Positions 1 through 64,000 of a DNA stretch of 64,000 bases are shown piece after piece. The notes under the pieces were generated by a model. The model had not been told where the DNA came from, searched no databases, and saw only the letters and a list, made by a program, of their open reading frames with translations. The DNA is taken from positions 126,292 through 190,291 of the forward strand of contig JAHJDP010000042.1 of NCBI GenBank assembly GCA_018831195.1, written 5' to 3'. The translations under genes were made by a program, and so were the position numbers. Position 1 is the first letter of the stretch; every line of letters starts with the position of its first letter. The stretch comes from Candidatus Eisenbacteria bacterium. Its GTDB lineage: Bacteria > Eisenbacteria > RBG-16-71-46 > CAIMUX01 > JAHJDP01.

Positions 1-1507
1 TCGTCTGAACCTGGCGCGGTCCGATATATTCATATCCGGTCTGATCCTGCTGCCGGCACCCGAGAACATAAGAAATGTCAGGTAGCTGTTCGCGCCAGCC
101 GAAGATGTACGGATCGTAATGATCCCCATGCTCATGAGAGACCAGGACCATGACATTCTCGCCGGCGATTTCCTGGGGATTGATATGGCCGTTGCACAGC
201 CCGGGTTGGGAAGGTTCCCGGCCTTGATCAAAACTGTCAAAGATAAGGAAGTGTTCTTTGGTCTTGATCGCCCAGCCGCTGTGTCCCAGATACCACACCA
301 CGGCCTCATTGTCTTTGATTTCAGTTTGAGCCGTCAGGCAACCCTTTCCGTCAGCGGTCGAACCGGCGGCGCCGCGGGCTTTCAGAAGATCGACCACATC
401 CTGGTGGCCGTAATGTGAGGCCAATTGCAGCGGAGTTTCTCCGCCGGCGCCGGGGTCATTGATAGGAGCGCCGCCGGCGACGAGGGCTTCAACGACATCC
501 TGGTAACCTCGCAGAGCCGCTATTTGCAGTACAGATTGATGGGTGTTTGTATCTTCGGCGTCGGTCCGCGCTCCGGCCGCAAGATAGGCCTGTACCATTT
601 CCAGGTTGCCGCTATCGACAGCCTGAACCAAAGGGATTTCGCCATTTTGGTTTCCTGCATTGACATTGGCGCCATGGGCGATCAAGGCCTTTACGATCTC
701 TGTTTCATTGCGATTTGTCGCGGCATGCAGGGCGGTCCAACCGTTCTCATCGGATACATTGGCATCCGCGCCCTTATCCAAGAAGAACTTGGCTATCTCC
801 ACCCTGCCGCGCCAACAAGCATCTATCAACGGGGTGTTCCCGCTTGTGTCGGCAACCGACGGATCGGCGCCTCTGGCGATCAACATCTCCGCAAACTCGA
901 CCCGTCCCCCCGCCGCCGCCCAATGCAAGGGTGTCGCGCCGTTATTGGCCGCCACAGAGACATCGATTCCTCTTTCGATCATAAGATCAAACAAATCCCT
1001 GAGACCACGGGATGCGGCGAAATGTAAAAGTGTGATTCCGCCGGGTGTCAAATAATTGAGGTCCGAACCGGCGTCGAGGATTTGCCGGACGATCGCTGAA
1101 TCGCCGCCGGACGCGGCGAAGCTGAGGGGGTATCCGCCGAAATGATCCCTCCAATTGACATCAGCGCCTCTCTCGAGAAGGAAAGCGACCATTTCGCCGT
1201 GCCGGTTCAGAGCGGCGACGCCGAGAGGCGTACTCTCATCAATGTCGCCGCAGTTGATGTCGGCCCCCGCATCCAGAAGAATCCGGGCGATTTCTACATT
1301 ACCGTGAATGGCGGCGGTAAGAAGCGGCAGATCACGCGTCGCATTTACACTCCGCTCATTGATGAGGTCGGGATTTTCGCGAAGCATTTGTTGAACCCGG
1401 GCCGCATCTCCAGCGGCAATCGCTTCGTGGATCTCCGCGGCTTGCGCCGAGGGGATGCCGATGAAAATCAAAACCGCCATCGTGATCAGCAAATATCGAA
1501 AAGGCAT
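1..1507 (-). CDS. Exported ankyrin-repeat protein fused to a metallo-beta-lactamase-fold domain (3' end outside window)
   Basis: About 502 residues are visible and the frame is still open at the window edge. The start ATG (1505-1507) has an AGGGGG Shine-Dalgarno 7 nt upstream and a signal peptide follows (residues ~1-22, ending PSAQA-A). Residues ~25-390 hold about ten ankyrin repeats with the usual G-x-TPLH/LAA and LL-x-x-GAD-x-N pattern. From ~residue 405 the sequence changes to an UlaG-like metallo-hydrolase: a YLGHSGWAIKT strand, then SHEHGDH near residue 460, which is the HxHxDH zinc motif. Ankyrin repeats bind proteins and the MBL domain is probably a hydrolase; the substrate is unknown. 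The signal peptide puts it in the periplasm or outside. It is divergent from the dsrC operon. The fusion is read directly; the function is inferred. Confidence 0.85.
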   Translation of the reverse strand, partial: MPFRYLLITMAVLIFIGIPSAQAAEIHEAIAAGDAARVQQMLRENPDLINERSVNATRDLPLLTAAIHGNVEIARILLDAGADINCGDIDESTPLGVAALNRHGEMVAFLLERGADVNWRDHFGGYPLSFAASGGDSAIVRQILDAGSDLNYLTPGGITLLHFAASRGLRDLFDLMIERGIDVSVAANNGATPLHWAAAGGRVEFAEMLIARGADPSVADTSGNTPLIDACWRGRVEIAKFFLDKGADANVSDENGWTALHAATNRNETEIVKALIAHGANVNAGNQNGEIPLVQAVDSGNLEMVQAYLAAGARTDAEDTNTHQSVLQIAALRGYQDVVEALVAGGAPINDPGAGGETPLQLASHYGHQDVVDLLKARGAAGSTADGKGCLTAQTEIKDNEAVVWYLGHSGWAIKTKEHFLIFDSFDQGREPSQPGLCNGHINPQEIAGENVMVLVSHEHGDHYDPYIFGWREQLPDISYVLGCRQQDQTGYEYIGPRQVQT

Positions 1508-1888
1508 AACAATCCCCCTTTGAATAGCACTTTGGGCTACAGCCAGCGTCACCCCGGCAAGCATCCCCGGCCTCCCCCTCTCGGCAACCGGGACGTTTGG
1601 AAGAAAAATCCCCCCTAAGGAAAAGACGTTTCTATTGATGAAACTGTTCAATGAAATTCTTTCATTTGAGATATCCTTATCTTTTAGATAGACCCGGCAA
1701 ATATGAATTCCGACCAGACCGGTTCGCAGTCCCATCCCCCGCAAGGTCTTATTCCAGCCTGTCTTTATATCAACCCGTCAACTTGTTTGGACATTGCAAC
1801 GTAGGCCGTTCTAAGGCATGCTGGGAATCCTTGGGTTCAGGGAAAAATTCAGCAAAGAGAAAAGCCATCTCAGAAGGAGGCGAGGGGC
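1508..1888. other. Intergenic region between divergent genes
   Basis: This 381-nt region must hold the promoters of the leftward ankyrin/MBL gene and of the rightward dsrC operon. Short open frames here lack good ribosome-binding sites and family resemblance. I see no tRNA, terminator or convincing operator. The last 20 nt carry the AGAAGGAGG ribosome-binding site of dsrC. Confidence 0.5.
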
Positions 1889-2194
1889 ATGAGCGTGATT
1901 GAAAATATTGAATTTGACAAGGATGGATTCATGGTCGATCCCACCCTGTGGAATGAGGAGGTCGGCAATGCGATTGCGAATGATGAGGGCATCGAGCAAA
2001 TGACCGATAAGCACTGGGCCATCGCAAACTATATTCGCAATTACTGGCAGGAAAACGATCTTGCCCCACCGGTCCGGCTCATTTGCACAGAAATCGGTAT
2101 CAGCGTCCGCGAGATTTATAAACTGTATACCTCCGGTCCCGCCAGGGGCGCCTGCCGTGTCGCTGGTCTCCCGAAGCCCGATGGCTGCGTATAG
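1889..2194 (+). CDS. dsrC: DsrC/TusE-family sulfur-carrier protein with both redox cysteines
   Basis: 101 residues, the normal length for DsrC. The C-terminal arm contains ACR-VAGLPKPDGCV, with Cys89 and the penultimate Cys100 separated by ten residues. This is the CysB/CysA pair of true DsrC; TusE proteins usually keep only the last cysteine. In sulfite reducers DsrC leaves DsrAB as a trisulfide that is reduced by the membrane DsrMKJOP complex. No dsrAB lies in this window, so here it more likely works as a thiol/disulfide redox partner of the two following gene products. A strong AGAAGGAGG site precedes the start. First gene of an apparent three-gene operon. Confidence 0.92.
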   Translation: MSVIENIEFDKDGFMVDPTLWNEEVGNAIANDEGIEQMTDKHWAIANYIRNYWQENDLAPPVRLICTEIGISVREIYKLYTSGPARGACRVAGLPKPDGCV

Positions 2195-2224
2195 TTCATG
2201 ATTTTCATTTAGGGGATATGTTCA

Positions 2225-2875
2225 ATGATGCAGACGCCGATTGCCATCTTTGTCGAAGCCAGCATCATCTGGGCGGCCGTGCTCTCGATATTGCAGATTC
2301 GCAAAGCCCACGGAGGAGGACGGAAGGATTACAGCCGGCGTGCCGGCGACCCCATTCAGGGCGTCATTTACAATTTTACGGCGGCAATGACACCGGCGCA
2401 TAAAGAATCGGTCCGGCGGCATCCGGGTAAATTCGCCATCGGTCTGCTGATGCATTTCGGTGTCTTTCTCAGCTTAGCGGCGGCGATTTTGTGTCTTATA
2501 CAATTCGAACTCGGAATGCGGGTTCTTCGATATCTTTCTCCCCTTTTCCTTGCTTCACTGGCGGCGGGGCTTTTCCTGCTTGTGCGCCGTCTAGCCACGC
2601 CGGATCTGCGATTCATGAGCTACCCCGATGATTACCTCTCAATCATTCTTTCGTGTGGTTGGACGGGATTAGCGGCGGCTTCCGGCCTCTTCTTGAATCG
2701 GCCGATTCCGTTTCTTGTCTATACCGGGCTGCTCATGATTTATCTGCCGCTCGGCAAATTGCGGCATGCGATCTTTTTCTTCGCCGCCCGCTGGGATTAT
2801 GGCCGCCGATTGGGGTATCGTGGCGTTTATCCGCCGGCACCTATGACAATGGAGTCAAAACCGAACGATGGATGA
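2225..2875 (+). CDS. NarI/DsrM/HmcE-like integral membrane cytochrome b subunit
   Basis: 216 residues with five hydrophobic segments (approximately residues 4-24, 69-92, 98-120, 135-157 and 162-185). Histidines in or next to membrane segments, in LLMHFGVF and in KLRHAIFFF near the C-terminus, resemble the haem b ligands of NarI-type subunits. This family takes electrons from or gives them to quinone across the membrane and pairs with an HdrD-like Fe-S subunit; the next gene is exactly that and overlaps by 8 nt. An AGGGG ribosome-binding site supports the ATG. The length is closer to HmcE or the NarI core than to DsrM. Haem binding is inferred. Confidence 0.75.
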   Translation: MMQTPIAIFVEASIIWAAVLSILQIRKAHGGGRKDYSRRAGDPIQGVIYNFTAAMTPAHKESVRRHPGKFAIGLLMHFGVFLSLAAAILCLIQFELGMRVLRYLSPLFLASLAAGLFLLVRRLATPDLRFMSYPDDYLSIILSCGWTGLAAASGLFLNRPIPFLVYTGLLMIYLPLGKLRHAIFFFAARWDYGRRLGYRGVYPPAPMTMESKPNDG

Positions 2876-4145
2876 TACCTCAAAAGCGATTGCGGCCCTG
2901 ACCGCATCCGTCCGCGGTCGCGCGGCCTTTCATCTCAATGCTTGCGTTAAATGCGGCCTTTGTGCGGAGACCTGCCATATCTATCAAGCCGAAAGCGAGC
3001 CGGCGAATCACCCCGCGGTGAAGGCCGCCCGGGTCATCAGTCATTACAGGCGTTATCACACCTTTTTAGGGCGGATCTTTCCTTCTTTCGTCGGGGCCCG
3101 GAGCCTGACCCCGGAAGCCCTGGATGATCTGGTGGAAACGGTCTATGGAAGATGCACCGCCTGCGGCCGCTGCGGTATTCACTGTTCTATCGGATTGGAT
3201 ATCGCCGGCATCATCCGGGCCGGGCGCAATATCCTTGCCGCCACCGGACGCGTGCCGGAAGGGCTTCAAAAGACCGTTGATAATCAGATTCATACAGGGA
3301 ATCAGATGGCGATAACCCGTGAAGAATTATTCGCCACGGCTGATTGGCTGTCATCGGATCTGAAACTGGAAATGAACGATGATAATGTTAAAGTTCATGT
3401 AGATGAAAAGGGCAAACGGGTCCTCTATCTTGTGAATCCCCGGGAGGTGAAGTTCTTCCCTCTCTCACTCATGGCGGCGGCCGGTGTCTTTCATGCCGCC
3501 GGCGAAAGCTGGACCATGTCGAGCAAGTTCTACGATGTAACGAATTATGGCTTCTATTCGGGTGACGACGATTCCGCAGCTGAATTGACCCGAAGGGTGA
3601 TGAAAGAAGCCAAAGAGCTCGGTTCTGAAGAGATCGTTCTCTCAGAATGCGGTCATGGGTTCCGTTCGTTCCGATGGGAAGGCCCCAATTGGCTGGGGGA
3701 GGCGTATCATATTCCCGCGCGGAGTATTTTGGAGTTGCTGGATGAATACTTGGATGGAGGACGGATAACGGTCGATCCCCAAAAGAACCCGGAACGCGTG
3801 ACGCTCCACGATCCCTGCAATCTCGTGAGATGGGGCGGCATCAGCGAGCCCCAACGCCGGGTTTTGCGGCGCGTCGTCATGGATTTCGTCGAGATGACGC
3901 CCAATCGTCATCACAATTATTGCTGTGGGGGCGGTGGGGGAATGCTTTCCATGAGCGAATATGGAGAACGCCGGGTCGCTTCCGGGAGACGAAAAGCAGA
4001 TCAAATCAGGAAAACAGAAGCCAAGATAATCGCCTCACCCTGCCACAATTGCGCGGATCAATTGATAGAATTGTCAAAACGATATAAATTGGGGACGGAG
4101 ATTCAAGCCGTTGTTGAGTTGGTTTATTCCGCGCTGGTTCTCTGA
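2868..4145 (+). CDS. HdrD/DsrK/TmcB-like Fe-S protein with a CCG domain
   Basis: 425 residues. Two [4Fe-4S] motifs lie at Cys26-29-32-36 and Cys96-99-102-106. The C-terminal half carries a CCG domain: HDPC near residue 317, CCGGGGG near 352 and CHNC near 392, the ligand set for the unusual cluster that reduces disulfides in HdrB/HdrD and DsrK. The preceding SECGH motif resembles TmcB/HmcF. The probable role is the cytoplasmic catalytic subunit of a two-subunit membrane complex that reduces or oxidises a protein disulfide, plausibly that of DsrC from the same operon. Translation is coupled to the membrane subunit by an 8-nt overlap. Confidence 0.85.
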   Translation: MDDTSKAIAALTASVRGRAAFHLNACVKCGLCAETCHIYQAESEPANHPAVKAARVISHYRRYHTFLGRIFPSFVGARSLTPEALDDLVETVYGRCTACGRCGIHCSIGLDIAGIIRAGRNILAATGRVPEGLQKTVDNQIHTGNQMAITREELFATADWLSSDLKLEMNDDNVKVHVDEKGKRVLYLVNPREVKFFPLSLMAAAGVFHAAGESWTMSSKFYDVTNYGFYSGDDDSAAELTRRVMKEAKELGSEEIVLSECGHGFRSFRWEGPNWLGEAYHIPARSILELLDEYLDGGRITVDPQKNPERVTLHDPCNLVRWGGISEPQRRVLRRVVMDFVEMTPNRHHNYCCGGGGGMLSMSEYGERRVASGRRKADQIRKTEAKIIASPCHNCADQLIELSKRYKLGTEIQAVVELVYSALVL

Positions 4146-4158
4146 TGATGGATCTTCT

Positions 4159-5355
4159 CTAGACCTTGGTTGTTGAAAAGCGGTCCGCCGCAATCTGCGC
4201 CATAGCTTTGACCGCCGTTTCAATATGATCGCGGGTATTGAAGGGTCCCACTGAGAGCCTGACCGTTCCCCGAGGAACCGTCCCATGATGTTCGTGAATC
4301 AGCGGAGCGCAATGAAGACCGGTGCGTGTTTGAATATTATAGTCCACATCGAGGATAGTGCCGATGTCGGAGGCGTCATAATTCTCTGCGGTGATCGATA
4401 CCGTCGCCACTCGATTTGTTAAACTTGTCGTGCCCCATATCTTCACACCAGGAATCTCGAGCAGTCCATCCTGCAATAGGCCGAGCAGCTCCATCTCATG
4501 ACGATGGATATTTTTCACGCCCCGCTCCTCCACCCAGTCGAGGCCCGCCGAGAGGCCGGCAATACCCGCCAAATTCAATGTTCCCGCTTCCAGCCGGTAG
4601 GGGTATTCCTCCAAGTGAAGGGGGACAGCGCTTCTGACGCCGGTACCGCCGTAGATTGTGCCGGTAATCTCAGCGTCATCGGCGACACAGATGCCGCCGG
4701 TTCCAGTGGGGGCGAAGAGCCCTTTGTGTCCGGTGAAGGTCAGAAAACTAATATGGCATTTCGCCATGTCGATCGGAAGGACACCAGCCGTCTGGGCGGT
4801 GTCTACCGCAAAGGGAACTCCTTTCCCATGGCAGACAGCACCGATCGCTTCAAGGTTTTGCACGACACCGGTGACATTAGACGCATGGTTGACAATCACC
4901 AGGACCGTATTGCTGCGGATCGCCTTGCGGATATCTTCAGGATCGAGATACCCTTCGCCATCAGGTTTAACAAAAGTGGCTTCAGCGCCCTCGGCGATCT
5001 TGTGGTTAACAGGGCGGATGACGGAATTGTGTTCCAGAACCGTTGTGACGACATGATCTCCAGGCCGTACAAGCCCGTTGATCACCAGATTGAGGCTCAT
5101 CGTTGCGTTGAGTGTAAAAACCAGACGGTTTGGATCTTTCTTTTTACCGGCGTCGACCAGGCTCTTGTTGAAGAAATTCGACAGTCTTTTGCGTGTTTGG
5201 TGGATCATCTTTTCGGCATTGAGCGCCAGATCACATCCCGTACGGCCTGGGTTGACCCCATTATCGCGATAAAAATCGCGAACGGTGTCATGTACGACCT
5301 CAGGTTTGGGGAATGAGGTCGCCGCATTATCAAGATAGATGATGCCGTCCGTCAT
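4159..5355 (-). CDS. Cysteine desulfurase-family PLP enzyme (aminotransferase class V)
   Basis: 398 residues. The N-terminal YLDNAATSFPKP is the family hallmark. The PLP Schiff-base lysine is Lys211 in FTGHKGLF, and the catalytic cysteine is probably Cys349 in TGLHCAPLIHEH. Overall it fits the subgroup of cysteine desulfurases distinct from IscS and SufS. It would release sulfur from cysteine as a persulfide for transfer to a carrier. GGAGG sits 6 nt before the ATG. It lies downstream of dsrE on the same strand (200-nt gap) and converges with the dsrC operon, so a sulfur-relay partner is at hand. The acceptor is not known. Confidence 0.87.
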   Translation of the reverse strand: MTDGIIYLDNAATSFPKPEVVHDTVRDFYRDNGVNPGRTGCDLALNAEKMIHQTRKRLSNFFNKSLVDAGKKKDPNRLVFTLNATMSLNLVINGLVRPGDHVVTTVLEHNSVIRPVNHKIAEGAEATFVKPDGEGYLDPEDIRKAIRSNTVLVIVNHASNVTGVVQNLEAIGAVCHGKGVPFAVDTAQTAGVLPIDMAKCHISFLTFTGHKGLFAPTGTGGICVADDAEITGTIYGGTGVRSAVPLHLEEYPYRLEAGTLNLAGIAGLSAGLDWVEERGVKNIHRHEMELLGLLQDGLLEIPGVKIWGTTSLTNRVATVSITAENYDASDIGTILDVDYNIQTRTGLHCAPLIHEHHGTVPRGTVRLSVGPFNTRDHIETAVKAMAQIAADRFSTTKV

Positions 5356-5555
5356 TAGGGCCTCCGCGTTTCAAGATGAAAAAAGGCCGGTCATTCTCCG
5401 AACAACCAACACACATACCACGTTACTAAATATCGTGCTGGATAGCAATGAGGTCAAGGGAATCCCGGGTGGACCGAATCCTTGAATGTAATAGATCCTA
5501 TTAATAAAACAAATCAGGAAGATAGAAAACTCTAATGAAATCAAAATCCGCATTG

Positions 5556-5906
5556 TCAATAGATGAGAACCTTGTCGGCTTCAAACGTCAACTGGGCCAG
5601 ATCTCCAAGACGTGTCTGTAAGACGCCTTCCGCAAGCTCTTCTTCTTTGAGGCCCCGGGTTTCCATGCACGTCTTGCAGATCATAATGCATTGAGTTTGA
5701 AGGATCGGTTTCAATAATCGCTCAATGTTGTAATACCCATTGGGGGTGATCTGGCCTTGTTTGGCGCAGAGCACACCATCCGCCGTTAGATAGACCGTCA
5801 ACTCCAAATCCTTTTCCACCCGCAGAAGAGCTTCCGCGAGTCGCAAGGCCTGGTAGGGCTTCTCGGATCCGTAGGGAGCATCATGAATGACGATCAATAT
5901 TTTCAT
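5556..5906 (-). CDS. DsrE/DsrF-family small sulfur-relay protein
   Basis: 116 residues from the MKILIVIHDAPYG start; a longer frame exists upstream, but this ATG has an AAAGG site and begins exactly with the first beta-strand of the fold. The pattern MKI-x-IV-x-HDAPYG...A-x-R-x-A-AL and the cysteine cluster CIMICKTCMETRG near residues 75-90 are typical of DsrE-like proteins, which carry persulfide sulfur. Together with the cysteine desulfurase and DsrC nearby, the gene suggests a local persulfide relay. Divergent from lexA. Confidence 0.8.
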   Translation of the reverse strand: MKILIVIHDAPYGSEKPYQALRLAEALLRVEKDLELTVYLTADGVLCAKQGQITPNGYYNIERLLKPILQTQCIMICKTCMETRGLKEEELAEGVLQTRLGDLAQLTFEADKVLIY

Positions 5907-6051
5907 TGGCGGTGACCTTTCTGTCCGCTTCCGGCGGAGCGGTGGGTGACAGGGTTTCACTGTCGTTCCATCGCTGCGGATGGGGACAGCGCCCTTACTC
6001 TAGATCCAAGGATTTTCTTTTGCCACCTCTCGATGAAGCGACATTTTTATC

Positions 6052-6080
6052 TTGCTTGTTGCACAAATGTGCAATATAAT
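6052..6080 (+). promoter_or_regulatory. lexA promoter with LexA operator in the spacer
   Basis: TTGCTT (-35, 6052-6057), a 17-nt spacer and a perfect TATAAT (-10, 6075-6080). The spacer holds the palindrome TTGCACAAATGTGCAA (6059-6074), which fits TGCNC-N4-GTGCA, the LexA box I recall for Fibrobacter succinogenes. A repressor bound here would block RNA polymerase directly. The predicted transcription start is only a few bases before the lexA ATG, so the mRNA may be almost leaderless. Confidence 0.8.
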
Positions 6081-6089
6081 TGGGTCATC

Positions 6090-6737
6090 ATGAAGACCAT
6101 GGACCGGGTTCTCCGAACTCTGAATGAGTGGATCTCCGAATGCGGCGCGCCACCGACCCTGAGAGAGCTTGCCCAGGCGCTCGGATTCCGCTCGACGAAC
6201 AGCGTTCGATACCATCTTCGCCGGCTTGAGAGGGCAGGATTGGTCAGACGCCATCCTGGGATGGCGCGAGGCTTTGTGCCGGTGGCGCCGTCCGTAATCC
6301 CGCCTCCCCTGGAGGGAGATCAGATTCTGGAACTCCCCATATTAGGCAGAGTCGCCGCGGGTACGCCGATCAGCGCTGAAGAGAACAGAGAGGGTTCTAT
6401 CGTTCTGGATCCCCAATGGAGAAAGAGGGGGGCGGCCTATGCCCTCATTATCAAGGGGAACAGCATGAGAGATGCCGGAATCTACGAAGGGGATCTGGCT
6501 TTGGTTAGACCGCAATGTCGGGCGGATCATGGGTCACTCATCGTCGCCCTCCTGGATGGGGAAGCGACCGTAAAGAGACTGGAGTTGAGGGGAAACCAAA
6601 TCCGCCTCTGTCCATCCCATCCTGATTACGAACCGATACCGGTCTCCCGGGACAGCCGCTTCAGTATTCTCGGCAAGGTCGTAGGGATCATACGCCAGTA
6701 TCCGGAGCGGGCGGTGGAGGGTCTGGTGCCATCATGA
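6090..6737 (+). CDS. lexA: LexA SOS repressor / autoprotease
   Basis: 215 residues. N-terminal winged helix (PTLRELAQALGFRSTNSVRYHLRRLE). The cleavage site is Ala90-Gly91 (RVAAGTPI), the catalytic serine Ser125 (KGNSMRDAGI) and the lysine Lys162 (EATVKRLEL), so self-cleavage should work. The ATG was chosen because the operator and -10 lie immediately upstream; the longer frame would run through the promoter. There is no Shine-Dalgarno, consistent with leaderless initiation. A second ATG lies three codons later. The stop overlaps the dinB start (ATGA). Confidence 0.95.
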   Translation: MKTMDRVLRTLNEWISECGAPPTLRELAQALGFRSTNSVRYHLRRLERAGLVRRHPGMARGFVPVAPSVIPPPLEGDQILELPILGRVAAGTPISAEENREGSIVLDPQWRKRGAAYALIIKGNSMRDAGIYEGDLALVRPQCRADHGSLIVALLDGEATVKRLELRGNQIRLCPSHPDYEPIPVSRDSRFSILGKVVGIIRQYPERAVEGLVPS

Positions 6738-8017
6738 CCGGCTCAGCACCGCAACGGCCCGGCGACCGGACAATCCTCCACATCGATATGGATGCCTACT
6801 TCGCGGAGGTGGAAATATTGTGCAACCCCTTGCTGCGGGGAAAGCCGCTTATTATCGGGGGCAGGCCCGGTGATAGAGGCGTCGTCGCAACCGCGTCATA
6901 TGAAGCGAGGGCCTTTGGAATCAGGGCGGGGATGTCCTTAACAAAAGCCGAGCATTTGTGCCCGAACGCGATCTTCCTGCCGACAGATGCCGTAAAGTAT
7001 CAAAGCTTCTCCATTCGGATTCTCAAGTATCTTCTTGAAATCACGCCGCGGGTCGAAATGTGGAGTATCGATGAGGCGTTTCTTGATCTATCGAATGTCA
7101 TTGAGCCCCGTGCCGACCGCTTCATGATGCCGATGCCGTCTGGAAACGGCGGCCTTTCCAGCCGGCCGGTTCGTGAGACTCCCTTATTCAGGATGGCCTC
7201 GCGTATCCGCGACGGCATCGCCAAGGAGATCCGCCTTCCCTGTTCGATCGGTGGCGGTCCAAACAAACTCGTCGCAAAAATGGCGACCGGTCTTCATAAG
7301 CCGCGGGGATTGACCCTGCTCGGCCCCCGCGCCTTCCGGAGGCACTTCTGGCCGCGCCCGGTTGAAGATCTGATGGGCGTGGGTGAGAAAACGGGTCTTT
7401 TTTTGCGGCGCTTGGGGTTTCAAACGATCGGCGATCTGGCGGGCGCCGATCCGCGGCCGCTTTCACATTTAATGGGCGTAATGGCGTTCTCCATTGTGGC
7501 GGGAGCCCGCGGAGAAGAGGGATCCGCTGTCGTTCCGTACGGGGAGGCGGCGCCCCCGAAATCCCTGGGACACGAGCACACCGTCTCGCATGACCTCGTT
7601 CAAGAGGATGACGTGATGGCGTTGTTGCTGGCTCTGACAGATCTGGTCGGATATGATATGCGCCGGGGCGGCTATCTCGGACGCACCGTTGTGTTAAAGA
7701 TGCGGACCCATTCGTTTAATACGATCACCCGGCAGAGAACACTTCCAGTGCCCACAAATGAAAATCGCGTCATATACTCCGTCGTACAGGATCTCTTTCG
7801 CCGGCACGCTATCGGAGAGCCTGTCCGTCTCCTGGGTGTCAAAATGGGACAGCTCATCCCTCAGCATCGGGAGGGGGCGGAATTCGCACCGGGAGAGCAT
7901 CTCCTTCCCGAGGATCGCAAGTATCAGCGCCTGCTTAAGACCCTCGATCATCTTCGGAAGGAATATGGAACCGCGAGCATGTTTCGGGCGGCAACGATGG
8001 TTGGGAACAGAGAATGA
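6734..8017 (+). CDS. dinB: DNA polymerase IV (Y-family translesion polymerase)
   Basis: 427 residues. Catalytic carboxylates are in HIDMDAYFAEVE (Asp18) and SIDEAFLDLS (Asp113, Glu114), followed by the helix-hairpin-helix thumb (VEDLMGVGEKTGLFLRRLG) and a little-finger domain. About 25 extra residues (about 122-146) are inserted after the SIDEAF motif relative to typical DinB. I see no clear C-terminal beta-clamp peptide. The start overlaps lexA by 4 nt, so it should be induced with the SOS response from the lexA promoter. Confidence 0.94.
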   Translation: MTGSAPQRPGDRTILHIDMDAYFAEVEILCNPLLRGKPLIIGGRPGDRGVVATASYEARAFGIRAGMSLTKAEHLCPNAIFLPTDAVKYQSFSIRILKYLLEITPRVEMWSIDEAFLDLSNVIEPRADRFMMPMPSGNGGLSSRPVRETPLFRMASRIRDGIAKEIRLPCSIGGGPNKLVAKMATGLHKPRGLTLLGPRAFRRHFWPRPVEDLMGVGEKTGLFLRRLGFQTIGDLAGADPRPLSHLMGVMAFSIVAGARGEEGSAVVPYGEAAPPKSLGHEHTVSHDLVQEDDVMALLLALTDLVGYDMRRGGYLGRTVVLKMRTHSFNTITRQRTLPVPTNENRVIYSVVQDLFRRHAIGEPVRLLGVKMGQLIPQHREGAEFAPGEHLLPEDRKYQRLLKTLDHLRKEYGTASMFRAATMVGNRE

Positions 8018-8931
8018 ACAAGAACCCGTGGGGCCCGCTCTTTGGCGGGGAGCAGGTTTGGGCGGGGAGGGGCGCCGCGCACCATCCACAGACTCCGGGT
8101 TTTTCGCTCTGGAGACCGGGTGATCCTGTATCGGTGCAGAAGATCCGTATCGGTACATCGGGTTATTCATTCCGGGACTGGATTGGACCCTTCTATCCCC
8201 CCGGCACACGGCCCGCCGAGATGCTTCCCTTCTATGCCTCCTGTTTTCCGGCGGTGGAGCTCAATGTGACCTATTACCGCCTGCCCCATGCGAACACATT
8301 TTCAAGGATTGAAAATAAGACGCCGAAGGGCTTTGAGTTCTTTGTTAAATTGCAAAGCGATTTGACGCACAAGCGGGGTTATAATCCTTCCGCTATTGAG
8401 GCCTTCCTCGAGGCGATACAACCCCTGCGCCAGGCGGGGAAGTACATCGGCGCTCTGGCTCAATTCCCCTGGTCTTTCCGCCGGACAAGGGAGAACCAGA
8501 AATATCTGGAATGGCTGGGAAGTCGATTCCCGGCCCGCCCCCTGGTCATTGAATTCAGGCATGATTCGTGGGCGGGTGAAGAGACCTTTCAATTGTTAAA
8601 GAATTCAGACTTGGATTTTTGCTCAGTCGATGAGCCGGATCTTCGGGGTCTATTTCCCCCGATGGCTCGCCGGACCGCCGCTATCGGCTATATTCGCCTC
8701 CATGGAAGAAACAAGAAGGATTGGTGGACCGGTCAAGGTTCCGAGCGCTACAATTATCTCTACTCAAAAGATGAACTTCAGGAATGGGTCGACAAGATCC
8801 GGGAACTGGCGGATCAATCTGAAAAGACATATGTTTTTTTTAACAATTGCCACGCGGGTCACGCCGTTCAGAATGCTCAGTACCTGGCTGCTTTGCTTCA
8901 GGGGGAAGGAGACTTTTTTAATCCGATCTAG
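8014..8931 (+). CDS. DUF72 (YecE-like) protein
   Basis: 305 residues. The DUF72 signature is clear: IRIGTSGYSFRDW-x-G-FYP near residue 46, FPAVELNVTYYRLP, FFVKLQSDLTHKR, VIEFRHDSW, and a C-terminal YVFFNNCHAGHAVQNA. The fold is a TIM-like barrel; the biochemical activity is not established. The first ~40 residues precede the conserved domain; the ATG is kept because it overlaps the dinB stop (ATGA), and a GTG at 8134 would give a tighter start. Its place as third gene of the LexA-controlled operon suggests a role in damage response. The 3' end overlaps the convergent glycosyltransferase by 14 nt. Confidence 0.88.
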   Translation: MNKNPWGPLFGGEQVWAGRGAAHHPQTPGFSLWRPGDPVSVQKIRIGTSGYSFRDWIGPFYPPGTRPAEMLPFYASCFPAVELNVTYYRLPHANTFSRIENKTPKGFEFFVKLQSDLTHKRGYNPSAIEAFLEAIQPLRQAGKYIGALAQFPWSFRRTRENQKYLEWLGSRFPARPLVIEFRHDSWAGEETFQLLKNSDLDFCSVDEPDLRGLFPPMARRTAAIGYIRLHGRNKKDWWTGQGSERYNYLYSKDELQEWVDKIRELADQSEKTYVFFNNCHAGHAVQNAQYLAALLQGEGDFFNPI

Positions 8932-10237
8932 CCCGGCCCAAAAATCGCCATACTTCCCGGAACATTGCCATTACAAGACCCGCCGTTATCAAGGATCCAA
9001 GATAGGTGCCGATCAGCTCGCCCCAGGCGAAGAGACGATGCTGATGCAGATTCTCGAAGGGAGAGATCCCTCCCCACGTGAACGGGGGATAGTAGGTGAT
9101 GCGTCTCATTGGATTCGGATCGTAATCATGCAAGATGACATTGAGAAAGACGGCGAAGGTCATCATTCCCGCAAGCCAAGCCCAATTCCGTGATCTTCCG
9201 GCTAGCGCACATGTCAAGGGAACGGCCATGAAAAGGTGATTTTCATGCATGTGGGTGGAGAAAAAGAAAAAGAGCAGTGTGATGATGGCGGCGCTTTGAA
9301 TCAACGCCGCCGTGAAGGTTGCGTCATCCTTGGCGCGCCGGAAAACCGGCCATGATCGGTAGAGAATGAGGAGGGAAAGGAGGCCGAAAAGCCCCAATCC
9401 GAAAATCTTGGGTGTCAGAGGCCCGAAGAATGGCGTATTGGCGTCCCTCCAAGCGCCGAGGAGCCACCAGAGATTGTGGCCGTTGACAGATGTGAAGGGC
9501 ATCAGTCCCACATCAAAGAGCACGTGGTTCAGAACCGAGGATCCACGCCCCGTCATGAGAAAGGGGAGAAAGAGCACCAGCACGACGGCAACGCCGGAAA
9601 GACCGGCCGTCAACAGCCCCTTCCATCGGTCTCTGGCAAAGGCGGCGACAGCGACCAAGGGAGCGATCGGCGCCGCCAGCGGTTTCATCATTCCCCCCAA
9701 GGCGAGCGCCACACCCGAACCGGCCGCCCGCCCTCCACCGAGGAAAAAGAGAGACGCCAGAACGAAGGCGCTGTGAATGGCGTCCGGTTGGCCCCAATAG
9801 GCCGAATCCCACAGTACGGCGGGGTTGAAAAGATATATCAAGGCGGCCCATCGCCCCCACTTCGGTCCCGCTCGTTGCGGACCCCAAAGGCGCCGTCGAG
9901 AGATCAGGAGATAAAGAACGGCCGCGATGAGGATGTCGAAAATGAAGGGTGGAAGTTTGATGAGGAGTGTCAGGAGGGTGGAGTCGGGAATGGTTCCAAG
10001 GGGAGTTTCCGCCGCCAGGGCGAGATAGGCTTTTCCCAAAGGGTACAGGATGTAAATGTAGAGAGGGGGATAGTCGAAATCCACGGTGTCGTAAATCGAA
10101 GGGATGCCTTCCCGGCCGGCGCCCAGCGCCCAGCGCTTATAGGTTAGTGTATCGATGATGTAGCCGGGCTGAACGGCCAGAATCCAGCGGATGACAATAT
10201 AAAAGATGAGAATCCAGCTGAAGGTTCTCCGACCCAT
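8918..10237 (-). CDS. Multi-pass membrane glycosyltransferase (GT87/DUF2029-like)
   Basis: 439 residues with roughly ten membrane segments. Family-like motifs are DTLTYKRWA in the first periplasmic loop, FDYPPLYIYIL, NPAVLWDSAYWGQPDAIH and GGMMKPLAAPIAPL. They match polyprenyl-phosphate-dependent mannosyltransferase-type enzymes of the GT87/DUF2029 group. Such enzymes transfer a sugar from a lipid carrier on the outer face of the inner membrane. The start chosen (MGRRTFSW) has GGAGAGAG just upstream; a longer frame begins 25 codons earlier. It is a lone gene between converging and diverging neighbours, so the target is unknown. Confidence 0.75.
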   Translation of the reverse strand: MGRRTFSWILIFYIVIRWILAVQPGYIIDTLTYKRWALGAGREGIPSIYDTVDFDYPPLYIYILYPLGKAYLALAAETPLGTIPDSTLLTLLIKLPPFIFDILIAAVLYLLISRRRLWGPQRAGPKWGRWAALIYLFNPAVLWDSAYWGQPDAIHSAFVLASLFFLGGGRAAGSGVALALGGMMKPLAAPIAPLVAVAAFARDRWKGLLTAGLSGVAVVLVLFLPFLMTGRGSSVLNHVLFDVGLMPFTSVNGHNLWWLLGAWRDANTPFFGPLTPKIFGLGLFGLLSLLILYRSWPVFRRAKDDATFTAALIQSAAIITLLFFFFSTHMHENHLFMAVPLTCALAGRSRNWAWLAGMMTFAVFLNVILHDYDPNPMRRITYYPPFTWGGISPFENLHQHRLFAWGELIGTYLGSLITAGLVMAMFREVWRFLGRARSD

Positions 10238-10489
10238 CTCTCTCTCCAATCCTTCATTCAACAGCTTCCCAGAAGGGAGGATAGGCCGGGATCTTATGAG
10301 GCCTCTATCCATGTGTCAATACGGAGGCGCGCTGCGGCCGCAGGAATCGAGCCGATTTCCATACGCTCAAGTCAACAATATGGCCGGAAGTTTCCTTCGG
10401 GACAGACGCTCTTGACGGAAAGACCTCCTTATCTATAATCAATCCTGAAGTAAGAAAATCCAATATCAGTTGGCCGCAAGAAGGGGGGC

Positions 10490-10954
10490 GTGGTGCAGAG
10501 CTTTGGTTCAATAGATGAAATCCTGGATTTTGCTATCGCTCGAGAAGTTGAGGCCGCGAAGTTCTATCAGGAAATGTCAGGACGGGTGAAGCGGGACGCG
10601 ATGAAGGATCTCTTTAGGGATTTTGCCAATGAGGAGCGGCGGCATAAGGCGAAGCTCGAGAAGGTCAAACAGGGAAAGCTTCTCCTCATCTCGGCGAAGA
10701 AAATCCAGGATCTCAAGATCGCTGAGTATACTGAAGAGATCGATATGTCTTCCGGCGCTGAATTCAATTATCAACAAGCTCTTATTGTGGCGATGCAAAG
10801 AGAAAAGAATGCCTTCAAGCTCTACAGCGATCTGGCCAAGCTGGCGGATGATGAAGGGGTTCGAAACCTTTTGCTTGAACTCGCCAATGAAGAGGCAAAG
10901 CACAAACTATATTTTGAGACCGAGTACGACAATCACATCCTGACGGAGAATTAG
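10490..10954 (+). CDS. Ferritin-like/rubrerythrin-type diiron protein without rubredoxin domain
   Basis: 154 residues forming a four-helix bundle. Paired diiron ligands are visible: E-x-x-AAKFY with EERRH in the first half and REKNAFKLY with EEAKH in the second. The C-terminal rubredoxin domain of classical rubrerythrin is absent. Such proteins reduce peroxide or handle iron in anaerobes. Start is GTG (10490 or the adjacent GTG at 10493) behind AAGGGGGG. A terminator follows at 11036, so it is probably monocistronic. Confident on fold, less on activity. Confidence 0.85.
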   Translation: MVQSFGSIDEILDFAIAREVEAAKFYQEMSGRVKRDAMKDLFRDFANEERRHKAKLEKVKQGKLLLISAKKIQDLKIAEYTEEIDMSSGAEFNYQQALIVAMQREKNAFKLYSDLAKLADDEGVRNLLLELANEEAKHKLYFETEYDNHILTEN

Positions 10955-11035
10955 GTCCCTGGGTCATCTCTCAGATTGAACCCCAAAAGAGGAAGACTCC
11001 GGACATGGGGTGGGTTGAATAATGCAGTGCTCTCT

Positions 11036-11055
11036 AGGGGTCTGTGACCCCTTTT
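11036..11055 (+). terminator. Rho-independent terminator after the ferritin-like gene
   Basis: A GGGGTC stem (11037-11042), a TGT loop and GACCCC (11046-11051) are followed by TTTT (11052-11055); an outer A-T pair extends the stem. It separates the ferritin-like gene from the rnf operon, whose first start lies 49 nt on. Confidence 0.75.
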
Positions 11056-11103
11056 AACGTCAATAATTTAGCCTGCACAATATTGGTGGGATTAAGGCTT
11101 TTT

Positions 11104-12450
11104 ATGGACATTCCGTATTTTGGACGAGGGATTCATATCCCCAAGCAAAAGCCGGTTGGTGACATTCTTGAGATTCCACCGCCCGACAAGGTGTTTCTAC
11201 TTCTTCAACAATGCGCCGGCCCCATTTGCGTGCCTGTTGTTGAGGCTGGTGACACCGTGAAAATCGGGCAGCTCGTCGCTGAGGGCGCCAAGGGTCAAGC
11301 GCCGGATTTACATTCCCCTATTTGCGGTATCGTGAAGGGGCTTGAAGACGTCATCGCCCCGAATGGGACCGTAACAAAGGCGCTGGTCGTTGAAAGCAAC
11401 GGCGGATTTGAGATGGAGACCTTCGAACCTGATCCCGATCCACTCTCGAAGAGCGGTGCGGAATTGCTCGAGGAGATCAGGAAGGCCGGCATCGTTACCA
11501 GCCGCCGGGAGGCTCATTCGCTTGAGGCTCTCATCCGCGAGGCGATGGACCCGCATGGCTTCGTTTCGGCGACCGGCTCTGTTATCGCCCGGCCGGTCCG
11601 GCAGATCGCCGTGCGATTTACGGATGTTGATCCTCATTTGGCGACCCTGAAGACCATTACAAGGGAAATCGGCGAGAAAACGGATCGCTTGCATCTGGGT
11701 CTTAAAGTTTTACAAAAGATCACCGGAACCAAGGATCTGCACTTTGTCCTGGATCGGAATCAAGACGCTCCGGGATTGGTTCAGTTGGCTGAAGACAATG
11801 AATACTCAATCCTCAGAGTCAATGCCGGGACCTACCCTTCTGCGGCCGATCCGCTCGTGGCCTGCGCCATCGGCGGTCGTGAACCGGATGTTGCGTTCCG
11901 CGGTGTTCATGAAAGCGGTGAGCTGGTGCTGGATGTGGATACGGTGCTGCGGGTCGCCCGCGCCGTCGCTGAGCGGCGGCCCGTTCTCGACCGGCTAATT
12001 ACGGTCGGCGGCTCCTTTGGAGTAAAGGTCGTCAAGATTTATATCGGTATGACGCTGGCCGACATCGCAGAGGCCGCCGGGGAAACGGAGGAATACGGAA
12101 AAGTTCTGGTCGGCGGACCGCTTCAAGGATCCGCATTACATACCCTTGATTTTCCGATGGCCAAAGATTCGACGGCCATCTGGTTGTTCAGGCCGGAAGA
12201 AGTGGTGGAGGAGGTGAACCACCCCTGCATCAGCTGCGGGCTCTGCGTGATGGTATGTCCGATGAGGTTATTGCCCGGCTTGTTGTCCCGTTATTGCGAA
12301 TTCGGCAAATGGCAGGAGGCGGAAGAGGCGCACCTTTTCTCCTGCATTGAATGTGGTTGTTGTTCTTATGTCTGCCCGGCGGAACGCTCCATGGTTCAGT
12401 TCATGGTGCATGGGAAGAACGAGGTGCTCGCTTTGTGGAGGTCCCGCTGA
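11104..12450 (+). CDS. rnfC: RnfC subunit of the ion-translocating ferredoxin oxidoreductase, variant without NADH/FMN motifs
   Basis: 448 residues from MDIPYFGRGIHIPKQK, behind an AAGG site. The N-terminal barrel (VGDILEIPPPDKV...PVVEAGDTVKIGQ) and two C-terminal [4Fe-4S] motifs (CISCGLCVMVCP at ~375 and CIECGCCSYVCP at ~414) are standard RnfC. The central domain is not. After the conserved RKAGI (residue 130), where RnfC and NuoF normally carry a GLGGAGFPT-x-VKL glycine-rich loop and an ECEPY segment, it reads VTSRREAHSLE and later RFTDVDPHLA. NADH and FMN binding are therefore doubtful, though the Fe-S relay should work. The 3' end overlaps rnfD by 1 nt. Confidence 0.9.
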   Translation: MDIPYFGRGIHIPKQKPVGDILEIPPPDKVFLLLQQCAGPICVPVVEAGDTVKIGQLVAEGAKGQAPDLHSPICGIVKGLEDVIAPNGTVTKALVVESNGGFEMETFEPDPDPLSKSGAELLEEIRKAGIVTSRREAHSLEALIREAMDPHGFVSATGSVIARPVRQIAVRFTDVDPHLATLKTITREIGEKTDRLHLGLKVLQKITGTKDLHFVLDRNQDAPGLVQLAEDNEYSILRVNAGTYPSAADPLVACAIGGREPDVAFRGVHESGELVLDVDTVLRVARAVAERRPVLDRLITVGGSFGVKVVKIYIGMTLADIAEAAGETEEYGKVLVGGPLQGSALHTLDFPMAKDSTAIWLFRPEEVVEEVNHPCISCGLCVMVCPMRLLPGLLSRYCEFGKWQEAEEAHLFSCIECGCCSYVCPAERSMVQFMVHGKNEVLALWRSR

Positions 12451-13427
12451 TGTCGAATAGCCGATATGTGGTTTCACTGTCCCCTCACATCCGCTACGGA
12501 CGCACGATACGCGGGATGATTCTCACGACGATGATCGCATTGGCGCCCTCCGTCATCTGGGGTGTTTTCACTTTCGGCTTCAACGCGCTGCTGTATGTGG
12601 CGCTCGGCGTCTTCGGCGCCGTCGGTATGGAGTTTTTGTTAAACAAGATCACCCGCCGGCCGATATCAATCGGCGACGGTCATGCCGCTCTCGTCGGTCT
12701 CATGGTGGCGATGCTCGTGCCTGCCGGTGTGCCATGGTGGGTCGTTTTTGACGGCGCGGTTTTGGCTATTCTTATCGGCAAGATGCCGTACGGCCCCCTT
12801 GGAGGCGCCCCGTTGTCACCCGCCCTTGTCGGGCTTCTCATCATGGTCGTTTCCTGTCCGAATGAGTTTGCGAAAAATGTCTATCCGATAAACGCCCCGG
12901 AGACGCGGATCGAGGGTGTCGCGCCCGCGGAAAGTCCGCAGACAGCCGTCCGGATCGATCCGAGTGACGCGGGGGATTACAGAATCAGTGATCTCTTCCT
13001 TGGAAGACAGGTCGGTCCCATCGGCACCGTTTCCCCCATGCTGCTGCTCCTCGGCGGGCTGTTTCTCATCTGGCGCCGGGTTTCGAGATGGCGGGGACCG
13101 GCCGGATTCATTGCTGGGATGCTCCTTTCAGGCGCCGTTGCGCATGCCGTGGATCCCGGACTCTATCCCCCGGTGCTGTTCCAGCTCTTCACGGGTATCG
13201 CCATGTTCGGCGCCTTCTTTCTATGCACTGAGTGGACATCAACCCCGGTCACTCCCTGGGGACTCTTTCTTTTCGGTTTCATGGCCGGGCTGCTGACAAT
13301 CATACTTCGACTTTCCGGTTTGCCGTACGGCAGGGTGCCTTTTGCCATCATGATCATGTCGCTCGCAACCCCGCTTTTCGACAGGATCACTCCCACACCC
13401 TTCGGAAAGGTGGTGCGCCATGCGTGA
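12450..13427 (+). CDS. rnfD: RnfD membrane subunit, lacking the usual flavin-attachment motif
   Basis: 325 residues with about nine membrane segments. Family features: SPHIRYGRTIRGM near the start, GDGHAALVGLMVAMLVP, GGAPLSPALVGLLIMV, and GIAMFGAFFLCTEW. The loop that normally holds the (S/T)xAT motif for covalent FMN (GISQATP in E. coli RsxD) reads QTAVRIDPSDAGDYRIS here and contains no such motif. The start ATG overlaps the rnfC stop. The subunit should still form part of the membrane core and ion path. Whether it binds non-covalent flavin cannot be told from sequence. Confidence 0.9.
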   Translation: MSNSRYVVSLSPHIRYGRTIRGMILTTMIALAPSVIWGVFTFGFNALLYVALGVFGAVGMEFLLNKITRRPISIGDGHAALVGLMVAMLVPAGVPWWVVFDGAVLAILIGKMPYGPLGGAPLSPALVGLLIMVVSCPNEFAKNVYPINAPETRIEGVAPAESPQTAVRIDPSDAGDYRISDLFLGRQVGPIGTVSPMLLLLGGLFLIWRRVSRWRGPAGFIAGMLLSGAVAHAVDPGLYPPVLFQLFTGIAMFGAFFLCTEWTSTPVTPWGLFLFGFMAGLLTIILRLSGLPYGRVPFAIMIMSLATPLFDRITPTPFGKVVRHA

Positions 13428-14025
13428 TCAAATCTGGTTCATGGTTTTGGTGCTTGCGGTTGTGGGTTCATTGGCCGGAATGGCTCTCTCCGCCGTCAAG
13501 TCGGTCACTGATCCGGTGATTGAGAAGCGGATTTTAGAGACAAAAATCAAACCGAGCCTTGATGACTTTTTCGGTCCGCTGCAGCCGGATAACGATGTTA
13601 TAGCGGATAGGATCGTACTGGATCTCGGGAAGGACTCCCGGGGCAGGAAACTGCGTCTTTCCGTATTCACGGCGAAGAAGGGCGGCAAGGTTATCGGCGC
13701 CGCCTTGCAGACGGCCGGCGGAGGGTACGGCGGAGATATTCAAGTCTTGACGGCGTTTGATCTTGTACAAGAAGAAATTCTCGGCGTGAAAACTCTGGAT
13801 CAAAAAGAAACACAGGGCCTGGGGGCCCGCGTTGCGAATGACAAGGAACCGTTCATCCAGCAATTTAAGGGAATGAAGTTCTCAAGCGGGATCAAGCTGC
13901 GTGCTAACGGTGGAGAAGTAGACGCTATTTCCGGAGCATCGATTTCTTCGACCGCCTACGCTGAGGCGGTCGATCGGGCCGCCGCGCTTCTCGAAGAGCG
14001 CCGGGCCGATATTATCGGAAAGTAG
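13420..14025 (+). CDS. rnfG: RnfG periplasmic flavoprotein subunit
   Basis: 201 residues: one N-terminal membrane anchor (about residues 7-25) and a periplasmic FMN-binding domain. The flavinylation motif is VDAISGASISS near residues 167-177, with Ser where most RnfG have Thr; [ST]GA[ST] is accepted by ApbE flavin transferases. No apbE is present in the window. The start overlaps rnfD by 8 nt. It should pass electrons between the membrane core and a partner, which here could include the periplasmic multihaem cytochrome encoded downstream. Confidence 0.93.
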   Translation: MRDQIWFMVLVLAVVGSLAGMALSAVKSVTDPVIEKRILETKIKPSLDDFFGPLQPDNDVIADRIVLDLGKDSRGRKLRLSVFTAKKGGKVIGAALQTAGGGYGGDIQVLTAFDLVQEEILGVKTLDQKETQGLGARVANDKEPFIQQFKGMKFSSGIKLRANGGEVDAISGASISSTAYAEAVDRAAALLEERRADIIGK

Positions 14026-14039
14026 AGAGGTACACGACG

Positions 14040-14675
14040 ATGAGGACCCCTCTTCAAGAGTTCACCAAGGGTTTTTGGGAGCAGATTCCACCGTTTCGAT
14101 TGGTACTCGGCATATGTCCCACGCTGGCTGTCACAAAATCCTTGGAAGGCGGCTGGGGGATGGGCTTGGCGACGACCTTCGTGCTCGTCTGTTCCAATAT
14201 TTTTGTTTCCGCGCTTCGAAAGGTCGTTCCCCCCAAAGTGAGGATCGCCACTTTTATTGTTATTATCGCGACATTTGTTGTCATCACTGAATTGGTAATG
14301 AAAGCATATACCCCGATGTTATCAGATTCCCTGGGGGTATTTATCCCGCTCATCGTGGTGAATTGCATCATCCTCGGCCGGGCGGAAGCCTTTGCATCCA
14401 AAAACGGTGTCGGACGATCCCTGCTCGACGGATTGGGCATCGGGCTTGGTTACACATTAGCCCTATCCGCCATTGGGTGTATTCGCGAGCTGTGCGGAAC
14501 CGGCGGTCTGACATTGTTTTCCCAGGCGAATCTGGGCGTATCCCTTATTCCCTTGGCCGATGGCCAGGAATTCCTTTTTAAGTTTATGGTGGATCCTCCC
14601 GGTGCTTTCGTCACCCTGGGGGGAATGCTGATGCTTATGAACATTATCAGCGCGCGTTCGGCCAAGGCCGCATAG
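14040..14675 (+). CDS. rnfE: RnfE membrane subunit
   Basis: 211 residues, six hydrophobic segments. Key motifs LGICPTLAVTKS and VVNCIILGRAEAFA carry the two cysteines that, with the matching pair in RnfA, are thought to hold the intramembrane [2Fe-2S] cluster. Both are present, so the central electron path is intact. Spaced 14 nt after rnfG and 10 nt before rnfA, in the usual C-D-G-E-A-B order. Confidence 0.95.
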   Translation: MRTPLQEFTKGFWEQIPPFRLVLGICPTLAVTKSLEGGWGMGLATTFVLVCSNIFVSALRKVVPPKVRIATFIVIIATFVVITELVMKAYTPMLSDSLGVFIPLIVVNCIILGRAEAFASKNGVGRSLLDGLGIGLGYTLALSAIGCIRELCGTGGLTLFSQANLGVSLIPLADGQEFLFKFMVDPPGAFVTLGGMLMLMNIISARSAKAA

Positions 14676-14685
14676 GGAGCACGTC

Positions 14686-15261
14686 ATGTCTGAATATTTA
14701 CTCCTCGTCGTCTCCGCCATCTTGGTTAACAATATTCTCTTGGCGCAATTCCTTGGGAATTGCCCATTTTTAGGCGTGTCCCAGAAAATGGGGACCGCGA
14801 CCGGAATGGGGATGGCGGTCATTTTCGTGTTAACCCTTGCCGGCGCTATCACCTGGATCGTGCAGTGGTATTTGCTGGTGCCCTATGAGCTGGAGTATCT
14901 CAGAACCATCGCCTTTATTCTTGTGATCGCCGCATTGGTTCAGCTGGTCGAGATTGTTCTTCAGAAAACCGCACCGGCCTTATACAACAGCTTGGGTATC
15001 TTCTTGCCCCTTATTACAACGAATTGCGCGGTACTTGGTGTGGCGATTATCAATATCCAGAAGGACTTCGATTTTATAAACACATTGATATATTCATTTG
15101 CCTCTGCGGTCGGATTTGCTCTCGCGCTCGTCTTGTTTGCGGGGCTGCGGGAACGATTCGCCCTCACCCGTATGCCGAAAGCGCTGCAGGGAACCGCGTC
15201 GGGGCTCATCACGGCAGGTCTCATGGCCCTGGCATTTCAGGGGTTTAAGGGTTTGATCTAA
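14686..15261 (+). CDS. rnfA: RnfA membrane subunit
   Basis: 191 residues, six hydrophobic segments, related to RnfE with inverted topology. The motifs NNILLAQFLGNCPFLGVS and LITTNCAVLGVAI keep the two conserved cysteines for the shared intramembrane [2Fe-2S] cluster. Normal length for the family. GGAGCACGTC precedes the ATG. Part of the rnf operon. Confidence 0.95.
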   Translation: MSEYLLLVVSAILVNNILLAQFLGNCPFLGVSQKMGTATGMGMAVIFVLTLAGAITWIVQWYLLVPYELEYLRTIAFILVIAALVQLVEIVLQKTAPALYNSLGIFLPLITTNCAVLGVAIINIQKDFDFINTLIYSFASAVGFALALVLFAGLRERFALTRMPKALQGTASGLITAGLMALAFQGFKGLI

Positions 15262-15280
15262 AACAAGAGGTCAAAATAAG

Positions 15281-17353
15281 ATGTTCGTTGCGGCTTGTGT
15301 CATCGGAGGAATCGGGTTCCTTGCAGCACTAGGTCTGGGTGTCGCCGCGCGGTTCTTCGCCGTTCACGTTGATCCCAAAGTTCTCGAGATCGAGGAGGCA
15401 TTGCCGGGGGCGAACTGCGGCGGATGCGGCTTTTCCGGGTGTTCGGCGGCGGCGTTGGCCGTCGCAAAAGGTAAGGCGGGCCCGGATCTCTGTGTCGCCG
15501 GCGGAATCGAGGTGGCTGAGGCGGTTGCGGAAATCCTGGGTCTATCCGTGGAAGCCGGGGAAGTCGGCATCGCTGAATTGGGATGCAAGTATGGGATGGA
15601 TGATGCCCACCTTCGCTTTGATTATGCCGGTGTTCCCGATTGCCGGGCCGCCGCATTGGTCGGCGGCGGCGGCAAGATTTGTACAATGGGATGCCTGGGT
15701 TTGGGAACTTGCGTCAATGCCTGTCCGTTTGGCGCCCTGGTCATGGGCGAAGACGGCCTGCCGCATGTGATCGCCGAGAAGTGCACGGCGTGCGGTACCT
15801 GCGAGCGAGTCTGCCCCAAAGGGATTATCCGGGTTCAGACGCCCAGCCGCCGGTTCACGCATGTACAAACCGAGGATGATTGTGTCGCTCCCTGCCAGGC
15901 GACCTGTCCCGCCCAGATCGATATTCCGGATTACATAGCGGCCATCGGCCGGGGTGAGTTTCTGGAGGCGGTGCGAATCATCAAAGAGGCCAATCCATTC
16001 CCATTGGTTTGCGGCCGGGTTTGCCCCCATCCCTGCGAAGCCGCCTGCCGGCGGGGAGAGGTTGACGAAGCCATCAATATCAACCATCTCAAAAGGTTTG
16101 CCGCCGACTTCGAAATGACTTCCGGACAGCACGTGCTTCCCCAAGTCCTTTCGGATACGGGGAAGCGGGTCGCGATCATCGGCGGTGGCCCTTCTGGATT
16201 GACCTGCGCCTACTATCTGGCGCGCTTGGGTCACAAAGTAAAGGTCTTTGAGGCGATGCCGGAACCGGGCGGCATGCTCCTCTACGGCATTCCCGAGTAC
16301 CGTCTGCCGAAGAAGACGCTGGCCTGGGAGATTGACGGTATTCTTCAGCTGGGTGTCGAGTTGGAATGTAATACAAAGATGGGCAAGGATTTCACACTGG
16401 ATGACCTAATTAACCAGGGATTTGATTCGGTCTACATAGCGGTCGGCGCCTGGGATTCACGCCGGTTGGGTGTGCCTGGAGAACATGATTTTGAAGAGGT
16501 GGCGAGCGGAACGGAATTTTTAATTAAGCGCGGTTTGAGGGAGGACACACCGATCGGCAAAAATGTCATGATTGTCGGCGGCGGCAATACGGCGATGGAC
16601 GCCGCGAGAACTTCCTGGCGCCTGGGCGCTGAAAATGTCTACCTGCTTTACCGGCGATCGCGAAAAGAGATGCCGGCTAACGACATTGAAGTCGCTGAAG
16701 GGGAGCATGAGGAAATCAAATATCATTTCCTCGCCGCCCCGACAAAATTGGTCGGCGAGGGTGGACGGCTGAAGGCTTTGGAATTCCAAAAAATGGAGCT
16801 TGGTGAGCCTGATGCCTCCGGCCGACGCAGGCCTGTGCCGGTTGAAGGTTCTGAAATGGAGATTGAGGTCGACAATGTTTTCAGCGCGATCGGGCAATCC
16901 CCGAATCTGGACTGTCTCGATGCCGGTGACTTGGCCAAAATGATAGAGCGGACACGATGGAACTCGATCGACGCCAAGGAAGGCACCATGCAAACGGCTC
17001 TCAAACAGGTCTTCGCCGGGGGTGATGACTGGCGTGGCGCCGCCACGGCGGTGGAGGCGATTCGAGACGGACGTTTTGCCGCGCGATCGATTCATATGAG
17101 CCTTATGGGCGAAGAGATGGAGCTTCCATCCAATTGGTACCGTAAGGCGCCGAATCTGCCGGGTATCGATAGGGGGGTTTCCTTTGAGAGGGGAGCGCGT
17201 GTGAAAATGCCGGAGCTCAGTGTTGATGAGCGCCGGCTGAATTTCAATGAAGTTGAACTCGGATTAACTGAGGAGATGGCCAGGAAGGAAAGCCGGCGCT
17301 GCCTCCAATGCGGGCTTATCTGTTATCAAGGCTATCGGAAGAGTTTTCCATGA
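15281..17353 (+). CDS. rnfB: RnfB fused to a GltD/NfnB-type NAD(P)H-FAD oxidoreductase
   Basis: 690 residues, whereas RnfB alone is usually about 190-330. Residues 1-25: membrane anchor. ~40-75: the RnfB cluster domain (Cys46, 49, 54, 71). ~134-180: ferredoxin domain with Cys134/138/144/148 and Cys168/171/174/178. From ~200 a complete glutamate-synthase-small-subunit-like module begins: an N-terminal cysteine region (CVAPCQATCP, CGRVCPHPCEAAC), an FAD site GGGPSG (301-306), an NAD(P) site GGGNTAMDAA followed by YRRSRKEMPA, as in NADPH-using GltD, and a final CLQCGLIC. The fusion supplies a nucleotide site that RnfC seems to have lost. The stop overlaps the cytochrome start (ATGA). Confidence 0.92.
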   Translation: MFVAACVIGGIGFLAALGLGVAARFFAVHVDPKVLEIEEALPGANCGGCGFSGCSAAALAVAKGKAGPDLCVAGGIEVAEAVAEILGLSVEAGEVGIAELGCKYGMDDAHLRFDYAGVPDCRAAALVGGGGKICTMGCLGLGTCVNACPFGALVMGEDGLPHVIAEKCTACGTCERVCPKGIIRVQTPSRRFTHVQTEDDCVAPCQATCPAQIDIPDYIAAIGRGEFLEAVRIIKEANPFPLVCGRVCPHPCEAACRRGEVDEAININHLKRFAADFEMTSGQHVLPQVLSDTGKRVAIIGGGPSGLTCAYYLARLGHKVKVFEAMPEPGGMLLYGIPEYRLPKKTLAWEIDGILQLGVELECNTKMGKDFTLDDLINQGFDSVYIAVGAWDSRRLGVPGEHDFEEVASGTEFLIKRGLREDTPIGKNVMIVGGGNTAMDAARTSWRLGAENVYLLYRRSRKEMPANDIEVAEGEHEEIKYHFLAAPTKLVGEGGRLKALEFQKMELGEPDASGRRRPVPVEGSEMEIEVDNVFSAIGQSPNLDCLDAGDLAKMIERTRWNSIDAKEGTMQTALKQVFAGGDDWRGAATAVEAIRDGRFAARSIHMSLMGEEMELPSNWYRKAPNLPGIDRGVSFERGARVKMPELSVDERRLNFNEVELGLTEEMARKESRRCLQCGLICYQGYRKSFP

Positions 17354-18483
17354 TAAGAGAGAGATTGTTCACAGCAGCCGCTCTCTGCGGTTTGATTCTG
17401 GCGTTGGGTTGTGGTCAGGGCGATAAAGCCGTCTCCACGGAGAGCGGGATCTCGGAGTGGTCCTTGCCCTATCAACGTATCCCGACCGGTGGGGAAGATC
17501 CGGCGGAATATGGGCCGGATGATTCTACTGTTCTCGCGGAGATGCCCGGGAATATGGGAGAGGTCGGTTTTTCGCATTTCACACACGCCTCCAATGCCAT
17601 GAACGGCTACCGGATCCCCTGCCGTGTTTGTCATCACAATGTCGCCGAAGGGGAGGATCCCGGGGAGCGATGCGCCGATTGCCATCGTCCACCGCATGAT
17701 GGAGATCCGGCGCACGGCGGTCCCGATGACAATATGCTGTTCATCGGCAAAAACCAAGATCCGGCGAAAGTGCTGCCCGTACCCTTCACTCACTTCAGCC
17801 ATGCCTCGAATCAGGGGCATAAGATTGCCTGCGAGACTTGCCACCATACCGGCGATCTCATGGCATGCAGTGAATGCCACCAGGCGGATGTCTCGCTCGT
17901 ATCCGAAAAAGGTAAGTTTATCCCCAAGATGAAACGCGCCGCTCACTTGAAGTGCAAAGGATGCCACCAAGCGGTGAATGATCGCCACCCGGAGGCTCCG
18001 GCCCCGATCACCTGCAAGGGATGCCATACGCTTGAGGCCCCGCGGCGTCTGGCCGGCCCCCTTTCCCTGGACCGCGCTTATCATCTGGATTGCATTGGAT
18101 GCCACCAACGGGTCGCCCTGGCCATTCCCGGTGCGCATGCGCCGGGGGGAGATTGCGGCGGATGCCATCGGTGGGAAAAGCCGCCGAAGGATGACAGCGC
18201 GGGTACAACGATGTCGATGGTGGCTCTAAACGACCTGGGACCCTCGGCATTGGAAATCTCCTTCGGCCAGGATCGCAAACCGACGACTCCGCTGAATCAC
18301 CGGCATCATCAGGAGCTGATCGAACATTGTGAAACCTGTCATCATGAAGGTCTTGATATCGCGACCTGCAGCGATTGTCATGAGGCGGAAGACGCCAAGG
18401 AGATCTATCACCAACTCTGTATCGGGTGTCATGAAGAGCTCGGCGCGCCGGCACGGTGTTCCGCCTGCCATCCGGAACATTAA
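17350..18483 (+). CDS. Dodecahaem c-type cytochrome, probable lipoprotein
   Basis: 377 residues with twelve CxxCH motifs arranged as three cytochrome c3-like groups, plus many additional histidines for bis-His ligation (for example FSHFTHASN and FTHFSHASN). The N-terminus (MIRERLFTAAALCGLILALGCGQ) is a signal sequence with a cysteine at the cleavage point, so a membrane-anchored periplasmic lipoprotein is likely. The ATG overlaps the rnfB stop. In Desulfovibrio a decahaem cytochrome is linked to rnf, and in Methanosarcina a multihaem cytochrome is part of Rnf. By analogy this protein would connect Rnf to periplasmic donors or acceptors. Confidence 0.9.
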   Translation: MIRERLFTAAALCGLILALGCGQGDKAVSTESGISEWSLPYQRIPTGGEDPAEYGPDDSTVLAEMPGNMGEVGFSHFTHASNAMNGYRIPCRVCHHNVAEGEDPGERCADCHRPPHDGDPAHGGPDDNMLFIGKNQDPAKVLPVPFTHFSHASNQGHKIACETCHHTGDLMACSECHQADVSLVSEKGKFIPKMKRAAHLKCKGCHQAVNDRHPEAPAPITCKGCHTLEAPRRLAGPLSLDRAYHLDCIGCHQRVALAIPGAHAPGGDCGGCHRWEKPPKDDSAGTTMSMVALNDLGPSALEISFGQDRKPTTPLNHRHHQELIEHCETCHHEGLDIATCSDCHEAEDAKEIYHQLCIGCHEELGAPARCSACHPEH

Positions 18484-18521
18484 ATCTTGAATATGAAAAA
18501 CGGCCGCAGGGGCAGCGAGTT

Positions 18522-19022
18522 ATGAATCATACATGCCATGAAGAGGCCGTCGTCACGGGGTTGGCTCCGGGGAATCAAGTTGTCATCGCGGTTCGCAGAG
18601 CCGAGGCCTGCCATCAATGCTCCGCCAAAAGCGCTTGCGTCACTCTCGGCGGCCAGTTTAAGGAAATGTCTCTCACCGTGCCCAACACGATACAGGCCCG
18701 GCCGGGAGACCGAGTTCAATTGGCCCTTTCCGAAACCGATGTCGTCAAGCTTTCGTTCGCGCTCTATCTCCTGCCGGCGCTGACACTCATCGCCGGAGCG
18801 ATCCTCGGCAACCGCTTCGCCGGATCTTTCGGGAGCGACCCCAATTTGATCTCTCTTCTGGGCGCCCTCGCCGGTGTCATCATAGGTCTGATCGGTGCGC
18901 GGTTGCTCAGCAAGCGGATGAGCAAGGACGGCCGCTACAACCCACGTCTTACACGCATTATCAGATCAGGAACGGATATTGATTCGGACGCCACCACTGA
19001 ATCAAGCGACACAAAGGAGTGA
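18522..19022 (+). CDS. RseC/MucC-like positive regulator, SoxR-reducing-system type
   Basis: 166 residues from MNHTCHEEAVVTG, chosen because the domain begins there and a GGGGCAGCGAG stretch precedes it. The soluble N-terminal part carries CHQCSAKSAC, the C-x2-C-x5-C pattern of RseC, and two membrane helices follow (about 80-98 and 104-124). In enterobacteria RseC works with the Rsx (Rnf-like) complex to keep SoxR reduced. Its position in the rnf operon fits that link; no soxR is in the window. Confidence 0.85.
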   Translation: MNHTCHEEAVVTGLAPGNQVVIAVRRAEACHQCSAKSACVTLGGQFKEMSLTVPNTIQARPGDRVQLALSETDVVKLSFALYLLPALTLIAGAILGNRFAGSFGSDPNLISLLGALAGVIIGLIGARLLSKRMSKDGRYNPRLTRIIRSGTDIDSDATTESSDTKE

Positions 19023-19028
19023 TCATCG

Positions 19029-19568
19029 ATGTCAGAATGGCAAGCTGTCGATTCCACAGCGGGAAATGCGAACCTATCCAATGACGAACTTCGCGCGGCC
19101 CTGGCCGACGCCAGCAAATTGTGGCTCGCCCACGACGGCTTGTGGTTTCTCGAATGGGAGAAGCGCCACGGCATGGAAGAGGCGATCGAGGCCGATACGG
19201 AGGCGTGGCGTGTTTTCGCGAAGTTGGAAGCACGGCGCATTATGAAGCGTTTGGGAATCGAACCTGGAGGCGGGATTTCCGCATTGTTAAAGTGCTTGCC
19301 CCACCGGCTCTATGCCAACATCTGCCGTTTTACAATGCACCGGCGCGGCGATAATGAAGCGAAGATCCGCATGAACGAATGCCGTGTGCAGGATGCGCGG
19401 GCGCGTAAAGACCTTCCGCCGTTTCCTTGTAAAAGCGTCGGTATTGTCGAGTTTTCAACCTTCGCCAAGACGGTGGATAGGCGCTTTGAAGTCGAGTGCG
19501 TTCAATGTCCGCCCGATGAGATGAGTCCGGGCGGCTGGTGCGAGTGGGTGTTTACGCTGTCTGAATAA
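19029..19568 (+). CDS. DUF6125-like cysteine-containing cytoplasmic protein
   Basis: 179 residues. The N-terminal LWLAHDGLWFLEWEKRHGMEEAIEADTEAW and the ARRIMKRLGIEPGGG segment resemble DUF6125. The C-terminal half has MNECRVQDARARK-x-LPPFPCKS, ECVQCPPDE and WCEWVF, a conserved-looking set of five cysteines that could bind metal or serve redox chemistry. No established function. It is the last gene of the rnf operon, 6 nt after the RseC-like gene, so a link to Rnf or its cofactors is possible. Family assignment is from memory. Confidence 0.6.
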   Translation: MSEWQAVDSTAGNANLSNDELRAALADASKLWLAHDGLWFLEWEKRHGMEEAIEADTEAWRVFAKLEARRIMKRLGIEPGGGISALLKCLPHRLYANICRFTMHRRGDNEAKIRMNECRVQDARARKDLPPFPCKSVGIVEFSTFAKTVDRRFEVECVQCPPDEMSPGGWCEWVFTLSE

Positions 19569-19813
19569 GCAGGGCGCTATTGCAGATCAGTCCTGGGCGC
19601 TCTGATCGTCAGATTAGTGTATTATCTCCCCACGAGACAGAGCCAGCATGAACTCCTTGAGGGGGAATACGGTGACCGACCATCCTGTAAGCGCTCGGCC
19701 CCGCAATAGACACCGAAGCATTTCTGAATCGATCCGGATTCCTTGAGTTCCTATAAAGATCGGGAAGATTCCATCCGCCATTGCGCACCCGCTATGATTC
19801 CAATCCCGATGAT

Positions 19814-20707
19814 TTACTTCCTGGATTTCAGATACGCGTCAATGGCCTTAGAGGCTGATGCGACGTTGTCTGTAGCGAGGACATCGGCGCCATTGCGCAG
19901 AAGATCAATATAGACTTTAACGCCATTGGCGTCGGCGCTGCGATCAAGGTTTCCCATTGTTCCTAGAATGGTGCGGATCCCCGCTCGGTGAAGGGCTTGA
20001 TAGACCTCAGAGGAGGGCTCGGATACACCCACAAAAGCAATGAGGTTCTCAGGGGGAACCAAGCTTTGGAGCAAATAGTCAACGCCTTCCATGCCCTGGG
20101 CGGAGCAGGAGATCACAATCTCAGGATCGAGCTGGTAAAAAAGTTCGGCGGTGTGCCAGTTGTACGTAATGACGATGGTGTAACTGTGAGCCTCATGTTT
20201 TTGGATGCTTTGAACGATCTCCGCGGGCATCACGGGTCTTTTGAAATCCAGCTCAAGGATCGCTTTGCCTCTGGCCCATTCAAGAGCCTCGGCCAGCGTC
20301 GGAATGCGATACTCCGTGGTCATTCCATCACCATCGACAAGATTGAGCTCTTTAAGCTCCGCCAATGTATACTCCGGCACACCACCTTCGCCCGTGGTCG
20401 TGCGACTGAGATCATCATCATGGAGAAGCAGGAGGACATCGTCTTTTGATTTCTGAATATCGATCTCAATGAGGCAGGGCGCGAAGGCGAGGGAGCGCTC
20501 AAAGGTCGCTATGCAGTTCTCTGGAAATCCCGGCGCCGGCCCGCCGCGATGAGCGCCGATAAGGGGCGTCCCATCAGGATGCCATCTCAGGTATTCGCTT
20601 AACTCGGAGAAACTCTCAAGGGATACAAAATGCTCCCCAGCCTTATGACCTGGGGAGCATGCGATACAGAGAAGGATCAGCAGGAGGGTCGTGATCCGGA
20701 TTCTCAT
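19814..20707 (-). CDS. Glycerophosphodiester phosphodiesterase, lipoprotein
   Basis: 297 residues. The chosen start (MRIRITTLL) has GAGGAGG 8 nt upstream, 13 nt after the nfnB stop. The signal LLILLCIACSPG is a lipobox. The GDPD domain shows GAHRGGPAPGFPENCIATFERS (catalytic His), EIDIQKSKDDVLLLLHDDDLSRTT (metal ligands and second His), ILELDFK and a C-terminal GADVLATDN. It would hydrolyse glycerophosphodiesters from phospholipid turnover in the periplasm. Its link to the upstream Nfn genes is probably only shared transcription. Confidence 0.92.
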   Translation of the reverse strand: MRIRITTLLLILLCIACSPGHKAGEHFVSLESFSELSEYLRWHPDGTPLIGAHRGGPAPGFPENCIATFERSLAFAPCLIEIDIQKSKDDVLLLLHDDDLSRTTTGEGGVPEYTLAELKELNLVDGDGMTTEYRIPTLAEALEWARGKAILELDFKRPVMPAEIVQSIQKHEAHSYTIVITYNWHTAELFYQLDPEIVISCSAQGMEGVDYLLQSLVPPENLIAFVGVSEPSSEVYQALHRAGIRTILGTMGNLDRSADANGVKVYIDLLRNGADVLATDNVASASKAIDAYLKSRK

Positions 20708-20720
20708 ATTCCGGCCTCCT

Positions 20721-22154
20721 CTACCAGATCCCCGTTTTGAGATATTCATCGATCGCTTTGGCCGCCGTCTGGCCGGCGCCCATGGCGAGAATCACCGTCG
20801 CCGCGCCGAGGACAATATCCCCGCCCGCAAAAACGCCTCTCTTATTTGTTTTGCCGGTCGCTTCGTTGGCTTCGATATTTCCCCAGCGTTTTATCTGAAT
20901 ATCCGGGGTCGTCTGCGGGATCAGGGGATTGGGGCCGTTGCCGATAGCGACCACGATCGTATTGACATCATAAGTATGTTCGCTGCCCTCAATGACGACC
21001 GGTCTCCGGCGGCCGCCCGCATCCGGCTCGCCAAGTTCCATCTTGACGCACTCCAGCGCCTTCACACGGCCTTTATCATTACCAAGCACTCGTGTCGGGC
21101 TGGTGAGGAGGAAAAGCTCAACTCCCTCCGCTTCGGCGTGCTCGATTTCCTCATGCCGGGCCGGCATCTCCTCGCGGCCCCGGCGGTAGATCAGCAGGGA
21201 TCGCTCCGCGCCGAGCCGCAGCGCCGTGCGGGCTGAATCCATGGCGACATTACCCCCACCGATGGTGGCGACGACGCCGCCTCTGGCAAGGGGTGTGTCG
21301 TAAGAGGGGAAATCATACGCGTGCATGAGATTTGAACGGGTGAGGTATTCGTTCGCCGAGTAGACGCCGATGAGGTTCTCGCCGGGGATGTGCATAAAGA
21401 CAGGCAGACCCGCGCCGGTACCGACAAAGATGGCATCAAAGCGTTCAAGCATCTCATCAATCGTCTCAATCCGCCCGACTACATAATTGCAATGAATTTT
21501 GACGCCCATCTTCTTCAAGATATTCACTTCGGCTTCAACAATAGTGTTGGGCAGCCGGAATTCGGGGATCCCGTAAATCAGCACGCCGCCCGGTTTGTGC
21601 AAGGCCTCGAAGACCTCGACCTCATGGCCCATACGCGCGCAGTCAACGGCGGCGGTGAGACCGGCAGGCCCGGATCCGACAATCGCCACTTTCTTCCCGG
21701 TCGGAGGAGCAACTTTGGGAACATCGACCTGATCGGATTCACGCTCCCAATCAGCGAGGAAACGCTCCAGGCGGCCGATAGCCACCGGCTCACCCTTCTT
21801 CCCGAGAATACACTTTGCTTCACATTGCGTTTCCTGGGGACACACGCGTCCGCAGATGGCCGGGAGAATATTCATCTGTTTCAGCAGGCGGACGGCGCTG
21901 CGAAAATCCTTTTCACTGATCAGCCGGATAAATCCGGGAATGTCTATGCCCACGGGGCATCCGCTGACACACAGAGGTTTTTTGCATTGGATGCAGCGAG
22001 AGGCTTCAAGAACCGCCATATCGGCGGAATACCCAAGAGCGACTTCGGTAAACTCACGGCTCCGCTTTTTCGGATCCTGCTCCGGCATCGGTTGTCTTGG
22101 AATCTTGACCTTCTTCGGTTTCGTTTCTGGTGCCTTCTTTTCCGTTGAATCCAC
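20721..22154 (-). CDS. nfnB: NfnB/GltA large subunit: NADPH-FAD oxidoreductase
   Basis: 477 residues from a GTG with GGAG 8 nt upstream; the longer frame would overlap nfnA deeply. Domains: N-terminal cysteines CIQCKKPLCVSGCPVGIDIP and CGRVCPQETQCEAKCILG for [4Fe-4S] clusters, FAD site GSGPAG, then NADP site GGGNVAMDSA with YRRGREEMPARHEE. It pairs with the NfnA-like product of the preceding gene to form either the electron-bifurcating NADH-dependent ferredoxin:NADP+ oxidoreductase or the related sulfide dehydrogenase. It is the second GltD-type module in the window; the first is fused to RnfB. Confidence 0.9.
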   Translation of the reverse strand: MDSTEKKAPETKPKKVKIPRQPMPEQDPKKRSREFTEVALGYSADMAVLEASRCIQCKKPLCVSGCPVGIDIPGFIRLISEKDFRSAVRLLKQMNILPAICGRVCPQETQCEAKCILGKKGEPVAIGRLERFLADWERESDQVDVPKVAPPTGKKVAIVGSGPAGLTAAVDCARMGHEVEVFEALHKPGGVLIYGIPEFRLPNTIVEAEVNILKKMGVKIHCNYVVGRIETIDEMLERFDAIFVGTGAGLPVFMHIPGENLIGVYSANEYLTRSNLMHAYDFPSYDTPLARGGVVATIGGGNVAMDSARTALRLGAERSLLIYRRGREEMPARHEEIEHAEAEGVELFLLTSPTRVLGNDKGRVKALECVKMELGEPDAGGRRRPVVIEGSEHTYDVNTIVVAIGNGPNPLIPQTTPDIQIKRWGNIEANEATGKTNKRGVFAGGDIVLGAATVILAMGAGQTAAKAIDEYLKTGIW

Positions 22155-22156
22155 TT

Positions 22157-23035
22157 CTATTTCTCCCCGCTCAAATTTTCGGCCTGCCGAATCATCCTGC
22201 ATCCTTCGCCGTGAGCTTCGTTCCAGCGCTTCAACGCCTTGCTTTCCTCGTCATTATAGGAATGCAGGCGGTTGGTCAGTTCGTCAAAATCGACTTTGTG
22301 GCCGTCAAACTCTGGACCGTCGACACAGGCAAACTTGGTTTCGCCCCCCACGGAAACACGGCATCCGCCGCACATCCCTGTTCCGTCAATCATGATCGTA
22401 TTGATACTGACAAAGGTGGGGATCCCATACGGCTCGGTTGTTTTGGATACAAACTTCATCATGATGGCCGGACCGATGGCGACACAGAAGTCAATCCTTT
22501 CACCGGCGTCAATCATTCTTTGCAAAGGTCCCGTGACAAGGGCCTTTTCCCCATAAGAGCCGTCGTCCGTGGTAACGATTGTCTCATCACTGATCGCCTT
22601 CATCTCGTTCTCAAGAATCAAGAGGTCTTTCGACCGGGCGCCGAGAATCGTGATAATCTTATTTCCCGCCTTCTTCAGGGCTTGAGTAATCGGGAAAAGG
22701 GGAGCGATTCCGATGCCGCCGCCGATACAGACGACCGTACCGAAATTTTCGATATGCGTCGGCTTGCCCAGGGGACCGACGATATTCTCTATGACATCGC
22801 CCACTTTCATTTGTGATAATTGCGTCGTGGTCTTTCCGACAACCTGGAAGATGAGTGTGATCGTGCCGGCCTCAGAATCGGCGTCGGCTATCGTCAGCGG
22901 TATCCGCTCGCCGTATTCATCAATTGATAGAATAATGAATTGCCCCGCCTTCCGTTTACGGGCAATTTGAGCCGCTTCAACCACCATCCGAAACACAGCC
23001 GGACCCAGAACTTCCATTTTTAAAATCTTATGCAT
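22157..23035 (-). CDS. nfnA: NfnA-like ferredoxin:NADP reductase subunit (FAD / [2Fe-2S])
   Basis: 292 residues. An FAD-binding ferredoxin-reductase domain (RIPLTIADAD), an NAD-binding domain with CIGGGIGIAPLFPI, and a C-terminal [2Fe-2S] motif MCGGCRVSVGGETKFAC. This is the small subunit of NfnAB/sulfide dehydrogenase, similar to PyrK. AGGAG lies 7 nt before the ATG, and the next gene starts 2 nt after its stop, so the subunits are coupled. Likely role: moving electrons between NADH, NADPH and reduced ferredoxin, complementing Rnf encoded a few kilobases away. Confidence 0.9.
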   Translation of the reverse strand: MHKILKMEVLGPAVFRMVVEAAQIARKRKAGQFIILSIDEYGERIPLTIADADSEAGTITLIFQVVGKTTTQLSQMKVGDVIENIVGPLGKPTHIENFGTVVCIGGGIGIAPLFPITQALKKAGNKIITILGARSKDLLILENEMKAISDETIVTTDDGSYGEKALVTGPLQRMIDAGERIDFCVAIGPAIMMKFVSKTTEPYGIPTFVSINTIMIDGTGMCGGCRVSVGGETKFACVDGPEFDGHKVDFDELTNRLHSYNDEESKALKRWNEAHGEGCRMIRQAENLSGEK

Positions 23036-23370
23036 GCCTTCGCTCCTGGAAAGGGAGATGGGCTCCCGATTCGACAGATCAGTCTTCTCAAAAATCAGGC
23101 ATCCAGAATCCGGATGCCACGACCCCCGATACTAACCCCTTGAGACCTTTCGTTCCAGGGGAGAATTCTGAAACCGAAAAAGGCCTAACTGACTGGAAAG
23201 ACGAAACCTTGCGGCTCCGCCTCTCTTTACTCGATGATTCGTATTTCTGCATCCAGCAATTTGTCTAGGACCAAGCCTGTTCCCATTATAACATCAAACA
23301 AGGGTTCCATTTCCAGCTGGTATTTACCCCGGATGGAGCAATAGCTCCCAGAAACACGTAGAATCAATTT
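23036..23370. other. Divergent intergenic region
   Basis: 335 nt between nfnA (leftward) and the propeller gene (rightward). It should contain both promoters. I see no gene, terminator or clear operator. The short leftward frame overlapping it is the antisense shadow of the propeller gene. Confidence 0.45.
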
Positions 23371-24615
23371 ATGCGACATATCTGCACAATACTGGCTTTG
23401 GGTGCTCTCAGCATGAGTGTCCAGGCATATGCCGCCGGCCCGAAAACGGAGCCGGTGAATATGGAAATCGTCGATGGCGTCCCTCATATCCTGAATGGAA
23501 CGATTCCCAGTTCGGGTGTGGAAATCCTCGAGCTGAAAGAACAATGGCGGATTGGCGGGGACGACGACGAGATTCTTCTTGGGGTCATCGTTGCTGCTCT
23601 TAATGATGACGATGGGAATGTTTACCTGCTCGATAACAGCCTGACCCAGGTCAACGTGTTCTCGCCGGAAGGGGAATTCCTCAGAGCGATCAGCCGGAAT
23701 GGCGAGGGGCCAGGAGAGGTCAATCATCCCATTCATATGCTGTGGATGCCCGATGGGGCACTGGGAATAGTCCAAGGGTACCCCGGCAAGATTGTAAAAG
23801 TCAACCGAAAGGGTGATCCGATGGGGACGGTGAGCAGCATGACAGCCGATCCCTCCGCCGGCGGTTTTATCATTATGAGGGACGCCTATTTTCGAAATGG
23901 GATCTTCGCCGTTTGCGGAGAACGCATGACGATGAGTGATGAAGGTTTTGACCGCTCCCGCTTTCTCGCTCTTTGGGATCTGGACGGTACCGAGACCATC
24001 CGTCTGCTTGAAACCAATGTTCCATCACCGCTGGGGCAGCCTCGTTATATAGAGAAAGACGAATACTTTGTTTATGGCGGCCGGTGGACGCTGGGGCCGG
24101 ATGGACGGATCTATGCCGCGCCCGAACGCGATTTCTACTCTATAAATGTTTACAAGCCGGATGGCTCCCTAGAGAGAGTCATTAAACGCGAATTCACATC
24201 CTGGACACGGACCCCGGAGGAGAAAGCGTTTATTGGGCCGGATATGAATATGGTCGTGAATGGGGAGGTTGTGGAATTCGAGAGAGAAGTTGAAGATCGG
24301 GATCCCTGCATTACGAATCTTCGTGTTTTCGGGACCGGTGAATTATGGGTCTACCACAGCTTCAGTGGACATGATCAACCGCCGGGGATACTCCAGACAT
24401 ATGACATATTCGATGCAGAAGGGCTGTTTTGGAAACAGGTGGCGATTGCTGTTCCCGGTGATGCTCAAAATGATCTACTCATATGGACGGATGACCGGCA
24501 TGCGATTTTGATCAAGGGCGCCGGGTCTGGTCAAGCGCCGGGTGATGGCAGCGGCGACGAGGGCGATGCAGAGGATGGGGGAGAACCTATCGAAATCATC
24601 TATTACAGCCGATAA
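23371..24615 (+). CDS. Secreted 6-bladed beta-propeller protein
   Basis: 414 residues with a signal peptide (residues 1-22, VQAYAAG). The repeated pattern with FSPEGEFLRAISRNGEGPGE, V-x-VNRKGDPMG and YKPDGSLERVI is that of NHL-like/6-bladed propellers common in FCB genomes. The C-terminal ~25 residues are acidic, low-complexity linker-like sequence (GDGSGDEGDAEDGG). No catalytic residues are recognisable, so binding or an envelope role is the most that can be said. The ribosome-binding site is weak. A bidirectional terminator follows. Confidence 0.75.
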   Translation: MRHICTILALGALSMSVQAYAAGPKTEPVNMEIVDGVPHILNGTIPSSGVEILELKEQWRIGGDDDEILLGVIVAALNDDDGNVYLLDNSLTQVNVFSPEGEFLRAISRNGEGPGEVNHPIHMLWMPDGALGIVQGYPGKIVKVNRKGDPMGTVSSMTADPSAGGFIIMRDAYFRNGIFAVCGERMTMSDEGFDRSRFLALWDLDGTETIRLLETNVPSPLGQPRYIEKDEYFVYGGRWTLGPDGRIYAAPERDFYSINVYKPDGSLERVIKREFTSWTRTPEEKAFIGPDMNMVVNGEVVEFEREVEDRDPCITNLRVFGTGELWVYHSFSGHDQPPGILQTYDIFDAEGLFWKQVAIAVPGDAQNDLLIWTDDRHAILIKGAGSGQAPGDGSGDEGDAEDGGEPIEIIYYSR

Positions 24616-24641
24616 GAATCCGTCAAGAATCGATTGAATGT

Positions 24642-24671
24642 AAAAGAGCGCATCCGAAGATCCGCTCTTTT
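24642..24671. terminator. Bidirectional rho-independent terminator
   Basis: Perfect 9-bp stem: AAAAGAGCG (24642-24650) with CGCTCTTTT (24663-24671), 12-nt loop. The flanking A and T tracts let it serve both the rightward propeller gene and the leftward LVIVD gene that converges on it. Confidence 0.8.
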
Positions 24672-24717
24672 GCCGTATTGAGCTTGAATTTATATAAGAC
24701 TGGAATTTAAAGACGAC

Positions 24718-26871
24718 TTATTTCAATAGTATCATACGTCTTGTTTCCTTTTGAGATCCCGTCTCCAGTTGATAAAAATAGACTCCCGCTCCGGCATCGG
24801 AACCCTGCGCATTGCATCCATTCCAGGTCACCGTGTGGGATTCGGCGCCTTCCCAAGCGCCGTTTTTCAGCAAGCGCACGAGCCGCCCCGACGCATCGTA
24901 GATCCCCAGACGGACGAATGCCGGCGATCCGAGCCGGTAGGAGATTGCCGTCGATCGGGCGAATGGATTCGGTGAACTTCTAAGGGCCATCAAGGATGTC
25001 ACCGCGGGTCCGGAAGTCGACGATGATATCATCTCGTTTCTAAAAATCCAGATGCCCCCCGTGTAAATCATGTCATCCTGAGCAGCAATACAGCGGGTGT
25101 GATATCCCGGACGGGTATAAATAGCGGCGAATTTCAACTGGGCCGGGTCGCTGATATCATAGGCCCGCAAGTCTCCATAATAATCACCTGTGTAGACATA
25201 CTCATCCGTCAGCCCGAACGTGGTAACCGGCCCGCCATCAAGCTCAAGGAGGTCGATCGGTTGCGGATTATATGGATCTGAAACATCAAACGACATCAGG
25301 ACATATCCATACTCTGCCACGACACCGGTGAGGAAGACAATACCTCCGGCGACGCCGATATCGGTCGCCTTGTACATCGGATAGCTGCCGAGAATTTCAG
25401 GGATGCCCTCGATTGTATAATCCACGACCTGAAATCCCCCATTGCCGGCGTAATAGGCATAAGGGCCGGCGACGGCGACAGCATAGGGATCATTTTCAGG
25501 CAGAAGATTGTGGATGGTCGGACTTTCAGGAGTGGAGATGTCGAGGGTGAGAAATCCCTTATCATAAACCGTCAGGAAGGCATAATCCCCGGCGATGGCA
25601 AGGTCGCCTGATCCAGGGATTCCATAAAGAGCTACCTCTTCAGGCACAGCGGGATTCGAGATATCGATGATTCTCATACCCTGGGAGCTGCCGAGGTAAA
25701 CAAAATGATCCTGAATAGCAATATTTTGTACATAATCATCATCGGTTCGATAGAGACCGATCGGTGTTGGATCGGTCGGATCTGAAACATCCATCACCCT
25801 GAGCCCGGAATAAGACTCGGCGATATAGGCCAAATCGTTTTGTACAACCAGATCGGTACCGTAAGATCCGGAGAAGCAGAAGGAGATCTCTTTAAGTTTC
25901 ATTGGATTGGATCCATCGACGATTCGCATCCCCCGAGTGAAAGCGGCCACATAGATTAAGTCGTTGACGCACTCGATGCCATAGGTGCCGTAGGGTGCAT
26001 CGAATCTGGACACCTCGATTGGGTGTGATGGGTCGGAAATATCGACCGCCCGGAGACCCGAACCACGGCAGGCGACAATGGCAATATTGTCAATGAGATC
26101 GACCTCGAGAGGCTGACCATAGGCATTATAGAGACTGACCCACTGAGGCGATGTGGGATCCGAGATATCATAGATCTCCATGCCGGTTCCTTCAGCGGCG
26201 AGATAGGCATAGCGCCCTCTCAGCGTCACCCCTTCAAAGCCGTAATAGGGTCCTTCAGGAATGAGAGCGACCAGGGTGGGTGAGGTGGGATCCGCAATAT
26301 CCAAAATAAAAACGCCGTCCCAAGTCGATACAAAGGCGTAGTGATCGCGGATAGCTACATCCTGAGCGAAGGCATTCTGGTCGAAATGCCCGATCTCATG
26401 GGGATCGGTCGGGTCCGAAACATCAAAAATCCTCAAATCGACCAGGCTTTCGACCACGAAAGCCAATCCACCGCTGACGGTAACCGCCTTCGCCTGCGTG
26501 CCGGCGGGCGCGGAGCCGATGATGGTCGGCGCCGAGGGCTGAGTGATGTCGACAATCTGTAAACCGAATGCGGAATCGGCGATGTAGGCCAAAGAACCGA
26601 CAATATCAATCCCTTGAATGACGGATGGGAGCAAGATATCACCCACATGTATAGGTTCGCCCGGCTTGCTGATATCCACGATCTGCAAACTTGAGGCGGC
26701 GCCATAATAGGCGAGGTTCCCCGCAACCTTGACATCGAAACAGGGACCTCGTTCCCAGCGGCCGAGCAATGAAATGTCATCGCATTGTGCGATCTGTGGA
26801 GATCCCAATATGCATACGCAGCAAACCATCCCTTGGATCAGGCGAAACAGAACATCAGGGTATCCTCTCAT
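24718..26871 (-). CDS. Secreted LVIVD-repeat beta-propeller with C-terminal FlgD-like/sorting module
   Basis: 717 residues. AAGGAGG sits 5 nt before the ATG. A signal sequence (to about residue 30) is followed by many ~42-residue LVIVD repeats, each with the pattern LQIVDIS-x-P-x-x-P and a YAYVA/ADY strand, forming one or two propellers (about 33-620). The last ~80 residues (SSPNPFARSTAISY...YDASGRLVRLL...GVYFYQL...RRMILLK) match the FlgD-Ig/type-A sorting-like module of FCB secreted proteins. It is probably exported to the surface. No enzyme residues recognised. Confidence 0.85.
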   Translation of the reverse strand: MRGYPDVLFRLIQGMVCCVCILGSPQIAQCDDISLLGRWERGPCFDVKVAGNLAYYGAASSLQIVDISKPGEPIHVGDILLPSVIQGIDIVGSLAYIADSAFGLQIVDITQPSAPTIIGSAPAGTQAKAVTVSGGLAFVVESLVDLRIFDVSDPTDPHEIGHFDQNAFAQDVAIRDHYAFVSTWDGVFILDIADPTSPTLVALIPEGPYYGFEGVTLRGRYAYLAAEGTGMEIYDISDPTSPQWVSLYNAYGQPLEVDLIDNIAIVACRGSGLRAVDISDPSHPIEVSRFDAPYGTYGIECVNDLIYVAAFTRGMRIVDGSNPMKLKEISFCFSGSYGTDLVVQNDLAYIAESYSGLRVMDVSDPTDPTPIGLYRTDDDYVQNIAIQDHFVYLGSSQGMRIIDISNPAVPEEVALYGIPGSGDLAIAGDYAFLTVYDKGFLTLDISTPESPTIHNLLPENDPYAVAVAGPYAYYAGNGGFQVVDYTIEGIPEILGSYPMYKATDIGVAGGIVFLTGVVAEYGYVLMSFDVSDPYNPQPIDLLELDGGPVTTFGLTDEYVYTGDYYGDLRAYDISDPAQLKFAAIYTRPGYHTRCIAAQDDMIYTGGIWIFRNEMISSSTSGPAVTSLMALRSSPNPFARSTAISYRLGSPAFVRLGIYDASGRLVRLLKNGAWEGAESHTVTWNGCNAQGSDAGAGVYFYQLETGSQKETRRMILLK

Positions 26872-27052
26872 CACGGCCTCCTTATTATCAGACAGGATAT
26901 TATATTCACATTCAAAAAGGCTGAGAATCCGCAGATCTTTCCTCGCGTCCCAATTGTAGAACAGCCAGGTGGAGGGGGCAATCCCGAGAATTGGTTCGAG
27001 TTGCGGAGTCCCCTCGTCACGCCTCTTGTGATGGAGCTATTGGACGCTATAG

Positions 27053-27087
27053 TGAAATAAAGGGCGGGGTCTTTCGACACCGCCCTT
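27053..27087 (-). terminator. Rho-independent terminator of the formate dehydrogenase operon
   Basis: Read leftward: AAGGGCGG (27087-27080), a short loop whose flanks add further pairs with one mismatch, CCGCCCTT (27067-27060), then a T-rich tail (TATTTC). It lies about 60 nt after the fdhB stop. Confidence 0.75.
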
Positions 27088-27147
27088 ATCTCCTTATTTG
27101 TATTACTTGGCCAAACCAGCCGGTTCAGGCCGGCTGGCTCGATACGA

Positions 27148-28008
27148 TTAGTCTTCGGTTTCCTCGCTCGCGACGCGCTCCTTGCGATCCGCCAGCTTCT
27201 TCAGCCCGGCCGCCGCGAGACCGGCGAGCAGTGCCGCCCCCGCCGGACCGGCCGCCACCGATGCCAGGTTGGATCCTTGATCGATCTGCCAGGCCGCGAA
27301 TTTCTCTCTGCCCCGGCGCTTGATCGAATCGAGATCGCCTTTGTTCGGATTGACTGGAAGTCCGTAAATCTCCAGCCGTTCTGGAAGCACATAGATCGAG
27401 TGCATACCCCCCTGCTGCTTAATACCGTAGACATTGGCATTAGGGAAGCCCTGCGCCTTCAACTCCTCGACTCGGTCCACGGCAAGAGCGTACATCTCAG
27501 TTTTCTCGCCGTAGCGAATCGCATGAGTGGGACAGGTCTTGGCGCAGGCGGGAAGCTTGTTATTAGCGACACGATCAACGCATGATGTGCACTTCTTTGA
27601 CTTCTCCGCTTCCTCGTCCAAATGCGGCACTCCGAAGGGGCAGGCATCGACACAGGATCCGCAGCCGATACAGAGTTCCTGATTGACATAGACCGTTCCA
27701 AATTCCGGATGCCGCGTCATCGCCTTGTGCGGTTCCACCGGGCAAACGTCAATGCAACTCGCATCAGTGCAGTGGAAGCAGTGGTGGCGACGGAAGAGCC
27801 ATTGCACCTGTTTCTTCTCATCAACCTCATAGAATTTGAGAATCGTCCATGTCTTGGAGGACAAGTCCGCCGGATTCTGATATCCGCCGGGCGCCGCGAA
27901 GAAACAAGTCTTCTCCCCGGGAAGGTAGTTCCACTGTTTGCAGGCTACCTGGCAGCTCCGGCAGGCGATGCAGAGCGATCCATCATAATAGAAAGAATTC
28001 TCTGCCAT
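27148..28008 (-). CDS. fdhB: Formate dehydrogenase iron-sulfur (beta) subunit
   Basis: 286 residues, FdnH/FdoH-like. Four [4Fe-4S] motifs are visible: CIACRSCQVAC near residue 13, CFHCTDASCIDVCP near 77, CIGCGSCVDACP near 113 and CTSCVDRV...CAKTCP near 140-158. A C-terminal hydrophobic segment (about 248-270) could anchor it as in FdnH. Its AAGGAGGTG ribosome-binding site lies inside the last codons of fdhA, so the two are translationally coupled. No cytochrome b (gamma) gene follows; electrons may go to periplasmic cytochromes. Confidence 0.93.
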   Translation of the reverse strand: MAENSFYYDGSLCIACRSCQVACKQWNYLPGEKTCFFAAPGGYQNPADLSSKTWTILKFYEVDEKKQVQWLFRRHHCFHCTDASCIDVCPVEPHKAMTRHPEFGTVYVNQELCIGCGSCVDACPFGVPHLDEEAEKSKKCTSCVDRVANNKLPACAKTCPTHAIRYGEKTEMYALAVDRVEELKAQGFPNANVYGIKQQGGMHSIYVLPERLEIYGLPVNPNKGDLDSIKRRGREKFAAWQIDQGSNLASVAAGPAGAALLAGLAAAGLKKLADRKERVASEETED

Positions 28009-28010
28009 GA

Positions 28011-31000
28011 TTACACCTCCTTCGCTACGTCACAGAGGAACGCTTTAAACTCGGGAATCATCGTGTTGGCATCTCCAACGTGCGGTGTCAGCACATTGGC
28101 GCTGCCTCCCGTCGCGAGACCCGCGTATCCCCAGTGCCATGGAATGCCGACTTCGTGATAAGCCTTCCCCTTTATCTGGAAAGGCTTGAAACGGGCGGTG
28201 ACCAGGGCATACGCGGAGATTTCGCCGCGCGCCGTGATGATCTTGATCTTATCCCCGTTTTTGATCTTCTTCTCACCAGCCAGCTCTTTCGATAGCTCGA
28301 CGAACACATTTGGCATCAGCTCGCAAAGCCAAGGCAAGTGGCGCGTCATCTGACCGGCCTGCCAATGTTCAACCACACGGTAGGTCGTGGCGATGATCGG
28401 GAATTTCTTCGGATCGCCGATATCGTCCATCTCAGATGCCCAGATTTTCACAACAGGATTTATCTGTTGTGAGTAGATGGCATTCTTGACCGGTGATTCG
28501 AGCGGTTCGTAGTGGGCCGGGAAGGGACCCTCGACCAAACCGTTCCCAAAGAGCTGAGCGTGACCATGAGGCTTCATGATGAAGGCATACTTCGTACCAG
28601 GCGCCCAGCCGCCGTCAGGCACATCGCCTTCCCATCCGCCCTTTCCATCATTCAGCGCGGCATTCCAGCGGATGACCCACTGTTCCGCGTCCCATGGCTT
28701 GCCCTCAAGATCCACGGAAGCGCGATTATAGATGATCCTCCGGTTGACCGGCCAGCACCAGGCCCAATTGGGATAGAGGCCGATCTTGTTCGGTGCATCG
28801 GTCGGATCCCGGCGGGCCGCCATATTGCCCTTCGCTGTGTAGGAGTTGCAATAGAGCCAGTTTCCACTGCACGTCGAGCCGTCGTCCTTCAACAAGGCGA
28901 AGCTGGCGATCTGGTCGCCCCTCTTCACAGGTGACTCGTTTTGGACGAAATCCCTCATAGCGAAGCCGTTGCACTCCTTGGCGACCCTGTGGACATCCGG
29001 TTCCTCTCCGTCACCGTAATTCCAGAACAGATTGACAATCGGATCGGGGAAGGTGCCGCCCATGTCATAACGCGCCTTGAGCGCCTTAAAGAGCTTGTTG
29101 TAAATCCAGAGGTCGGATTTCGCCTCACCCGGCGGTTCGACGGCCTTGTATCGCCATTGCATCCACCGGCCCGAATTGATGATCGAACCTTCCTTCTCGA
29201 CGGAACTCGCGGCGGGCAGCGCGAAGACTTCCGTATCAATCGTCTTGGGATTGACTCCCGGCCTCTTCCAGAAATCCATCGTGTCGGTTTCCCAAAGATC
29301 GACGGCGACAAGCCACTCGAGTTTCTCGAGGGCTCTGCGTTCTTTGTTCGCGTTCGGTCCGCCGACGGCGGGATTCTGTCCGAAGCAGAGGAGACCCTTG
29401 ATGACACCGTCGTACATCGCTTCGAACATCCCGATATGCGGATAGGTGGAGAGGTTGTCACACAACTTCGGCAGATAGTGGTAATCGAACTCATTTTCTG
29501 CTGTCGCGTGGTCGCCCCAGTAGGCCTTGAGGAAGCTCACCATGTACTTGGGCGTGTGCTGCCACCAGTTGGCCGACTTTTCACCGTAGTCGCCCTTCGG
29601 CGTCCACTTATCAAGATAGGCCTGAAGACTGGTGTTGGCCGCCCGCGGGGTTTTCAGGTAGCCGGGGAGGATATGGTAGAGCAAGGCGTAATCGGTTGAG
29701 CCTTGCACATTGGACTCGCCGCGCAATGCGTTGATCCCGCCGCCCGCCACACCGATATTCCCCAGAAGCAGCTGCAGCATCGCATAGCTGCGGACGTTCT
29801 GGGTACCGACCGTGTGTTGCGTCGTCCCCATGGCGTACATGATGGTGGCCGCTTTCCCCGTTGCGCCGGTCGCGCAGAAGGGCTCGGCGATCTTGTTAAA
29901 GGTCTCGACCGGCATACCGGTGATTTCGTAGACCTTCTCGGGTGTATATGCCGAGTAATGTTTCTTCATCAGCTGAAGCACACAGTGCGGATCCTGCATC
30001 GTCATATCACGTGCCGGGCCGCCATCACCTTCAGCATAGGCCCAGGAACTCTTTTCGTAACTTCTCTTCGCCGCGTCATAGCCAGTGAAAAGGCCATCCT
30101 CGAAACCAAACTTGTCGTCCACGAGGAAAGTCGCGTCTGTATAATTCTTGATGTATTCCTCATTATAGAGCTTGTTTTCGAGAACATAACGGAAGAGACC
30201 ACCGATAAAGGCGATATCAGTTCCTGACCGTATCGGGCCGTAGATATGCGCTTTCGATGATGTTCGTGTGAATCTTGGATCGACATTGATCAGCGTCGCG
30301 CCCCGTTCCACCGCCTTCATCACCCACTTGAATGATAGGGGATGATTCTCGGCGGCATTGGAGCCGATGATCATGATGCAGTCGGAATTCTGAAGATCAC
30401 ACCAGTGATTGGTCATTGCCCCCCGACCGAAACTCTGCGCCAGACCGGCGACAGTGGCCGAGTGTCATATACGGGCCTGATGTTCGATATAGACCATTCC
30501 CAGGGCGCGCATCAGCTTGCCGTAAAGGTAGCATTCCTCATTATCCAGAGCCGCGCCGCCGAGGCCGCCGATAGCGTCACAGCGATTGACCACACGTCCC
30601 TGTTCATCGTTTTTGGTGAAGTAGGCGTCACGGGTGCTTTTAATGCGATCTGCGATCTTTTCAATCGCCCAATCCCATGACTTCTCCTCCCACTCTGTAG
30701 CGCCGGGGGCTCTATAGAGAACCTTTTTCATGCGGCGGTCGCTGGTCGCCACTTGATATAACCCCTGCCCCTTACAGCAAAGAGATCCCTGGTTGATCGG
30801 ATGATCGGGATCTCCTTCCACATTGATCACTTTGCCGTTCTTTGCGGAGACAATAAGGCCGCAGCCCACTCCGCAGTACGGACAGATCGTGGTGGATTCT
30901 GTTGAGTGCTGGGTCTTGAATGATTGGGCAAATGCGGCTGTCGGTCCCAAATCGAGACCGAACTTCGCGAGAAGTCCCCCGACAACCGCGGTTCCCGAAA

Positions 31001-31031
31001 CACCCAGGAACCCTCTCCTTGAAAGTTTCAT
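28011..31031 (-). CDS. fdhA: Selenocysteine formate dehydrogenase catalytic (alpha) subunit, Tat-exported
   Basis: 1006 residues if the in-frame TGA at 30465-30467 is read as Sec189. Before it: a Tat signal (SRRGFLG at residues 4-10), then the [4Fe-4S] motif CPYCGVGCG...CCKG, and VYIEHQARI. After it: HSATVAGLAQSFGRGAMTNHW, the sequence that follows Sec in FdnG/FdhF-type enzymes. The rest is a normal bis-MGD (Mo or W) enzyme including the C-terminal cap. Reading frame and length are exactly preserved across the TGA, so this is one gene. The start has AAGGAG 8 nt upstream. It is the periplasmic formate oxidation site; selenium insertion genes must be elsewhere. Confidence 0.95.
30426..30467 (-). 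promoter_or_regulatory. Bacterial SECIS element at the fdhA UGA codon
   Basis: Reading leftward from the TGA, 18 nt separate it from a GGTCT apical loop (30446-30442) closed by CGCC/GGCG. The spacing and the GGUCU loop sequence are the same as in the E. coli fdhF SECIS as I recall it. This should recruit SelB for selenocysteine insertion. Confidence 0.85.
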
Positions 31032-31138
31032 GTGTGATCACTCCTTATCTGAGGATTTGATCTTTGACCTCCACTGATTACATCCGGAAGCCCCTTCGGG
31101 CGGAAAAATCGATACTTATAAAATGAACCCCATACGGT

Positions 31139-32068
31139 TCACCCATCCCATTTTTGGCCGGGCACGGCGCCGGAGAGAATCACCCCTTGCTGCCAGCCAT
31201 CCTTTTCGGCGGCCATGCTCAAATGAAGAGTACCGACATCCTCCAACAAGTAATCTGTACGGTGATCCTCGGGCAGATCCCGCTCATCGATCGACCGAAG
31301 ATATCCACTACAGGCCTTGCATACATCGATTCGATAATGTTCGATTCCATCCACTGTCAGGAAGCCGAGTTTTTCATGCTCCGTATTCAAGCAAAAGGCG
31401 CATGTCACTCGGCGAAAAGCCCATTGAATGTTGCAGAGATCGCACCAAAGATAGCGCTGGCCTTCATTGCGCGCATAACGTCCCAGCCGTGGTGGTCCGC
31501 CGCAGCAGGGGCATCCGACGGTCAATTTTGGAGGGCCCTCCGCCGGCTGATGGGCCGCCAAGAGTTCTCCCAGGCGGTGGAAAAAGGGGCGGGTCAGTTG
31601 ATTTCCCGCCCACGCCAAGAGGTCCGGATCCATACCGGTTGCAAGGGCGAGCTTTTCATGGCCCGCTCGATCACCCTGCCATGAATAAGCAAACCAATCG
31701 GTGATTCTCTCATCTTCAGCAATCTCCGCGGCGCCGTCCGGCAGATGATCGAACCAAGGTTTGAATCCATTTTTGAATGTGTTGATGGATGTTATTGATT
31801 TGAGAAATTCGGCGGCGGCCTTCTGAATAACTTTGACATTCGGTATTTGTGTGACGAGTTCCGCCACGGGCCGGTCCGCTAGGAGGGCCGCTATAACCTG
31901 TTCAGGCTTGAGTTCCGGATCGGGGAATTCCAGGCGGATATTTGGAAGGACCTTCTCCCGCCATTCCAACAAACATGACTCCAACGCCAGATGCTCTGAG
32001 GAGATACCAGGTTTCCCCATCAGACACGACAACCGACCGGCTCGTTTCCCCACCGAAACCCCTCCCAT
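31139..32068 (-). CDS. fdhE: Formate dehydrogenase accessory protein FdhE
   Basis: 309 residues. The family's four CxxC pairs are present in the C-terminal half: VGCPCCGGPPRLG, WCDLCNIQW, CAFCLNTEHEKLG and VCKACSGYLRSID, forming rubredoxin-like metal sites. The N-terminal half is the helical substrate-binding part (LLADRPVAELV). FdhE is needed for maturation of respiratory Tat-exported formate dehydrogenases before export. First gene of fdhE-A-B. The ATG at 32068 has only a GGGG stretch upstream; a second ATG lies 16 codons in. That GGGG would be paired in the leader structure described separately. Confidence 0.9.
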   Translation of the reverse strand: MGGVSVGKRAGRLSCLMGKPGISSEHLALESCLLEWREKVLPNIRLEFPDPELKPEQVIAALLADRPVAELVTQIPNVKVIQKAAAEFLKSITSINTFKNGFKPWFDHLPDGAAEIAEDERITDWFAYSWQGDRAGHEKLALATGMDPDLLAWAGNQLTRPFFHRLGELLAAHQPAEGPPKLTVGCPCCGGPPRLGRYARNEGQRYLWCDLCNIQWAFRRVTCAFCLNTEHEKLGFLTVDGIEHYRIDVCKACSGYLRSIDERDLPEDHRTDYLLEDVGTLHLSMAAEKDGWQQGVILSGAVPGQKWDG

Positions 32069-32074
32069 TCAAAG

Positions 32075-32166
32075 CCCCATGTGCTGTGACCACATCGTGA
32101 GCCCCACTATTAGATTAATGAAAATACATTTTGGTCACACACCTAGTAAATCTAATCGTCATGGGG
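32075..32166 (-). ncRNA. Candidate structured leader RNA (pseudoknot-like) upstream of fdhE
   Basis: In the fdhE mRNA three perfect helices can form. P1 is CCCCAUG (32166-32160) with CAUGGGG (32081-32075). P2 is AUUAGAUU (32156-32149) with AAUCUAAU (32116-32109). P3 is UGUGACCA (32139-32132) with UGGUCACA (32092-32085). P2 and P3 interleave, as in an H-type pseudoknot, and are enclosed by P1 through symmetrical 3-nt junctions. P1 would hide the GGGG that serves as ribosome-binding site six nt before the fdhE ATG. No known riboswitch class recognised. The same repeats could instead be DNA operator half-sites. Confidence 0.5.
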
Positions 32167-32562
32167 TGATGAAATCAACTGCGAAAAGGTAGTGTTTCAA
32201 GATTTCCTCGATGATTTACGCCGTAAAGTGTCATATTTGACATAGTTATAGCGACGGAGGGGGGATTCCCTGCATCCGAGTGGGGTTTAGATTCGTAAAG
32301 TTTACAAGCGTAATTATATATCTTCCGATCCACATTATAAATACAGGCGGGCTTTTCTGAAGACTCCCAATCTCGATTTACGATCCAAAATCCTTCAAAG
32401 GATTTTGACCGGCTCCATCTGAGCTTACCTCCTTGTCTGGTTACCCGATTGATGTCTAGACTCCTCTTTGGGATCGGGTGGTCGGCCACTTCTCACGAAT
32501 CGACAGGGCCAGCTTCGGAAGATGGAGTGGAAAGGTGCGAATTGAAGAACTGCGGCGGTGAC
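32167..32562. other. Divergent control region between fdhE and the Asp-box propeller gene
   Basis: About 400 nt without a credible gene. It must contain the leftward fdh promoter and the rightward promoter. AT-rich blocks such as ATTATAAATAC near 32335 could be a -10, but no clear -35 pairs with it. A small palindrome at 32229 is listed separately. Confidence 0.45.
32229..32242. promoter_or_regulatory. Possible operator: TGTCA-N4-TGACA palindrome
   Basis: TGTCATATTTGACA is a perfect 5+5 inverted repeat with a 4-nt centre in the divergent region 5' of fdhE. The geometry is that of FNR/CRP-family dimer sites, but the half-sites do not match FNR (TTGAT). The controlling protein is unknown and chance occurrence is possible. 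Confidence 0.3.
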
Positions 32563-34875
32563 ATGCATCCTAGAATTCTCGACAGGCTTTTCCGGCCTGC
32601 CGTCCATTCTGTCGTGCTGATTCCCGTCTTGTCTCTAATCCTCCTGCTGCCGGCATCGGCCCTTCCGGCCTATCAGGATGGCTCCCCGATGATGAATGAG
32701 GGACCGTTCGGCGGCCATGTCCAGGGGATGATCCCCACCGCCGCGGGATCTTGGGTACTCTGGACGGATGATGCCGGACCCTTCATACGTGATGAGGGTG
32801 GAGATTGGCGCTCCATTGCCGAGGGTCTTCCCATAACAAACGGCCGCGTACCGATTACCGCCATGGCGAGTTGTACGATACATCCAGAGATGCTTTTTGC
32901 GGCCCTACTCGATGGCTGGATTTTTAGGAGTACGAACAGCGGCATGAGCTGGGATCCCGCCGGTTGTATTCCCGGCGTCGGGGAGACGATCCGTCTGCTT
33001 GCCCCGCATCCCGGTGATCCAACCCGAATCTTCGCCCTCACGCGCAACCACCTGTACCGGTCTGATAATGGAGGCCGGGACTGGATGGAGCTGTTGCGTC
33101 CCGCCAACGCGTCGACCCAAAACCTGGGCGTGGATTGGTCCGTTCAGGTGGTCTCTATCTTGATTGATCCACTGCGACCGGGAACCGCCCTTGTCGTCAC
33201 GAGAGATCAGGGGACCTTCCGAACGGCTGATTGGGGACAACGCCTGCATTGGTTCAGGGATAATCTGCCGGGGCCGGTGGATGCCGCAACGCTGGATCCC
33301 ACCATCGGTACGATCGCTTATACCGTCAGCAGGGGGGATCTCTATCGTTCCGTGGATGCCGGGGAATCGTGGGAGTTTATCGGCTTCTCCGGCCGGGGCG
33401 CACTGGGCAGGATATTACAACTCCGGGTCGATCCCGGTTGGCCGTCCCGCCTGCTCGCCCTGGCGCCCGGAGCCGACAAACTCAAGATTTCCGAAGATGG
33501 CGGTTTCACTTGGCAGACCCGGCCTCTTCCGCAGGGGGAAACCGTCCGGACTTTGGTTCTTCATCCATTGGGCTGTGAAGAGGGACTCTTTCTCGGCACC
33601 GATCATGGGGTTTGGAAGAGCCGGGATGTGGGCCGTTCCTGGACCCGGTTTAATGAGGGTCTTCAAGATATCGCCATTCTTGACGTGGCTCCGGCCTCTG
33701 ACGGCTCCGGCAGAATTTGGGCGGCGACAGATTGTGGGCTGATGAGCTTCAACCCGCTCGCCGCCGGATGGGAGCCGATAGAACATTCTGCAATAGGTTT
33801 TCCTGTTGAGAACCTCTTGGCCTCGCCGTCCCCCTCATCTGAAATGTGGATTTTGGGCTCCCGGAATTTGGGTTTCATGACGGCGGACGGTCATATCCAA
33901 TCGACCCTCGAGCTGCCGCCCGATTTTAATATATCCGGCGCCGCCTGGTGGAAAGATTGTCTCTGGTATTGTGGGACATCCGGGGACAGCTTGTGGATGG
34001 CCACCTGGGAAGAAGGAATCTTCCGTCCCCGAACCGTCGCCTTTCATGAGGAAGTGAAGATCAATCCTTGGATCTGCTCCGATCCCTGTGATGAGGACCG
34101 CTTGATTCTGGGGACCGGATCCTTATACGAAGCACAATACGAAATACCAAATGAAACGCCGCACGAAACGATATGTGAAAAGCCCGGCGGCGGATTATCT
34201 TGGTCCCGCATCAATACGGCCGATGAATTTGACATCGTATGGGATGTGGCCTGGGTTCTGGATGAATGCCTGGATCTCCTCCTGGCCACCGACCGGGGTC
34301 TATTCCTCTTTCACAATAACTCCGAGATGACACTGGAGCGGGTTGGCCCCGGAGCTTCCACGGTTCAAAAGGTTGTTTGTGATCCGATTGAGCCGACGCG
34401 CTGGTTCATACAGGCCGATGGTACGGTCTACCTTACGGCCGACAGCGGGCGAAGCTGGAAGAATCTCGATATTCCCTGGATGGAAGTCTCCACTCTGGCG
34501 TGGGATGCCGTGGGTGAGTGTCTTGTCGTCGGACTTCAAGATAAAGGTGTCGGGCGAATTTTCTTCAAGGAGTCGTCAAACCCCGAGACGTCCATTGAGC
34601 CGATCACGATCTCGCCGAATCCATTCCGTGGGGAGACGCACCTTTCATTTAACATTCCTGTCGATATCCCGGATCTTGAACTAAGAATCTACTCTGTTTA
34701 TGGAGACTTGGTGCGGACCGTTCACCGGGAGGGTCCCTTCCCCGCCGGAGCGCTCTTCTCTTGGAACTGGGATGGAACCTCCGATGCAGGCCACTCCGTC
34801 GCCGCTGGTGTCTATATCTTTCGAACCGTCATCGGCGGACAGCCCTACGGAGGAAAGGCCCACTTTCTCCGCTGA
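32563..34875 (+). CDS. Secreted Asp-box (BNR/sortilin-like) propeller with C-terminal FlgD-like/sorting module
   Basis: 770 residues from MHPRILDRLF, the ATG that opens the signal peptide (about residues 1-38, ending PASA-L). Asp-box motifs S-x-N-x-G-x-SW are repeated: STNSGMSWD, SDNGGRDWM, SVDAGESWE, SEDGGFTWQ, SRDVGRSWT, TADSGRSWK. They mark a sialidase/Vps10-like propeller, but glycosidase active-site residues are not evident. The last ~85 residues (ISPNPFRGETHLSF...IYSVYGDLVRTV...GVYIFRTV...AHFLR) are the same type of module as in the LVIVD protein. A surface or secreted role is likely. Confidence 0.82.
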   Translation: MHPRILDRLFRPAVHSVVLIPVLSLILLLPASALPAYQDGSPMMNEGPFGGHVQGMIPTAAGSWVLWTDDAGPFIRDEGGDWRSIAEGLPITNGRVPITAMASCTIHPEMLFAALLDGWIFRSTNSGMSWDPAGCIPGVGETIRLLAPHPGDPTRIFALTRNHLYRSDNGGRDWMELLRPANASTQNLGVDWSVQVVSILIDPLRPGTALVVTRDQGTFRTADWGQRLHWFRDNLPGPVDAATLDPTIGTIAYTVSRGDLYRSVDAGESWEFIGFSGRGALGRILQLRVDPGWPSRLLALAPGADKLKISEDGGFTWQTRPLPQGETVRTLVLHPLGCEEGLFLGTDHGVWKSRDVGRSWTRFNEGLQDIAILDVAPASDGSGRIWAATDCGLMSFNPLAAGWEPIEHSAIGFPVENLLASPSPSSEMWILGSRNLGFMTADGHIQSTLELPPDFNISGAAWWKDCLWYCGTSGDSLWMATWEEGIFRPRTVAFHEEVKINPWICSDPCDEDRLILGTGSLYEAQYEIPNETPHETICEKPGGGLSWSRINTADEFDIVWDVAWVLDECLDLLLATDRGLFLFHNNSEMTLERVGPGASTVQKVVCDPIEPTRWFIQADGTVYLTADSGRSWKNLDIPWMEVSTLAWDAVGECLVVGLQDKGVGRIFFKESSNPETSIEPITISPNPFRGETHLSFNIPVDIPDLELRIYSVYGDLVRTVHREGPFPAGALFSWNWDGTSDAGHSVAAGVYIFRTVIGGQPYGGKAHFLR

Positions 34876-34979
34876 GCTCCGGGATACCGCCGGATTCTTC
34901 CGATCGTTCGCCCAGCAGCAGGAACCCAGGCGATCGGCCGGTGTTGAATATGGAGTTCGCTATCCCAGGAGATTTTGTA

Positions 34980-35417
34980 TTGAGCCCTCGTAGCCTACAG
35001 GTGCGGAAGAAGATCGCGCTGGATTCGATCGGATCGGGTATCCCAGGGCTGCTGCTTGCCGTGCTTTTTCTTGCTAACAGCGCCCTCGCTCCATTTTACC
35101 TGCATCACAGCGAAGATCATCAAAAGATCTCTGCCCGCTGTCCCGGCGAACAGGTGGCCGGACGCCATTCCGATCAATGTGAACATCTTGATACCCAATG
35201 TACCCTCAATTGTTGTAGTGCCCTGCTGCATCACTATTTTAATTCGATTTTGGGACCCTTGCCGGGTCCCAGTTCCTTCCTTGATGCCATCAGGACCGAG
35301 GGGTTTATAGGGGACTTGCCGAAGGTCCGTTCGACGCCGGTCGTCTATTCCGATAAGCATCTCAGCCCTAAAGACTCTCCCCTTGCCCTAAAATTGCGGG
35401 CCCCGCCTCACATTTGA
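34980..35417 (+). CDS. Small exported His/Cys-rich protein preceding a metal efflux operon
   Basis: 145 residues from a TTG with a perfect AGGAG 8 nt upstream; an ATG 10 codons earlier in frame lacks such a site. A hydrophobic signal/anchor (about residues 21-38) is followed by FYLHHSEDHQ, ARCPGEQVAGRHSDQCEH, and CTLNCCSALLHH, a cluster of His and Cys suited to metal binding. Its position before an outer-membrane factor/adaptor/RND set parallels the small periplasmic proteins encoded at the start of czc/cus-type operons. No close family recognised. Confidence 0.6.
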   Translation: MSPRSLQVRKKIALDSIGSGIPGLLLAVLFLANSALAPFYLHHSEDHQKISARCPGEQVAGRHSDQCEHLDTQCTLNCCSALLHHYFNSILGPLPGPSSFLDAIRTEGFIGDLPKVRSTPVVYSDKHLSPKDSPLALKLRAPPHI

Positions 35418-35573
35418 CGAACTGAGATCAATCTAGATCCCGGACGGCCCTCGGCCGTAAGGCCCATCCCATCATGCATAGCGTAAATATCCCTGCCTTG
35501 CATGCCTAAGGAGCGAGTGCCGGATCTATTTTCAAGTTTGACATTTATTCTGAAAATCGAGGCGGTATTCATA

Positions 35574-36947
35574 ATGGAAAAGCCGATTAATATCATCCCC
35601 GTTCTATTGGCTCTGTGCCTTGGCAGCGCAACTGGTTGGGCGGATTCCTCAAAGGAACCGGTTCCCCGAGCCTTGGGCCAACGTTTTTCGACATATACGG
35701 CGCCCGCAGATCCTCCACAAGGCCCTGACGCTCAGCCGGCGGGAGTAGAGCCAGAAGGCATTCTTACCCTGGAGACGGCGTTGGAGTTTGCATTATTGTA
35801 CAACCCAGAACTCACGGCCCGTGCTTGGGAGATTCGCGCCGCCGAAGCGCGCAAAGAACAGGTCGGGCTATGGTCCAACCCAGAAATTGGACTGGAAGTT
35901 GAGGGGTTCGACGGTAGCGGCGATCTTGCCGGAGTTGATGCGGCGGAACTGGGCATCCGGCTTGAACATAAGTTGGAAATTTCAGGGGCCCGATCAAAAC
36001 GGGAACATGTGGCTTCTTTAGAGAGGGACCTGGCCTTCTGGGATTTTGAAACCGCGCGGCTTGATCTCATCACCGGCGTGACACAGCGTTTCATGCAGAC
36101 CGTCGCGGCACAGAAACGGTTGTCACTGGCGGATGATATTCTTGGCTTGGATGAGGCAATCTTTGCAACCGTTCAAGAGCGGGTCGATGCCGGAAAAGAT
36201 CCACCTGTTGAGAGCGCCAAGGCCCATGTCACTCTCTCCACGGCACGGATAAATCGGATGGGGGCGGAGCGGGACCTTGAAATTGCACAACAAATACTTG
36301 CCGAGTCCTGGGGAGGTCTATCACCCCGTTTTGAAAAGGTGGCCGGCGAATTCGAAACGGTGACGGAACCACCGCCTTTTGATGAGCTGGTGGCTCTCCT
36401 GGAACAGAACCTTGAGTTTTCCCGGTGGACTACGGAGACAGGGCGTTACAGAGCGATGGTGGATCTTGAGTCTCGAAACGGGATTCCTGCTCCTTCCATA
36501 TTCGGTGGATATAAACATTTTCAGGCGAATGACGAGCATGCATACCTCTTTGGTATCTCCATTCCATTGCCGCTTTTCGATCGTAATCAGGGGGCGGTGC
36601 GTGAGGCAAAGTATAACTTGGCGCAAGCCGGAGTTAGACGCCGGATGGTAGAAACTAAAATCAGGGCGGAGCTGACAACCGCCTATCAAGGGCTCTTCTG
36701 GGCATATTCGACTGTAGGAATTTTGGAGAGCGAAATCCTTCCCAGTGCGCAGGACGCCTTCGATACCGCTCTTGGTGGGTATCGAAACGGAAAGTTTCAA
36801 TATCTGATCGTTCTGGATGCCCAGCGCACGTTGTTCGAGGCGAGGGGCAGCTATATTAACGCACTCGAAGCCTATCACAATTCCCGCGCCGGACTTGAGC
36901 GACTCATCGGGGTCGAACTCGGCTCAGTGGCCGGCATGGTGGAATAA
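35574..36947 (+). CDS. TolC-family outer-membrane channel of heavy-metal efflux
   Basis: 457 residues from MEKPINIIPVLLALCLG, a signal peptide preceded by GAGGCGG. The two-fold OEP repeat is visible: LETALEFALLYNPELTARAWEIRAAEARKEQVGLWSNPEIGLEVEG in the first half and an IPLPLFDRNQGAVREAKYNL stretch in the second. This is the CzcC/CusC-type outer-membrane factor that joins an RND pump and adaptor, both encoded directly downstream. Located in the outer membrane as a trimer. Confidence 0.92.
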   Translation: MEKPINIIPVLLALCLGSATGWADSSKEPVPRALGQRFSTYTAPADPPQGPDAQPAGVEPEGILTLETALEFALLYNPELTARAWEIRAAEARKEQVGLWSNPEIGLEVEGFDGSGDLAGVDAAELGIRLEHKLEISGARSKREHVASLERDLAFWDFETARLDLITGVTQRFMQTVAAQKRLSLADDILGLDEAIFATVQERVDAGKDPPVESAKAHVTLSTARINRMGAERDLEIAQQILAESWGGLSPRFEKVAGEFETVTEPPPFDELVALLEQNLEFSRWTTETGRYRAMVDLESRNGIPAPSIFGGYKHFQANDEHAYLFGISIPLPLFDRNQGAVREAKYNLAQAGVRRRMVETKIRAELTTAYQGLFWAYSTVGILESEILPSAQDAFDTALGGYRNGKFQYLIVLDAQRTLFEARGSYINALEAYHNSRAGLERLIGVELGSVAGMVE

Positions 36948-36960
36948 TTGAGATGAGGAG

Positions 36961-38166
36961 ATGATGATGCGAAAAATGAACCTATTCTGTAGGGGATGGA
37001 TTGGCCTCTTCCTGTTGGGATTGATCGCCCTGCACGCCGGATATGGCCAGAATGTTAAATCAGTTTATGCGCAGGATCATGAACACGAGGGCGAGTTTGA
37101 GGAGGGGCTGCGTCTAACACCGGAGCAGCGCCGTCACTATGGAATCGTCATCAAAGAAGCGGGACCCGGCCGTCTCAGCAGTGAATTGAGCATGCCGGGC
37201 GAGGTTGTTTTCAATGAGGACAAAGTTGTACATATTGTCCCCAGGGTTTCCGGAATTGTGAGGAAAGTGAATAAAAGTGTCGGTGATTCGGTGTCCGCCG
37301 GAGAGATCATGGCGGTGATTGATAGCCGGGAACTGGCTGATACAAAGGCTGAATACCTGGCCGCTATAGCAAGAGAGACCCTGGCCGTCTCCCAGTTCAA
37401 CCGAGAAAAGACACTCTACGATAAGAAGGTGTCATCTGAACAGGATTTTCTCGATGCACAGGAAGCTCTTGCCAATGCGAGTATTGAACTGCGGGCCGCA
37501 AAACAGAAGTTGCTGGCGCTCGGGTGTACTGATGATGATCTCACCGATCTATGTGTGGAGCAGGAGGCGACGATCACACGCTATGAAATCAAAGCGCCCT
37601 TTGATGGGATCGTAACAGCAAAACACGTTTCTATTGGGGAAAGCATAGACAGTGATGCTGAGATATTCACCGTCGCCGACTTGAGCAGTGTATGGGTTAA
37701 CCTCACTGTCTATATGAAAGATTTGGCATTTGTTCATAAGGGTCAGAGTGTGAATCTGAAGTCTGATCATGGCGGAGTCCAGATTCAAGGAATGCTGAAC
37801 ATGATCACCCCCTTCGTCGATGAGGCGACGAGATCGGCGACGGCGCGTATCATTGTCGATAATGCCGATGGGCATTGGCGTCCCGGAACGTTTGTCAACG
37901 GATTTGTCCGGCTGGATGAAAAAGAGGTGCCGCTTGTTGTGCCTCTGAAAGCCATACAGGTGATAGAAGGAAGGAATGTTGTCTTTATCGAACATGAAGG
38001 CGCATTTGAGATGGTTCCTGTGCAATTGGGACAATCTGATCGGGAACATGTAGAGATTGTAGCGGGTCTTCAAGCCGGCGACGCATATGTCGCCGAAGGA
38101 GCCTTCGGCCTCAAAGCAACGGTCGTAACCAGCAACCTTGATACTCATGCGGGGCATGGGCATTAG
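36961..38166 (+). CDS. cusB: RND periplasmic adaptor (CusB/CzcB-like)
   Basis: 401 residues. Signal peptide (1-30), then a His/acid-rich stretch DHEHEGEFEEG. Lipoyl-like halves (IVPRVSGIVRKVNKSVGDSVSAGEIMAVI and IKAPFDGIVTAKHVSIGESI) flank a helical hairpin; a beta-barrel domain follows (VYMKDLAFVHKGQSVNL), and it ends in THAGHGH. The His-rich ends suggest metal contact. It lies 13 nt after the channel gene and 15 nt before the pump. It would link pump and channel and may hand over metal. Confidence 0.92.
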   Translation: MMMRKMNLFCRGWIGLFLLGLIALHAGYGQNVKSVYAQDHEHEGEFEEGLRLTPEQRRHYGIVIKEAGPGRLSSELSMPGEVVFNEDKVVHIVPRVSGIVRKVNKSVGDSVSAGEIMAVIDSRELADTKAEYLAAIARETLAVSQFNREKTLYDKKVSSEQDFLDAQEALANASIELRAAKQKLLALGCTDDDLTDLCVEQEATITRYEIKAPFDGIVTAKHVSIGESIDSDAEIFTVADLSSVWVNLTVYMKDLAFVHKGQSVNLKSDHGGVQIQGMLNMITPFVDEATRSATARIIVDNADGHWRPGTFVNGFVRLDEKEVPLVVPLKAIQVIEGRNVVFIEHEGAFEMVPVQLGQSDREHVEIVAGLQAGDAYVAEGAFGLKATVVTSNLDTHAGHGH

Positions 38167-38181
38167 AGGAAGGACAGCGCC

Positions 38182-41100
38182 ATGCTCAACAAGCTCATTG
38201 AATCTTCTTTAAAATTTCCCGGCCTGGTGGTGATTATCTTGATTGCCATCATTGGATTGGGATTGTTTCAGGTCAATCGAATGGCTGTGGATGCCTTTCC
38301 GGATATCTCGCCGATCATGGTGCCCGTATTCGCTGAGGGGCATGGGATGGCTCCGGAGGAAATTGAACGTCTGATTTCTTATCCCATCGAATCAGCAATG
38401 AATGGATTGCCGGGTGTGAAATTGATAAAATCCACCTCGGCTTTTGGAATGGCGGTTATCTACATTTATTTCGAGGATGATTTTGATATCTATTTTGCCC
38501 GGCAACTCGTGGCTGAACGCTTATCCGGCGTTATGGCGGAATTGCCTGAGATGGATGAGCAACCGGCCTTGGGCCCGATTTCAACGGGATTGGGGCAGAT
38601 TTTCCTCTATTACTTGACGATTAAGGATTCTTTTGATACAGGCGGCAAAGATCCTAATACCTATTTGAGAGAGCTCAACGACTGGGTTGTGAAATTCCAG
38701 CTTCAGACGGTGCCGGGTGTAACAGAGATACTATCGATCGGCGGACATGTTCTTCAATTTCAAATCCGGATTAATCCCGCTGCATTGTGGAAGTACAAGT
38801 TGACATTGGAAGATCTTGTCGAAGCGGTAAACAAGAACAATAGAAATGTGGGCGGGCAGTTTATTGTTTTGGGATCGGAAGAGTACCTGGTGCGTGGGAT
38901 TGGTCTTGTGGAGAGCCTCGAAGATATCAGAACCATCGCTGTAAAGGAGGAGGATGGCAGGCCCGTCTATTTGGCGGATGTCGCCGAGGTCGAGTATGGA
39001 AATGAAATCCGCAGAGGTGTTGTCAGCCACAATGGCGAGCGGGAAGTTGTCTCGGGGATGGTTCTCAAACTGTATGGAGAGAATACATCTGATGTTATTG
39101 AACGACTCTACGCCAAGATTGGCGAAGTCAGGAAGTCACTGCCCTCCGGGGTGGAATTGGTCCCATACTATGAACAGGCTGAACTTGTACAAAATGCGAC
39201 GGGCACTGTCAAGAAAGCCCTTCTGCAAGGCGGATTTCTGGTTATTCTTACACTCCTGCTATTCCTTGGCAATTGGAGAACCGCGTTCATCGTCGGGTTA
39301 TCGCTGCCGTTATGCGCCCTTGTGGCGATCTTGTGCATGGGGATCAAAGGGATCTCTGCAAATTTGATGTCTCTTGGAGGCATCGCCATAGCCGTGGGCA
39401 TGCTCGGGGACGGCGCCATCGTTATGGTTGAGAATATATTCCGCCATCTTGGTGAAAAAAACGCCGGCGAAGAAAACGGCCATGGCGAGGCCAGAATCGG
39501 AATCATACTCAATGCGGCAAAGGAAGTCAGTCATCCCATTGTCTTCTCAATTGCAATTATCATCATTGTCTTTCTGCCGGTTTTTACCCTTGAAGGTGTG
39601 GAGGGGAAGATGTTTTCTCCGATGGCCTTCACGATCGCATTTGCCCTCATTGGATCAATCCTTGTCGCATTGGTGGCCGCGCCTGTACTATCGTTTTTCC
39701 TTTTAAGGCAGGGCAAGCAAAAAGAATTAGTATTAATGCGCGGCCTGCGGGCGCTGTATCGCCCCCTCCTTGAGAAGGCCTTGCGAAAGAAACGATGGGT
39801 CATGCTGACGGCTTGCGGTGGACTCTTACTGAGCCTTGCCGCCATTCCCTTCCTCGGATCAGAGTTTATCCCAACTTTGGAAGAAGGATCGATTCTTATT
39901 GGTGTCACCATGGCGCCATCGATCTCTCTGGAGGAAGGCACGGCACTGATCATGAAAATGGAACGCGTGATCCTGCAATTTGAGGAGGTGGAAGAAACGG
40001 TATCCAGGGTCGGCCGGCCGGAAGCCGGGAGCCATCCTCATCCTGTGAACTATGCAGAAATTCATGTTGAATTGAAGCCGCTGAAAGATTGGAAGGACCA
40101 CGGCAACAAAAGGGAATTGATAGATAAGTTAAGCTCCAAGTTGAAGCTGTTTCCAGGCGTGCAGTTAAACTTCACTCAACCGATACAAAATGCGTTTGAT
40201 GAATTGCTGTCCGGAATTAAAGCTCAGCTGGCGATAAAACTCTATGGTGAAGACTTGGGTGTGCTGCGCCGGAAGGCGGAAGAAATCCGTGTGGCGATAG
40301 ATAATATCCCGGGCTTGACGGATCTTTCTACGGAGCAGAGTTTCGGGCAACCGCAGATACAGATTATTGCGGATCGAGCGGCCTGTGCCCGTTATGGGGT
40401 CACCGTTAGCGAGATTCTCGAAATGGTCGAGCTGGCGGTTGGCGGCGAGGTGATCGACCACATCTATCTCAATACCCGCCGTTTTGGCATACATATGCGA
40501 TTCCAGGAAGCTTATCGCTCCGATACTGAAGCCATCCGGAATATTCTCGTCTCGACAAAGAAAGGTGGGAGGCTGCCACTGTCACAAGTGGCGCAGGTGG
40601 AATCAGTTGTGGGGCCACTTCAGATTAACCGTGAAATGAATCAACGCCGGTGGATTGTGCAGGGGAATATCCGTGGGCGTGACCTGGGCGGCGTCGTCGC
40701 CGATATCCGGGAGAGAATATCGGAAAAGGTCGATTTGCCACCTGGATATTCGATTGAATTTGGAGGGCAATTTGAAAACCAACAGAGGGCGATGAAGCGA
40801 CTATCCATCATTGTTCCCACGGTCATCGTGCTGGTGTTCATGATGCTGTGGATATCTTTTAGATCTATCCGCTATGCACTCATCATTATTGTCAATGTTC
40901 CATTGTCGCTTATCGGAGGCATCATTGGATTGCTTGTGATGCGCGAATACCTTTCAGTTCCCGCCTCGATCGGATTTATTGCGCTGTTCGGAATCGCTGT
41001 GCAGAACTGCATGGTGTTGGTGACCACATTCAATGATCTTCGCGGCAGGGGCCAGTCACTACATGATTCTGTAGTGAATGGTGGATTGCTTCGATTGCGG

Positions 41101-41283
41101 CCGGTGCTTATGACGGCCCTCACAACCGTGCTCGGTCTGATGCCGCTGCTGCTGGCACAGGGGATAGGCGCTGATGTTCAACGGCCGCTGGCGGCGGTCG
41201 TCGTTTTTGGACTGACAACATCAACCCTCTTAACACTCTTTGTTATACCGGCGACGTATAGTTGGATCGAGAACCGGAGATAG
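38182..41283 (+). CDS. cusA: Heavy-metal efflux RND pump (CusA/CzcA family)
   Basis: 1033 residues, twelve membrane segments, two large periplasmic loops. HME-type features: AVDAFPDISPIMVPV and GMAPEEIERLISYPIESAMNGLPGV at the start, and the TM4 motif AIAVGMLGDGAIVMVEN near residue 400, with the proton-relay Asp. Having AVG rather than DFG in that motif is closer to the CusA/SilA type (Cu/Ag) than to CzcA (Co/Zn/Cd), but it has DGA rather than DAA, so the metal is left open. Antiport with protons across the inner membrane. A strong terminator follows. Confidence 0.92.
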   Translation: MLNKLIESSLKFPGLVVIILIAIIGLGLFQVNRMAVDAFPDISPIMVPVFAEGHGMAPEEIERLISYPIESAMNGLPGVKLIKSTSAFGMAVIYIYFEDDFDIYFARQLVAERLSGVMAELPEMDEQPALGPISTGLGQIFLYYLTIKDSFDTGGKDPNTYLRELNDWVVKFQLQTVPGVTEILSIGGHVLQFQIRINPAALWKYKLTLEDLVEAVNKNNRNVGGQFIVLGSEEYLVRGIGLVESLEDIRTIAVKEEDGRPVYLADVAEVEYGNEIRRGVVSHNGEREVVSGMVLKLYGENTSDVIERLYAKIGEVRKSLPSGVELVPYYEQAELVQNATGTVKKALLQGGFLVILTLLLFLGNWRTAFIVGLSLPLCALVAILCMGIKGISANLMSLGGIAIAVGMLGDGAIVMVENIFRHLGEKNAGEENGHGEARIGIILNAAKEVSHPIVFSIAIIIIVFLPVFTLEGVEGKMFSPMAFTIAFALIGSILVALVAAPVLSFFLLRQGKQKELVLMRGLRALYRPLLEKALRKKRWVMLTACGGLLLSLAAIPFLGSEFIPTLEEGSILIGVTMAPSISLEEGTALIMKMERVILQFEEVEETVSRVGRPEAGSHPHPVNYAEIHVELKPLKDWKDHGNKRELIDKLSSKLKLFPGVQLNFTQPIQNAFDELLSGIKAQLAIKLYGEDLGVLRRKAEEIRVAIDNIPGLTDLSTEQSFGQPQIQIIADRAACARYGVTVSEILEMVELAVGGEVIDHIYLNTRRFGIHMRFQEAYRSDTEAIRNILVSTKKGGRLPLSQVAQVESVVGPLQINREMNQRRWIVQGNIRGRDLGGVVADIRERISEKVDLPPGYSIEFGGQFENQQRAMKRLSIIVPTVIVLVFMMLWISFRSIRYALIIIVNVPLSLIGGIIGLLVMREYLSVPASIGFIALFGIAVQNCMVLVTTFNDLRGRGQSLHDSVVNGGLLRLRPVLMTALTTVLGLMPLLLAQGIGADVQRPLAAVVVFGLTTSTLLTLFVIPATYSWIENRR

Positions 41284-41340
41284 GGTTGAGAGTCTCCCCG
41301 CACGGGCGACGATGGGGGTGATACTAGGGCCGCACAGGAA

Positions 41341-41368
41341 GGGGTGTCGAGTTCTCGACACCCCTTTT
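41341..41368 (+). terminator. Strong rho-independent terminator after the efflux operon
   Basis: Perfect 11-bp stem GGGGTGTCGAG / CTCGACACCCC with a TT loop, then TTTT (41365-41368). Nothing else is apparent in the ~310 nt between the pump gene and the MFS gene. Confidence 0.92.
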
Positions 41369-41593
41369 GCGGGAATAACAATGATCTTGCCGATTGGATT
41401 TGAAATTCCGTTGTGAGACAAGAGGTTATGTGGATTTCGCCTCGAGACGATCTGTGGCATGGACCCTGCACTATTCATGGGTGGGGCGTCACCCCGTCGA
41501 CAGAGGGGAGGCGGTGGACGGTTGGGAAGCCCGGGTGAGGAATCCTTCAGAATCCCCAGAAAGTTAGGAAGACATCCGGACTTGGTGGCGCCC

Positions 41594-42787
41594 CTACCCC
41601 TTATCCGGCAGCAGCGGCCGGACCGGAACGCGGATGCGGAGACAGACGAAGAAACCGGCGAGGGCGATCGCGCCGGCCAAGAGAAAGACCCAACGGAATC
41701 CCCAGGTTTCCCAGATATAACCCGAGAGAATCGGAAGGCTCATCGCAACGGCATGGTCGATGGTGATGCCCAAACTGACCGAAGATGTGATATCCGCCGG
41801 ATCACGGATGATCTTTTTGAGATAAGTGATCCGGGCCGCCCGTAATCCGAAAAGAACCAGATCCAATATATAGGCGCCATAGAGCCACCAGAGATCATAA
41901 GGGGCCGGTAACAGGTCCGAGATGAAGGCATAACTCAAGCAGATCGCCAGGAGCATGATCTCGTCGACCGCCAGGACGATTCGCTCTCCCAGCCAATCGA
42001 TGACATCGCCCAGCAGCGGCCGCATCACCACTCCCAGTGTCGAGGCGATGAAATAGAGGAGCGCTATCGTTGAGACGGGGACATTGTGAATGGAGACAAG
42101 CACCCATGTTCCAAAGGCCAGGAAAATCTGTTTGCGCACACCAAAAAGGGCGCTGATCGCGTAAAAAAGACGGTACTCCTTGCGGAATACAATCTTTCGA
42201 GAGGGTGGATCATCCCGCCCGATGCGGAGCTTTAAATAGAAGTATCCGGAAGAGAGCGCCATCACGGCGCTGAGGAGGTAGAAAAGGGTGAAATCATCGC
42301 CACGGAACCGCGCGAGTAAAAAGATGATCCCCACACCGATAATGGTGCCGAGGTTCCGCGCCCCGCCCAACTGGCCGAGCCGACGGCCTTCACCACCGTC
42401 CCGCGCCAGCTTGAGACCCATTGGACCATCGACGGCAAAGAGGATATGGTCACCCATCGACCAGATGATGACCCATAGGATTACGGTGATCCGTCCGGGT
42501 GAGAGATAACCCAAACCCAGCGCGCCGACGGCGGAGAGGATCATCGCCACACCAGCCATCTGACTTTCTCGCAACCGCAACAAGAGGAGTCCGGCCACAA
42601 AAATAAGCAAGAAGCCGGGAAATTCCCGGGGGAGCTCCAACCAGCCCCGGGCCTCTGCCCCAAATCCGTGAACCTCTGCGAGATAGTTGTTTAAGGTCGC
42701 CATGAAGATACCGCTGGCGGCGCCAAAAAAAAGAGAGGCCATCAGGATATGGAGAAGATCGGGGCGGTTCCGAAGTCGATGAATCAT
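41594..42787 (-). CDS. MFS transporter
   Basis: 397 residues with about twelve hydrophobic segments split into two halves around a cytoplasmic loop (LRIGRDDPPSRKIVFRKEYR). The N-terminal FFGAASGIFMATLNNYLAEVHGFGAEARGWLELPREFPGF and RLGQLGGARNLGTIIG are in the pattern of major facilitator proteins. The substrate cannot be assigned; no neighbouring gene suggests one. The ribosome-binding site is weak. Monocistronic and convergent with the metal efflux operon terminator. Confidence 0.75.
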   Translation of the reverse strand: MIHRLRNRPDLLHILMASLFFGAASGIFMATLNNYLAEVHGFGAEARGWLELPREFPGFLLIFVAGLLLLRLRESQMAGVAMILSAVGALGLGYLSPGRITVILWVIIWSMGDHILFAVDGPMGLKLARDGGEGRRLGQLGGARNLGTIIGVGIIFLLARFRGDDFTLFYLLSAVMALSSGYFYLKLRIGRDDPPSRKIVFRKEYRLFYAISALFGVRKQIFLAFGTWVLVSIHNVPVSTIALLYFIASTLGVVMRPLLGDVIDWLGERIVLAVDEIMLLAICLSYAFISDLLPAPYDLWWLYGAYILDLVLFGLRAARITYLKKIIRDPADITSSVSLGITIDHAVAMSLPILSGYIWETWGFRWVFLLAGAIALAGFFVCLRIRVPVRPLLPDKG

Positions 42788-42912
42788 TTCCAGACAATAG
42801 GCAAGAGTCCGCTACCCCCGCAAGAGGGTCCCTGCACATCGCATCTCCCAAAGTGATAGGATCAGGTGCAATTGACGTCTCCCCGCTTTCTATCTACTCT
42901 TGAAATTCTGAA

Positions 42913-42993
42913 GGGTATTCCCCGCCCGAGGTTTCTGGGGCGGCTGGAAGTGAAGACGCGGGGTATTCCCGCCCAAGGTTCCTGAGGGGTGGG
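42913..42993. repeat. Imperfect direct repeat, two copies of about 31-33 nt
   Basis: Copy 1 (42913-42943) and copy 2 (42961-42993) share GGGTATTCC, CGCCC, AGGTT and CTG-x-GGGG in the same order, separated by 17 nt. Each can form a short CCGCCC/GGGCGG-type hairpin. They lie in the intergenic region just before the DUF1460 gene. Function unknown; could be a duplicated regulatory site. Confidence 0.55.
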
Positions 42994-43022
42994 AGCCAAA
43001 ACTCTATGAAATCCGAGGCGAG

Positions 43023-44000
43023 ATGAAGGATAAAAAACTCATGACACAATTTTCAGGCGCGCGATGGTTCCGGATTCTTGGAATTTCGGTGTTCATCCTC
43101 GGGATCTTTCTGGTTATCGCTGCGGTTGAAGCTGAAGAGCCCCAGATTCATTTTCCAACGAGGGGCGGATTGGTGCGGACCGACCAGCCGGATACGACAC
43201 AGCTCATTAAATTGTATAATAGGATGATCGCCCGCAATTTGAATCATCCCGACGCCCTCCGGGGAGCTGTCATCGATTCCGTGATGAATGAAATCTTGGG
43301 GCTTCCGGTCGGGGATAGGATCGGGGCTTGGGCCGATTTCTTCTGGAGATGGGGTAAGGCGGATTACAGATTCGGGCTCGACTCGCTCGGTTATGCCAGC
43401 CAGGGTTTACTCGTCGATGACCGGCACACGGACTGCGTCCTCTTTTTCTATCGGACCAGTGAACTGGGGCGCTCCAGCACGGCGCTGGAGGCGGTGCAGT
43501 TCGGATTCGGCACCCGCTTCTATGGCGCGCCGATCGCAGAGGTTGTTGGAGAAGGAGGCGCTCTCGACTACAACCATCCCGCTCATCTCGATTATACGGT
43601 GGATATGATCCGGTCAGGGATCTGGGGCGAAGATGTGACCGCCTCAATTGGGATGGCGATGGCCGATCTGGCTGGAACATCCCGGTTCCCGGCCGGGACG
43701 GTCCAGTATCTGCCGACGAACAGCATCAATTATGATGCGATCCAAAACGGAGACGGGATTCATTTTGTACTGAATGAGGCGACAGAACGAGGCCGGAAGA
43801 TCCGGGAGTCGGGCGCCCTCATCGGACATATCGGTGTGGTGGTGAGGGACGGTGGTGAGGTCATGCTGATTCATCCTGCATCGACCGGGTTGGAAGGGCT
43901 CTACGATGGCGGGAAGATCGTCCGGGTGCCCCTAAAAACCTATCTGCAGCGTGTGGATACTTTTAAGGGGATTATCGTAACCCGGGTCAAGATGTTCTGA
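43023..44000 (+). CDS. DUF1460 N-acetylmuramoyl-L-alanine-amidase-like exported protein
   Basis: 325 residues. A signal/anchor sequence (about 13-36) is followed by a papain-like DUF1460 domain: the nucleophile region HTDCVLFFYRTSEL near residue 137, GHIGVVVRDGGEVMLIHPAS near 270 with the His, and the C-terminal YLQRVDTFKGIIVTR. Related enzymes cut the amide between muramic acid and the peptide stem, or peptide bonds within it, in the periplasm. The ATG has GAGGCGAG close upstream. A single gene after an imperfect direct repeat. Confidence 0.75.
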   Translation: MKDKKLMTQFSGARWFRILGISVFILGIFLVIAAVEAEEPQIHFPTRGGLVRTDQPDTTQLIKLYNRMIARNLNHPDALRGAVIDSVMNEILGLPVGDRIGAWADFFWRWGKADYRFGLDSLGYASQGLLVDDRHTDCVLFFYRTSELGRSSTALEAVQFGFGTRFYGAPIAEVVGEGGALDYNHPAHLDYTVDMIRSGIWGEDVTASIGMAMADLAGTSRFPAGTVQYLPTNSINYDAIQNGDGIHFVLNEATERGRKIRESGALIGHIGVVVRDGGEVMLIHPASTGLEGLYDGGKIVRVPLKTYLQRVDTFKGIIVTRVKMF

Positions 44001-44030
44001 TTCATACCCGCCATTCATGCAGCGCCCTGC

Positions 44031-44831
44031 TTAGGAAGAGGCCTCTACACCCTGAGCCGGAGGCGTCTTTCTTGGCCTTGTGTGGGTTGAAAGGAGCTCG
44101 CTCAGCCGGCCTTTCAGTTCATTAGGACTGACATTTCTTTGTATCACGCCACGTTCGGCGATAGAGATGTGGTGGGTTTCCTCTGAGACGACCAAGACGA
44201 CCGCGTCGGTCTCTTCGGACAGCCCCAAGGCGGCCCGGTGCCGCGTCCCGAGCGTCGATTCAAGATCGTGCCTCTGGCTCAGGGGCAAGATGCATCCCGC
44301 TGCCGCCACTTCATCGCCCTGAATGATCACCGCCCCGTCGTGCAACGGCGAGGGAGGTGTGAAGATGGTGAGAAGAAGCTCCATCGTCACCTTCCCGCCG
44401 ATTTGCGTGCCGGTTTCCAGGTAAGTCCTCAAACCAACATTGCGTTCCAAGACAATCAGAGCGCCCTGGCCGCGCTTTGACAATTCTTCAAGCACCTTTT
44501 CGATTTCACCCAGCCAGCCGTAATCGGCGACATGGACAATCCGCCGGAAGATGCCGCTCTGGCCGATTTGCGTGAGCGCCCGGCGCAACTCCGGTTGGAA
44601 GATGATGAGGAAGGCGATGACCCAGACGGTGCGAAGGCTGTTTAAAAGCCAGTTCAGTGTCGCGAGGTGCAGCCATTCCGCTAGGATGGAAAGGAGAACC
44701 AGGACGGCCAAACCCACGAGCATTTGTGCGGCGCGAGTCCCCCGAACGAGGAGCATCAGGCGATAGATGAGAAACGCAACAATGATAACATCCGCCGCAA
44801 TGAGGAGCCAACGGGTATCGATCATCTTCAT
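44031..44831 (-). CDS. cdaA: CdaA diadenylate cyclase (c-di-AMP synthase)
   Basis: 266 residues. Three N-terminal membrane helices (about 9-27, 34-52, 56-78), then the DAC domain with the catalytic LHDGAVII (Asp165-Gly-Ala) and the RHR motif GTRHRAALG (197-199). It makes cyclic di-AMP from two ATP at the membrane. The start overlaps the folP stop by 4 nt. No CdaR-like partner gene follows. The C-terminal tail is short and polar. c-di-AMP commonly controls potassium and osmolyte balance. Confidence 0.95.
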   Translation of the reverse strand: MKMIDTRWLLIAADVIIVAFLIYRLMLLVRGTRAAQMLVGLAVLVLLSILAEWLHLATLNWLLNSLRTVWVIAFLIIFQPELRRALTQIGQSGIFRRIVHVADYGWLGEIEKVLEELSKRGQGALIVLERNVGLRTYLETGTQIGGKVTMELLLTIFTPPSPLHDGAVIIQGDEVAAAGCILPLSQRHDLESTLGTRHRAALGLSEETDAVVLVVSEETHHISIAERGVIQRNVSPNELKGRLSELLSTHTRPRKTPPAQGVEASS

Positions 44832-45748
44832 CTCTCCCTGATGCGTTCCAACACGGCATCGGCCAAACGGGCGGCTCGGATGGTGGCGATGGCATCGTGA
44901 GCGCGGATGATATGTGCTCCCGAAAGAACCGCTGTCACATGAGCGGCGAGAGATCCCTCCAGACGCTCATCCGACGGTAGATCCAGAATCTTTCCAATAA
45001 AAGATTTACGCGAGGCCCCGATCAAAATCGGACGCTCCAGCGAGTCCAATTCCTCGATATTGGAAATGAGGTCGAGATTGTCTTCAACTCTTTTGCCGAA
45101 TCCGATCCCGGGATCGCAGACGATTCGTTCTCTATCCACGCCCGCATCCATCGCCCTCCTGATCGCTTCATTCAAAAAATAGCGCACTTCACCAAAAAGA
45201 TCGTCGTATTTCGGCTCTTGTTGCATTGTTTTCGGTGTTCCCCGCATATGCATCAGCACCAGACCGGCCCCGGCCTCCGCAACCATCCGGCCGAGTTCAG
45301 GATGTGAACGAAGACTGCTGATGTCATTAATAATATCGACGCCGGCCTCCAAGGCCCGGCCGGCCACGAGAGGCTCTGAGGTGTCGACGGAGAGCCGGCA
45401 GGGAAGCGACTCCCGGGAAATCTCTTTGATGATGGGTCCGATACGCCGCCACTGCTCTTCGGCCGGTACCGGATCGGATCCAGGGCGTGTGCTCTCTGCG
45501 CCGATGTCGATAATATCGGCTCCGGCCTCAGCCATGCCGATGAGATGGGCGATGGCTCTTCCCGGATCAAGAAAACGACCCCCGTCCGAAAAGGAATCGG
45601 GGGTCACATTGAGCACTCCCATGATCCAGCTTCTACGTCCTAACTCATGGACCTGGGTTCCGACCCGCCAGGTTCGCAGCGAGCGGGGCCGCGGGATTTT
45701 TCGAGACCGGCCGGTTTCCGCCGTCTCCTCCCACCCATCCCGGATCAT
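44828..45748 (-). CDS. folP: Dihydropteroate synthase
   Basis: 306 residues, slightly long because of ~40 residues before the barrel. Pterin-site motifs: IMGVLNVTPDSFSDGG near residue 42, GADIIDIGAESTRPGS, and the later ISSLRS, CDPGIGFGK and RPILIGASRKSFIGK. Joins p-aminobenzoate to 6-hydroxymethyl-dihydropterin diphosphate in folate synthesis. Overlaps ftsH upstream and cdaA downstream by 4 nt each, so translation is coupled along the operon. Confidence 0.95.
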   Translation of the reverse strand: MIRDGWEETAETGRSRKIPRPRSLRTWRVGTQVHELGRRSWIMGVLNVTPDSFSDGGRFLDPGRAIAHLIGMAEAGADIIDIGAESTRPGSDPVPAEEQWRRIGPIIKEISRESLPCRLSVDTSEPLVAGRALEAGVDIINDISSLRSHPELGRMVAEAGAGLVLMHMRGTPKTMQQEPKYDDLFGEVRYFLNEAIRRAMDAGVDRERIVCDPGIGFGKRVEDNLDLISNIEELDSLERPILIGASRKSFIGKILDLPSDERLEGSLAAHVTAVLSGAHIIRAHDAIATIRAARLADAVLERIRER

Positions 45749-47853
45749 GAGTCTTTCGGAACGGGCGGTTCTCCATCTTGAGATGACTTTTCCGGCGGGA
45801 AAGGCTTCTCGCCCGGTTCTTCATCCCAGGCCGGCGGTGGTGTCTTCTCGGAGTTGGTCGATTTTGAGGCCGGCGCCGTTCGCTTCTCGGCCTTCGCCGC
45901 CGCATTTTCTCCCGCGTCGTCTTCTTCCTCTTTTGGTCCGAGCTCTTTCCCATCCATGACGACGGCGATATCCTCGGCGTCGAGAACCTCCCGATCAAGC
46001 AGGGCCGCCGCCAGACGATGGAGAGCATCTTCATTCTTCCTCAGCAGGTCCATCGCCTGTTCATACGCATTCACAACGAGGCCGCGCACCGCATCGTCGA
46101 TCGCTTCGGCTGTTTTCTCGCTAAAATCCTTGTGCTGCGAAATCTCGCGGCCCAAGAAGATCAACTCTTCTTTCTTGCCGAATTGAATCGGTCCGAGGGA
46201 TTCGCTCATACCCCATTCACAAACCATCTTCCGCGCCAAGCCGGTGGCGTTCTGTATATCGTGCGCGGCGCCGGTGGTCAGGCGATCAAAAACGAGGGTC
46301 TCGGCGGCACGACCGCCCATCATCGCGGCCATACTTTCCAGAAGATAATCTTTGTTGAGCGTGTGACGGTCTCCTTCGGGAACAAAATGAGTCTGTCCCA
46401 ACGCCCGCCCGCGTGGAATCACCGTGACCTTATGAATCGGATCGGTATTGGGGAGCAGCCATCCGACCAGGGCATGTCCGATCTCATGATAGGCCGTGAT
46501 CTTTTTATCCTCTTCGCTGAGGAGAAGGCTCTTTCGCTCGGCCCCCATCATCACTTTATCTTTTGCATCTTCAAAATCGCGCATCGAGATTTCGGTGTGG
46601 TCGCGCCGCGCGGCCAGCAGTGCCGCCTCATTGACCATGTTGGCCAGATCGGCCCCGGCCAAACCGGGTGTGGATTGGGCCAGGGTTTTCAGCTTAACGT
46701 CATCTCCCAGCGGTTTGTTTTTGGTATGGACTTTGAGGATGCCTTCCCGTCCCCGGACATCGGGACGGTCAACGACGATTTGCCGGTCAAACCGGCCCGG
46801 GCGCAAGAGCGCCGGATCCAAAACATCGGGGCGGTTTGTAGCGGAGAGGAGGATCACCCCCTCATTTGAATCGAAACCATCCATCTCCACGAGAAGCTGG
46901 TTTAGCGTCTGTTCCCGCTCATCGTGCCCGCCGCCGAGGCCGGCGCCGCGTTGGCGGCCGACGGCGTCCATCTCGTCGATAAAGATGATGCAGGGCGCAT
47001 TCTTTTTCCCCTGTTCGAAGAGATCACGAACACGGCTGGCGCCGACGCCGACGAACATCTCTACGAATTCGGATCCGGAGATGGTGAGAAAGGGGACACC
47101 CGCTTCGCCGGCCACAGCCCGCGCGAGCAGGGTTTTGCCGGTTCCCGGCGGGCCGACGAGAAGAGCACCTTTTGGAATCCGCCCGCCGAGGCGCTGGAAC
47201 TTCTTGGGGTCCCTAAGAAACTCGATGATTTCCTGCAGCTCCTGTTTCGCCTCATCAGCGCCCGCCACATCCTTGAATGTGGTTTTGGGCGCGCTCTCGG
47301 AGAGGACCTTCGGCTTGGACTTGCCGAATCGCAACGCCGCGGACCCTCCCGATTGCATCTGCCGGATCAGGAAGAACCAGAGCCCCACCAGGATCAGGAT
47401 CGGCAGCCACCACGAGAGGAGGATATTGAACCAGGGTGTGCCGGCTGGTTTGGCCCGGATTTCCACATCAGGGTTTTTATCCCAAATCTTTTGTGGAAGT
47501 TCCGGGTCTTCACTGAGCAGGTAAACCTTGAAGTGTTGTACATTTCTTGAACGGCCGTTCGCAGAAATTGTTATCGAGCTGTGGAACTCGCCGGTGAGTT
47601 CCTTCTCGACGGCGATGATGCTTTCGATGTTTCCCGATTCCACCTGCGCCCAAAATTCAGACAGGGAGATCTCCTGGCGGTCCCGGTCGCCGCCGGCGAG
47701 GTTGTTGACCACAACCGCAACGATAAGGAAGAGGATGATCCAAATGGAAAAGGTTCGGAAGGTGCGGCTGAAAAAAGACACTGGCGGCCTGTTTGGCCCT
47801 TCCGGGTTGGGTCTTGGGCGGCGTCCCTTTCGGGGTTCTCTAGATCTTGTCAT
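45745..47853 (-). CDS. ftsH: ATP-dependent zinc metalloprotease FtsH
   Basis: 702 residues. Two membrane helices (about 33-50 and 132-150) around a periplasmic domain, AAA domain with Walker A GPPGTGKT near residue 238, Walker [16 protein letters not shown] region, and the zinc site HEIGH near 455. The acidic, proline/lysine-rich C-terminal tail is long. Degrades membrane and regulatory proteins. Between hpt and folP in a classic tilS-hpt-ftsH-folP order. Confidence 0.97.
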
Positions 47854-47909
47854 CGATTGGACCTATCTTCTCCTTTTTTACTGATAAGTTAAGAGCGTCA
47901 TACCACGGA

Positions 47910-48509
47910 TCAGATACGGGGTTCCCATCCGATAGCAGCAACATAGGGAAGATTCCGGTAGCGCTCTCCATAATCGAGTCCCATGCCTACGACAAACTCA
48001 TTATCCAGGCGAAATCCGCAATAGTGAAGTGGAATCGGCTCATCTGCTTCTTTACCCTGCACAAGCAGGGCCGCATAGGTTCGGGATGCAGGGGCATGCA
48101 GCTCGAGAAATCGATCCACATAGTTGATCTTTGTTCCCCGCGTCCGGATGCCTTCTATCACAAGGACATGGCGGTCCCTAACATTGGAGCGGAGATCGGT
48201 GATCAGTTTAACCCCGGTCGGATCTTTCTCGCGCGGGTCGTAGCGGGAGACCTGCAGAAAGTCGACTTCATGCGGGATCGATAAGCTGCGGGAGAGATCG
48301 GTCAAAAAGACGAACCCTCCCCTGAGGAGACAAACCAGGATGGGGTCCTTCTGCTGAAAATCAGCGCTGATCTGTTCCGCCAATTCTCCCAGACGATTCC
48401 CAAGGGTTTGGGTATCGAAGAGAACCACCGCCGGCCCCGCCGCCATCGTGACCGACTCACCCGCCTTGGGACTGATCTCGGGTGGATATCTCTCTATCAT
48501 GGGCCTCAT
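47910..48509 (-). CDS. hpt: Hypoxanthine phosphoribosyltransferase homologue with a degenerate PRPP loop
   Basis: 199 residues. Overall HPRT pattern is clear: VCLLRGGFVFLTDLSRSL, VDFLQVSRYD, and C-terminal LDNEFVVGMGLDYGERYRNLPYVA. But the PRPP-binding loop, normally VEDIIDTG-x-TL, reads IEGIRTRGTKI at residues 118-128: the second acidic residue and the catalytic Asp are gone and a basic residue is added. The loop-II SSY is SRYD. Purine salvage activity is therefore doubtful. The gene keeps its usual place between tilS and ftsH, where HprT in Bacillus/Listeria also acts with TilS on ftsH expression. Confidence 0.88.
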   Translation of the reverse strand: MRPMIERYPPEISPKAGESVTMAAGPAVVLFDTQTLGNRLGELAEQISADFQQKDPILVCLLRGGFVFLTDLSRSLSIPHEVDFLQVSRYDPREKDPTGVKLITDLRSNVRDRHVLVIEGIRTRGTKINYVDRFLELHAPASRTYAALLVQGKEADEPIPLHYCGFRLDNEFVVGMGLDYGERYRNLPYVAAIGWEPRI

Positions 48510-48558
48510 TCATACCTCCCTGCAGGGTTCGGATCTGATCTCGCCGCCGAAGAGATGA

Positions 48559-50031
48559 TCATGACACACCCGATCCGTACACTTCCAGGACCCTCCGGGT
48601 GGTGTCGGTGAGAGAGGCCCGATCGGCCCGCCGGACACCCATGACCCACAAGATTCCGGCATCATCCTCAATGACAGGAATAGTACGTTTTTCGCAGTTC
48701 GAAATTCGGGCCTCATTGAGCAGATCGCTGATCAATTTGGTGCCCTGCATGCCGTAGGGATGAATTTTATCTCCATTTTTCCATGGTCTGACCCACAGAG
48801 AGCCCTCAATCGCGTCACCGTCGAAAATTTCCCAACACCCCGCTTTTGATCCCTTCAAGGGTGCATCCGCCGCGAATCCCAGCGACATCCGGGCTTTGAG
48901 CCGATCCCGGGCGACCTCGACCGGGAGTTCGCGAAGACCAACCCTCCGGCCCATGAAGATCTCCTCGGCTTCGGAGAGTCGGAGCCGGCCCTCCTGTGGA
49001 TCAATCAACGTATCGATCGTCGGATGATCGCTCGGCCCCTTCGATTCCAAGATCCGGCCCGAGCCCTGGGCTGAGATTTGCCTTGAAAAGATCAATTCAC
49101 CCCGCCGGCCTTCCACAACGACCGAACCCGGGAGATGCGTGGACCGGTGGATCTCTCCCTCTAAGAGGTCACGACAGGCCTTCAGGTGGGGTTCCGTCAA
49201 TTCATCCGCTTCGGCATTCACGCGGCGGTGGGCTTCCCGGATGACCTCGCATTGGAGCCAATCATCCAAGGTGTCGGGGAATCCTGTGAGGTGAAAAGCC
49301 TCTCCTTCCCAGCGGCCGGACCGGTTGAGAACTTCTTCGACCTTCAGATCGATCGATGCCACCCACTGCCCCATGAAACGGGAGAGCCGTGAAAGATTCT
49401 CCCGGATCTGCGGATTACCCTCCGAAGCCAAAAGGGGTAGGAGACGATGGCGGATCCAATTGCGCGTATAGGGCTCATTCCAATTCGACCGGTCAATGCA
49501 CCAGCTCAAATTGTGGGAACGGGCGTGGGTGAGGAGGTCGTTGTGGGAGTAATGGAGAAGAGGACGGAGGATCCTCCCCCGTCTCTCCCTCGGCGCCCCC
49601 AAACCGCGCGGTCCGGTGCCGCGAATAAGGTTCAATAATAGAGTTTCCGCCTGATCGTCGGCCGTGTGGGCCAGAACGATCCAATCGGAGCGGCTTTCGA
49701 TCCGCATCTCTTCAAGCGCTTCAAATCGCCTTTTTCGGGCCCAGGCTTCCGATTTTCGGCCCGCATCGGCTTTTATCCGCCGCTCGAGATAGGGGATCCC
49801 CCACTGATAGGCCCTATTTTGAACTGATGCGGCATCCGCGCCGGCCCGGTCGCGGAGCCCATGATGGACATGCCCCACCCTGAGGTCCCAGGAGAAGGCT
49901 TGTGAGGTCCGGGAGAGGAGATGAAGGAGGACCGTCGAGTCGAGTCCGCCGGATACGGCCACGAGATAGCGAGACCCCTCGGGCAGCAGATTTCTGGATC
50001 TCTCCCTGTTGATAAAGTCGGTTTCCAGCAT
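48559..50031 (-). CDS. tilS: tRNA(Ile)-lysidine synthase
   Basis: 490 residues from MLETDFINRE, with AAGGGGG just upstream; a longer frame starts 31 codons earlier. PP-loop SGGLDST at 27-33, then VGHVHHGLRDRAGADAA, LAHTADDQAETLLLNLIRGTG, and the substrate-binding and C-terminal domains ending in KLISDLLNEARI-type TilS_C sequence. Converts C34 of tRNA-Ile(CAU) to lysidine so that it reads AUA. The tRNA gene about 125 nt upstream also has a CAU anticodon. First protein gene of the tilS-hpt-ftsH-folP-cdaA operon. Confidence 0.94.
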   Translation of the reverse strand: MLETDFINRERSRNLLPEGSRYLVAVSGGLDSTVLLHLLSRTSQAFSWDLRVGHVHHGLRDRAGADAASVQNRAYQWGIPYLERRIKADAGRKSEAWARKRRFEALEEMRIESRSDWIVLAHTADDQAETLLLNLIRGTGPRGLGAPRERRGRILRPLLHYSHNDLLTHARSHNLSWCIDRSNWNEPYTRNWIRHRLLPLLASEGNPQIRENLSRLSRFMGQWVASIDLKVEEVLNRSGRWEGEAFHLTGFPDTLDDWLQCEVIREAHRRVNAEADELTEPHLKACRDLLEGEIHRSTHLPGSVVVEGRRGELIFSRQISAQGSGRILESKGPSDHPTIDTLIDPQEGRLRLSEAEEIFMGRRVGLRELPVEVARDRLKARMSLGFAADAPLKGSKAGCWEIFDGDAIEGSLWVRPWKNGDKIHPYGMQGTKLISDLLNEARISNCEKRTIPVIEDDAGILWVMGVRRADRASLTDTTRRVLEVYGSGVS

Positions 50032-50155
50032 GATCCCCCTTGCGCGGTATGCCCGAGACGATGTCTGCAATGGTTCTTTCATGTCTCCATTTTGTGGGGT
50101 CATTGGAAAACTCGGATGTCTCAATCAGCAGCCACTCAGAGGAGGGAATGAACAG

Positions 50156-50228
50156 TGGCGGCACAGGGACTTGAACCCCGAACACAGAGATTATGATTCT
50201 CCCGCTCTACCAATTGAGCTATGCCGCC
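50156..50228 (-). tRNA. tRNA with CAU anticodon (probably elongator tRNA-Met)
   Basis: 73 nt, full cloverleaf: acceptor GGCGGCA/TGCCGCC with discriminator A, D-arm GCTC...GAGC, anticodon stem GGAGA/TCTCT around loop ATCATAA (anticodon CAT), T-arm CGGGG-TTCAAGT-CCCTG. CCA is not encoded. CAU can be elongator Met, initiator Met or Ile2. The paired first base and the absence of the three G-C anticodon-stem pairs argue against initiator. Met is favoured over Ile2 by resemblance only. Confidence 0.92.
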
Positions 50229-50240
50229 ACGACCTCCTAA

Positions 50241-50267
50241 TTTGTACTGAGTCGCCGTAAGTGTCAA
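50241..50267 (-). promoter_or_regulatory. Promoter of the tRNA-CAU gene
   Basis: Read leftward: TTGACA (50267-50262), 15-nt spacer, TACAAA (50246-50241). Predicted start is about 6 nt before the mature tRNA 5' end. The spacer is short, but the -35 is perfect. It may also serve tilS by read-through. Confidence 0.6.
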
Positions 50268-50463
50268 GAGGTCGATAGAGTTGAAGCGATCTCAATCTCG
50301 GCGCATTGACTTACCCCACCAGCTAACCTATATTGGCGGAAATCCAGCCGATATATTCCCATATTCAAGACCGGGGTGGGGAGTTGGGGGCGGAAAGGGT
50401 CGGCGATTCCCGATAGTCGGAACCATCCGGCGTCCGGAATGCCCCTTGGGGAGGAGCATTTAC

Positions 50464-51138
50464 TTGAAGCGACGGGTTTCCCTCCTAGTTCTTTTCATGA
50501 CGGCATTGCTGTCCACGGGGGCTCAATCACAGGCTGTGAGCTCGAATCTGGATGGATATGCCAGTTTCGGCGCTACATTCGGCGTCATGAAGTGGGTTTT
50601 TGATGTCGATGTGGCGGATGAATCGCGGATCCGGCCGGTGATGAAGGCCGTCTTCCGCTATCGTTTCAGCCGGAAAATGATTCTCGTCGGTGAATCGGGA
50701 TTCGGCTGGAATGACTATCCCAAGCCGATCGACGAAGTTACGGTTGTCTTCCCGACAACATTCGGTTTCCTGCGCCATCTGCGTGAGCAATGGGGAACGG
50801 CCATCTACTATGGCGGCGGCGCCGGCATCTATTATTGGGACAACAAGAGGAACGGCCGATCAAACCGCGACGCATGGACCGACAACCAACTCAAAGGTTT
50901 TGAACCCGGTTTCTATTTAAGTCTCGAGAGCGAGAAACAGATCACGGACCATGTCACGCTTACCTTGACCTTCCAGAATCACTATATCATTTCGACGCAT
51001 GGGGATGATTTCCCGGCCGCGTTCGGTGATGATGACGACTATGTTTCTCTCCGCATGGGATTCCACTATCATTGGTCACCCCAAAAAGGCATCATTTGGG
51101 GAACTTCAGACCCTCAGGAACCAGGCATTAACCCGTAG
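50464..51138 (+). CDS. Exported beta-rich protein, probable outer-membrane barrel
   Basis: 224 residues from a TTG with GGGAGGAG 8 nt upstream, which starts exactly at a signal peptide ([23 protein letters not shown]). The frame continues upstream but without a signal. The mature part alternates polar and hydrophobic residues with many aromatic strand ends ([68 protein letters not shown]), as in small OmpA/OmpW-like barrels. No family named with confidence. 62 nt before guaB. Confidence 0.65.
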
Positions 51139-51200
51139 GACGCGCCCGGCAGTACTTCCATTTCCCGCCCTGGCGGGGGTCTATCCGGAAGGAGAGCTCA

Positions 51201-52664
51201 ATGTATCCACGAGTTGGGAAAACGGGTCTCACCTTCGACGATGTTCTTATTATCCCGGCTCGATCGGATGTTGTGCCCCGGGATATGGACATGAGCGTGC
51301 CGCTGACGCCCCGTCTTAAGCTCAACATTCCGCTCCTGAGCGCTGCGATGGACACTGTTACTGAATCACGCATGGCGATCGCCCTGGCGCGGGAAGGTGG
51401 AATGGGGATCATTCACCGTAATCTGACGATCGAGGATCAAACCTCGGAAGTCGATAAGGTCAAACGCTCTGAGAGTGGAATGATCACCGATCCGATCACC
51501 ATGGATCCTGATCAGCATGTTGGGAATGCTCTCGATGTGATGGAGCGCTACAGGGTCTCTGGGGTGCCGATAACGAAAGAGGGGAAGCTCGTCGGGATCC
51601 TCACCAATCGCGATCTCCGGTTTGTCCGTGATCGAACCATTATCATTCGGGACATCATGACCAAGGAAAATCTGGTGACTGTTCCCGAGGGCACGACATT
51701 GGAAGAGGCCAAAGAGATTCTTCAAAGACACCGGATAGAAAAGCTGCCCGTTATCGACAAGAACGGGAATCTATGCGGCCTGATCACGGTCAAGGATATC
51801 CTTAAAAAGATTCAGTACCCGGACGCCTGTGTCGACCGGCTGGGCCGCCTGGTGGTGGGGGCGGCCGTGGGCACCGGTGATGACGTGTTGGAGCGCGCGC
51901 AAGAGGTGGTCCGATGCGGGGTGGATCTCATCGCCGTGGATAGCGCTCATGGTCACTCCGAGCGTGTGCTCCGCACGGTGGAAAAATTGCGCAAAGCCTT
52001 CCCCGGGATGGATGTCGCCGGCGGCAATGTTGCGACGGCGGAAGGCACGCGCGATCTCATCAACGCGGGCGCCACTGTTATCAAGGTCGGAATGGGGCCG
52101 GGGGCGATTTGTACAACCCGTGTGGTGGCCGGCGCCGGGATTCCGCAGATAACCGCTATACTCGATTGCGCGGAAGAAGCCGACAAATCCGGGGTTCGCG
52201 TCATCGCCGACGGGGGGATCAAGTATTCAGGCGATATCACCAAGGCGATTGTCGCCGGCGCCTCGGCTGCCATGATCGGCTCCCTCCTGGCCGGAACCGA
52301 AGAAAGCCCCGGTGAGACGATACTTTATCAGGGCCGCAGTTATAAAAGCTATCGGGGTATGGGTTCCGTCGGCGCCATGCGTCAGGGCAGCGGTGACCGT
52401 TATTTCCAAGACTCCAACGCCATGCCTGAAAAGATGGTGGCGGAGGGTGTTGAGGGACGTGTCCCCCATAAGGGCAAAGTGTCCGCCGTTGTTTATCAGT
52501 TAGTGGGAGGTATTCGTTCGGGAATGGGTTATGCCGGAGTTCGCAATATCGATGAATTGCGCAAAAAGCCTCATTTCATCCGCTTGACGGATGCCGGACT
52601 GCGGGAAAGCCATCCGCATGATGTGACCATCACCAAAGAGGCGCCGAATTACAAAATTCAATAA
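51201..52664 (+). CDS. guaB: Inosine-5'-monophosphate dehydrogenase
   Basis: 487 residues, standard length. TIM barrel starting [16 protein letters not shown], two CBS domains (about 95-210), catalytic loop [17 protein letters not shown] with the active cysteine near residue 300, flap with [10 protein letters not shown] and C-terminal ISGM-like region. Oxidises IMP to XMP, the rate-limiting step of GMP synthesis. AAGGAGAG precedes the ATG. Ends one base before the convergent unknown gene. Confidence 0.97.
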
Positions 52665-52665
52665 A

Positions 52666-53457
52666 TCAGGCCTGTAATTCGAAATTGAAAGTGGGATCCA
52701 TTTTGCGGATCTCGCTGACCACGCCGTCGAGTTTTTCCTTGATCCCGCCGTCTTTGGTCCGTTTCCATTCGAGATACAGATCCAATAACTCGTCTTGTTT
52801 GCTGCGGAGCTGCTCTTTGATTTGAGACTCGTTGACGGACCGTTCCAGATGATAAACCTCACCCTTGGAAAGCCGCTGCATCAGATCGAGGTATTCGCCT
52901 CGCATGTGCGTGAGTATCCGGGTGTACTTGTCAAATCCGATGGAGAGCTTTTCGAGAACTTCTGTAATGCCGGCGCCTGGGCTGTGAATCTGCTGGCTAA
53001 ATGTATAAGCAAAATGGTAGTAAGCTTTGCCGCGCCCTACATGGGCTGTTTCTACCGGTTTTTGGCCAGGCTCTTCCCAATCTTCCTCTTGTTTGTTATT
53101 GCCGTTTTGGTTTGCGCGGGGGTTGTCGAAAATTCCGAGGGAGATCAGAAGGAAATCGGCATTTGTTTTATATAGCGAGTATTTAAGCCGGGCATCCGTT
53201 GAGTGAGCGATCTTTTCGAAGACTTCGGTGTCGTAGGGTGATAGATATTTTGCGACGTGTTGTACATATTCCGGCGAAAAGAAGGCGTTCAGTAAATGCG
53301 CAATATAGACGTTTACATCCTCATCATAATAATCTTTATTCGAGACCAGACCTGTCTCCATGCGCGAATAGAGGAGACATTTCATGACGAAGTGATATGT
53401 CGGTTTCAATTCGCGCCGGGGCGAATCCAGATCCAAATACCGATCCGGTTTTGACAT
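52666..53457 (-). CDS. Protein of unknown function, helical and charged
   Basis: 263 residues from MSKPDRYLDLDSPRRELK, with GGAGG 6 nt upstream; the frame extends 22 codons further without a better site. No signal peptide or membrane segment. Sequence is rich in Tyr, Lys, Glu and Leu; an N-terminal helical domain (YHFVMKCLLYSRMETGLVSNKDYYDEDVNVYIAHLLNAFF), a polar low-complexity spacer near 130-150, and a coiled-coil-prone C-terminus. The clean ribosome-binding site and codon-like composition make it a real gene. I do not recognise the family. Confidence 0.7.
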   Translation of the reverse strand: MSKPDRYLDLDSPRRELKPTYHFVMKCLLYSRMETGLVSNKDYYDEDVNVYIAHLLNAFFSPEYVQHVAKYLSPYDTEVFEKIAHSTDARLKYSLYKTNADFLLISLGIFDNPRANQNGNNKQEEDWEEPGQKPVETAHVGRGKAYYHFAYTFSQQIHSPGAGITEVLEKLSIGFDKYTRILTHMRGEYLDLMQRLSKGEVYHLERSVNESQIKEQLRSKQDELLDLYLEWKRTKDGGIKEKLDGVVSEIRKMDPTFNFELQA

Positions 53458-53894
53458 TGACCGCCTCCTAACACAGATGCCCACTGCGCCGGATGATGGG
53501 GGATTGACGCCCCTGGCTATCAACCCCTAACATTGAGTTCTCGGCTTCACTGGGGATCAATGCAACGGACGTGCCACGGTCTCCCTCAGTACGGTGCACC
53601 GCTTCAAGGATGATGATTTTCGGCCGGGGATTGACAAATGACCGGCCTGGTGATCTTTGGGGACTCCACCCCAATCCGGCGGATCTGTTTCTCCCAAAGG
53701 ACGTTATCGAGAGGGTGTCCCAGCCGCCGGCCGGGATATCTGGGGATGGAAGAATCTTCTCGGCGATATGATATTTTTCTACAGTCCCTGAAGACAGCCT
53801 CCGGCCATACGTTGGCCGGCGGTTACAGCATTGCATTACGCACTCGATGAACCCGTCCTGGGTGCATATCGCCCTGACGGGAGGAGGAGAAGCG
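53458..53894. other. Divergent intergenic region before the signalling operon
   Basis: 437 nt. A perfect TTGACA at 53631 lies between CCGG-rich inverted arms (GGCCGG...CCGGCC), but the -10 at the right distance (TCTTTG) is poor. Short frames here have no ribosome-binding site or family resemblance. The GGAGGAGGAGAAG ribosome-binding site of the next gene closes the region. Confidence 0.45.
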
Positions 53895-54923
53895 ATGGAA
53901 ACGTGGCGCCGGTCATCCCACGTTCCGCGACCCTCGCAATTCCGGCGCAGGGTCCATTTCAGTCACTTTCTGCCGGTGCTCTTTTTGGGATTGGCGCATT
54001 TGCTATTGGAGCAGACCGGGTGGGGGACCGGGTCCCTATCAGGCGGCCCGGGTAACCTAATTCTTAATGTGGGGCTTCTGGTGCTAGCCCTGGCGATGTC
54101 ATGGGGTTTTGCGCTCTCCCTTTATGGGTGGGTGACATCCGCCGTGGCCCGTCTGGAACAAATCGCCAGTTCCACTCCTGGACACCCCTCGCCCAGTGAC
54201 TGGAAACCGGTCGATTGGGAATTGGATAGAGTGGCTCACAGGGTGCTGTCCCTCATGACTCAAAACCGGCGTGGAATGGAGGCCTTGGAAGAAGTCGATG
54301 CCGTGCGGGATCAGGCAACGGAATTGTTGAAGGGATGGGGTGATCCGATTTTAGTGGGCGGCCCCGGGCCCAACGATTCTCCCGCAAGGTTTTGGCGGAA
54401 GGTTCGACACGTTTTGGTCGAGAATATGTCTGATGTCGCCCGGCGCTCAGAAGTCCTCGCTGAACGGGTGACACGATGCAAGATCCGCAGCGCCGAGCTG
54501 GCGCAGGGGTTGTCCGAATCGACCATCCAAACGGAATCCCTTTTTCTCGAGATGAGTCAGGCGGCGGTCCAACAGACACGGAACAGAAACGCGGGTGAAA
54601 ACTCCTCCCTCAAAGAGGCGTCGGAGGGACTAATCTCTTGGTCTAAGGAGGCCGCCGACGCTTTGGATCCGGCGGCTGTGGAACGGCTCACCGCCTGGAG
54701 GGAGTGGATCCTGCATTGCCTAAGAGAAAGCAGACATGCTGACGAACCCTACCCACACGGGGCTCAAGGACAGCTTGAAGCCGTCTCCCGCCGGCTGGAA
54801 AGCCTGGTCCGTCATTGCGAGAGCCTCGGTCAGGATGTGGAGACCTGCCATGTTTTGGCGCTTGAAATCCATGGCGCTCTGCCGCAGGTGCAGGTGCGGT
54901 CTGAGACTCAGGAGAAATCATGA
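53895..54923 (+). CDS. Membrane protein with HAMP-like linker and coiled coil (chemoreceptor-like)
   Basis: 342 residues from METWRRSSH, with GGAGGAGGAGAAG upstream. Two membrane helices (about 24-42 and 52-80) with a very short periplasmic loop, then a HAMP-like segment (VARLEQIASSTPG...DWELDRVAHRVLSLM) and long amphipathic helices (about 200-330). The layout resembles a methyl-accepting protein, but the conserved chemoreceptor hairpin tip is not visible. First gene of a four-gene operon; the stop overlaps the next ATG. Probable scaffold or sensor; function inferred from layout only. Confidence 0.7.
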   Translation: METWRRSSHVPRPSQFRRRVHFSHFLPVLFLGLAHLLLEQTGWGTGSLSGGPGNLILNVGLLVLALAMSWGFALSLYGWVTSAVARLEQIASSTPGHPSPSDWKPVDWELDRVAHRVLSLMTQNRRGMEALEEVDAVRDQATELLKGWGDPILVGGPGPNDSPARFWRKVRHVLVENMSDVARRSEVLAERVTRCKIRSAELAQGLSESTIQTESLFLEMSQAAVQQTRNRNAGENSSLKEASEGLISWSKEAADALDPAAVERLTAWREWILHCLRESRHADEPYPHGAQGQLEAVSRRLESLVRHCESLGQDVETCHVLALEIHGALPQVQVRSETQEKS

Positions 54924-56143
54924 GACAGAATGAGAATCCCACCCGGACGGGAGAGGTGTCATCCCCTCAAGAGCCCCTCGACGCCCTCCCGATTCTGAAG
55001 GAATTGGAGACGATGGCGGGATCCTTGGAGGCTTTGGCTCAGTCCGTTCGAAGGCTCCAGCATCTCGTTCCAGAAATTCTTCCCAAGATGCATCCCATCG
55101 AAGCCGATGAGAGCAGGGGTGACACTATAACGGAACCGCCCGCGGGCGAGCCGGAATCGAGTATTGAGACCCTGGTCGAGGAGCAATTCCTCGAGGTCTT
55201 CGGTGAGGAAGATCTGGACCGGGCCTTCGAGGCTTCCGCCATCAGCCGCAGCATCTTCGACGATGGTGGGCGAGCCACTCCCGCGGCAGTGGAGAATGGA
55301 ATAGGCCCCGAGGGGAAGCTTCACGCAGATGAATCGCTGTCTGAGAAAACAGCCGGGCTCTGGCTGCGTGTCCGACAGGGCCGGCGGATACTGGATATCC
55401 CCTGGCCATGGGTTCGGGATGTCTCCCCTCCGTCAGAGGGACGCTCGGGACGCCTGCATCTCGAGGATGAAACCGGCGAGGCCGAGATCAGTGTGGATGA
55501 ATTCCAGAAGGTCGTTACCGAGGGACCCGATGACTTTTCCACGGCCGGGGTCATCCGCCTGGCGCAGGTACAGGATCTTATTCCCCTTATCAGCGGGTCG
55601 CCCGCCGGCTCAACCGGTGCGGTTTCCGGAATCCCCGGCAGAATCCCTGCCAAGGCCCCTACCCCAATCCCTAATAAAGAAGTGGCGCCGGCTCGGCAAC
55701 CGGAGAGACCTACACCCCGCCGTGTGCAAATCGTTTCCCCATCCGGCCTCGTCCGCAGATTTCTCAGAACACATCTCGAGGCGATGGGAATGGAAGTGCA
55801 GGAAGAGGAAAGAGGGTATTCCCCGGAGAATGATGGGGTTCTGCTCGGCATCTTCTTGGATAGAGATCATGCCACAATGGAATCCCCGACGATGGACCGG
55901 ATTCCGGTCGTTTTCCTCTCTCAGCATGTGGACGCTTCAAGCCTGTTACCACAAACAAGGGTGCCGGTCCTGGCCAAGCCCTTCTCACGAGAGGATGTCG
56001 GCCGGGCCCTGGCGTGGATGCGGCGGCACTATCAAAACGCAAGGCCGGGCGGAGTAATTTCCCATGACGAAATTGACTCCGCATTCGACAACCAGGAGCC
56101 AAAGCCTGGAAACCGCCCGGCCTCAGAGGATCGTCCTTATTGA
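54920..56143 (+). CDS. CheW-like/pseudo-receiver protein with a FliM-like EID motif
   Basis: 407 residues. A helical N-terminus, an acidic linker, a possible half CheW-like barrel (GLWLRVRQGRRILDIPWPWVRDV, about residues 145-215), and a C-terminal receiver-like domain (about 265-375) beginning RRVQIVSPSGLVRRFL. It ends with the family lysine in VLAKPFSREDV, but has no acidic pair and Gly in the phospho-acceptor place (VLLGIF). Near the end, ISHDEIDSAF (380-389) resembles the CheY-binding peptide of FliM (LSQ-x-EIDALL). Likely a docking protein in a signalling assembly. CheW similarity is weak. Confidence 0.65.
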   Translation: MRQNENPTRTGEVSSPQEPLDALPILKELETMAGSLEALAQSVRRLQHLVPEILPKMHPIEADESRGDTITEPPAGEPESSIETLVEEQFLEVFGEEDLDRAFEASAISRSIFDDGGRATPAAVENGIGPEGKLHADESLSEKTAGLWLRVRQGRRILDIPWPWVRDVSPPSEGRSGRLHLEDETGEAEISVDEFQKVVTEGPDDFSTAGVIRLAQVQDLIPLISGSPAGSTGAVSGIPGRIPAKAPTPIPNKEVAPARQPERPTPRRVQIVSPSGLVRRFLRTHLEAMGMEVQEEERGYSPENDGVLLGIFLDRDHATMESPTMDRIPVVFLSQHVDASSLLPQTRVPVLAKPFSREDVGRALAWMRRHYQNARPGGVISHDEIDSAFDNQEPKPGNRPASEDRPY

Positions 56144-57668
56144 TGACGACAAACGGGTCGTCGATATCCTTCAGCAAACCCTTCAGGGGCGTGGTTTCGC
56201 CGTCCGCATCTTTCCGGACGGCCCATCCGCGTTAGAGTGGCTCCACACCTCGGATAATGATCTGCCGGATCTGATTGTTCTCTCCGTTCGATTAAGACAG
56301 CGATCCGGCCTCTTGGTTTGCCAGACCATCCGCGCCCATCCCAGAACATGGGATCTACCCATCATCCTCGTGTCGGAAAAGGGGGAGATGGACAATCGGG
56401 TTCAAGGCTTGCGGATGGGGGCGGACGATTACATTTCCAAACCGTTTTTCCCGCGTGAACTCATTTTGAGGATTCAAAAAATATTACAAAGGGTCTCGCG
56501 GCAGAAGGAACTGGAGATCCGGGTCCAGAAGCTCGAACAGGAACTCGCCGAAGCGCACACCAATGGATATGAGGCGCGAAAATCGGTGCAGCGCCTCCGC
56601 CGGCACATTGTCGATGAAATGGTCCACCTGGCGCACGCCTTTCATGCGGGGGGAATGGACGGATTGAATGAAGCGCTGAGCCAAATGATTTCACAAAGGT
56701 GGGGTGATGGTCCCTTTGTTTACTTGCAGAGAGCCTCGGATGGATTTTTCCGCCCGATTCTGAGCCGCGGCATCCCACCACGGAATCTCTTGGACTTAGT
56801 CATTCCTGCCTCTCTCTCCGGTCTTGAAGGGGATGGATTGTCGCAATCGGTGCTCTTGGACAATGTCTCGATCGGCTCCCCTCTGGCCGCGATCAAATAT
56901 CCATTCGCCGCTTCAGGTTTGAGAATCCTTGTGCCGGGGCATCTTTTTGGTGAGACCGTTGGCGTTCTTGCCATCGGGGAAACGGCGAACGGCCGACTGC
57001 CCAGCGGTGATGATTTAACACTGGCCCAGGGGGCGATTTTGATCTTTCACAGCCTCTGGCATCGGGGCCGTGTGGAAGGTCAGGAACTGCATCATTTTGG
57101 ATGGCGTGCGGCGCGCTGGGTGGAGGCGTTGGAAGAGGCCGATCCATCGACCCGGGGGCATTCGCGCGCTGTGTCACGCCTCTGCGCCCACCTGGCGGAG
57201 CGGTTGGGTCTGGAGGATCCGGAGATTGAACGGATACGGCTTGCCGGAGCGCTCCACCGGTTTGCCAAACCGCCGGATCCAACGGGGATTTATACAGAGA
57301 GTTGTCAGGGAATCGCGCCCCTCGATATGGAGGATGTTGAACCGACCGTCGGTTTCGGAAATATTGATGAGCCGCATGAGAACTCCCTGACATCGATCCT
57401 TCGACACCAATCCGAGGCCTGGAATGGCGGCGGAAGACCTCTTGGATTGGCCCGTGGATCGATTCCCTTGGGATCACGGATCCTCGCCGTGGCGGAAGCT
57501 TATATCTGGCGCTGCCGAGGTGAGTTTGACAGATCCGAAGCGGCCCTGGGAAGTCTCAGGGAGGAAGCGGGTGTATGGTTCGATCCAAAGATTGTTGAAC
57601 ACTTGGCCCAACTTGTTCACAAATCCGAGGATACTCCTGCAATGAGATTTTTAGAGATGGACGGATAG
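56064..57668 (+). CDS. Pseudo-receiver / GAF / degenerate HD-GYP protein
   Basis: 534 residues, overlapping the previous gene by 80 nt; the ATG has GGCGGAG 8 nt upstream. Receiver domain (22-140) keeps IDDD and SKPF (Lys126) but has Ser74 where the phospho-acceptor Asp belongs (LIVLSV). A coiled coil (~138-175) and a GAF-like domain (~180-330) follow. The C-terminal HD-GYP-like domain (~340-520) keeps DPSTRGHSRAVSRLCAHLAERLG but reads ALHRFAK for LLHDIGK and GGGRPLG for the GYP motif. It is probably not a c-di-GMP phosphodiesterase; a regulatory or binding role is inferred. Confidence 0.82.
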   Translation: MTKLTPHSTTRSQSLETARPQRIVLIDDDKRVVDILQQTLQGRGFAVRIFPDGPSALEWLHTSDNDLPDLIVLSVRLRQRSGLLVCQTIRAHPRTWDLPIILVSEKGEMDNRVQGLRMGADDYISKPFFPRELILRIQKILQRVSRQKELEIRVQKLEQELAEAHTNGYEARKSVQRLRRHIVDEMVHLAHAFHAGGMDGLNEALSQMISQRWGDGPFVYLQRASDGFFRPILSRGIPPRNLLDLVIPASLSGLEGDGLSQSVLLDNVSIGSPLAAIKYPFAASGLRILVPGHLFGETVGVLAIGETANGRLPSGDDLTLAQGAILIFHSLWHRGRVEGQELHHFGWRAARWVEALEEADPSTRGHSRAVSRLCAHLAERLGLEDPEIERIRLAGALHRFAKPPDPTGIYTESCQGIAPLDMEDVEPTVGFGNIDEPHENSLTSILRHQSEAWNGGGRPLGLARGSIPLGSRILAVAEAYIWRCRGEFDRSEAALGSLREEAGVWFDPKIVEHLAQLVHKSEDTPAMRFLEMDG

Positions 57669-57679
57669 GAGAGTTCCGC

Positions 57680-58537
57680 ATGAGTCGCACCGACAGGATT
57701 CTGAATTCCGTTTCCAAACTTCCCCCGGTCCCCTTTATCCTCACCAAACTTATGGATCTCATGAAGGACCCATTGATCGAGTCGTCCCGCTTGGTGAAGA
57801 TTATTGCAATGGATGACGGGATCACGGCGAATATTCTGAAGGTCAGCAATTCTCCGTTCTACGGCGGCCGGTCACCCATAAGCAATGTCAGTGATGCTGT
57901 GACCCGGTTGGGAAATGCCAATATTTTCCGGATCGCCTTGGCCGCATCATCCAGCAGATTTCTCGGCGGCCGGCAGGATGGGTACAATATGCGTCCCGGC
58001 TTTTTGTGGAAGCATGGTCTCGGCACAGGCCTCGCCGCGCAGATTCTGGCGCCGCGGATGGAGCTTCTGGATCCGGCGACGGCGTTTACATCCGGCTTGC
58101 TCCATGATATGGGCAAACTCGTTCTTTCCGAATTTATGACGGAAAATTACCGCGAAATCCGCAAGGCGGTTCTCGAAGAGGATGTCACCTTCAGCGAGGC
58201 CGAGCATTCCATCATCGGAATCGATCATGCCGAATTGGGCGGCCTTCTCGCGGAAAGATGGGATTTCCCGGAATCTTTGACGTCGGTGATCCGGTGGCAT
58301 CACCATCCGGAAGGAGCCGGAGAGCATGCGAAGATCGTCGCGGTCATCAGTCTATCCAGCGCCCTCTGTCATTACGCGGGCGGCCCGGTGGGAATGGAGG
58401 TCTTGGCGTCCCACATGGATCGTAAGATTTTGCGATCGCTTTCTTTTACAATGACGGATGTGGAGAAAAACCTCATTGCTCTTCAGGATCAATTGGAACA
58501 ATCCTCGGATCTGCTCGGCGTGTCGCTGATAGAGTAA
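57680..58537 (+). CDS. HDOD-domain signalling protein
   Basis: 285 residues covered by one HDOD domain: LPPVPFILTKLMDLMKDP, IIAMDDGITANILKVSNSPFYGG, ISNVSDAVTRLGNANIFRIALA, and TSGLLHDMGKLVL, with the His-Asp pair intact, unlike its neighbour's. HDOD proteins occur in chemotaxis-like and motility signalling, generally without known catalysis. GGAGAG precedes the ATG by 7 nt, 11 nt after the previous gene. The 3' end overlaps the convergent glycosyltransferase by 49 nt. Confidence 0.9.
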   Translation: MSRTDRILNSVSKLPPVPFILTKLMDLMKDPLIESSRLVKIIAMDDGITANILKVSNSPFYGGRSPISNVSDAVTRLGNANIFRIALAASSSRFLGGRQDGYNMRPGFLWKHGLGTGLAAQILAPRMELLDPATAFTSGLLHDMGKLVLSEFMTENYREIRKAVLEEDVTFSEAEHSIIGIDHAELGGLLAERWDFPESLTSVIRWHHHPEGAGEHAKIVAVISLSSALCHYAGGPVGMEVLASHMDRKILRSLSFTMTDVEKNLIALQDQLEQSSDLLGVSLIE

Positions 58538-60210
58538 AGCTTCCAAGCACCCTCCGACCCAATCTCTAGAGGAATTGAATGAAGGCGCGCCTTCCATTCA
58601 GCGGCGTTGTGGGCTTTAACAATCCATAATCCGGCGCCGGCTGAGATCAGTGAATCCAGATTCGCGGTTCGGGGCAGGACAAGGGATCGGTACAGATCGG
58701 CGTTCTGGTATGTTTCGGTTCGGTCGACACCCACCGTGATCAACGGAGAGTCGGTGTAAAAAGGGAGGCTCCCGGGGAAACAGCGATAGGCCGCGCATTT
58801 CGAACCGGGCCGGTCTTTTGTATAGGCCGCCGCGGTTTCACCGATTTTGCGGATGGCGCCGAAGCCGGCTGAGGCCGCTGGAAGCTGAAGGGCGAAGACG
58901 GTGGATGCGGCTGACCAGGCGGCCGCCGTGACCAGCAGCCATCGCAGCGTGGTTCGAAGCGGCGGCCGGATCAGCCAGAAGAGGATCAGACCTCCCATGA
59001 TCAGGAGACCGGCGCCGATCGAGGCCTGCCGGCGAACCGATTCCTCCAAATAAGACGACATCGACGGCGCTTTAAGAAAAATCATTCCGAAGCCGCCGGC
59101 AAGCGCCAGCAACAATCCCGTACCGAAAACAAGCCCTGAGATCTCCCGCCGGTTGTCCGGTCCGCTTCCACCGGGAATGAGAAACCCGGCCGCCTGGAGG
59201 CTCCAAATCGGGAAGAGGGGAAGAATATAGGCGGGGAGTTTTGATCCGGAGATAGAGAAGATCAAAAAGGCGGGAACCCAGGTGGAAAAACACCAGAGGG
59301 CCCAGTGCGATCCGGCGTCTCTTTTAAAAGCGCTGCGGATATCACCGGCGATCGCCGTCCCAAGCACAACAATCCACGGGAAAAAACCACCGGCAAGGAT
59401 ATTAATGTAATAGTAGAAAGGTCCTTCTCGGTGATGTGCGGTTGTAAAAAACCGGCGAAGGGTGTGGTTATGGACAAGATCCATGAGCAGACCGGGGTGC
59501 CGCCAGCAAACACTGAGATACCAGGGCAATCCGGTGCAGCAGAAGATGAGGATCCCTTCTTTCCAGCGGAAATCCCGGAGTCGTCCGCCGGCCTCCATGC
59601 GGGCGGCGGCCTTGAAGACCAGGGCCGGCAGGAGGATGAGCAACAGGGCCACCGGACCCTTTACAGCGAATCCGACGCCGAGGGAAAGCCAGAAGAGGCG
59701 GGGCCATTTCTTGAGTTCAACGTGAGATCCGGCGCCGCTGGCAAGGATCTCCCAAGCGGCCCATTGTCCCAAAATGACAGCGGCACAGAGTGGAAGATCA
59801 GTCGAGACGACCCGCGCCGAGGCCGAGTAGAACAGGGTCGTGCCGAGGATCAGAGCCGCCCAGAGTCCGCCCGTCGCGCCCCATAGCCGGCGTCCCCAAA
59901 AGTAGGTCAGACTGACACAGAGCAGCGCCAGAAGGAGGCTTGAGATTCTCGGAACCCAGGCCCTTTTCCCCAGAATCCGGAGGGCGGCCGCCGGCGGCCA
60001 ATAGGCCGGCGCCGGTTTGTCAAAATGTACAAGATAGTTCTGCTGAGGAGTCCACCAATCCCCGGTCGCGACCATCCCCCAGGCGATGTCGGCGTAGCGG
60101 GCCTCGGTCGGTTCCCACAGGCCGACCTTCCCCGTATTGACAGTCCAGAGGAAGGTTAGAATAAAGAGCAGGAACAAGAGGGCCAGGCGGGGGCGGGTGT
60201 CAGATCCCAT
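58489..60210 (-). CDS. ArnT/GT39-like membrane glycosyltransferase
   Basis: 573 residues with ~12 membrane segments, starting at MGSDTRPRL just inside the LAB-N gene; a longer frame exists. The first loop has GLWEPTEARYADIAWGMVATGDWWTPQ and LVHFDKPAPAYW, the acceptor/donor-site motif of ArnT and related enzymes. These transfer a sugar from undecaprenyl phosphate to lipid A or another periplasmic acceptor. With the GT2 and LAB-N genes directly upstream it forms a lipid-linked sugar pathway: synthesis, flipping or partnering, transfer. The sugar is unknown. Confidence 0.88.
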   Translation of the reverse strand: MGSDTRPRLALLFLLFILTFLWTVNTGKVGLWEPTEARYADIAWGMVATGDWWTPQQNYLVHFDKPAPAYWPPAAALRILGKRAWVPRISSLLLALLCVSLTYFWGRRLWGATGGLWAALILGTTLFYSASARVVSTDLPLCAAVILGQWAAWEILASGAGSHVELKKWPRLFWLSLGVGFAVKGPVALLLILLPALVFKAAARMEAGGRLRDFRWKEGILIFCCTGLPWYLSVCWRHPGLLMDLVHNHTLRRFFTTAHHREGPFYYYINILAGGFFPWIVVLGTAIAGDIRSAFKRDAGSHWALWCFSTWVPAFLIFSISGSKLPAYILPLFPIWSLQAAGFLIPGGSGPDNRREISGLVFGTGLLLALAGGFGMIFLKAPSMSSYLEESVRRQASIGAGLLIMGGLILFWLIRPPLRTTLRWLLVTAAAWSAASTVFALQLPAASAGFGAIRKIGETAAAYTKDRPGSKCAAYRCFPGSLPFYTDSPLITVGVDRTETYQNADLYRSLVLPRTANLDSLISAGAGLWIVKAHNAAEWKARLHSIPLEIGSEGAWKLYSISDTPSRSEDCSN

Positions 60211-60481
60211 GTAGATCTTCCCGGTTTTTTTTCGTGATGAGAATGAGGTTCCGAATATAGATGAAACTCCCAAAGGCCTGTCCAAGGATGAAGACCGGAT
60301 CGGTTCGGTGGATGGCATAGCAGAGGAGGATGAGGCTTCCCCCAAGACTCAAATACCAGAATCCCACCGGAATCACACTTTCCCCGCGCCGCTCGGAAGT
60401 AATCCACTGCAACAGAAAACGGCCGCTGAATAGGATCTGCCCGGCCAAACCGAGGACAATCCAGAAATCCCATTTCATCAT
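60200..60481 (-). CDS. LAB-N (lipid A biosynthesis N-terminal domain) membrane protein
   Basis: 93 residues, three membrane helices, matching the small LAB-N domain: LAGQILFSGRFLLQWITSERRGESVIPVGFWYLSLGGSLILL and FILGQAFGSFIYIRNLILI. Such proteins sit beside GT2 and ArnT-like genes and may move or present the lipid-linked sugar. Start ATG overlaps the GT2 stop (TGATGA context), and the 3' end overlaps the ArnT-like start by 11 nt. Confidence 0.88.
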   Translation of the reverse strand: MMKWDFWIVLGLAGQILFSGRFLLQWITSERRGESVIPVGFWYLSLGGSLILLCYAIHRTDPVFILGQAFGSFIYIRNLILITKKNREDLHGI

Positions 60482-61284
60482 GAGTGCCGATCCTCCTGCG
60501 CCCTTTGCGGGTCGCCCCATGAAGGTGTCATCTCCATGGCCGTATATTCATGGTGGCGCGATTTCATCCAGCGGACGCCAAAACAATCCCTCAGCCCCGC
60601 CCAAAGACGATTGCGGATCCCATACTTCGAGGCGCCCGCTCGCCGCGGCTGATGGCGGACGGGAACCTCCAGGATCCGGTGAGCTCCTTCCATCTTCATC
60701 AATGTTGGAATAAAGCGGTGCAATCCCCGCGAGAACCGGATCCTTCTCACGATATCGCCACGAAGGACTTTGAGGGAGCAACCGGTATCCGTGATCTCTT
60801 CCTGAGTGATGACATTGCGGGCGGCGTTGCCGATCCTCGATGAGAGCCGCCGGATCCAATTGTCATTCCGCCGCTCCCGAACGCCGCAGACAGCATCCGC
60901 CTGTTCCCGGCAGGCCAGCAGGGTGATGATGTCCAGCGGGTCGTTTTGAAGATCGCCGTCCATGGTGACAACCCACTCACCCCGTGAGGCTTGAAAGCCG
61001 GCCTCAAAGGCCGCCGATTGTCCGGTATGGGCCGACAGCTGCAAAACCCTGACATGGGGATCTGCGGCGGCGGTTTCCTGCAACCGCGACGCCGTGCCAT
61101 CGGTGCTGCCGTCATTCACAAAAATGATTTCGTATGACTCCTTGATCCCGGCCAAGGCCTTGCGCAGGGCTTCCCATTGGAGGTGTATATTATCCTCTTC
61201 ATTATATACCGGTATAACAATAGAGAGAGCCGGGTTGCCGGGAGGCCGTGATGTCTCAGATGTTCGGGCCGGTGCTGAGTTCAT
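60478..61284 (-). CDS. Family 2 glycosyltransferase (ArnC/DPM1-like)
   Basis: 268 residues. GT-A fold: LSIVIPVYNEEDNIHLQW, FVNDGSTDGT, TGQSAAFEAGFQASRGEWVVTMDGDLQNDP (the DxD equivalent), and DTGCSLKVLRGDIVRRIRFSRGLHRFIP. No C-terminal membrane helices, so it is of the soluble DPM1 type rather than full ArnC. It would load a sugar onto polyprenyl phosphate. First gene of the GT2/LAB-N/GT39 set; divergent from the SDR gene. Confidence 0.9.
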   Translation of the reverse strand: MNSAPARTSETSRPPGNPALSIVIPVYNEEDNIHLQWEALRKALAGIKESYEIIFVNDGSTDGTASRLQETAAADPHVRVLQLSAHTGQSAAFEAGFQASRGEWVVTMDGDLQNDPLDIITLLACREQADAVCGVRERRNDNWIRRLSSRIGNAARNVITQEEITDTGCSLKVLRGDIVRRIRFSRGLHRFIPTLMKMEGAHRILEVPVRHQPRRAGASKYGIRNRLWAGLRDCFGVRWMKSRHHEYTAMEMTPSWGDPQRAQEDRHS

Positions 61285-61447
61285 ATCAGCAGATCGCTTT
61301 CTGATATCAAACCTTTTCTTGGCTCTGTGTCCTGCTCAGGTTCCTCATCCTTTGAGAGCTTGTCAAGGAGGCGAGGCGGCGAAGCTGGACCGGAGAGTGA
61401 AAAGGATTCATGCTCGGAGGGAGGAAGTCAGGAGAAAGGTGGGGGAT

Positions 61448-62239
61448 ATGGACTCATACCGCGGGATTCGGGCCTTGGTGACCGGAGCTTCCTCCGGCAT
61501 TGGGCGGGCCATCGCCGCCGATTTGGCCCGCCGGGGTGCGAATCTGGTGTTGACGGCCCGCAGTGAAATAACGCTGGAACGGATCGCGGCGGAGATCCGG
61601 GAGGATCACGGTGTGGATGTTGAGGTCATTGTTTTGGATCTCTTGGAAGAGGCCGCACCGCAGCGTCTCTATACGGCGACATCCCGGGGACGCCTGCCGA
61701 TTGATCTCGTCGTCAACAATGCCGGCATCGGGACATACGGCGTTTTTGGGAAAATCCGGGCGGATCGCGAAAAGGCGATGATCCGTCTAAATGTTGAAGT
61801 TCCCATGGCCTTGACCGCTCTTTATCTTCCACCGATGGTGAAACGGGGAACCGGGGGTATCATCAATGTGGCTTCGGTGCTGGCCTTTCTTCCCTCTCCC
61901 TATATGGCCGCCTACGGCGCATCGAAGGCCTTTCTCTTGAGCTTCAGCGAGTCGGTGGCGGCCGAGGTTCGCGGGACCGGGGTCCGGATCATGGCCCTTT
62001 GCCCCGGCGCGACACGCACCGAGTTTCACCAACGGGCGGGGATCTCCAAGAAGGGACCCGATATAAAATACGAAGATCCCTCAGATGTGGCCCGGCATGC
62101 ATTGGATGCCGCCCTTGCCGGCCGGAATCTGTATGTCTCCGGCCGCCTCAATTGGCTGGTGACGCAGTTCCCGCGGTTTGCGCCCCGGAAACTGACGGCC
62201 TGGATTATGGAACGGGTGCGCAGGCCGAAGGGTGTATAG
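61448..62239 (+). CDS. Short-chain dehydrogenase/reductase
   Basis: 263 residues from MDSYRGIRALVTG; the frame runs back far antisense to the GT2 gene, so the domain boundary decides the start (a GTG three codons earlier is also possible). Nucleotide site TGASSGIGRAIA, NNAG, catalytic Ser in INVASVLAF and YGASK (Tyr-x3-Lys), and PGATRTEF. Classical SDR of the type active on lipid or keto substrates; substrate unknown. A C-terminal extension (FAPRKLTAWIMERVRRPKG) resembles DltE/YqjQ-like reductases. Confidence 0.92.
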   Translation: MDSYRGIRALVTGASSGIGRAIAADLARRGANLVLTARSEITLERIAAEIREDHGVDVEVIVLDLLEEAAPQRLYTATSRGRLPIDLVVNNAGIGTYGVFGKIRADREKAMIRLNVEVPMALTALYLPPMVKRGTGGIINVASVLAFLPSPYMAAYGASKAFLLSFSESVAAEVRGTGVRIMALCPGATRTEFHQRAGISKKGPDIKYEDPSDVARHALDAALAGRNLYVSGRLNWLVTQFPRFAPRKLTAWIMERVRRPKGV

Positions 62240-62262
62240 CCTTGGAGCGGTGAATAGACCGG

Positions 62263-63027
62263 CTATTTATACAATGACTTGAAGCCGCCCCAAGTGGCCA
62301 GCTTGATCTTTTCCGCCGGACCGCTGACCGATGCCGTCGACAGCGTCTGTACACATATTCCCAAGGACTGAGTCGGATCCCAGACGAGTGAAGGATTCTG
62401 CCAGCCGGATGGGTATTCGAGATTCTCAGCTATTTTTGTGCGAGGACCCTTGATGCTCCCCGGCCCATCCAGATCCGCGGCGATAAAGAATCGGGGGATG
62501 TCGTCGATCCAGCTGCCCCAGTAGCCGATCCAAAAGAGCATGGGAACCGGAATAGGACCGGGGAAGGGGATATTATGCTCGCTGATTCCCGGCCATTCCG
62601 CCGGAGAACCGGGATCCATCCCGGATAGACAAACGATGGCGTTCCCCGGCCGGCCGCCGTCATCCTCCCAGCAATAAAGCTCCATCTGCGGGCCACACGC
62701 ATAGTTTCCGATTTGTGAAAGATAGAGAGTGATGCCGGTCGCGAAAGGCGCCGCCGGAGCCTCATATGATTCCGCAAAGGCGCCGAAATCGGGAGCGGCG
62801 ACACCGGCGTAGGCCCAGGCATAGGCGTTTTCAAAGGTTCCGTCATGGTTGCCGAGTGTCTCGCCGCGGAGGGCCGGAACTTTGATTCCCGGTTTGATCA
62901 CGCCTGTGCAGAGCGCTTGTTCCCTTGCCGCCGCCGGAATTCGTGCGGAATCGATCCTTGTTTCCGCGATAGACCGGCTGCTGAAGACAATCATGATGAA
63001 AATTGCAAGGTTCATGATGCTGTTCAT
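62263..63027 (-). CDS. Secreted protein of unknown function
   Basis: 254 residues from MNSIMNLAIFIMIVF, with GGAGG 6 nt upstream; signal peptide to about residue 21. The mature part is rich in Gly, Pro, Trp and Tyr with beta-strand character (AYAWAYAGVAAPDFGAFAESYE, LYLSQIGNYACGPQMELYCWED, FWIGYWGSWIDDIPRFFIAADLDG) and ends TWGGFKSLYK. Four cysteines in the mature part could form disulfides. I do not recognise the family. Confidence 0.7.
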   Translation of the reverse strand: MNSIMNLAIFIMIVFSSRSIAETRIDSARIPAAAREQALCTGVIKPGIKVPALRGETLGNHDGTFENAYAWAYAGVAAPDFGAFAESYEAPAAPFATGITLYLSQIGNYACGPQMELYCWEDDGGRPGNAIVCLSGMDPGSPAEWPGISEHNIPFPGPIPVPMLFWIGYWGSWIDDIPRFFIAADLDGPGSIKGPRTKIAENLEYPSGWQNPSLVWDPTQSLGICVQTLSTASVSGPAEKIKLATWGGFKSLYK

Positions 63028-63231
63028 TGCAGGCCTCCACATGATGATGAAGCGAAGCTGGTTCTTACTCGCGGGCCGATCTCCACATATATGAGGTTAT
63101 CGACGAGACGGCGATATTGAGGAGATAGAAAGTTAAATTCCAGAGGCGCGGAGTGGATGGAACCCACAGCGCAAGATCATGGTCTTCGTGGGAGACGATG
63201 TTTTTTATGGGATTCTTGAATTAAAAGTGAA

Positions 63232-64000
63232 TCAATCCCCGGTCTCCTGAGATTTCAGATCCTCTGGTTTCTCGAAATGAGACGGATCGATCCCAGGGTT
63301 TATTTCCACCTCTTTCATCAACAACCTCATGAGATCTTCTCCGTTATGCCGCACTTCCATGCTTCTGGGGAAGCGAATACCGCCGGTCGGCTCCCAATCA
63401 GTGAAGATGGAGGTCGCGGAGACAGGGCCGGTGCGGCTCTGGGCTTTGTAATCCATTCTCTCTATTTGATGATTTTCAGGATTGAGGTAGATGACCCAAT
63501 CGGCCACCTGCCGGCTGGGGATGTGAACAAGATCATAGTCCGATCCATCGACTGTTTTCCGGCCCAGAGATTGGGCCGTGAGCTGGGAGTGATGCGATAG
63601 GAAATAGACCGGATCACGAACAAGATCGGCTTTCATATCCTCGATTTGTGAAAGAGGAAGCGGCCGGTTGCCCATCGGGGTCTCCACCCAGCCTTCATCG
63701 CCATCGAGAACCTGGATCATCGCGCCGAAGGGCAGGGTCTGTTCCAGCCGCATTCTATTGGGAAAGATGGTCCAGATCACAGCATCGATTGTAAGGCTGT
63801 TCCCGCCCTGCGTGATGGATCCCTGATATGACATCCGTAAAGACGAGATACTTTTAAGGGCCGCGCTTCCGCCGAGAGCCTCCGCCGCGCCTGCCAGTAA
63901 TCGCTGTCCCTCCGCGAGGGTTTCAGCGGTGGGAACCGGAATGTCGATGGTGGAGGGAGGATCCGGGATGGTCAAATCGATTTCCTTTACAGGGAAACCC
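63232..64000 (-). CDS. C-terminal part of an exported protein with a LolA-like domain (5' end outside window)
   Basis: About 256 residues visible; the frame is open to the window edge, reading GFPVKEIDLTIPDPPS, so the true start is outside. From ~residue 35: AEALGGSAALKSISSLRMSYQGSI, GNSLTIDAVIWTIFPNRMRLEQTL, and VIYLNPENHQIERMDYKAQ, as in LolA/outer-membrane-lipoprotein-sorting-like domains. In FCB bacteria such a domain often follows an M16 peptidase half, and the visible upstream residues would fit such a linker, but that part is not seen. Confidence 0.6.
   Translation of the reverse strand, partial: GFPVKEIDLTIPDPPSTIDIPVPTAETLAEGQRLLAGAAEALGGSAALKSISSLRMSYQGSITQGGNSLTIDAVIWTIFPNRMRLEQTLPFGAMIQVLDGDEGWVETPMGNRPLPLSQIEDMKADLVRDPVYFLSHHSQLTAQSLGRKTVDGSDYDLVHIPSRQVADWVIYLNPENHQIERMDYKAQSRTGPVSATSIFTDWEPTGGIRFPRSMEVRHNGEDLMRLLMKEVEINPGIDPSHFEKPEDLKSQETGD

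What the first reader, a model, noticed from the sequence alone, without database searches (positions are those of the whole stretch)
15281..17353. RnfB fused to a complete GltD/NfnB-type NAD(P)H oxidoreductase: a rewired Rnf complex
One continuous 690-residue frame joins the RnfB anchor, its Fe-S domains and a full glutamate-synthase-small-subunit module with FAD and NAD(P) sites. The YRRSRKEMPA motif resembles NADPH-using GltD. Since RnfC seems to lack an NADH site, the pyridine nucleotide reaction may have moved to the ferredoxin-side subunit, possibly with NADPH. That would change the energetics and direction of the pump: NADPH and ferredoxin would meet on one polypeptide, with RnfC/D/G facing a periplasmic cytochrome.
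Basis: partly seen in the sequence, partly recalled or inferred. Interest (0 to 1): 0.88.

Follow-up and report, generated by a model that had tools for sequence, protein, structure and literature searches.

The report
Rnf pump fused to NADPH module
This bacterium carries a rebuilt version of the Rnf ion pump: the usual NADH end is lost, the subunit that normally takes ferredoxin carries a complete NADPH-type flavin domain, and the other end probably meets a cytochrome outside the membrane; the same design is common and almost unnoticed in sulfate-reducing bacteria, where Rnf is still described as a ferredoxin:NAD pump.

Summary
One 690-residue ORF (15281-17353) joins a complete minimal RnfB to a complete GltD-like FAD/NADP module, inside an rnfCDGEA-B-cytochrome-rseC operon. 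It is not an artefact: dozens of full-length homologues exist, including about 69 of 288 Desulfovibrionaceae genomes. All 29 complete RnfC proteins beside a fusion lack the FMN/NADH loop; 27 ordinary RnfC keep it. But the loss is not caused by the fusion: 20 of 20 unfused Desulfovibrionaceae operons also lack it. A new finding strengthens the case: the RnfD threonine that carries covalent FMN, present in 11/11 ordinary RnfD, is kept in only 2 of 54 members of this clade. RnfG flavin and RnfA/E cluster cysteines are kept. So the whole NADH arm looks dismantled, and electrons most likely leave or enter at RnfG through a periplasmic multihaem cytochrome, as proposed for Methanosarcina acetivorans Rnf. 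In the window and 18 relatives the NADPH motifs are intact (19/19). In 41 other fusions they are degenerate, so the module is sometimes only a relay. Best reading: an ion-coupled NADP(H):cytochrome c Rnf. Direction and substrate are untested. New variant of a known kind.

The parts
11044..12450 (+). rnfC without FMN/NADH loop; RnfC_N domain and two [4Fe-4S] Cys sets kept
   Evidence: AF2 model and Foldseek to RnfC 9eri/8ahx/7zc6
12450..13427 (+). rnfD (start inferred from the conserved MSNSRYVVSLSPH; ORF opens at 12351); covalent-FMN threonine replaced by Ser, motif absent
   Evidence: PF03116
13420..14025 (+). rnfG, FMN_bind; flavinylation motif kept as SGASIS
   Evidence: (best NCBIfam RnfG_DVU2794)
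14040..14675 (+). rnfE with membrane [2Fe-2S] cysteines
14686..15261 (+). rnfA with membrane [2Fe-2S] cysteines
15281..17353 (+). rnfB-gltD fusion, 690 aa
15281..15865 (+). RnfB part: TM helix (aa 2-25), single [4Fe-4S] domain (aa 41-72), dicluster (aa 134-184)
   Evidence: AF2; invariant Cys in A2
15881..16123 (+). Fer4_20 [4Fe-4S] domain of the GltD module; Lys271 as in StnC (Glu in NfnB)
16166..17071 (+). FAD and NADP(H) Rossmann domains
16577..16600 (+). NADP dinucleotide loop GGGNTAMD (aa 433-440)
16649..16678 (+). NADPH 2'-phosphate motif YRRSRKEMPA (aa 457-466)
17300..17323 (+). C-terminal cluster motif CLQCGLIC (aa 674-681), position as in NfnABC/StnC
17350..18483 (+). periplasmic lipoprotein-type multihaem cytochrome c3 family, 12 CxxCH; ATG overlaps the fusion's stop (ATGA)
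18456..19022 (+). rseC/mucC-type gene, also beside many other fusions
20721..22202 (-). separate NfnB (NADPH-binding) - neighbour, not part of the complex
   Evidence: TIGR01316 above cut-off
22157..23035 (-). separate NfnA - neighbour
   Evidence: NF004862 above cut-off

Best explanation
An Rnf complex rebuilt as a reversible, ion-translocating NADP(H):periplasmic cytochrome c oxidoreductase. NADPH is oxidised (or NADP+ reduced) at the FAD of the GltD module. Electrons pass singly through its two [4Fe-4S] clusters to the RnfB dicluster and then the mobile RnfB cluster, cross the membrane by the RnfA/E [2Fe-2S] cluster, which drives ion translocation as in ordinary Rnf, and reach FMN of RnfG. 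There they go to or come from the co-encoded multihaem cytochrome. The former NADH arm (RnfD covalent FMN, RnfC FMN/NADH) is lost and RnfC is mainly structural. In this genome a soluble periplasmic-type formate dehydrogenase encoded 8-12 kb away would favour the inward direction, NADP+ (or ferredoxin) reduction driven by the ion gradient. Shown from sequence: fusion, motif states, operon, co-occurrence. Inferred: electron path, substrate, coupling, direction.
For: Intact GGGNTAxD and YRRxxxEMPA in 19/19 Rnf-linked type A fusions that are only about 50% identical. Module closest to NfnABC (9bov, 9n5u) and StnC (8oh5), whose GltD domain oxidises NADPH and feeds [4Fe-4S] clusters (PMC10482914). 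RnfC FMN/NADH loop absent in 29/29 fusion operons, present in 27 ordinary RnfC. RnfD flavin Thr 11/11 in controls, 2/54 in this clade. RnfG flavin motif (62/64 rows) and all four RnfA/E cysteines kept. Cytochrome gene beside rnf in 40/40 Desulfovibrionaceae operons and translationally coupled here. M. acetivorans precedent: Rnf that does not use NAD(P), RnfG to cytochrome c (PMC4023990). TAT/Sec FdhAB at 27148-31031.
Against: NADP motifs degenerate in 41 of 60 fusions, so the module can be kept without nucleotide binding. RnfC keeps both [4Fe-4S] clusters in every member, which a purely structural subunit would not need. Cytochrome gene not adjacent in L035-L038. In D. alaskensis the adjacent decahaem cytochrome had little fitness effect although Rnf was essential on H2/formate (PMC4215793), though that strain's RnfB type is unknown here. 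No biochemistry exists; ferredoxin use is not excluded because the RnfB clusters are complete.
Confidence: 0.55

Rival explanations
1. The GltD part is a docking and relay adaptor: it takes electrons from another soluble enzyme (formate dehydrogenase, NuoF/HydB-like, NfnAB) through FAD and Fe-S clusters, and NADPH is not its physiological partner.
For: NADP motifs lost in 41 of 60 fusions while FAD loop and Fe-S cysteines stay. In the sister family (L116, L118) a NuoG/FdhA-type Mo-protein fused to NuoE follows directly, with NuoF-GltD further downstream. Desulfobacteraceae stand-alone fusions sit beside NuoF-like or FdhA-like genes.
Against: In the window and all 18 type A relatives the nucleotide motifs are invariant, and no such partner gene was seen in the type A operons examined.
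Confidence: 0.2
2. Ferredoxin and NADPH both act at RnfB-GltD, so the complex con- or bifurcates between NADPH, ferredoxin and the periplasmic cytochrome.
For: The RnfB dicluster and single cluster are complete, so a ferredoxin site may persist; GltD-fold NfnB can bifurcate.
Against: The cluster ligand position carries Lys271 as in non-bifurcating StnC, not Glu as in NfnB (PMC10482914). The extra polyferredoxin tail found in unfused Desulfovibrionaceae RnfB is replaced.
Confidence: 0.12
3. It is an ordinary ferredoxin:NAD+ Rnf with an unimportant extra domain.
For: Six Rnf subunits in the usual CDGEAB order; Desulfovibrio Rnf is described that way in the literature (PMC4215793).
Against: FMN/NADH site of RnfC and FMN site of RnfD are missing across the clade.
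Confidence: 0.05
4. Misassembly or frameshift joined two genes.
For: None.
Against: Dozens of independent homologues with the same junction.
Confidence: 0.01

Closest known systems
Rnf of Desulfovibrionaceae (dhcA-rnfCDGEABF; D. alaskensis, D. gigas)
   Same: Operon order, co-encoded multihaem cytochrome, RnfC without FMN/NADH loop, RnfD without FMN Thr (found here in 40 operons)
   Different: Described as ferredoxin:NAD+ Rnf. About 69 of 288 genomes carry the RnfB-GltD fusion; a 2024 paper (PMC11434368) saw 'loss of rnfB' replaced by an 'FAD-dependent oxidoreductase', very probably this fusion read as a loss
Methanosarcina acetivorans Rnf-MmcA
   Same: Cytochrome-linked, does not use NAD(P), RnfG proposed to pass electrons to cytochrome c (PMC4023990); the Methanosarcinaceae locus L095 also lacks both sites
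   Different: No GltD module; ferredoxin donor; heptahaem cytochrome of another family; not in the same tree clade
NfnABC / StnABC transhydrogenases (9bov, 9n5u, 8oh5)
   Same: GltD domain with FAD, NADPH motifs, two [4Fe-4S] clusters, C-terminal cluster motif, Lys ligand
   Different: Soluble; GltD is fused to a NuoG domain and feeds a NuoF-type bifurcating site, not an ion pump
Na+-NQR
   Same: Rnf-type core with the RnfC-homologue stripped of cofactors and a recruited flavin reductase supplying the pyridine nucleotide site
   Different: Different reductase (NqrF), quinone acceptor, NqrB flavin kept; here the recruited module is GltD on RnfB and the exit is periplasmic

Membership tests
Rnf complex | Homologues of RnfA,B,C,D,E,G in one operon | tested here: met
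Rnf complex | Membrane [2Fe-2S] cysteines in RnfA and RnfE | tested here: met
Rnf complex | Covalent FMN motif in RnfG | tested here: met
   SGASIS
Rnf complex | Covalent FMN Thr in RnfD | tested here: not met
Canonical ferredoxin:NAD+ Rnf | FMN/NADH site in RnfC | tested here: not met
Canonical ferredoxin:NAD+ Rnf | Ferredoxin oxidation at RnfB | not testable with these tools
   clusters are complete, activity unknown
NfnB/StnC-type GltD module | FAD loop, NADPH motifs, Fer4_20 and second cluster cysteines | tested here: met
Electron-bifurcating NfnB | Glu ligand next to the bifurcating FAD, NfnA partner | tested here: not met
   Lys271 at that place; NfnAB is a separate gene pair
Cytochrome-linked Rnf (Methanosarcina type) | Co-encoded multihaem cytochrome and no NAD site in RnfC | tested here: met
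   common descent with the archaeal complex not supported
Na+-NQR | NqrF and quinone-reducing NqrB | tested here: not met
   no NqrF in the operon

The most novel reading that the evidence does not exclude
A widespread, unrecognised class of respiratory ion pump: an Rnf that couples cytoplasmic NADPH/NADP+ directly to periplasmic cytochrome c, with the NADH arm dismantled. This would mean that Rnf in many sulfate reducers is not a ferredoxin:NAD+ oxidoreductase at all, and that RnfB variants are exchanged on one cytochrome-linked core to choose the cytoplasmic partner.
Probability: 0.45. Interest if true: 0.85.

Novelty: new variant of a known kind. Interest (0 to 1): 0.74.

Why it matters
Rnf in sulfate reducers is modelled as a ferredoxin:NAD+ pump in energy budgets. 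If both flavin steps of the NADH arm are missing, those models are wrong for a large clade. The function of the co-encoded cytochrome, open since it was noticed in Desulfovibrio rnf operons, becomes testable. An NADP(H)-linked version would give these bacteria an ion-driven way to make NADPH from periplasmic electrons, or to conserve energy from NADPH. It would be a second case, parallel to Na+-NQR, of an Rnf core re-equipped with a foreign flavin module.

Tried and rejected
Misassembly/frameshift: rejected by dozens of homologues. 'Fusion occurs with normal RnfC': searched for, not found (0/29). 'Fusion caused the NADH-site loss': rejected, unfused relatives have it too. 'Unfused Desulfovibrionaceae RnfB are truncated fusions': rejected, they carry ordinary polyferredoxin tails and a separate RnfB lineage. 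Locating D. alaskensis G20 by its published primers: no exact match in 288 genomes; the one 1-mismatch hit was a chance site outside rnf, so G20's RnfB type stays unknown. Naming the window's phylum by 16S: only about 81% to Gemmatimonadales and Desulfarculus, unresolved. AU test on the 65-row tree did not finish; a 35-row set was used instead. The regex hits for an RnfD flavin motif in L161 and L174 lie outside the aligned site. Two flavinylation papers (PMC8238504, PMC11334425) that might mention Rnf-like systems could not be read, cap reached.

Full report
Observation. The frame 15281-17353 is a single 690-aa ORF. It has a membrane helix (aa 2-25), the RnfB [4Fe-4S] domain, the RnfB dicluster, a Fer4_20 domain and a complete FAD/NAD(P) reductase module. 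The RnfB part by itself has the make-up of a minimal RnfB (one [4Fe-4S] domain plus a dicluster); published RnfB isoforms carry three to eight [4Fe-4S] clusters (PMC11889175). The fusion's stop codon overlaps the start of a lipoprotein-type cytochrome with 12 CxxCH motifs (ATGA, 17350-17353). The operon is rnfC-D-G-E-A-(B-gltD)-cytochrome-rseC.

Relatives. In the window's own phylum 4 of 47 held genomes have a full fusion. A scan of named genomes returned about 38 fusions, nearly all Desulfobacterota. In Desulfovibrionaceae about 69 of 288 genomes carry full-length fusions, with up to four copies (a lower bound, since few candidates per genome were scored). Two contexts exist: at the end of an rnf operon (window, L035-L039, L042, L043, L045, L046, L070, L116-L118, L151-L170), or away from rnf genes, often followed by rseC, in Desulfobacteraceae.

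Every complete RnfC beside a fusion lacks the FMN/NADH loop (9, 20), while 27 ordinary RnfC keep it, including the second Rnf of the window's own genome (L115). But 20 of 20 unfused Desulfovibrionaceae operons lack it too, as do L074, L075, L078 and the Methanosarcinaceae locus L095. So loss of the NADH site is the ground state of this Rnf clade, not a result of the fusion.

A second loss. In structures of ordinary Rnf, electrons run RnfB, RnfA/E [2Fe-2S], RnfG FMN, RnfD flavins, RnfC clusters, RnfC FMN, NAD+ (PMC11889175, PMC12174285). I aligned RnfD. The threonine of the flavinylation motif is T in 11/11 ordinary RnfD and in 2 of 54 members of this clade; the window has Ser and no motif around it. 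RnfG keeps its flavin motif and RnfA/E keep all four cysteines. The path is therefore cut after RnfG on the cytoplasmic return branch, at two places. This points to RnfG as the contact with the cytochrome, as proposed for M. acetivorans (PMC4023990). Unexplained: RnfC still keeps all eight cluster cysteines.

The GltD module. Its nearest solved relatives are the GltD parts of NfnABC (9bov, 9n5u) and StnC (8oh5), then NfnB and GltD. StnC's domain oxidises NADPH and is not bifurcating (PMC10482914). The window has the StnC-type Lys (271), not the Glu of NfnB, and the C-terminal cluster motif in the same place. Over 60 fusions, 19 have both NADP motifs intact (window, L035-L039, L151-L153, L155, L156, L159, L161, L162, L166-L170), all of them in rnf operons. 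In 41 the YRRxxxEMPA motif is gone and the nucleotide loop is altered, with the FAD loop kept. The sister family of the window's organism has a degenerate module, followed by a Mo-protein fused to a NuoE domain and, further on, a NuoF-GltD protein. So the module is a hub: NADP(H)-linked in type A, probably fed by other enzymes elsewhere.

History. A tree of RnfD+G+E+A puts all these operons in one clade (53 rows, SH-aLRT 100), with the 20 unfused Desulfovibrionaceae nested among fused ones; fused rows as one clade are rejected on a 35-row set (p-AU 2e-57). In the RnfB N-domain tree the fused proteins form one clade with three unfused Desulfobacterota RnfB (SH-aLRT 97), and the unfused Desulfovibrionaceae RnfB lie outside. 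The simplest account is one origin of the fusion and later exchange of the RnfB subunit on a shared cytochrome-linked core. These are quick trees with some long branches, the window among them.

Genome context. NfnAB lies at 20721-23035. A TAT-signal, selenocysteine formate dehydrogenase alpha subunit (28011-31031, Sec codon at about 30465), its beta subunit and FdhE lie at 27148-32068, without a membrane gamma subunit. Such soluble periplasmic enzymes feed cytochrome c3 in Desulfovibrio (general knowledge). No dsrA was found, so sulfate reduction is unlikely. Two [NiFe]-hydrogenase-like large subunits exist. This makes inward flow, formate to cytochrome to NADP+, reasonable, but it is an inference.

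Prior knowledge. No held paper describes an RnfB-GltD fusion. PMC11434368 reports that many Desulfovibrionaceae 'lost' rnfB and have an FAD-dependent oxidoreductase gene at the operon's end; the sequences here indicate that this is the fusion. The 2025 Rnf review (PMC12174285) does not mention NADPH or Desulfovibrio. Desulfovibrio Rnf is otherwise treated as a ferredoxin:NAD(H) pump (PMC4215793), with the cytochrome of unknown function; the D. gigas genome paper (PMC4287179) repeats a hypothesis of electron transfer between periplasmic cytochromes and cytoplasmic NAD(P)H/ferredoxin.

Verdict.

Noticed in passing
window 27148-32068 (-): Selenocysteine, TAT-signal formate dehydrogenase FdhA (in-frame TGA at about 30465), FdhB and FdhE, with no membrane subunit: a soluble periplasmic enzyme close to the Rnf operon.
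   Followed up: partly
window 20721-23035 (-): A complete NfnAB pair between the Rnf operon and the formate dehydrogenase; a redox island.
   Followed up: no
L115 (G000:C34:22000-36000): The same genome has a second Rnf/Nqr-type locus with ordinary RnfC (FMN/NADH loop intact), ordinary RnfD flavin motif and an ApbE-like gene.
   Followed up: partly
L116 8933-11881 and 2334-5381; L118: In a sister family the rnf operon with degenerate fusion runs into a Mo-protein fused to a NuoE domain and a 1015-aa NuoF-GltD fusion, with CBS/DRTGG-like genes between: a possible Rnf-linked formate or NADH entry complex.
   Followed up: partly
L044, L047-L068, L072: Desulfobacteraceae carry membrane-anchored RnfB-GltD proteins without any rnf genes nearby, often next to NuoF-like or FdhA-like genes and rseC; their NADP motifs are degenerate.
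   Followed up: partly
L154, L157, L158, L160, L163-L165: A second Desulfovibrionaceae rnf paralogue with a 5-haem cytochrome and a fusion whose NADP motif became LxxxxxRKMxA; several genomes carry both paralogues.
   Followed up: partly
L171-L190: All 20 unfused Desulfovibrionaceae Rnf operons also lack the RnfC FMN/NADH loop and the RnfD flavin threonine, so the whole family's Rnf is unlikely to be NAD-linked.
   Followed up: yes
L095: A Methanosarcinaceae RnfC and RnfD also lack the NADH/FMN loop and the flavin motif; parallel loss in an archaeal cytochrome-linked Rnf.
   Followed up: partly
L075 3-5742: Ca. Desulfofervidaceae: hydrogenase-type genes directly upstream of a motif-less, unfused rnf operon.
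   Followed up: no
window 24718-26874 (-): LVIVD-repeat protein with a type IX secretion C-terminal signal.
   Followed up: no
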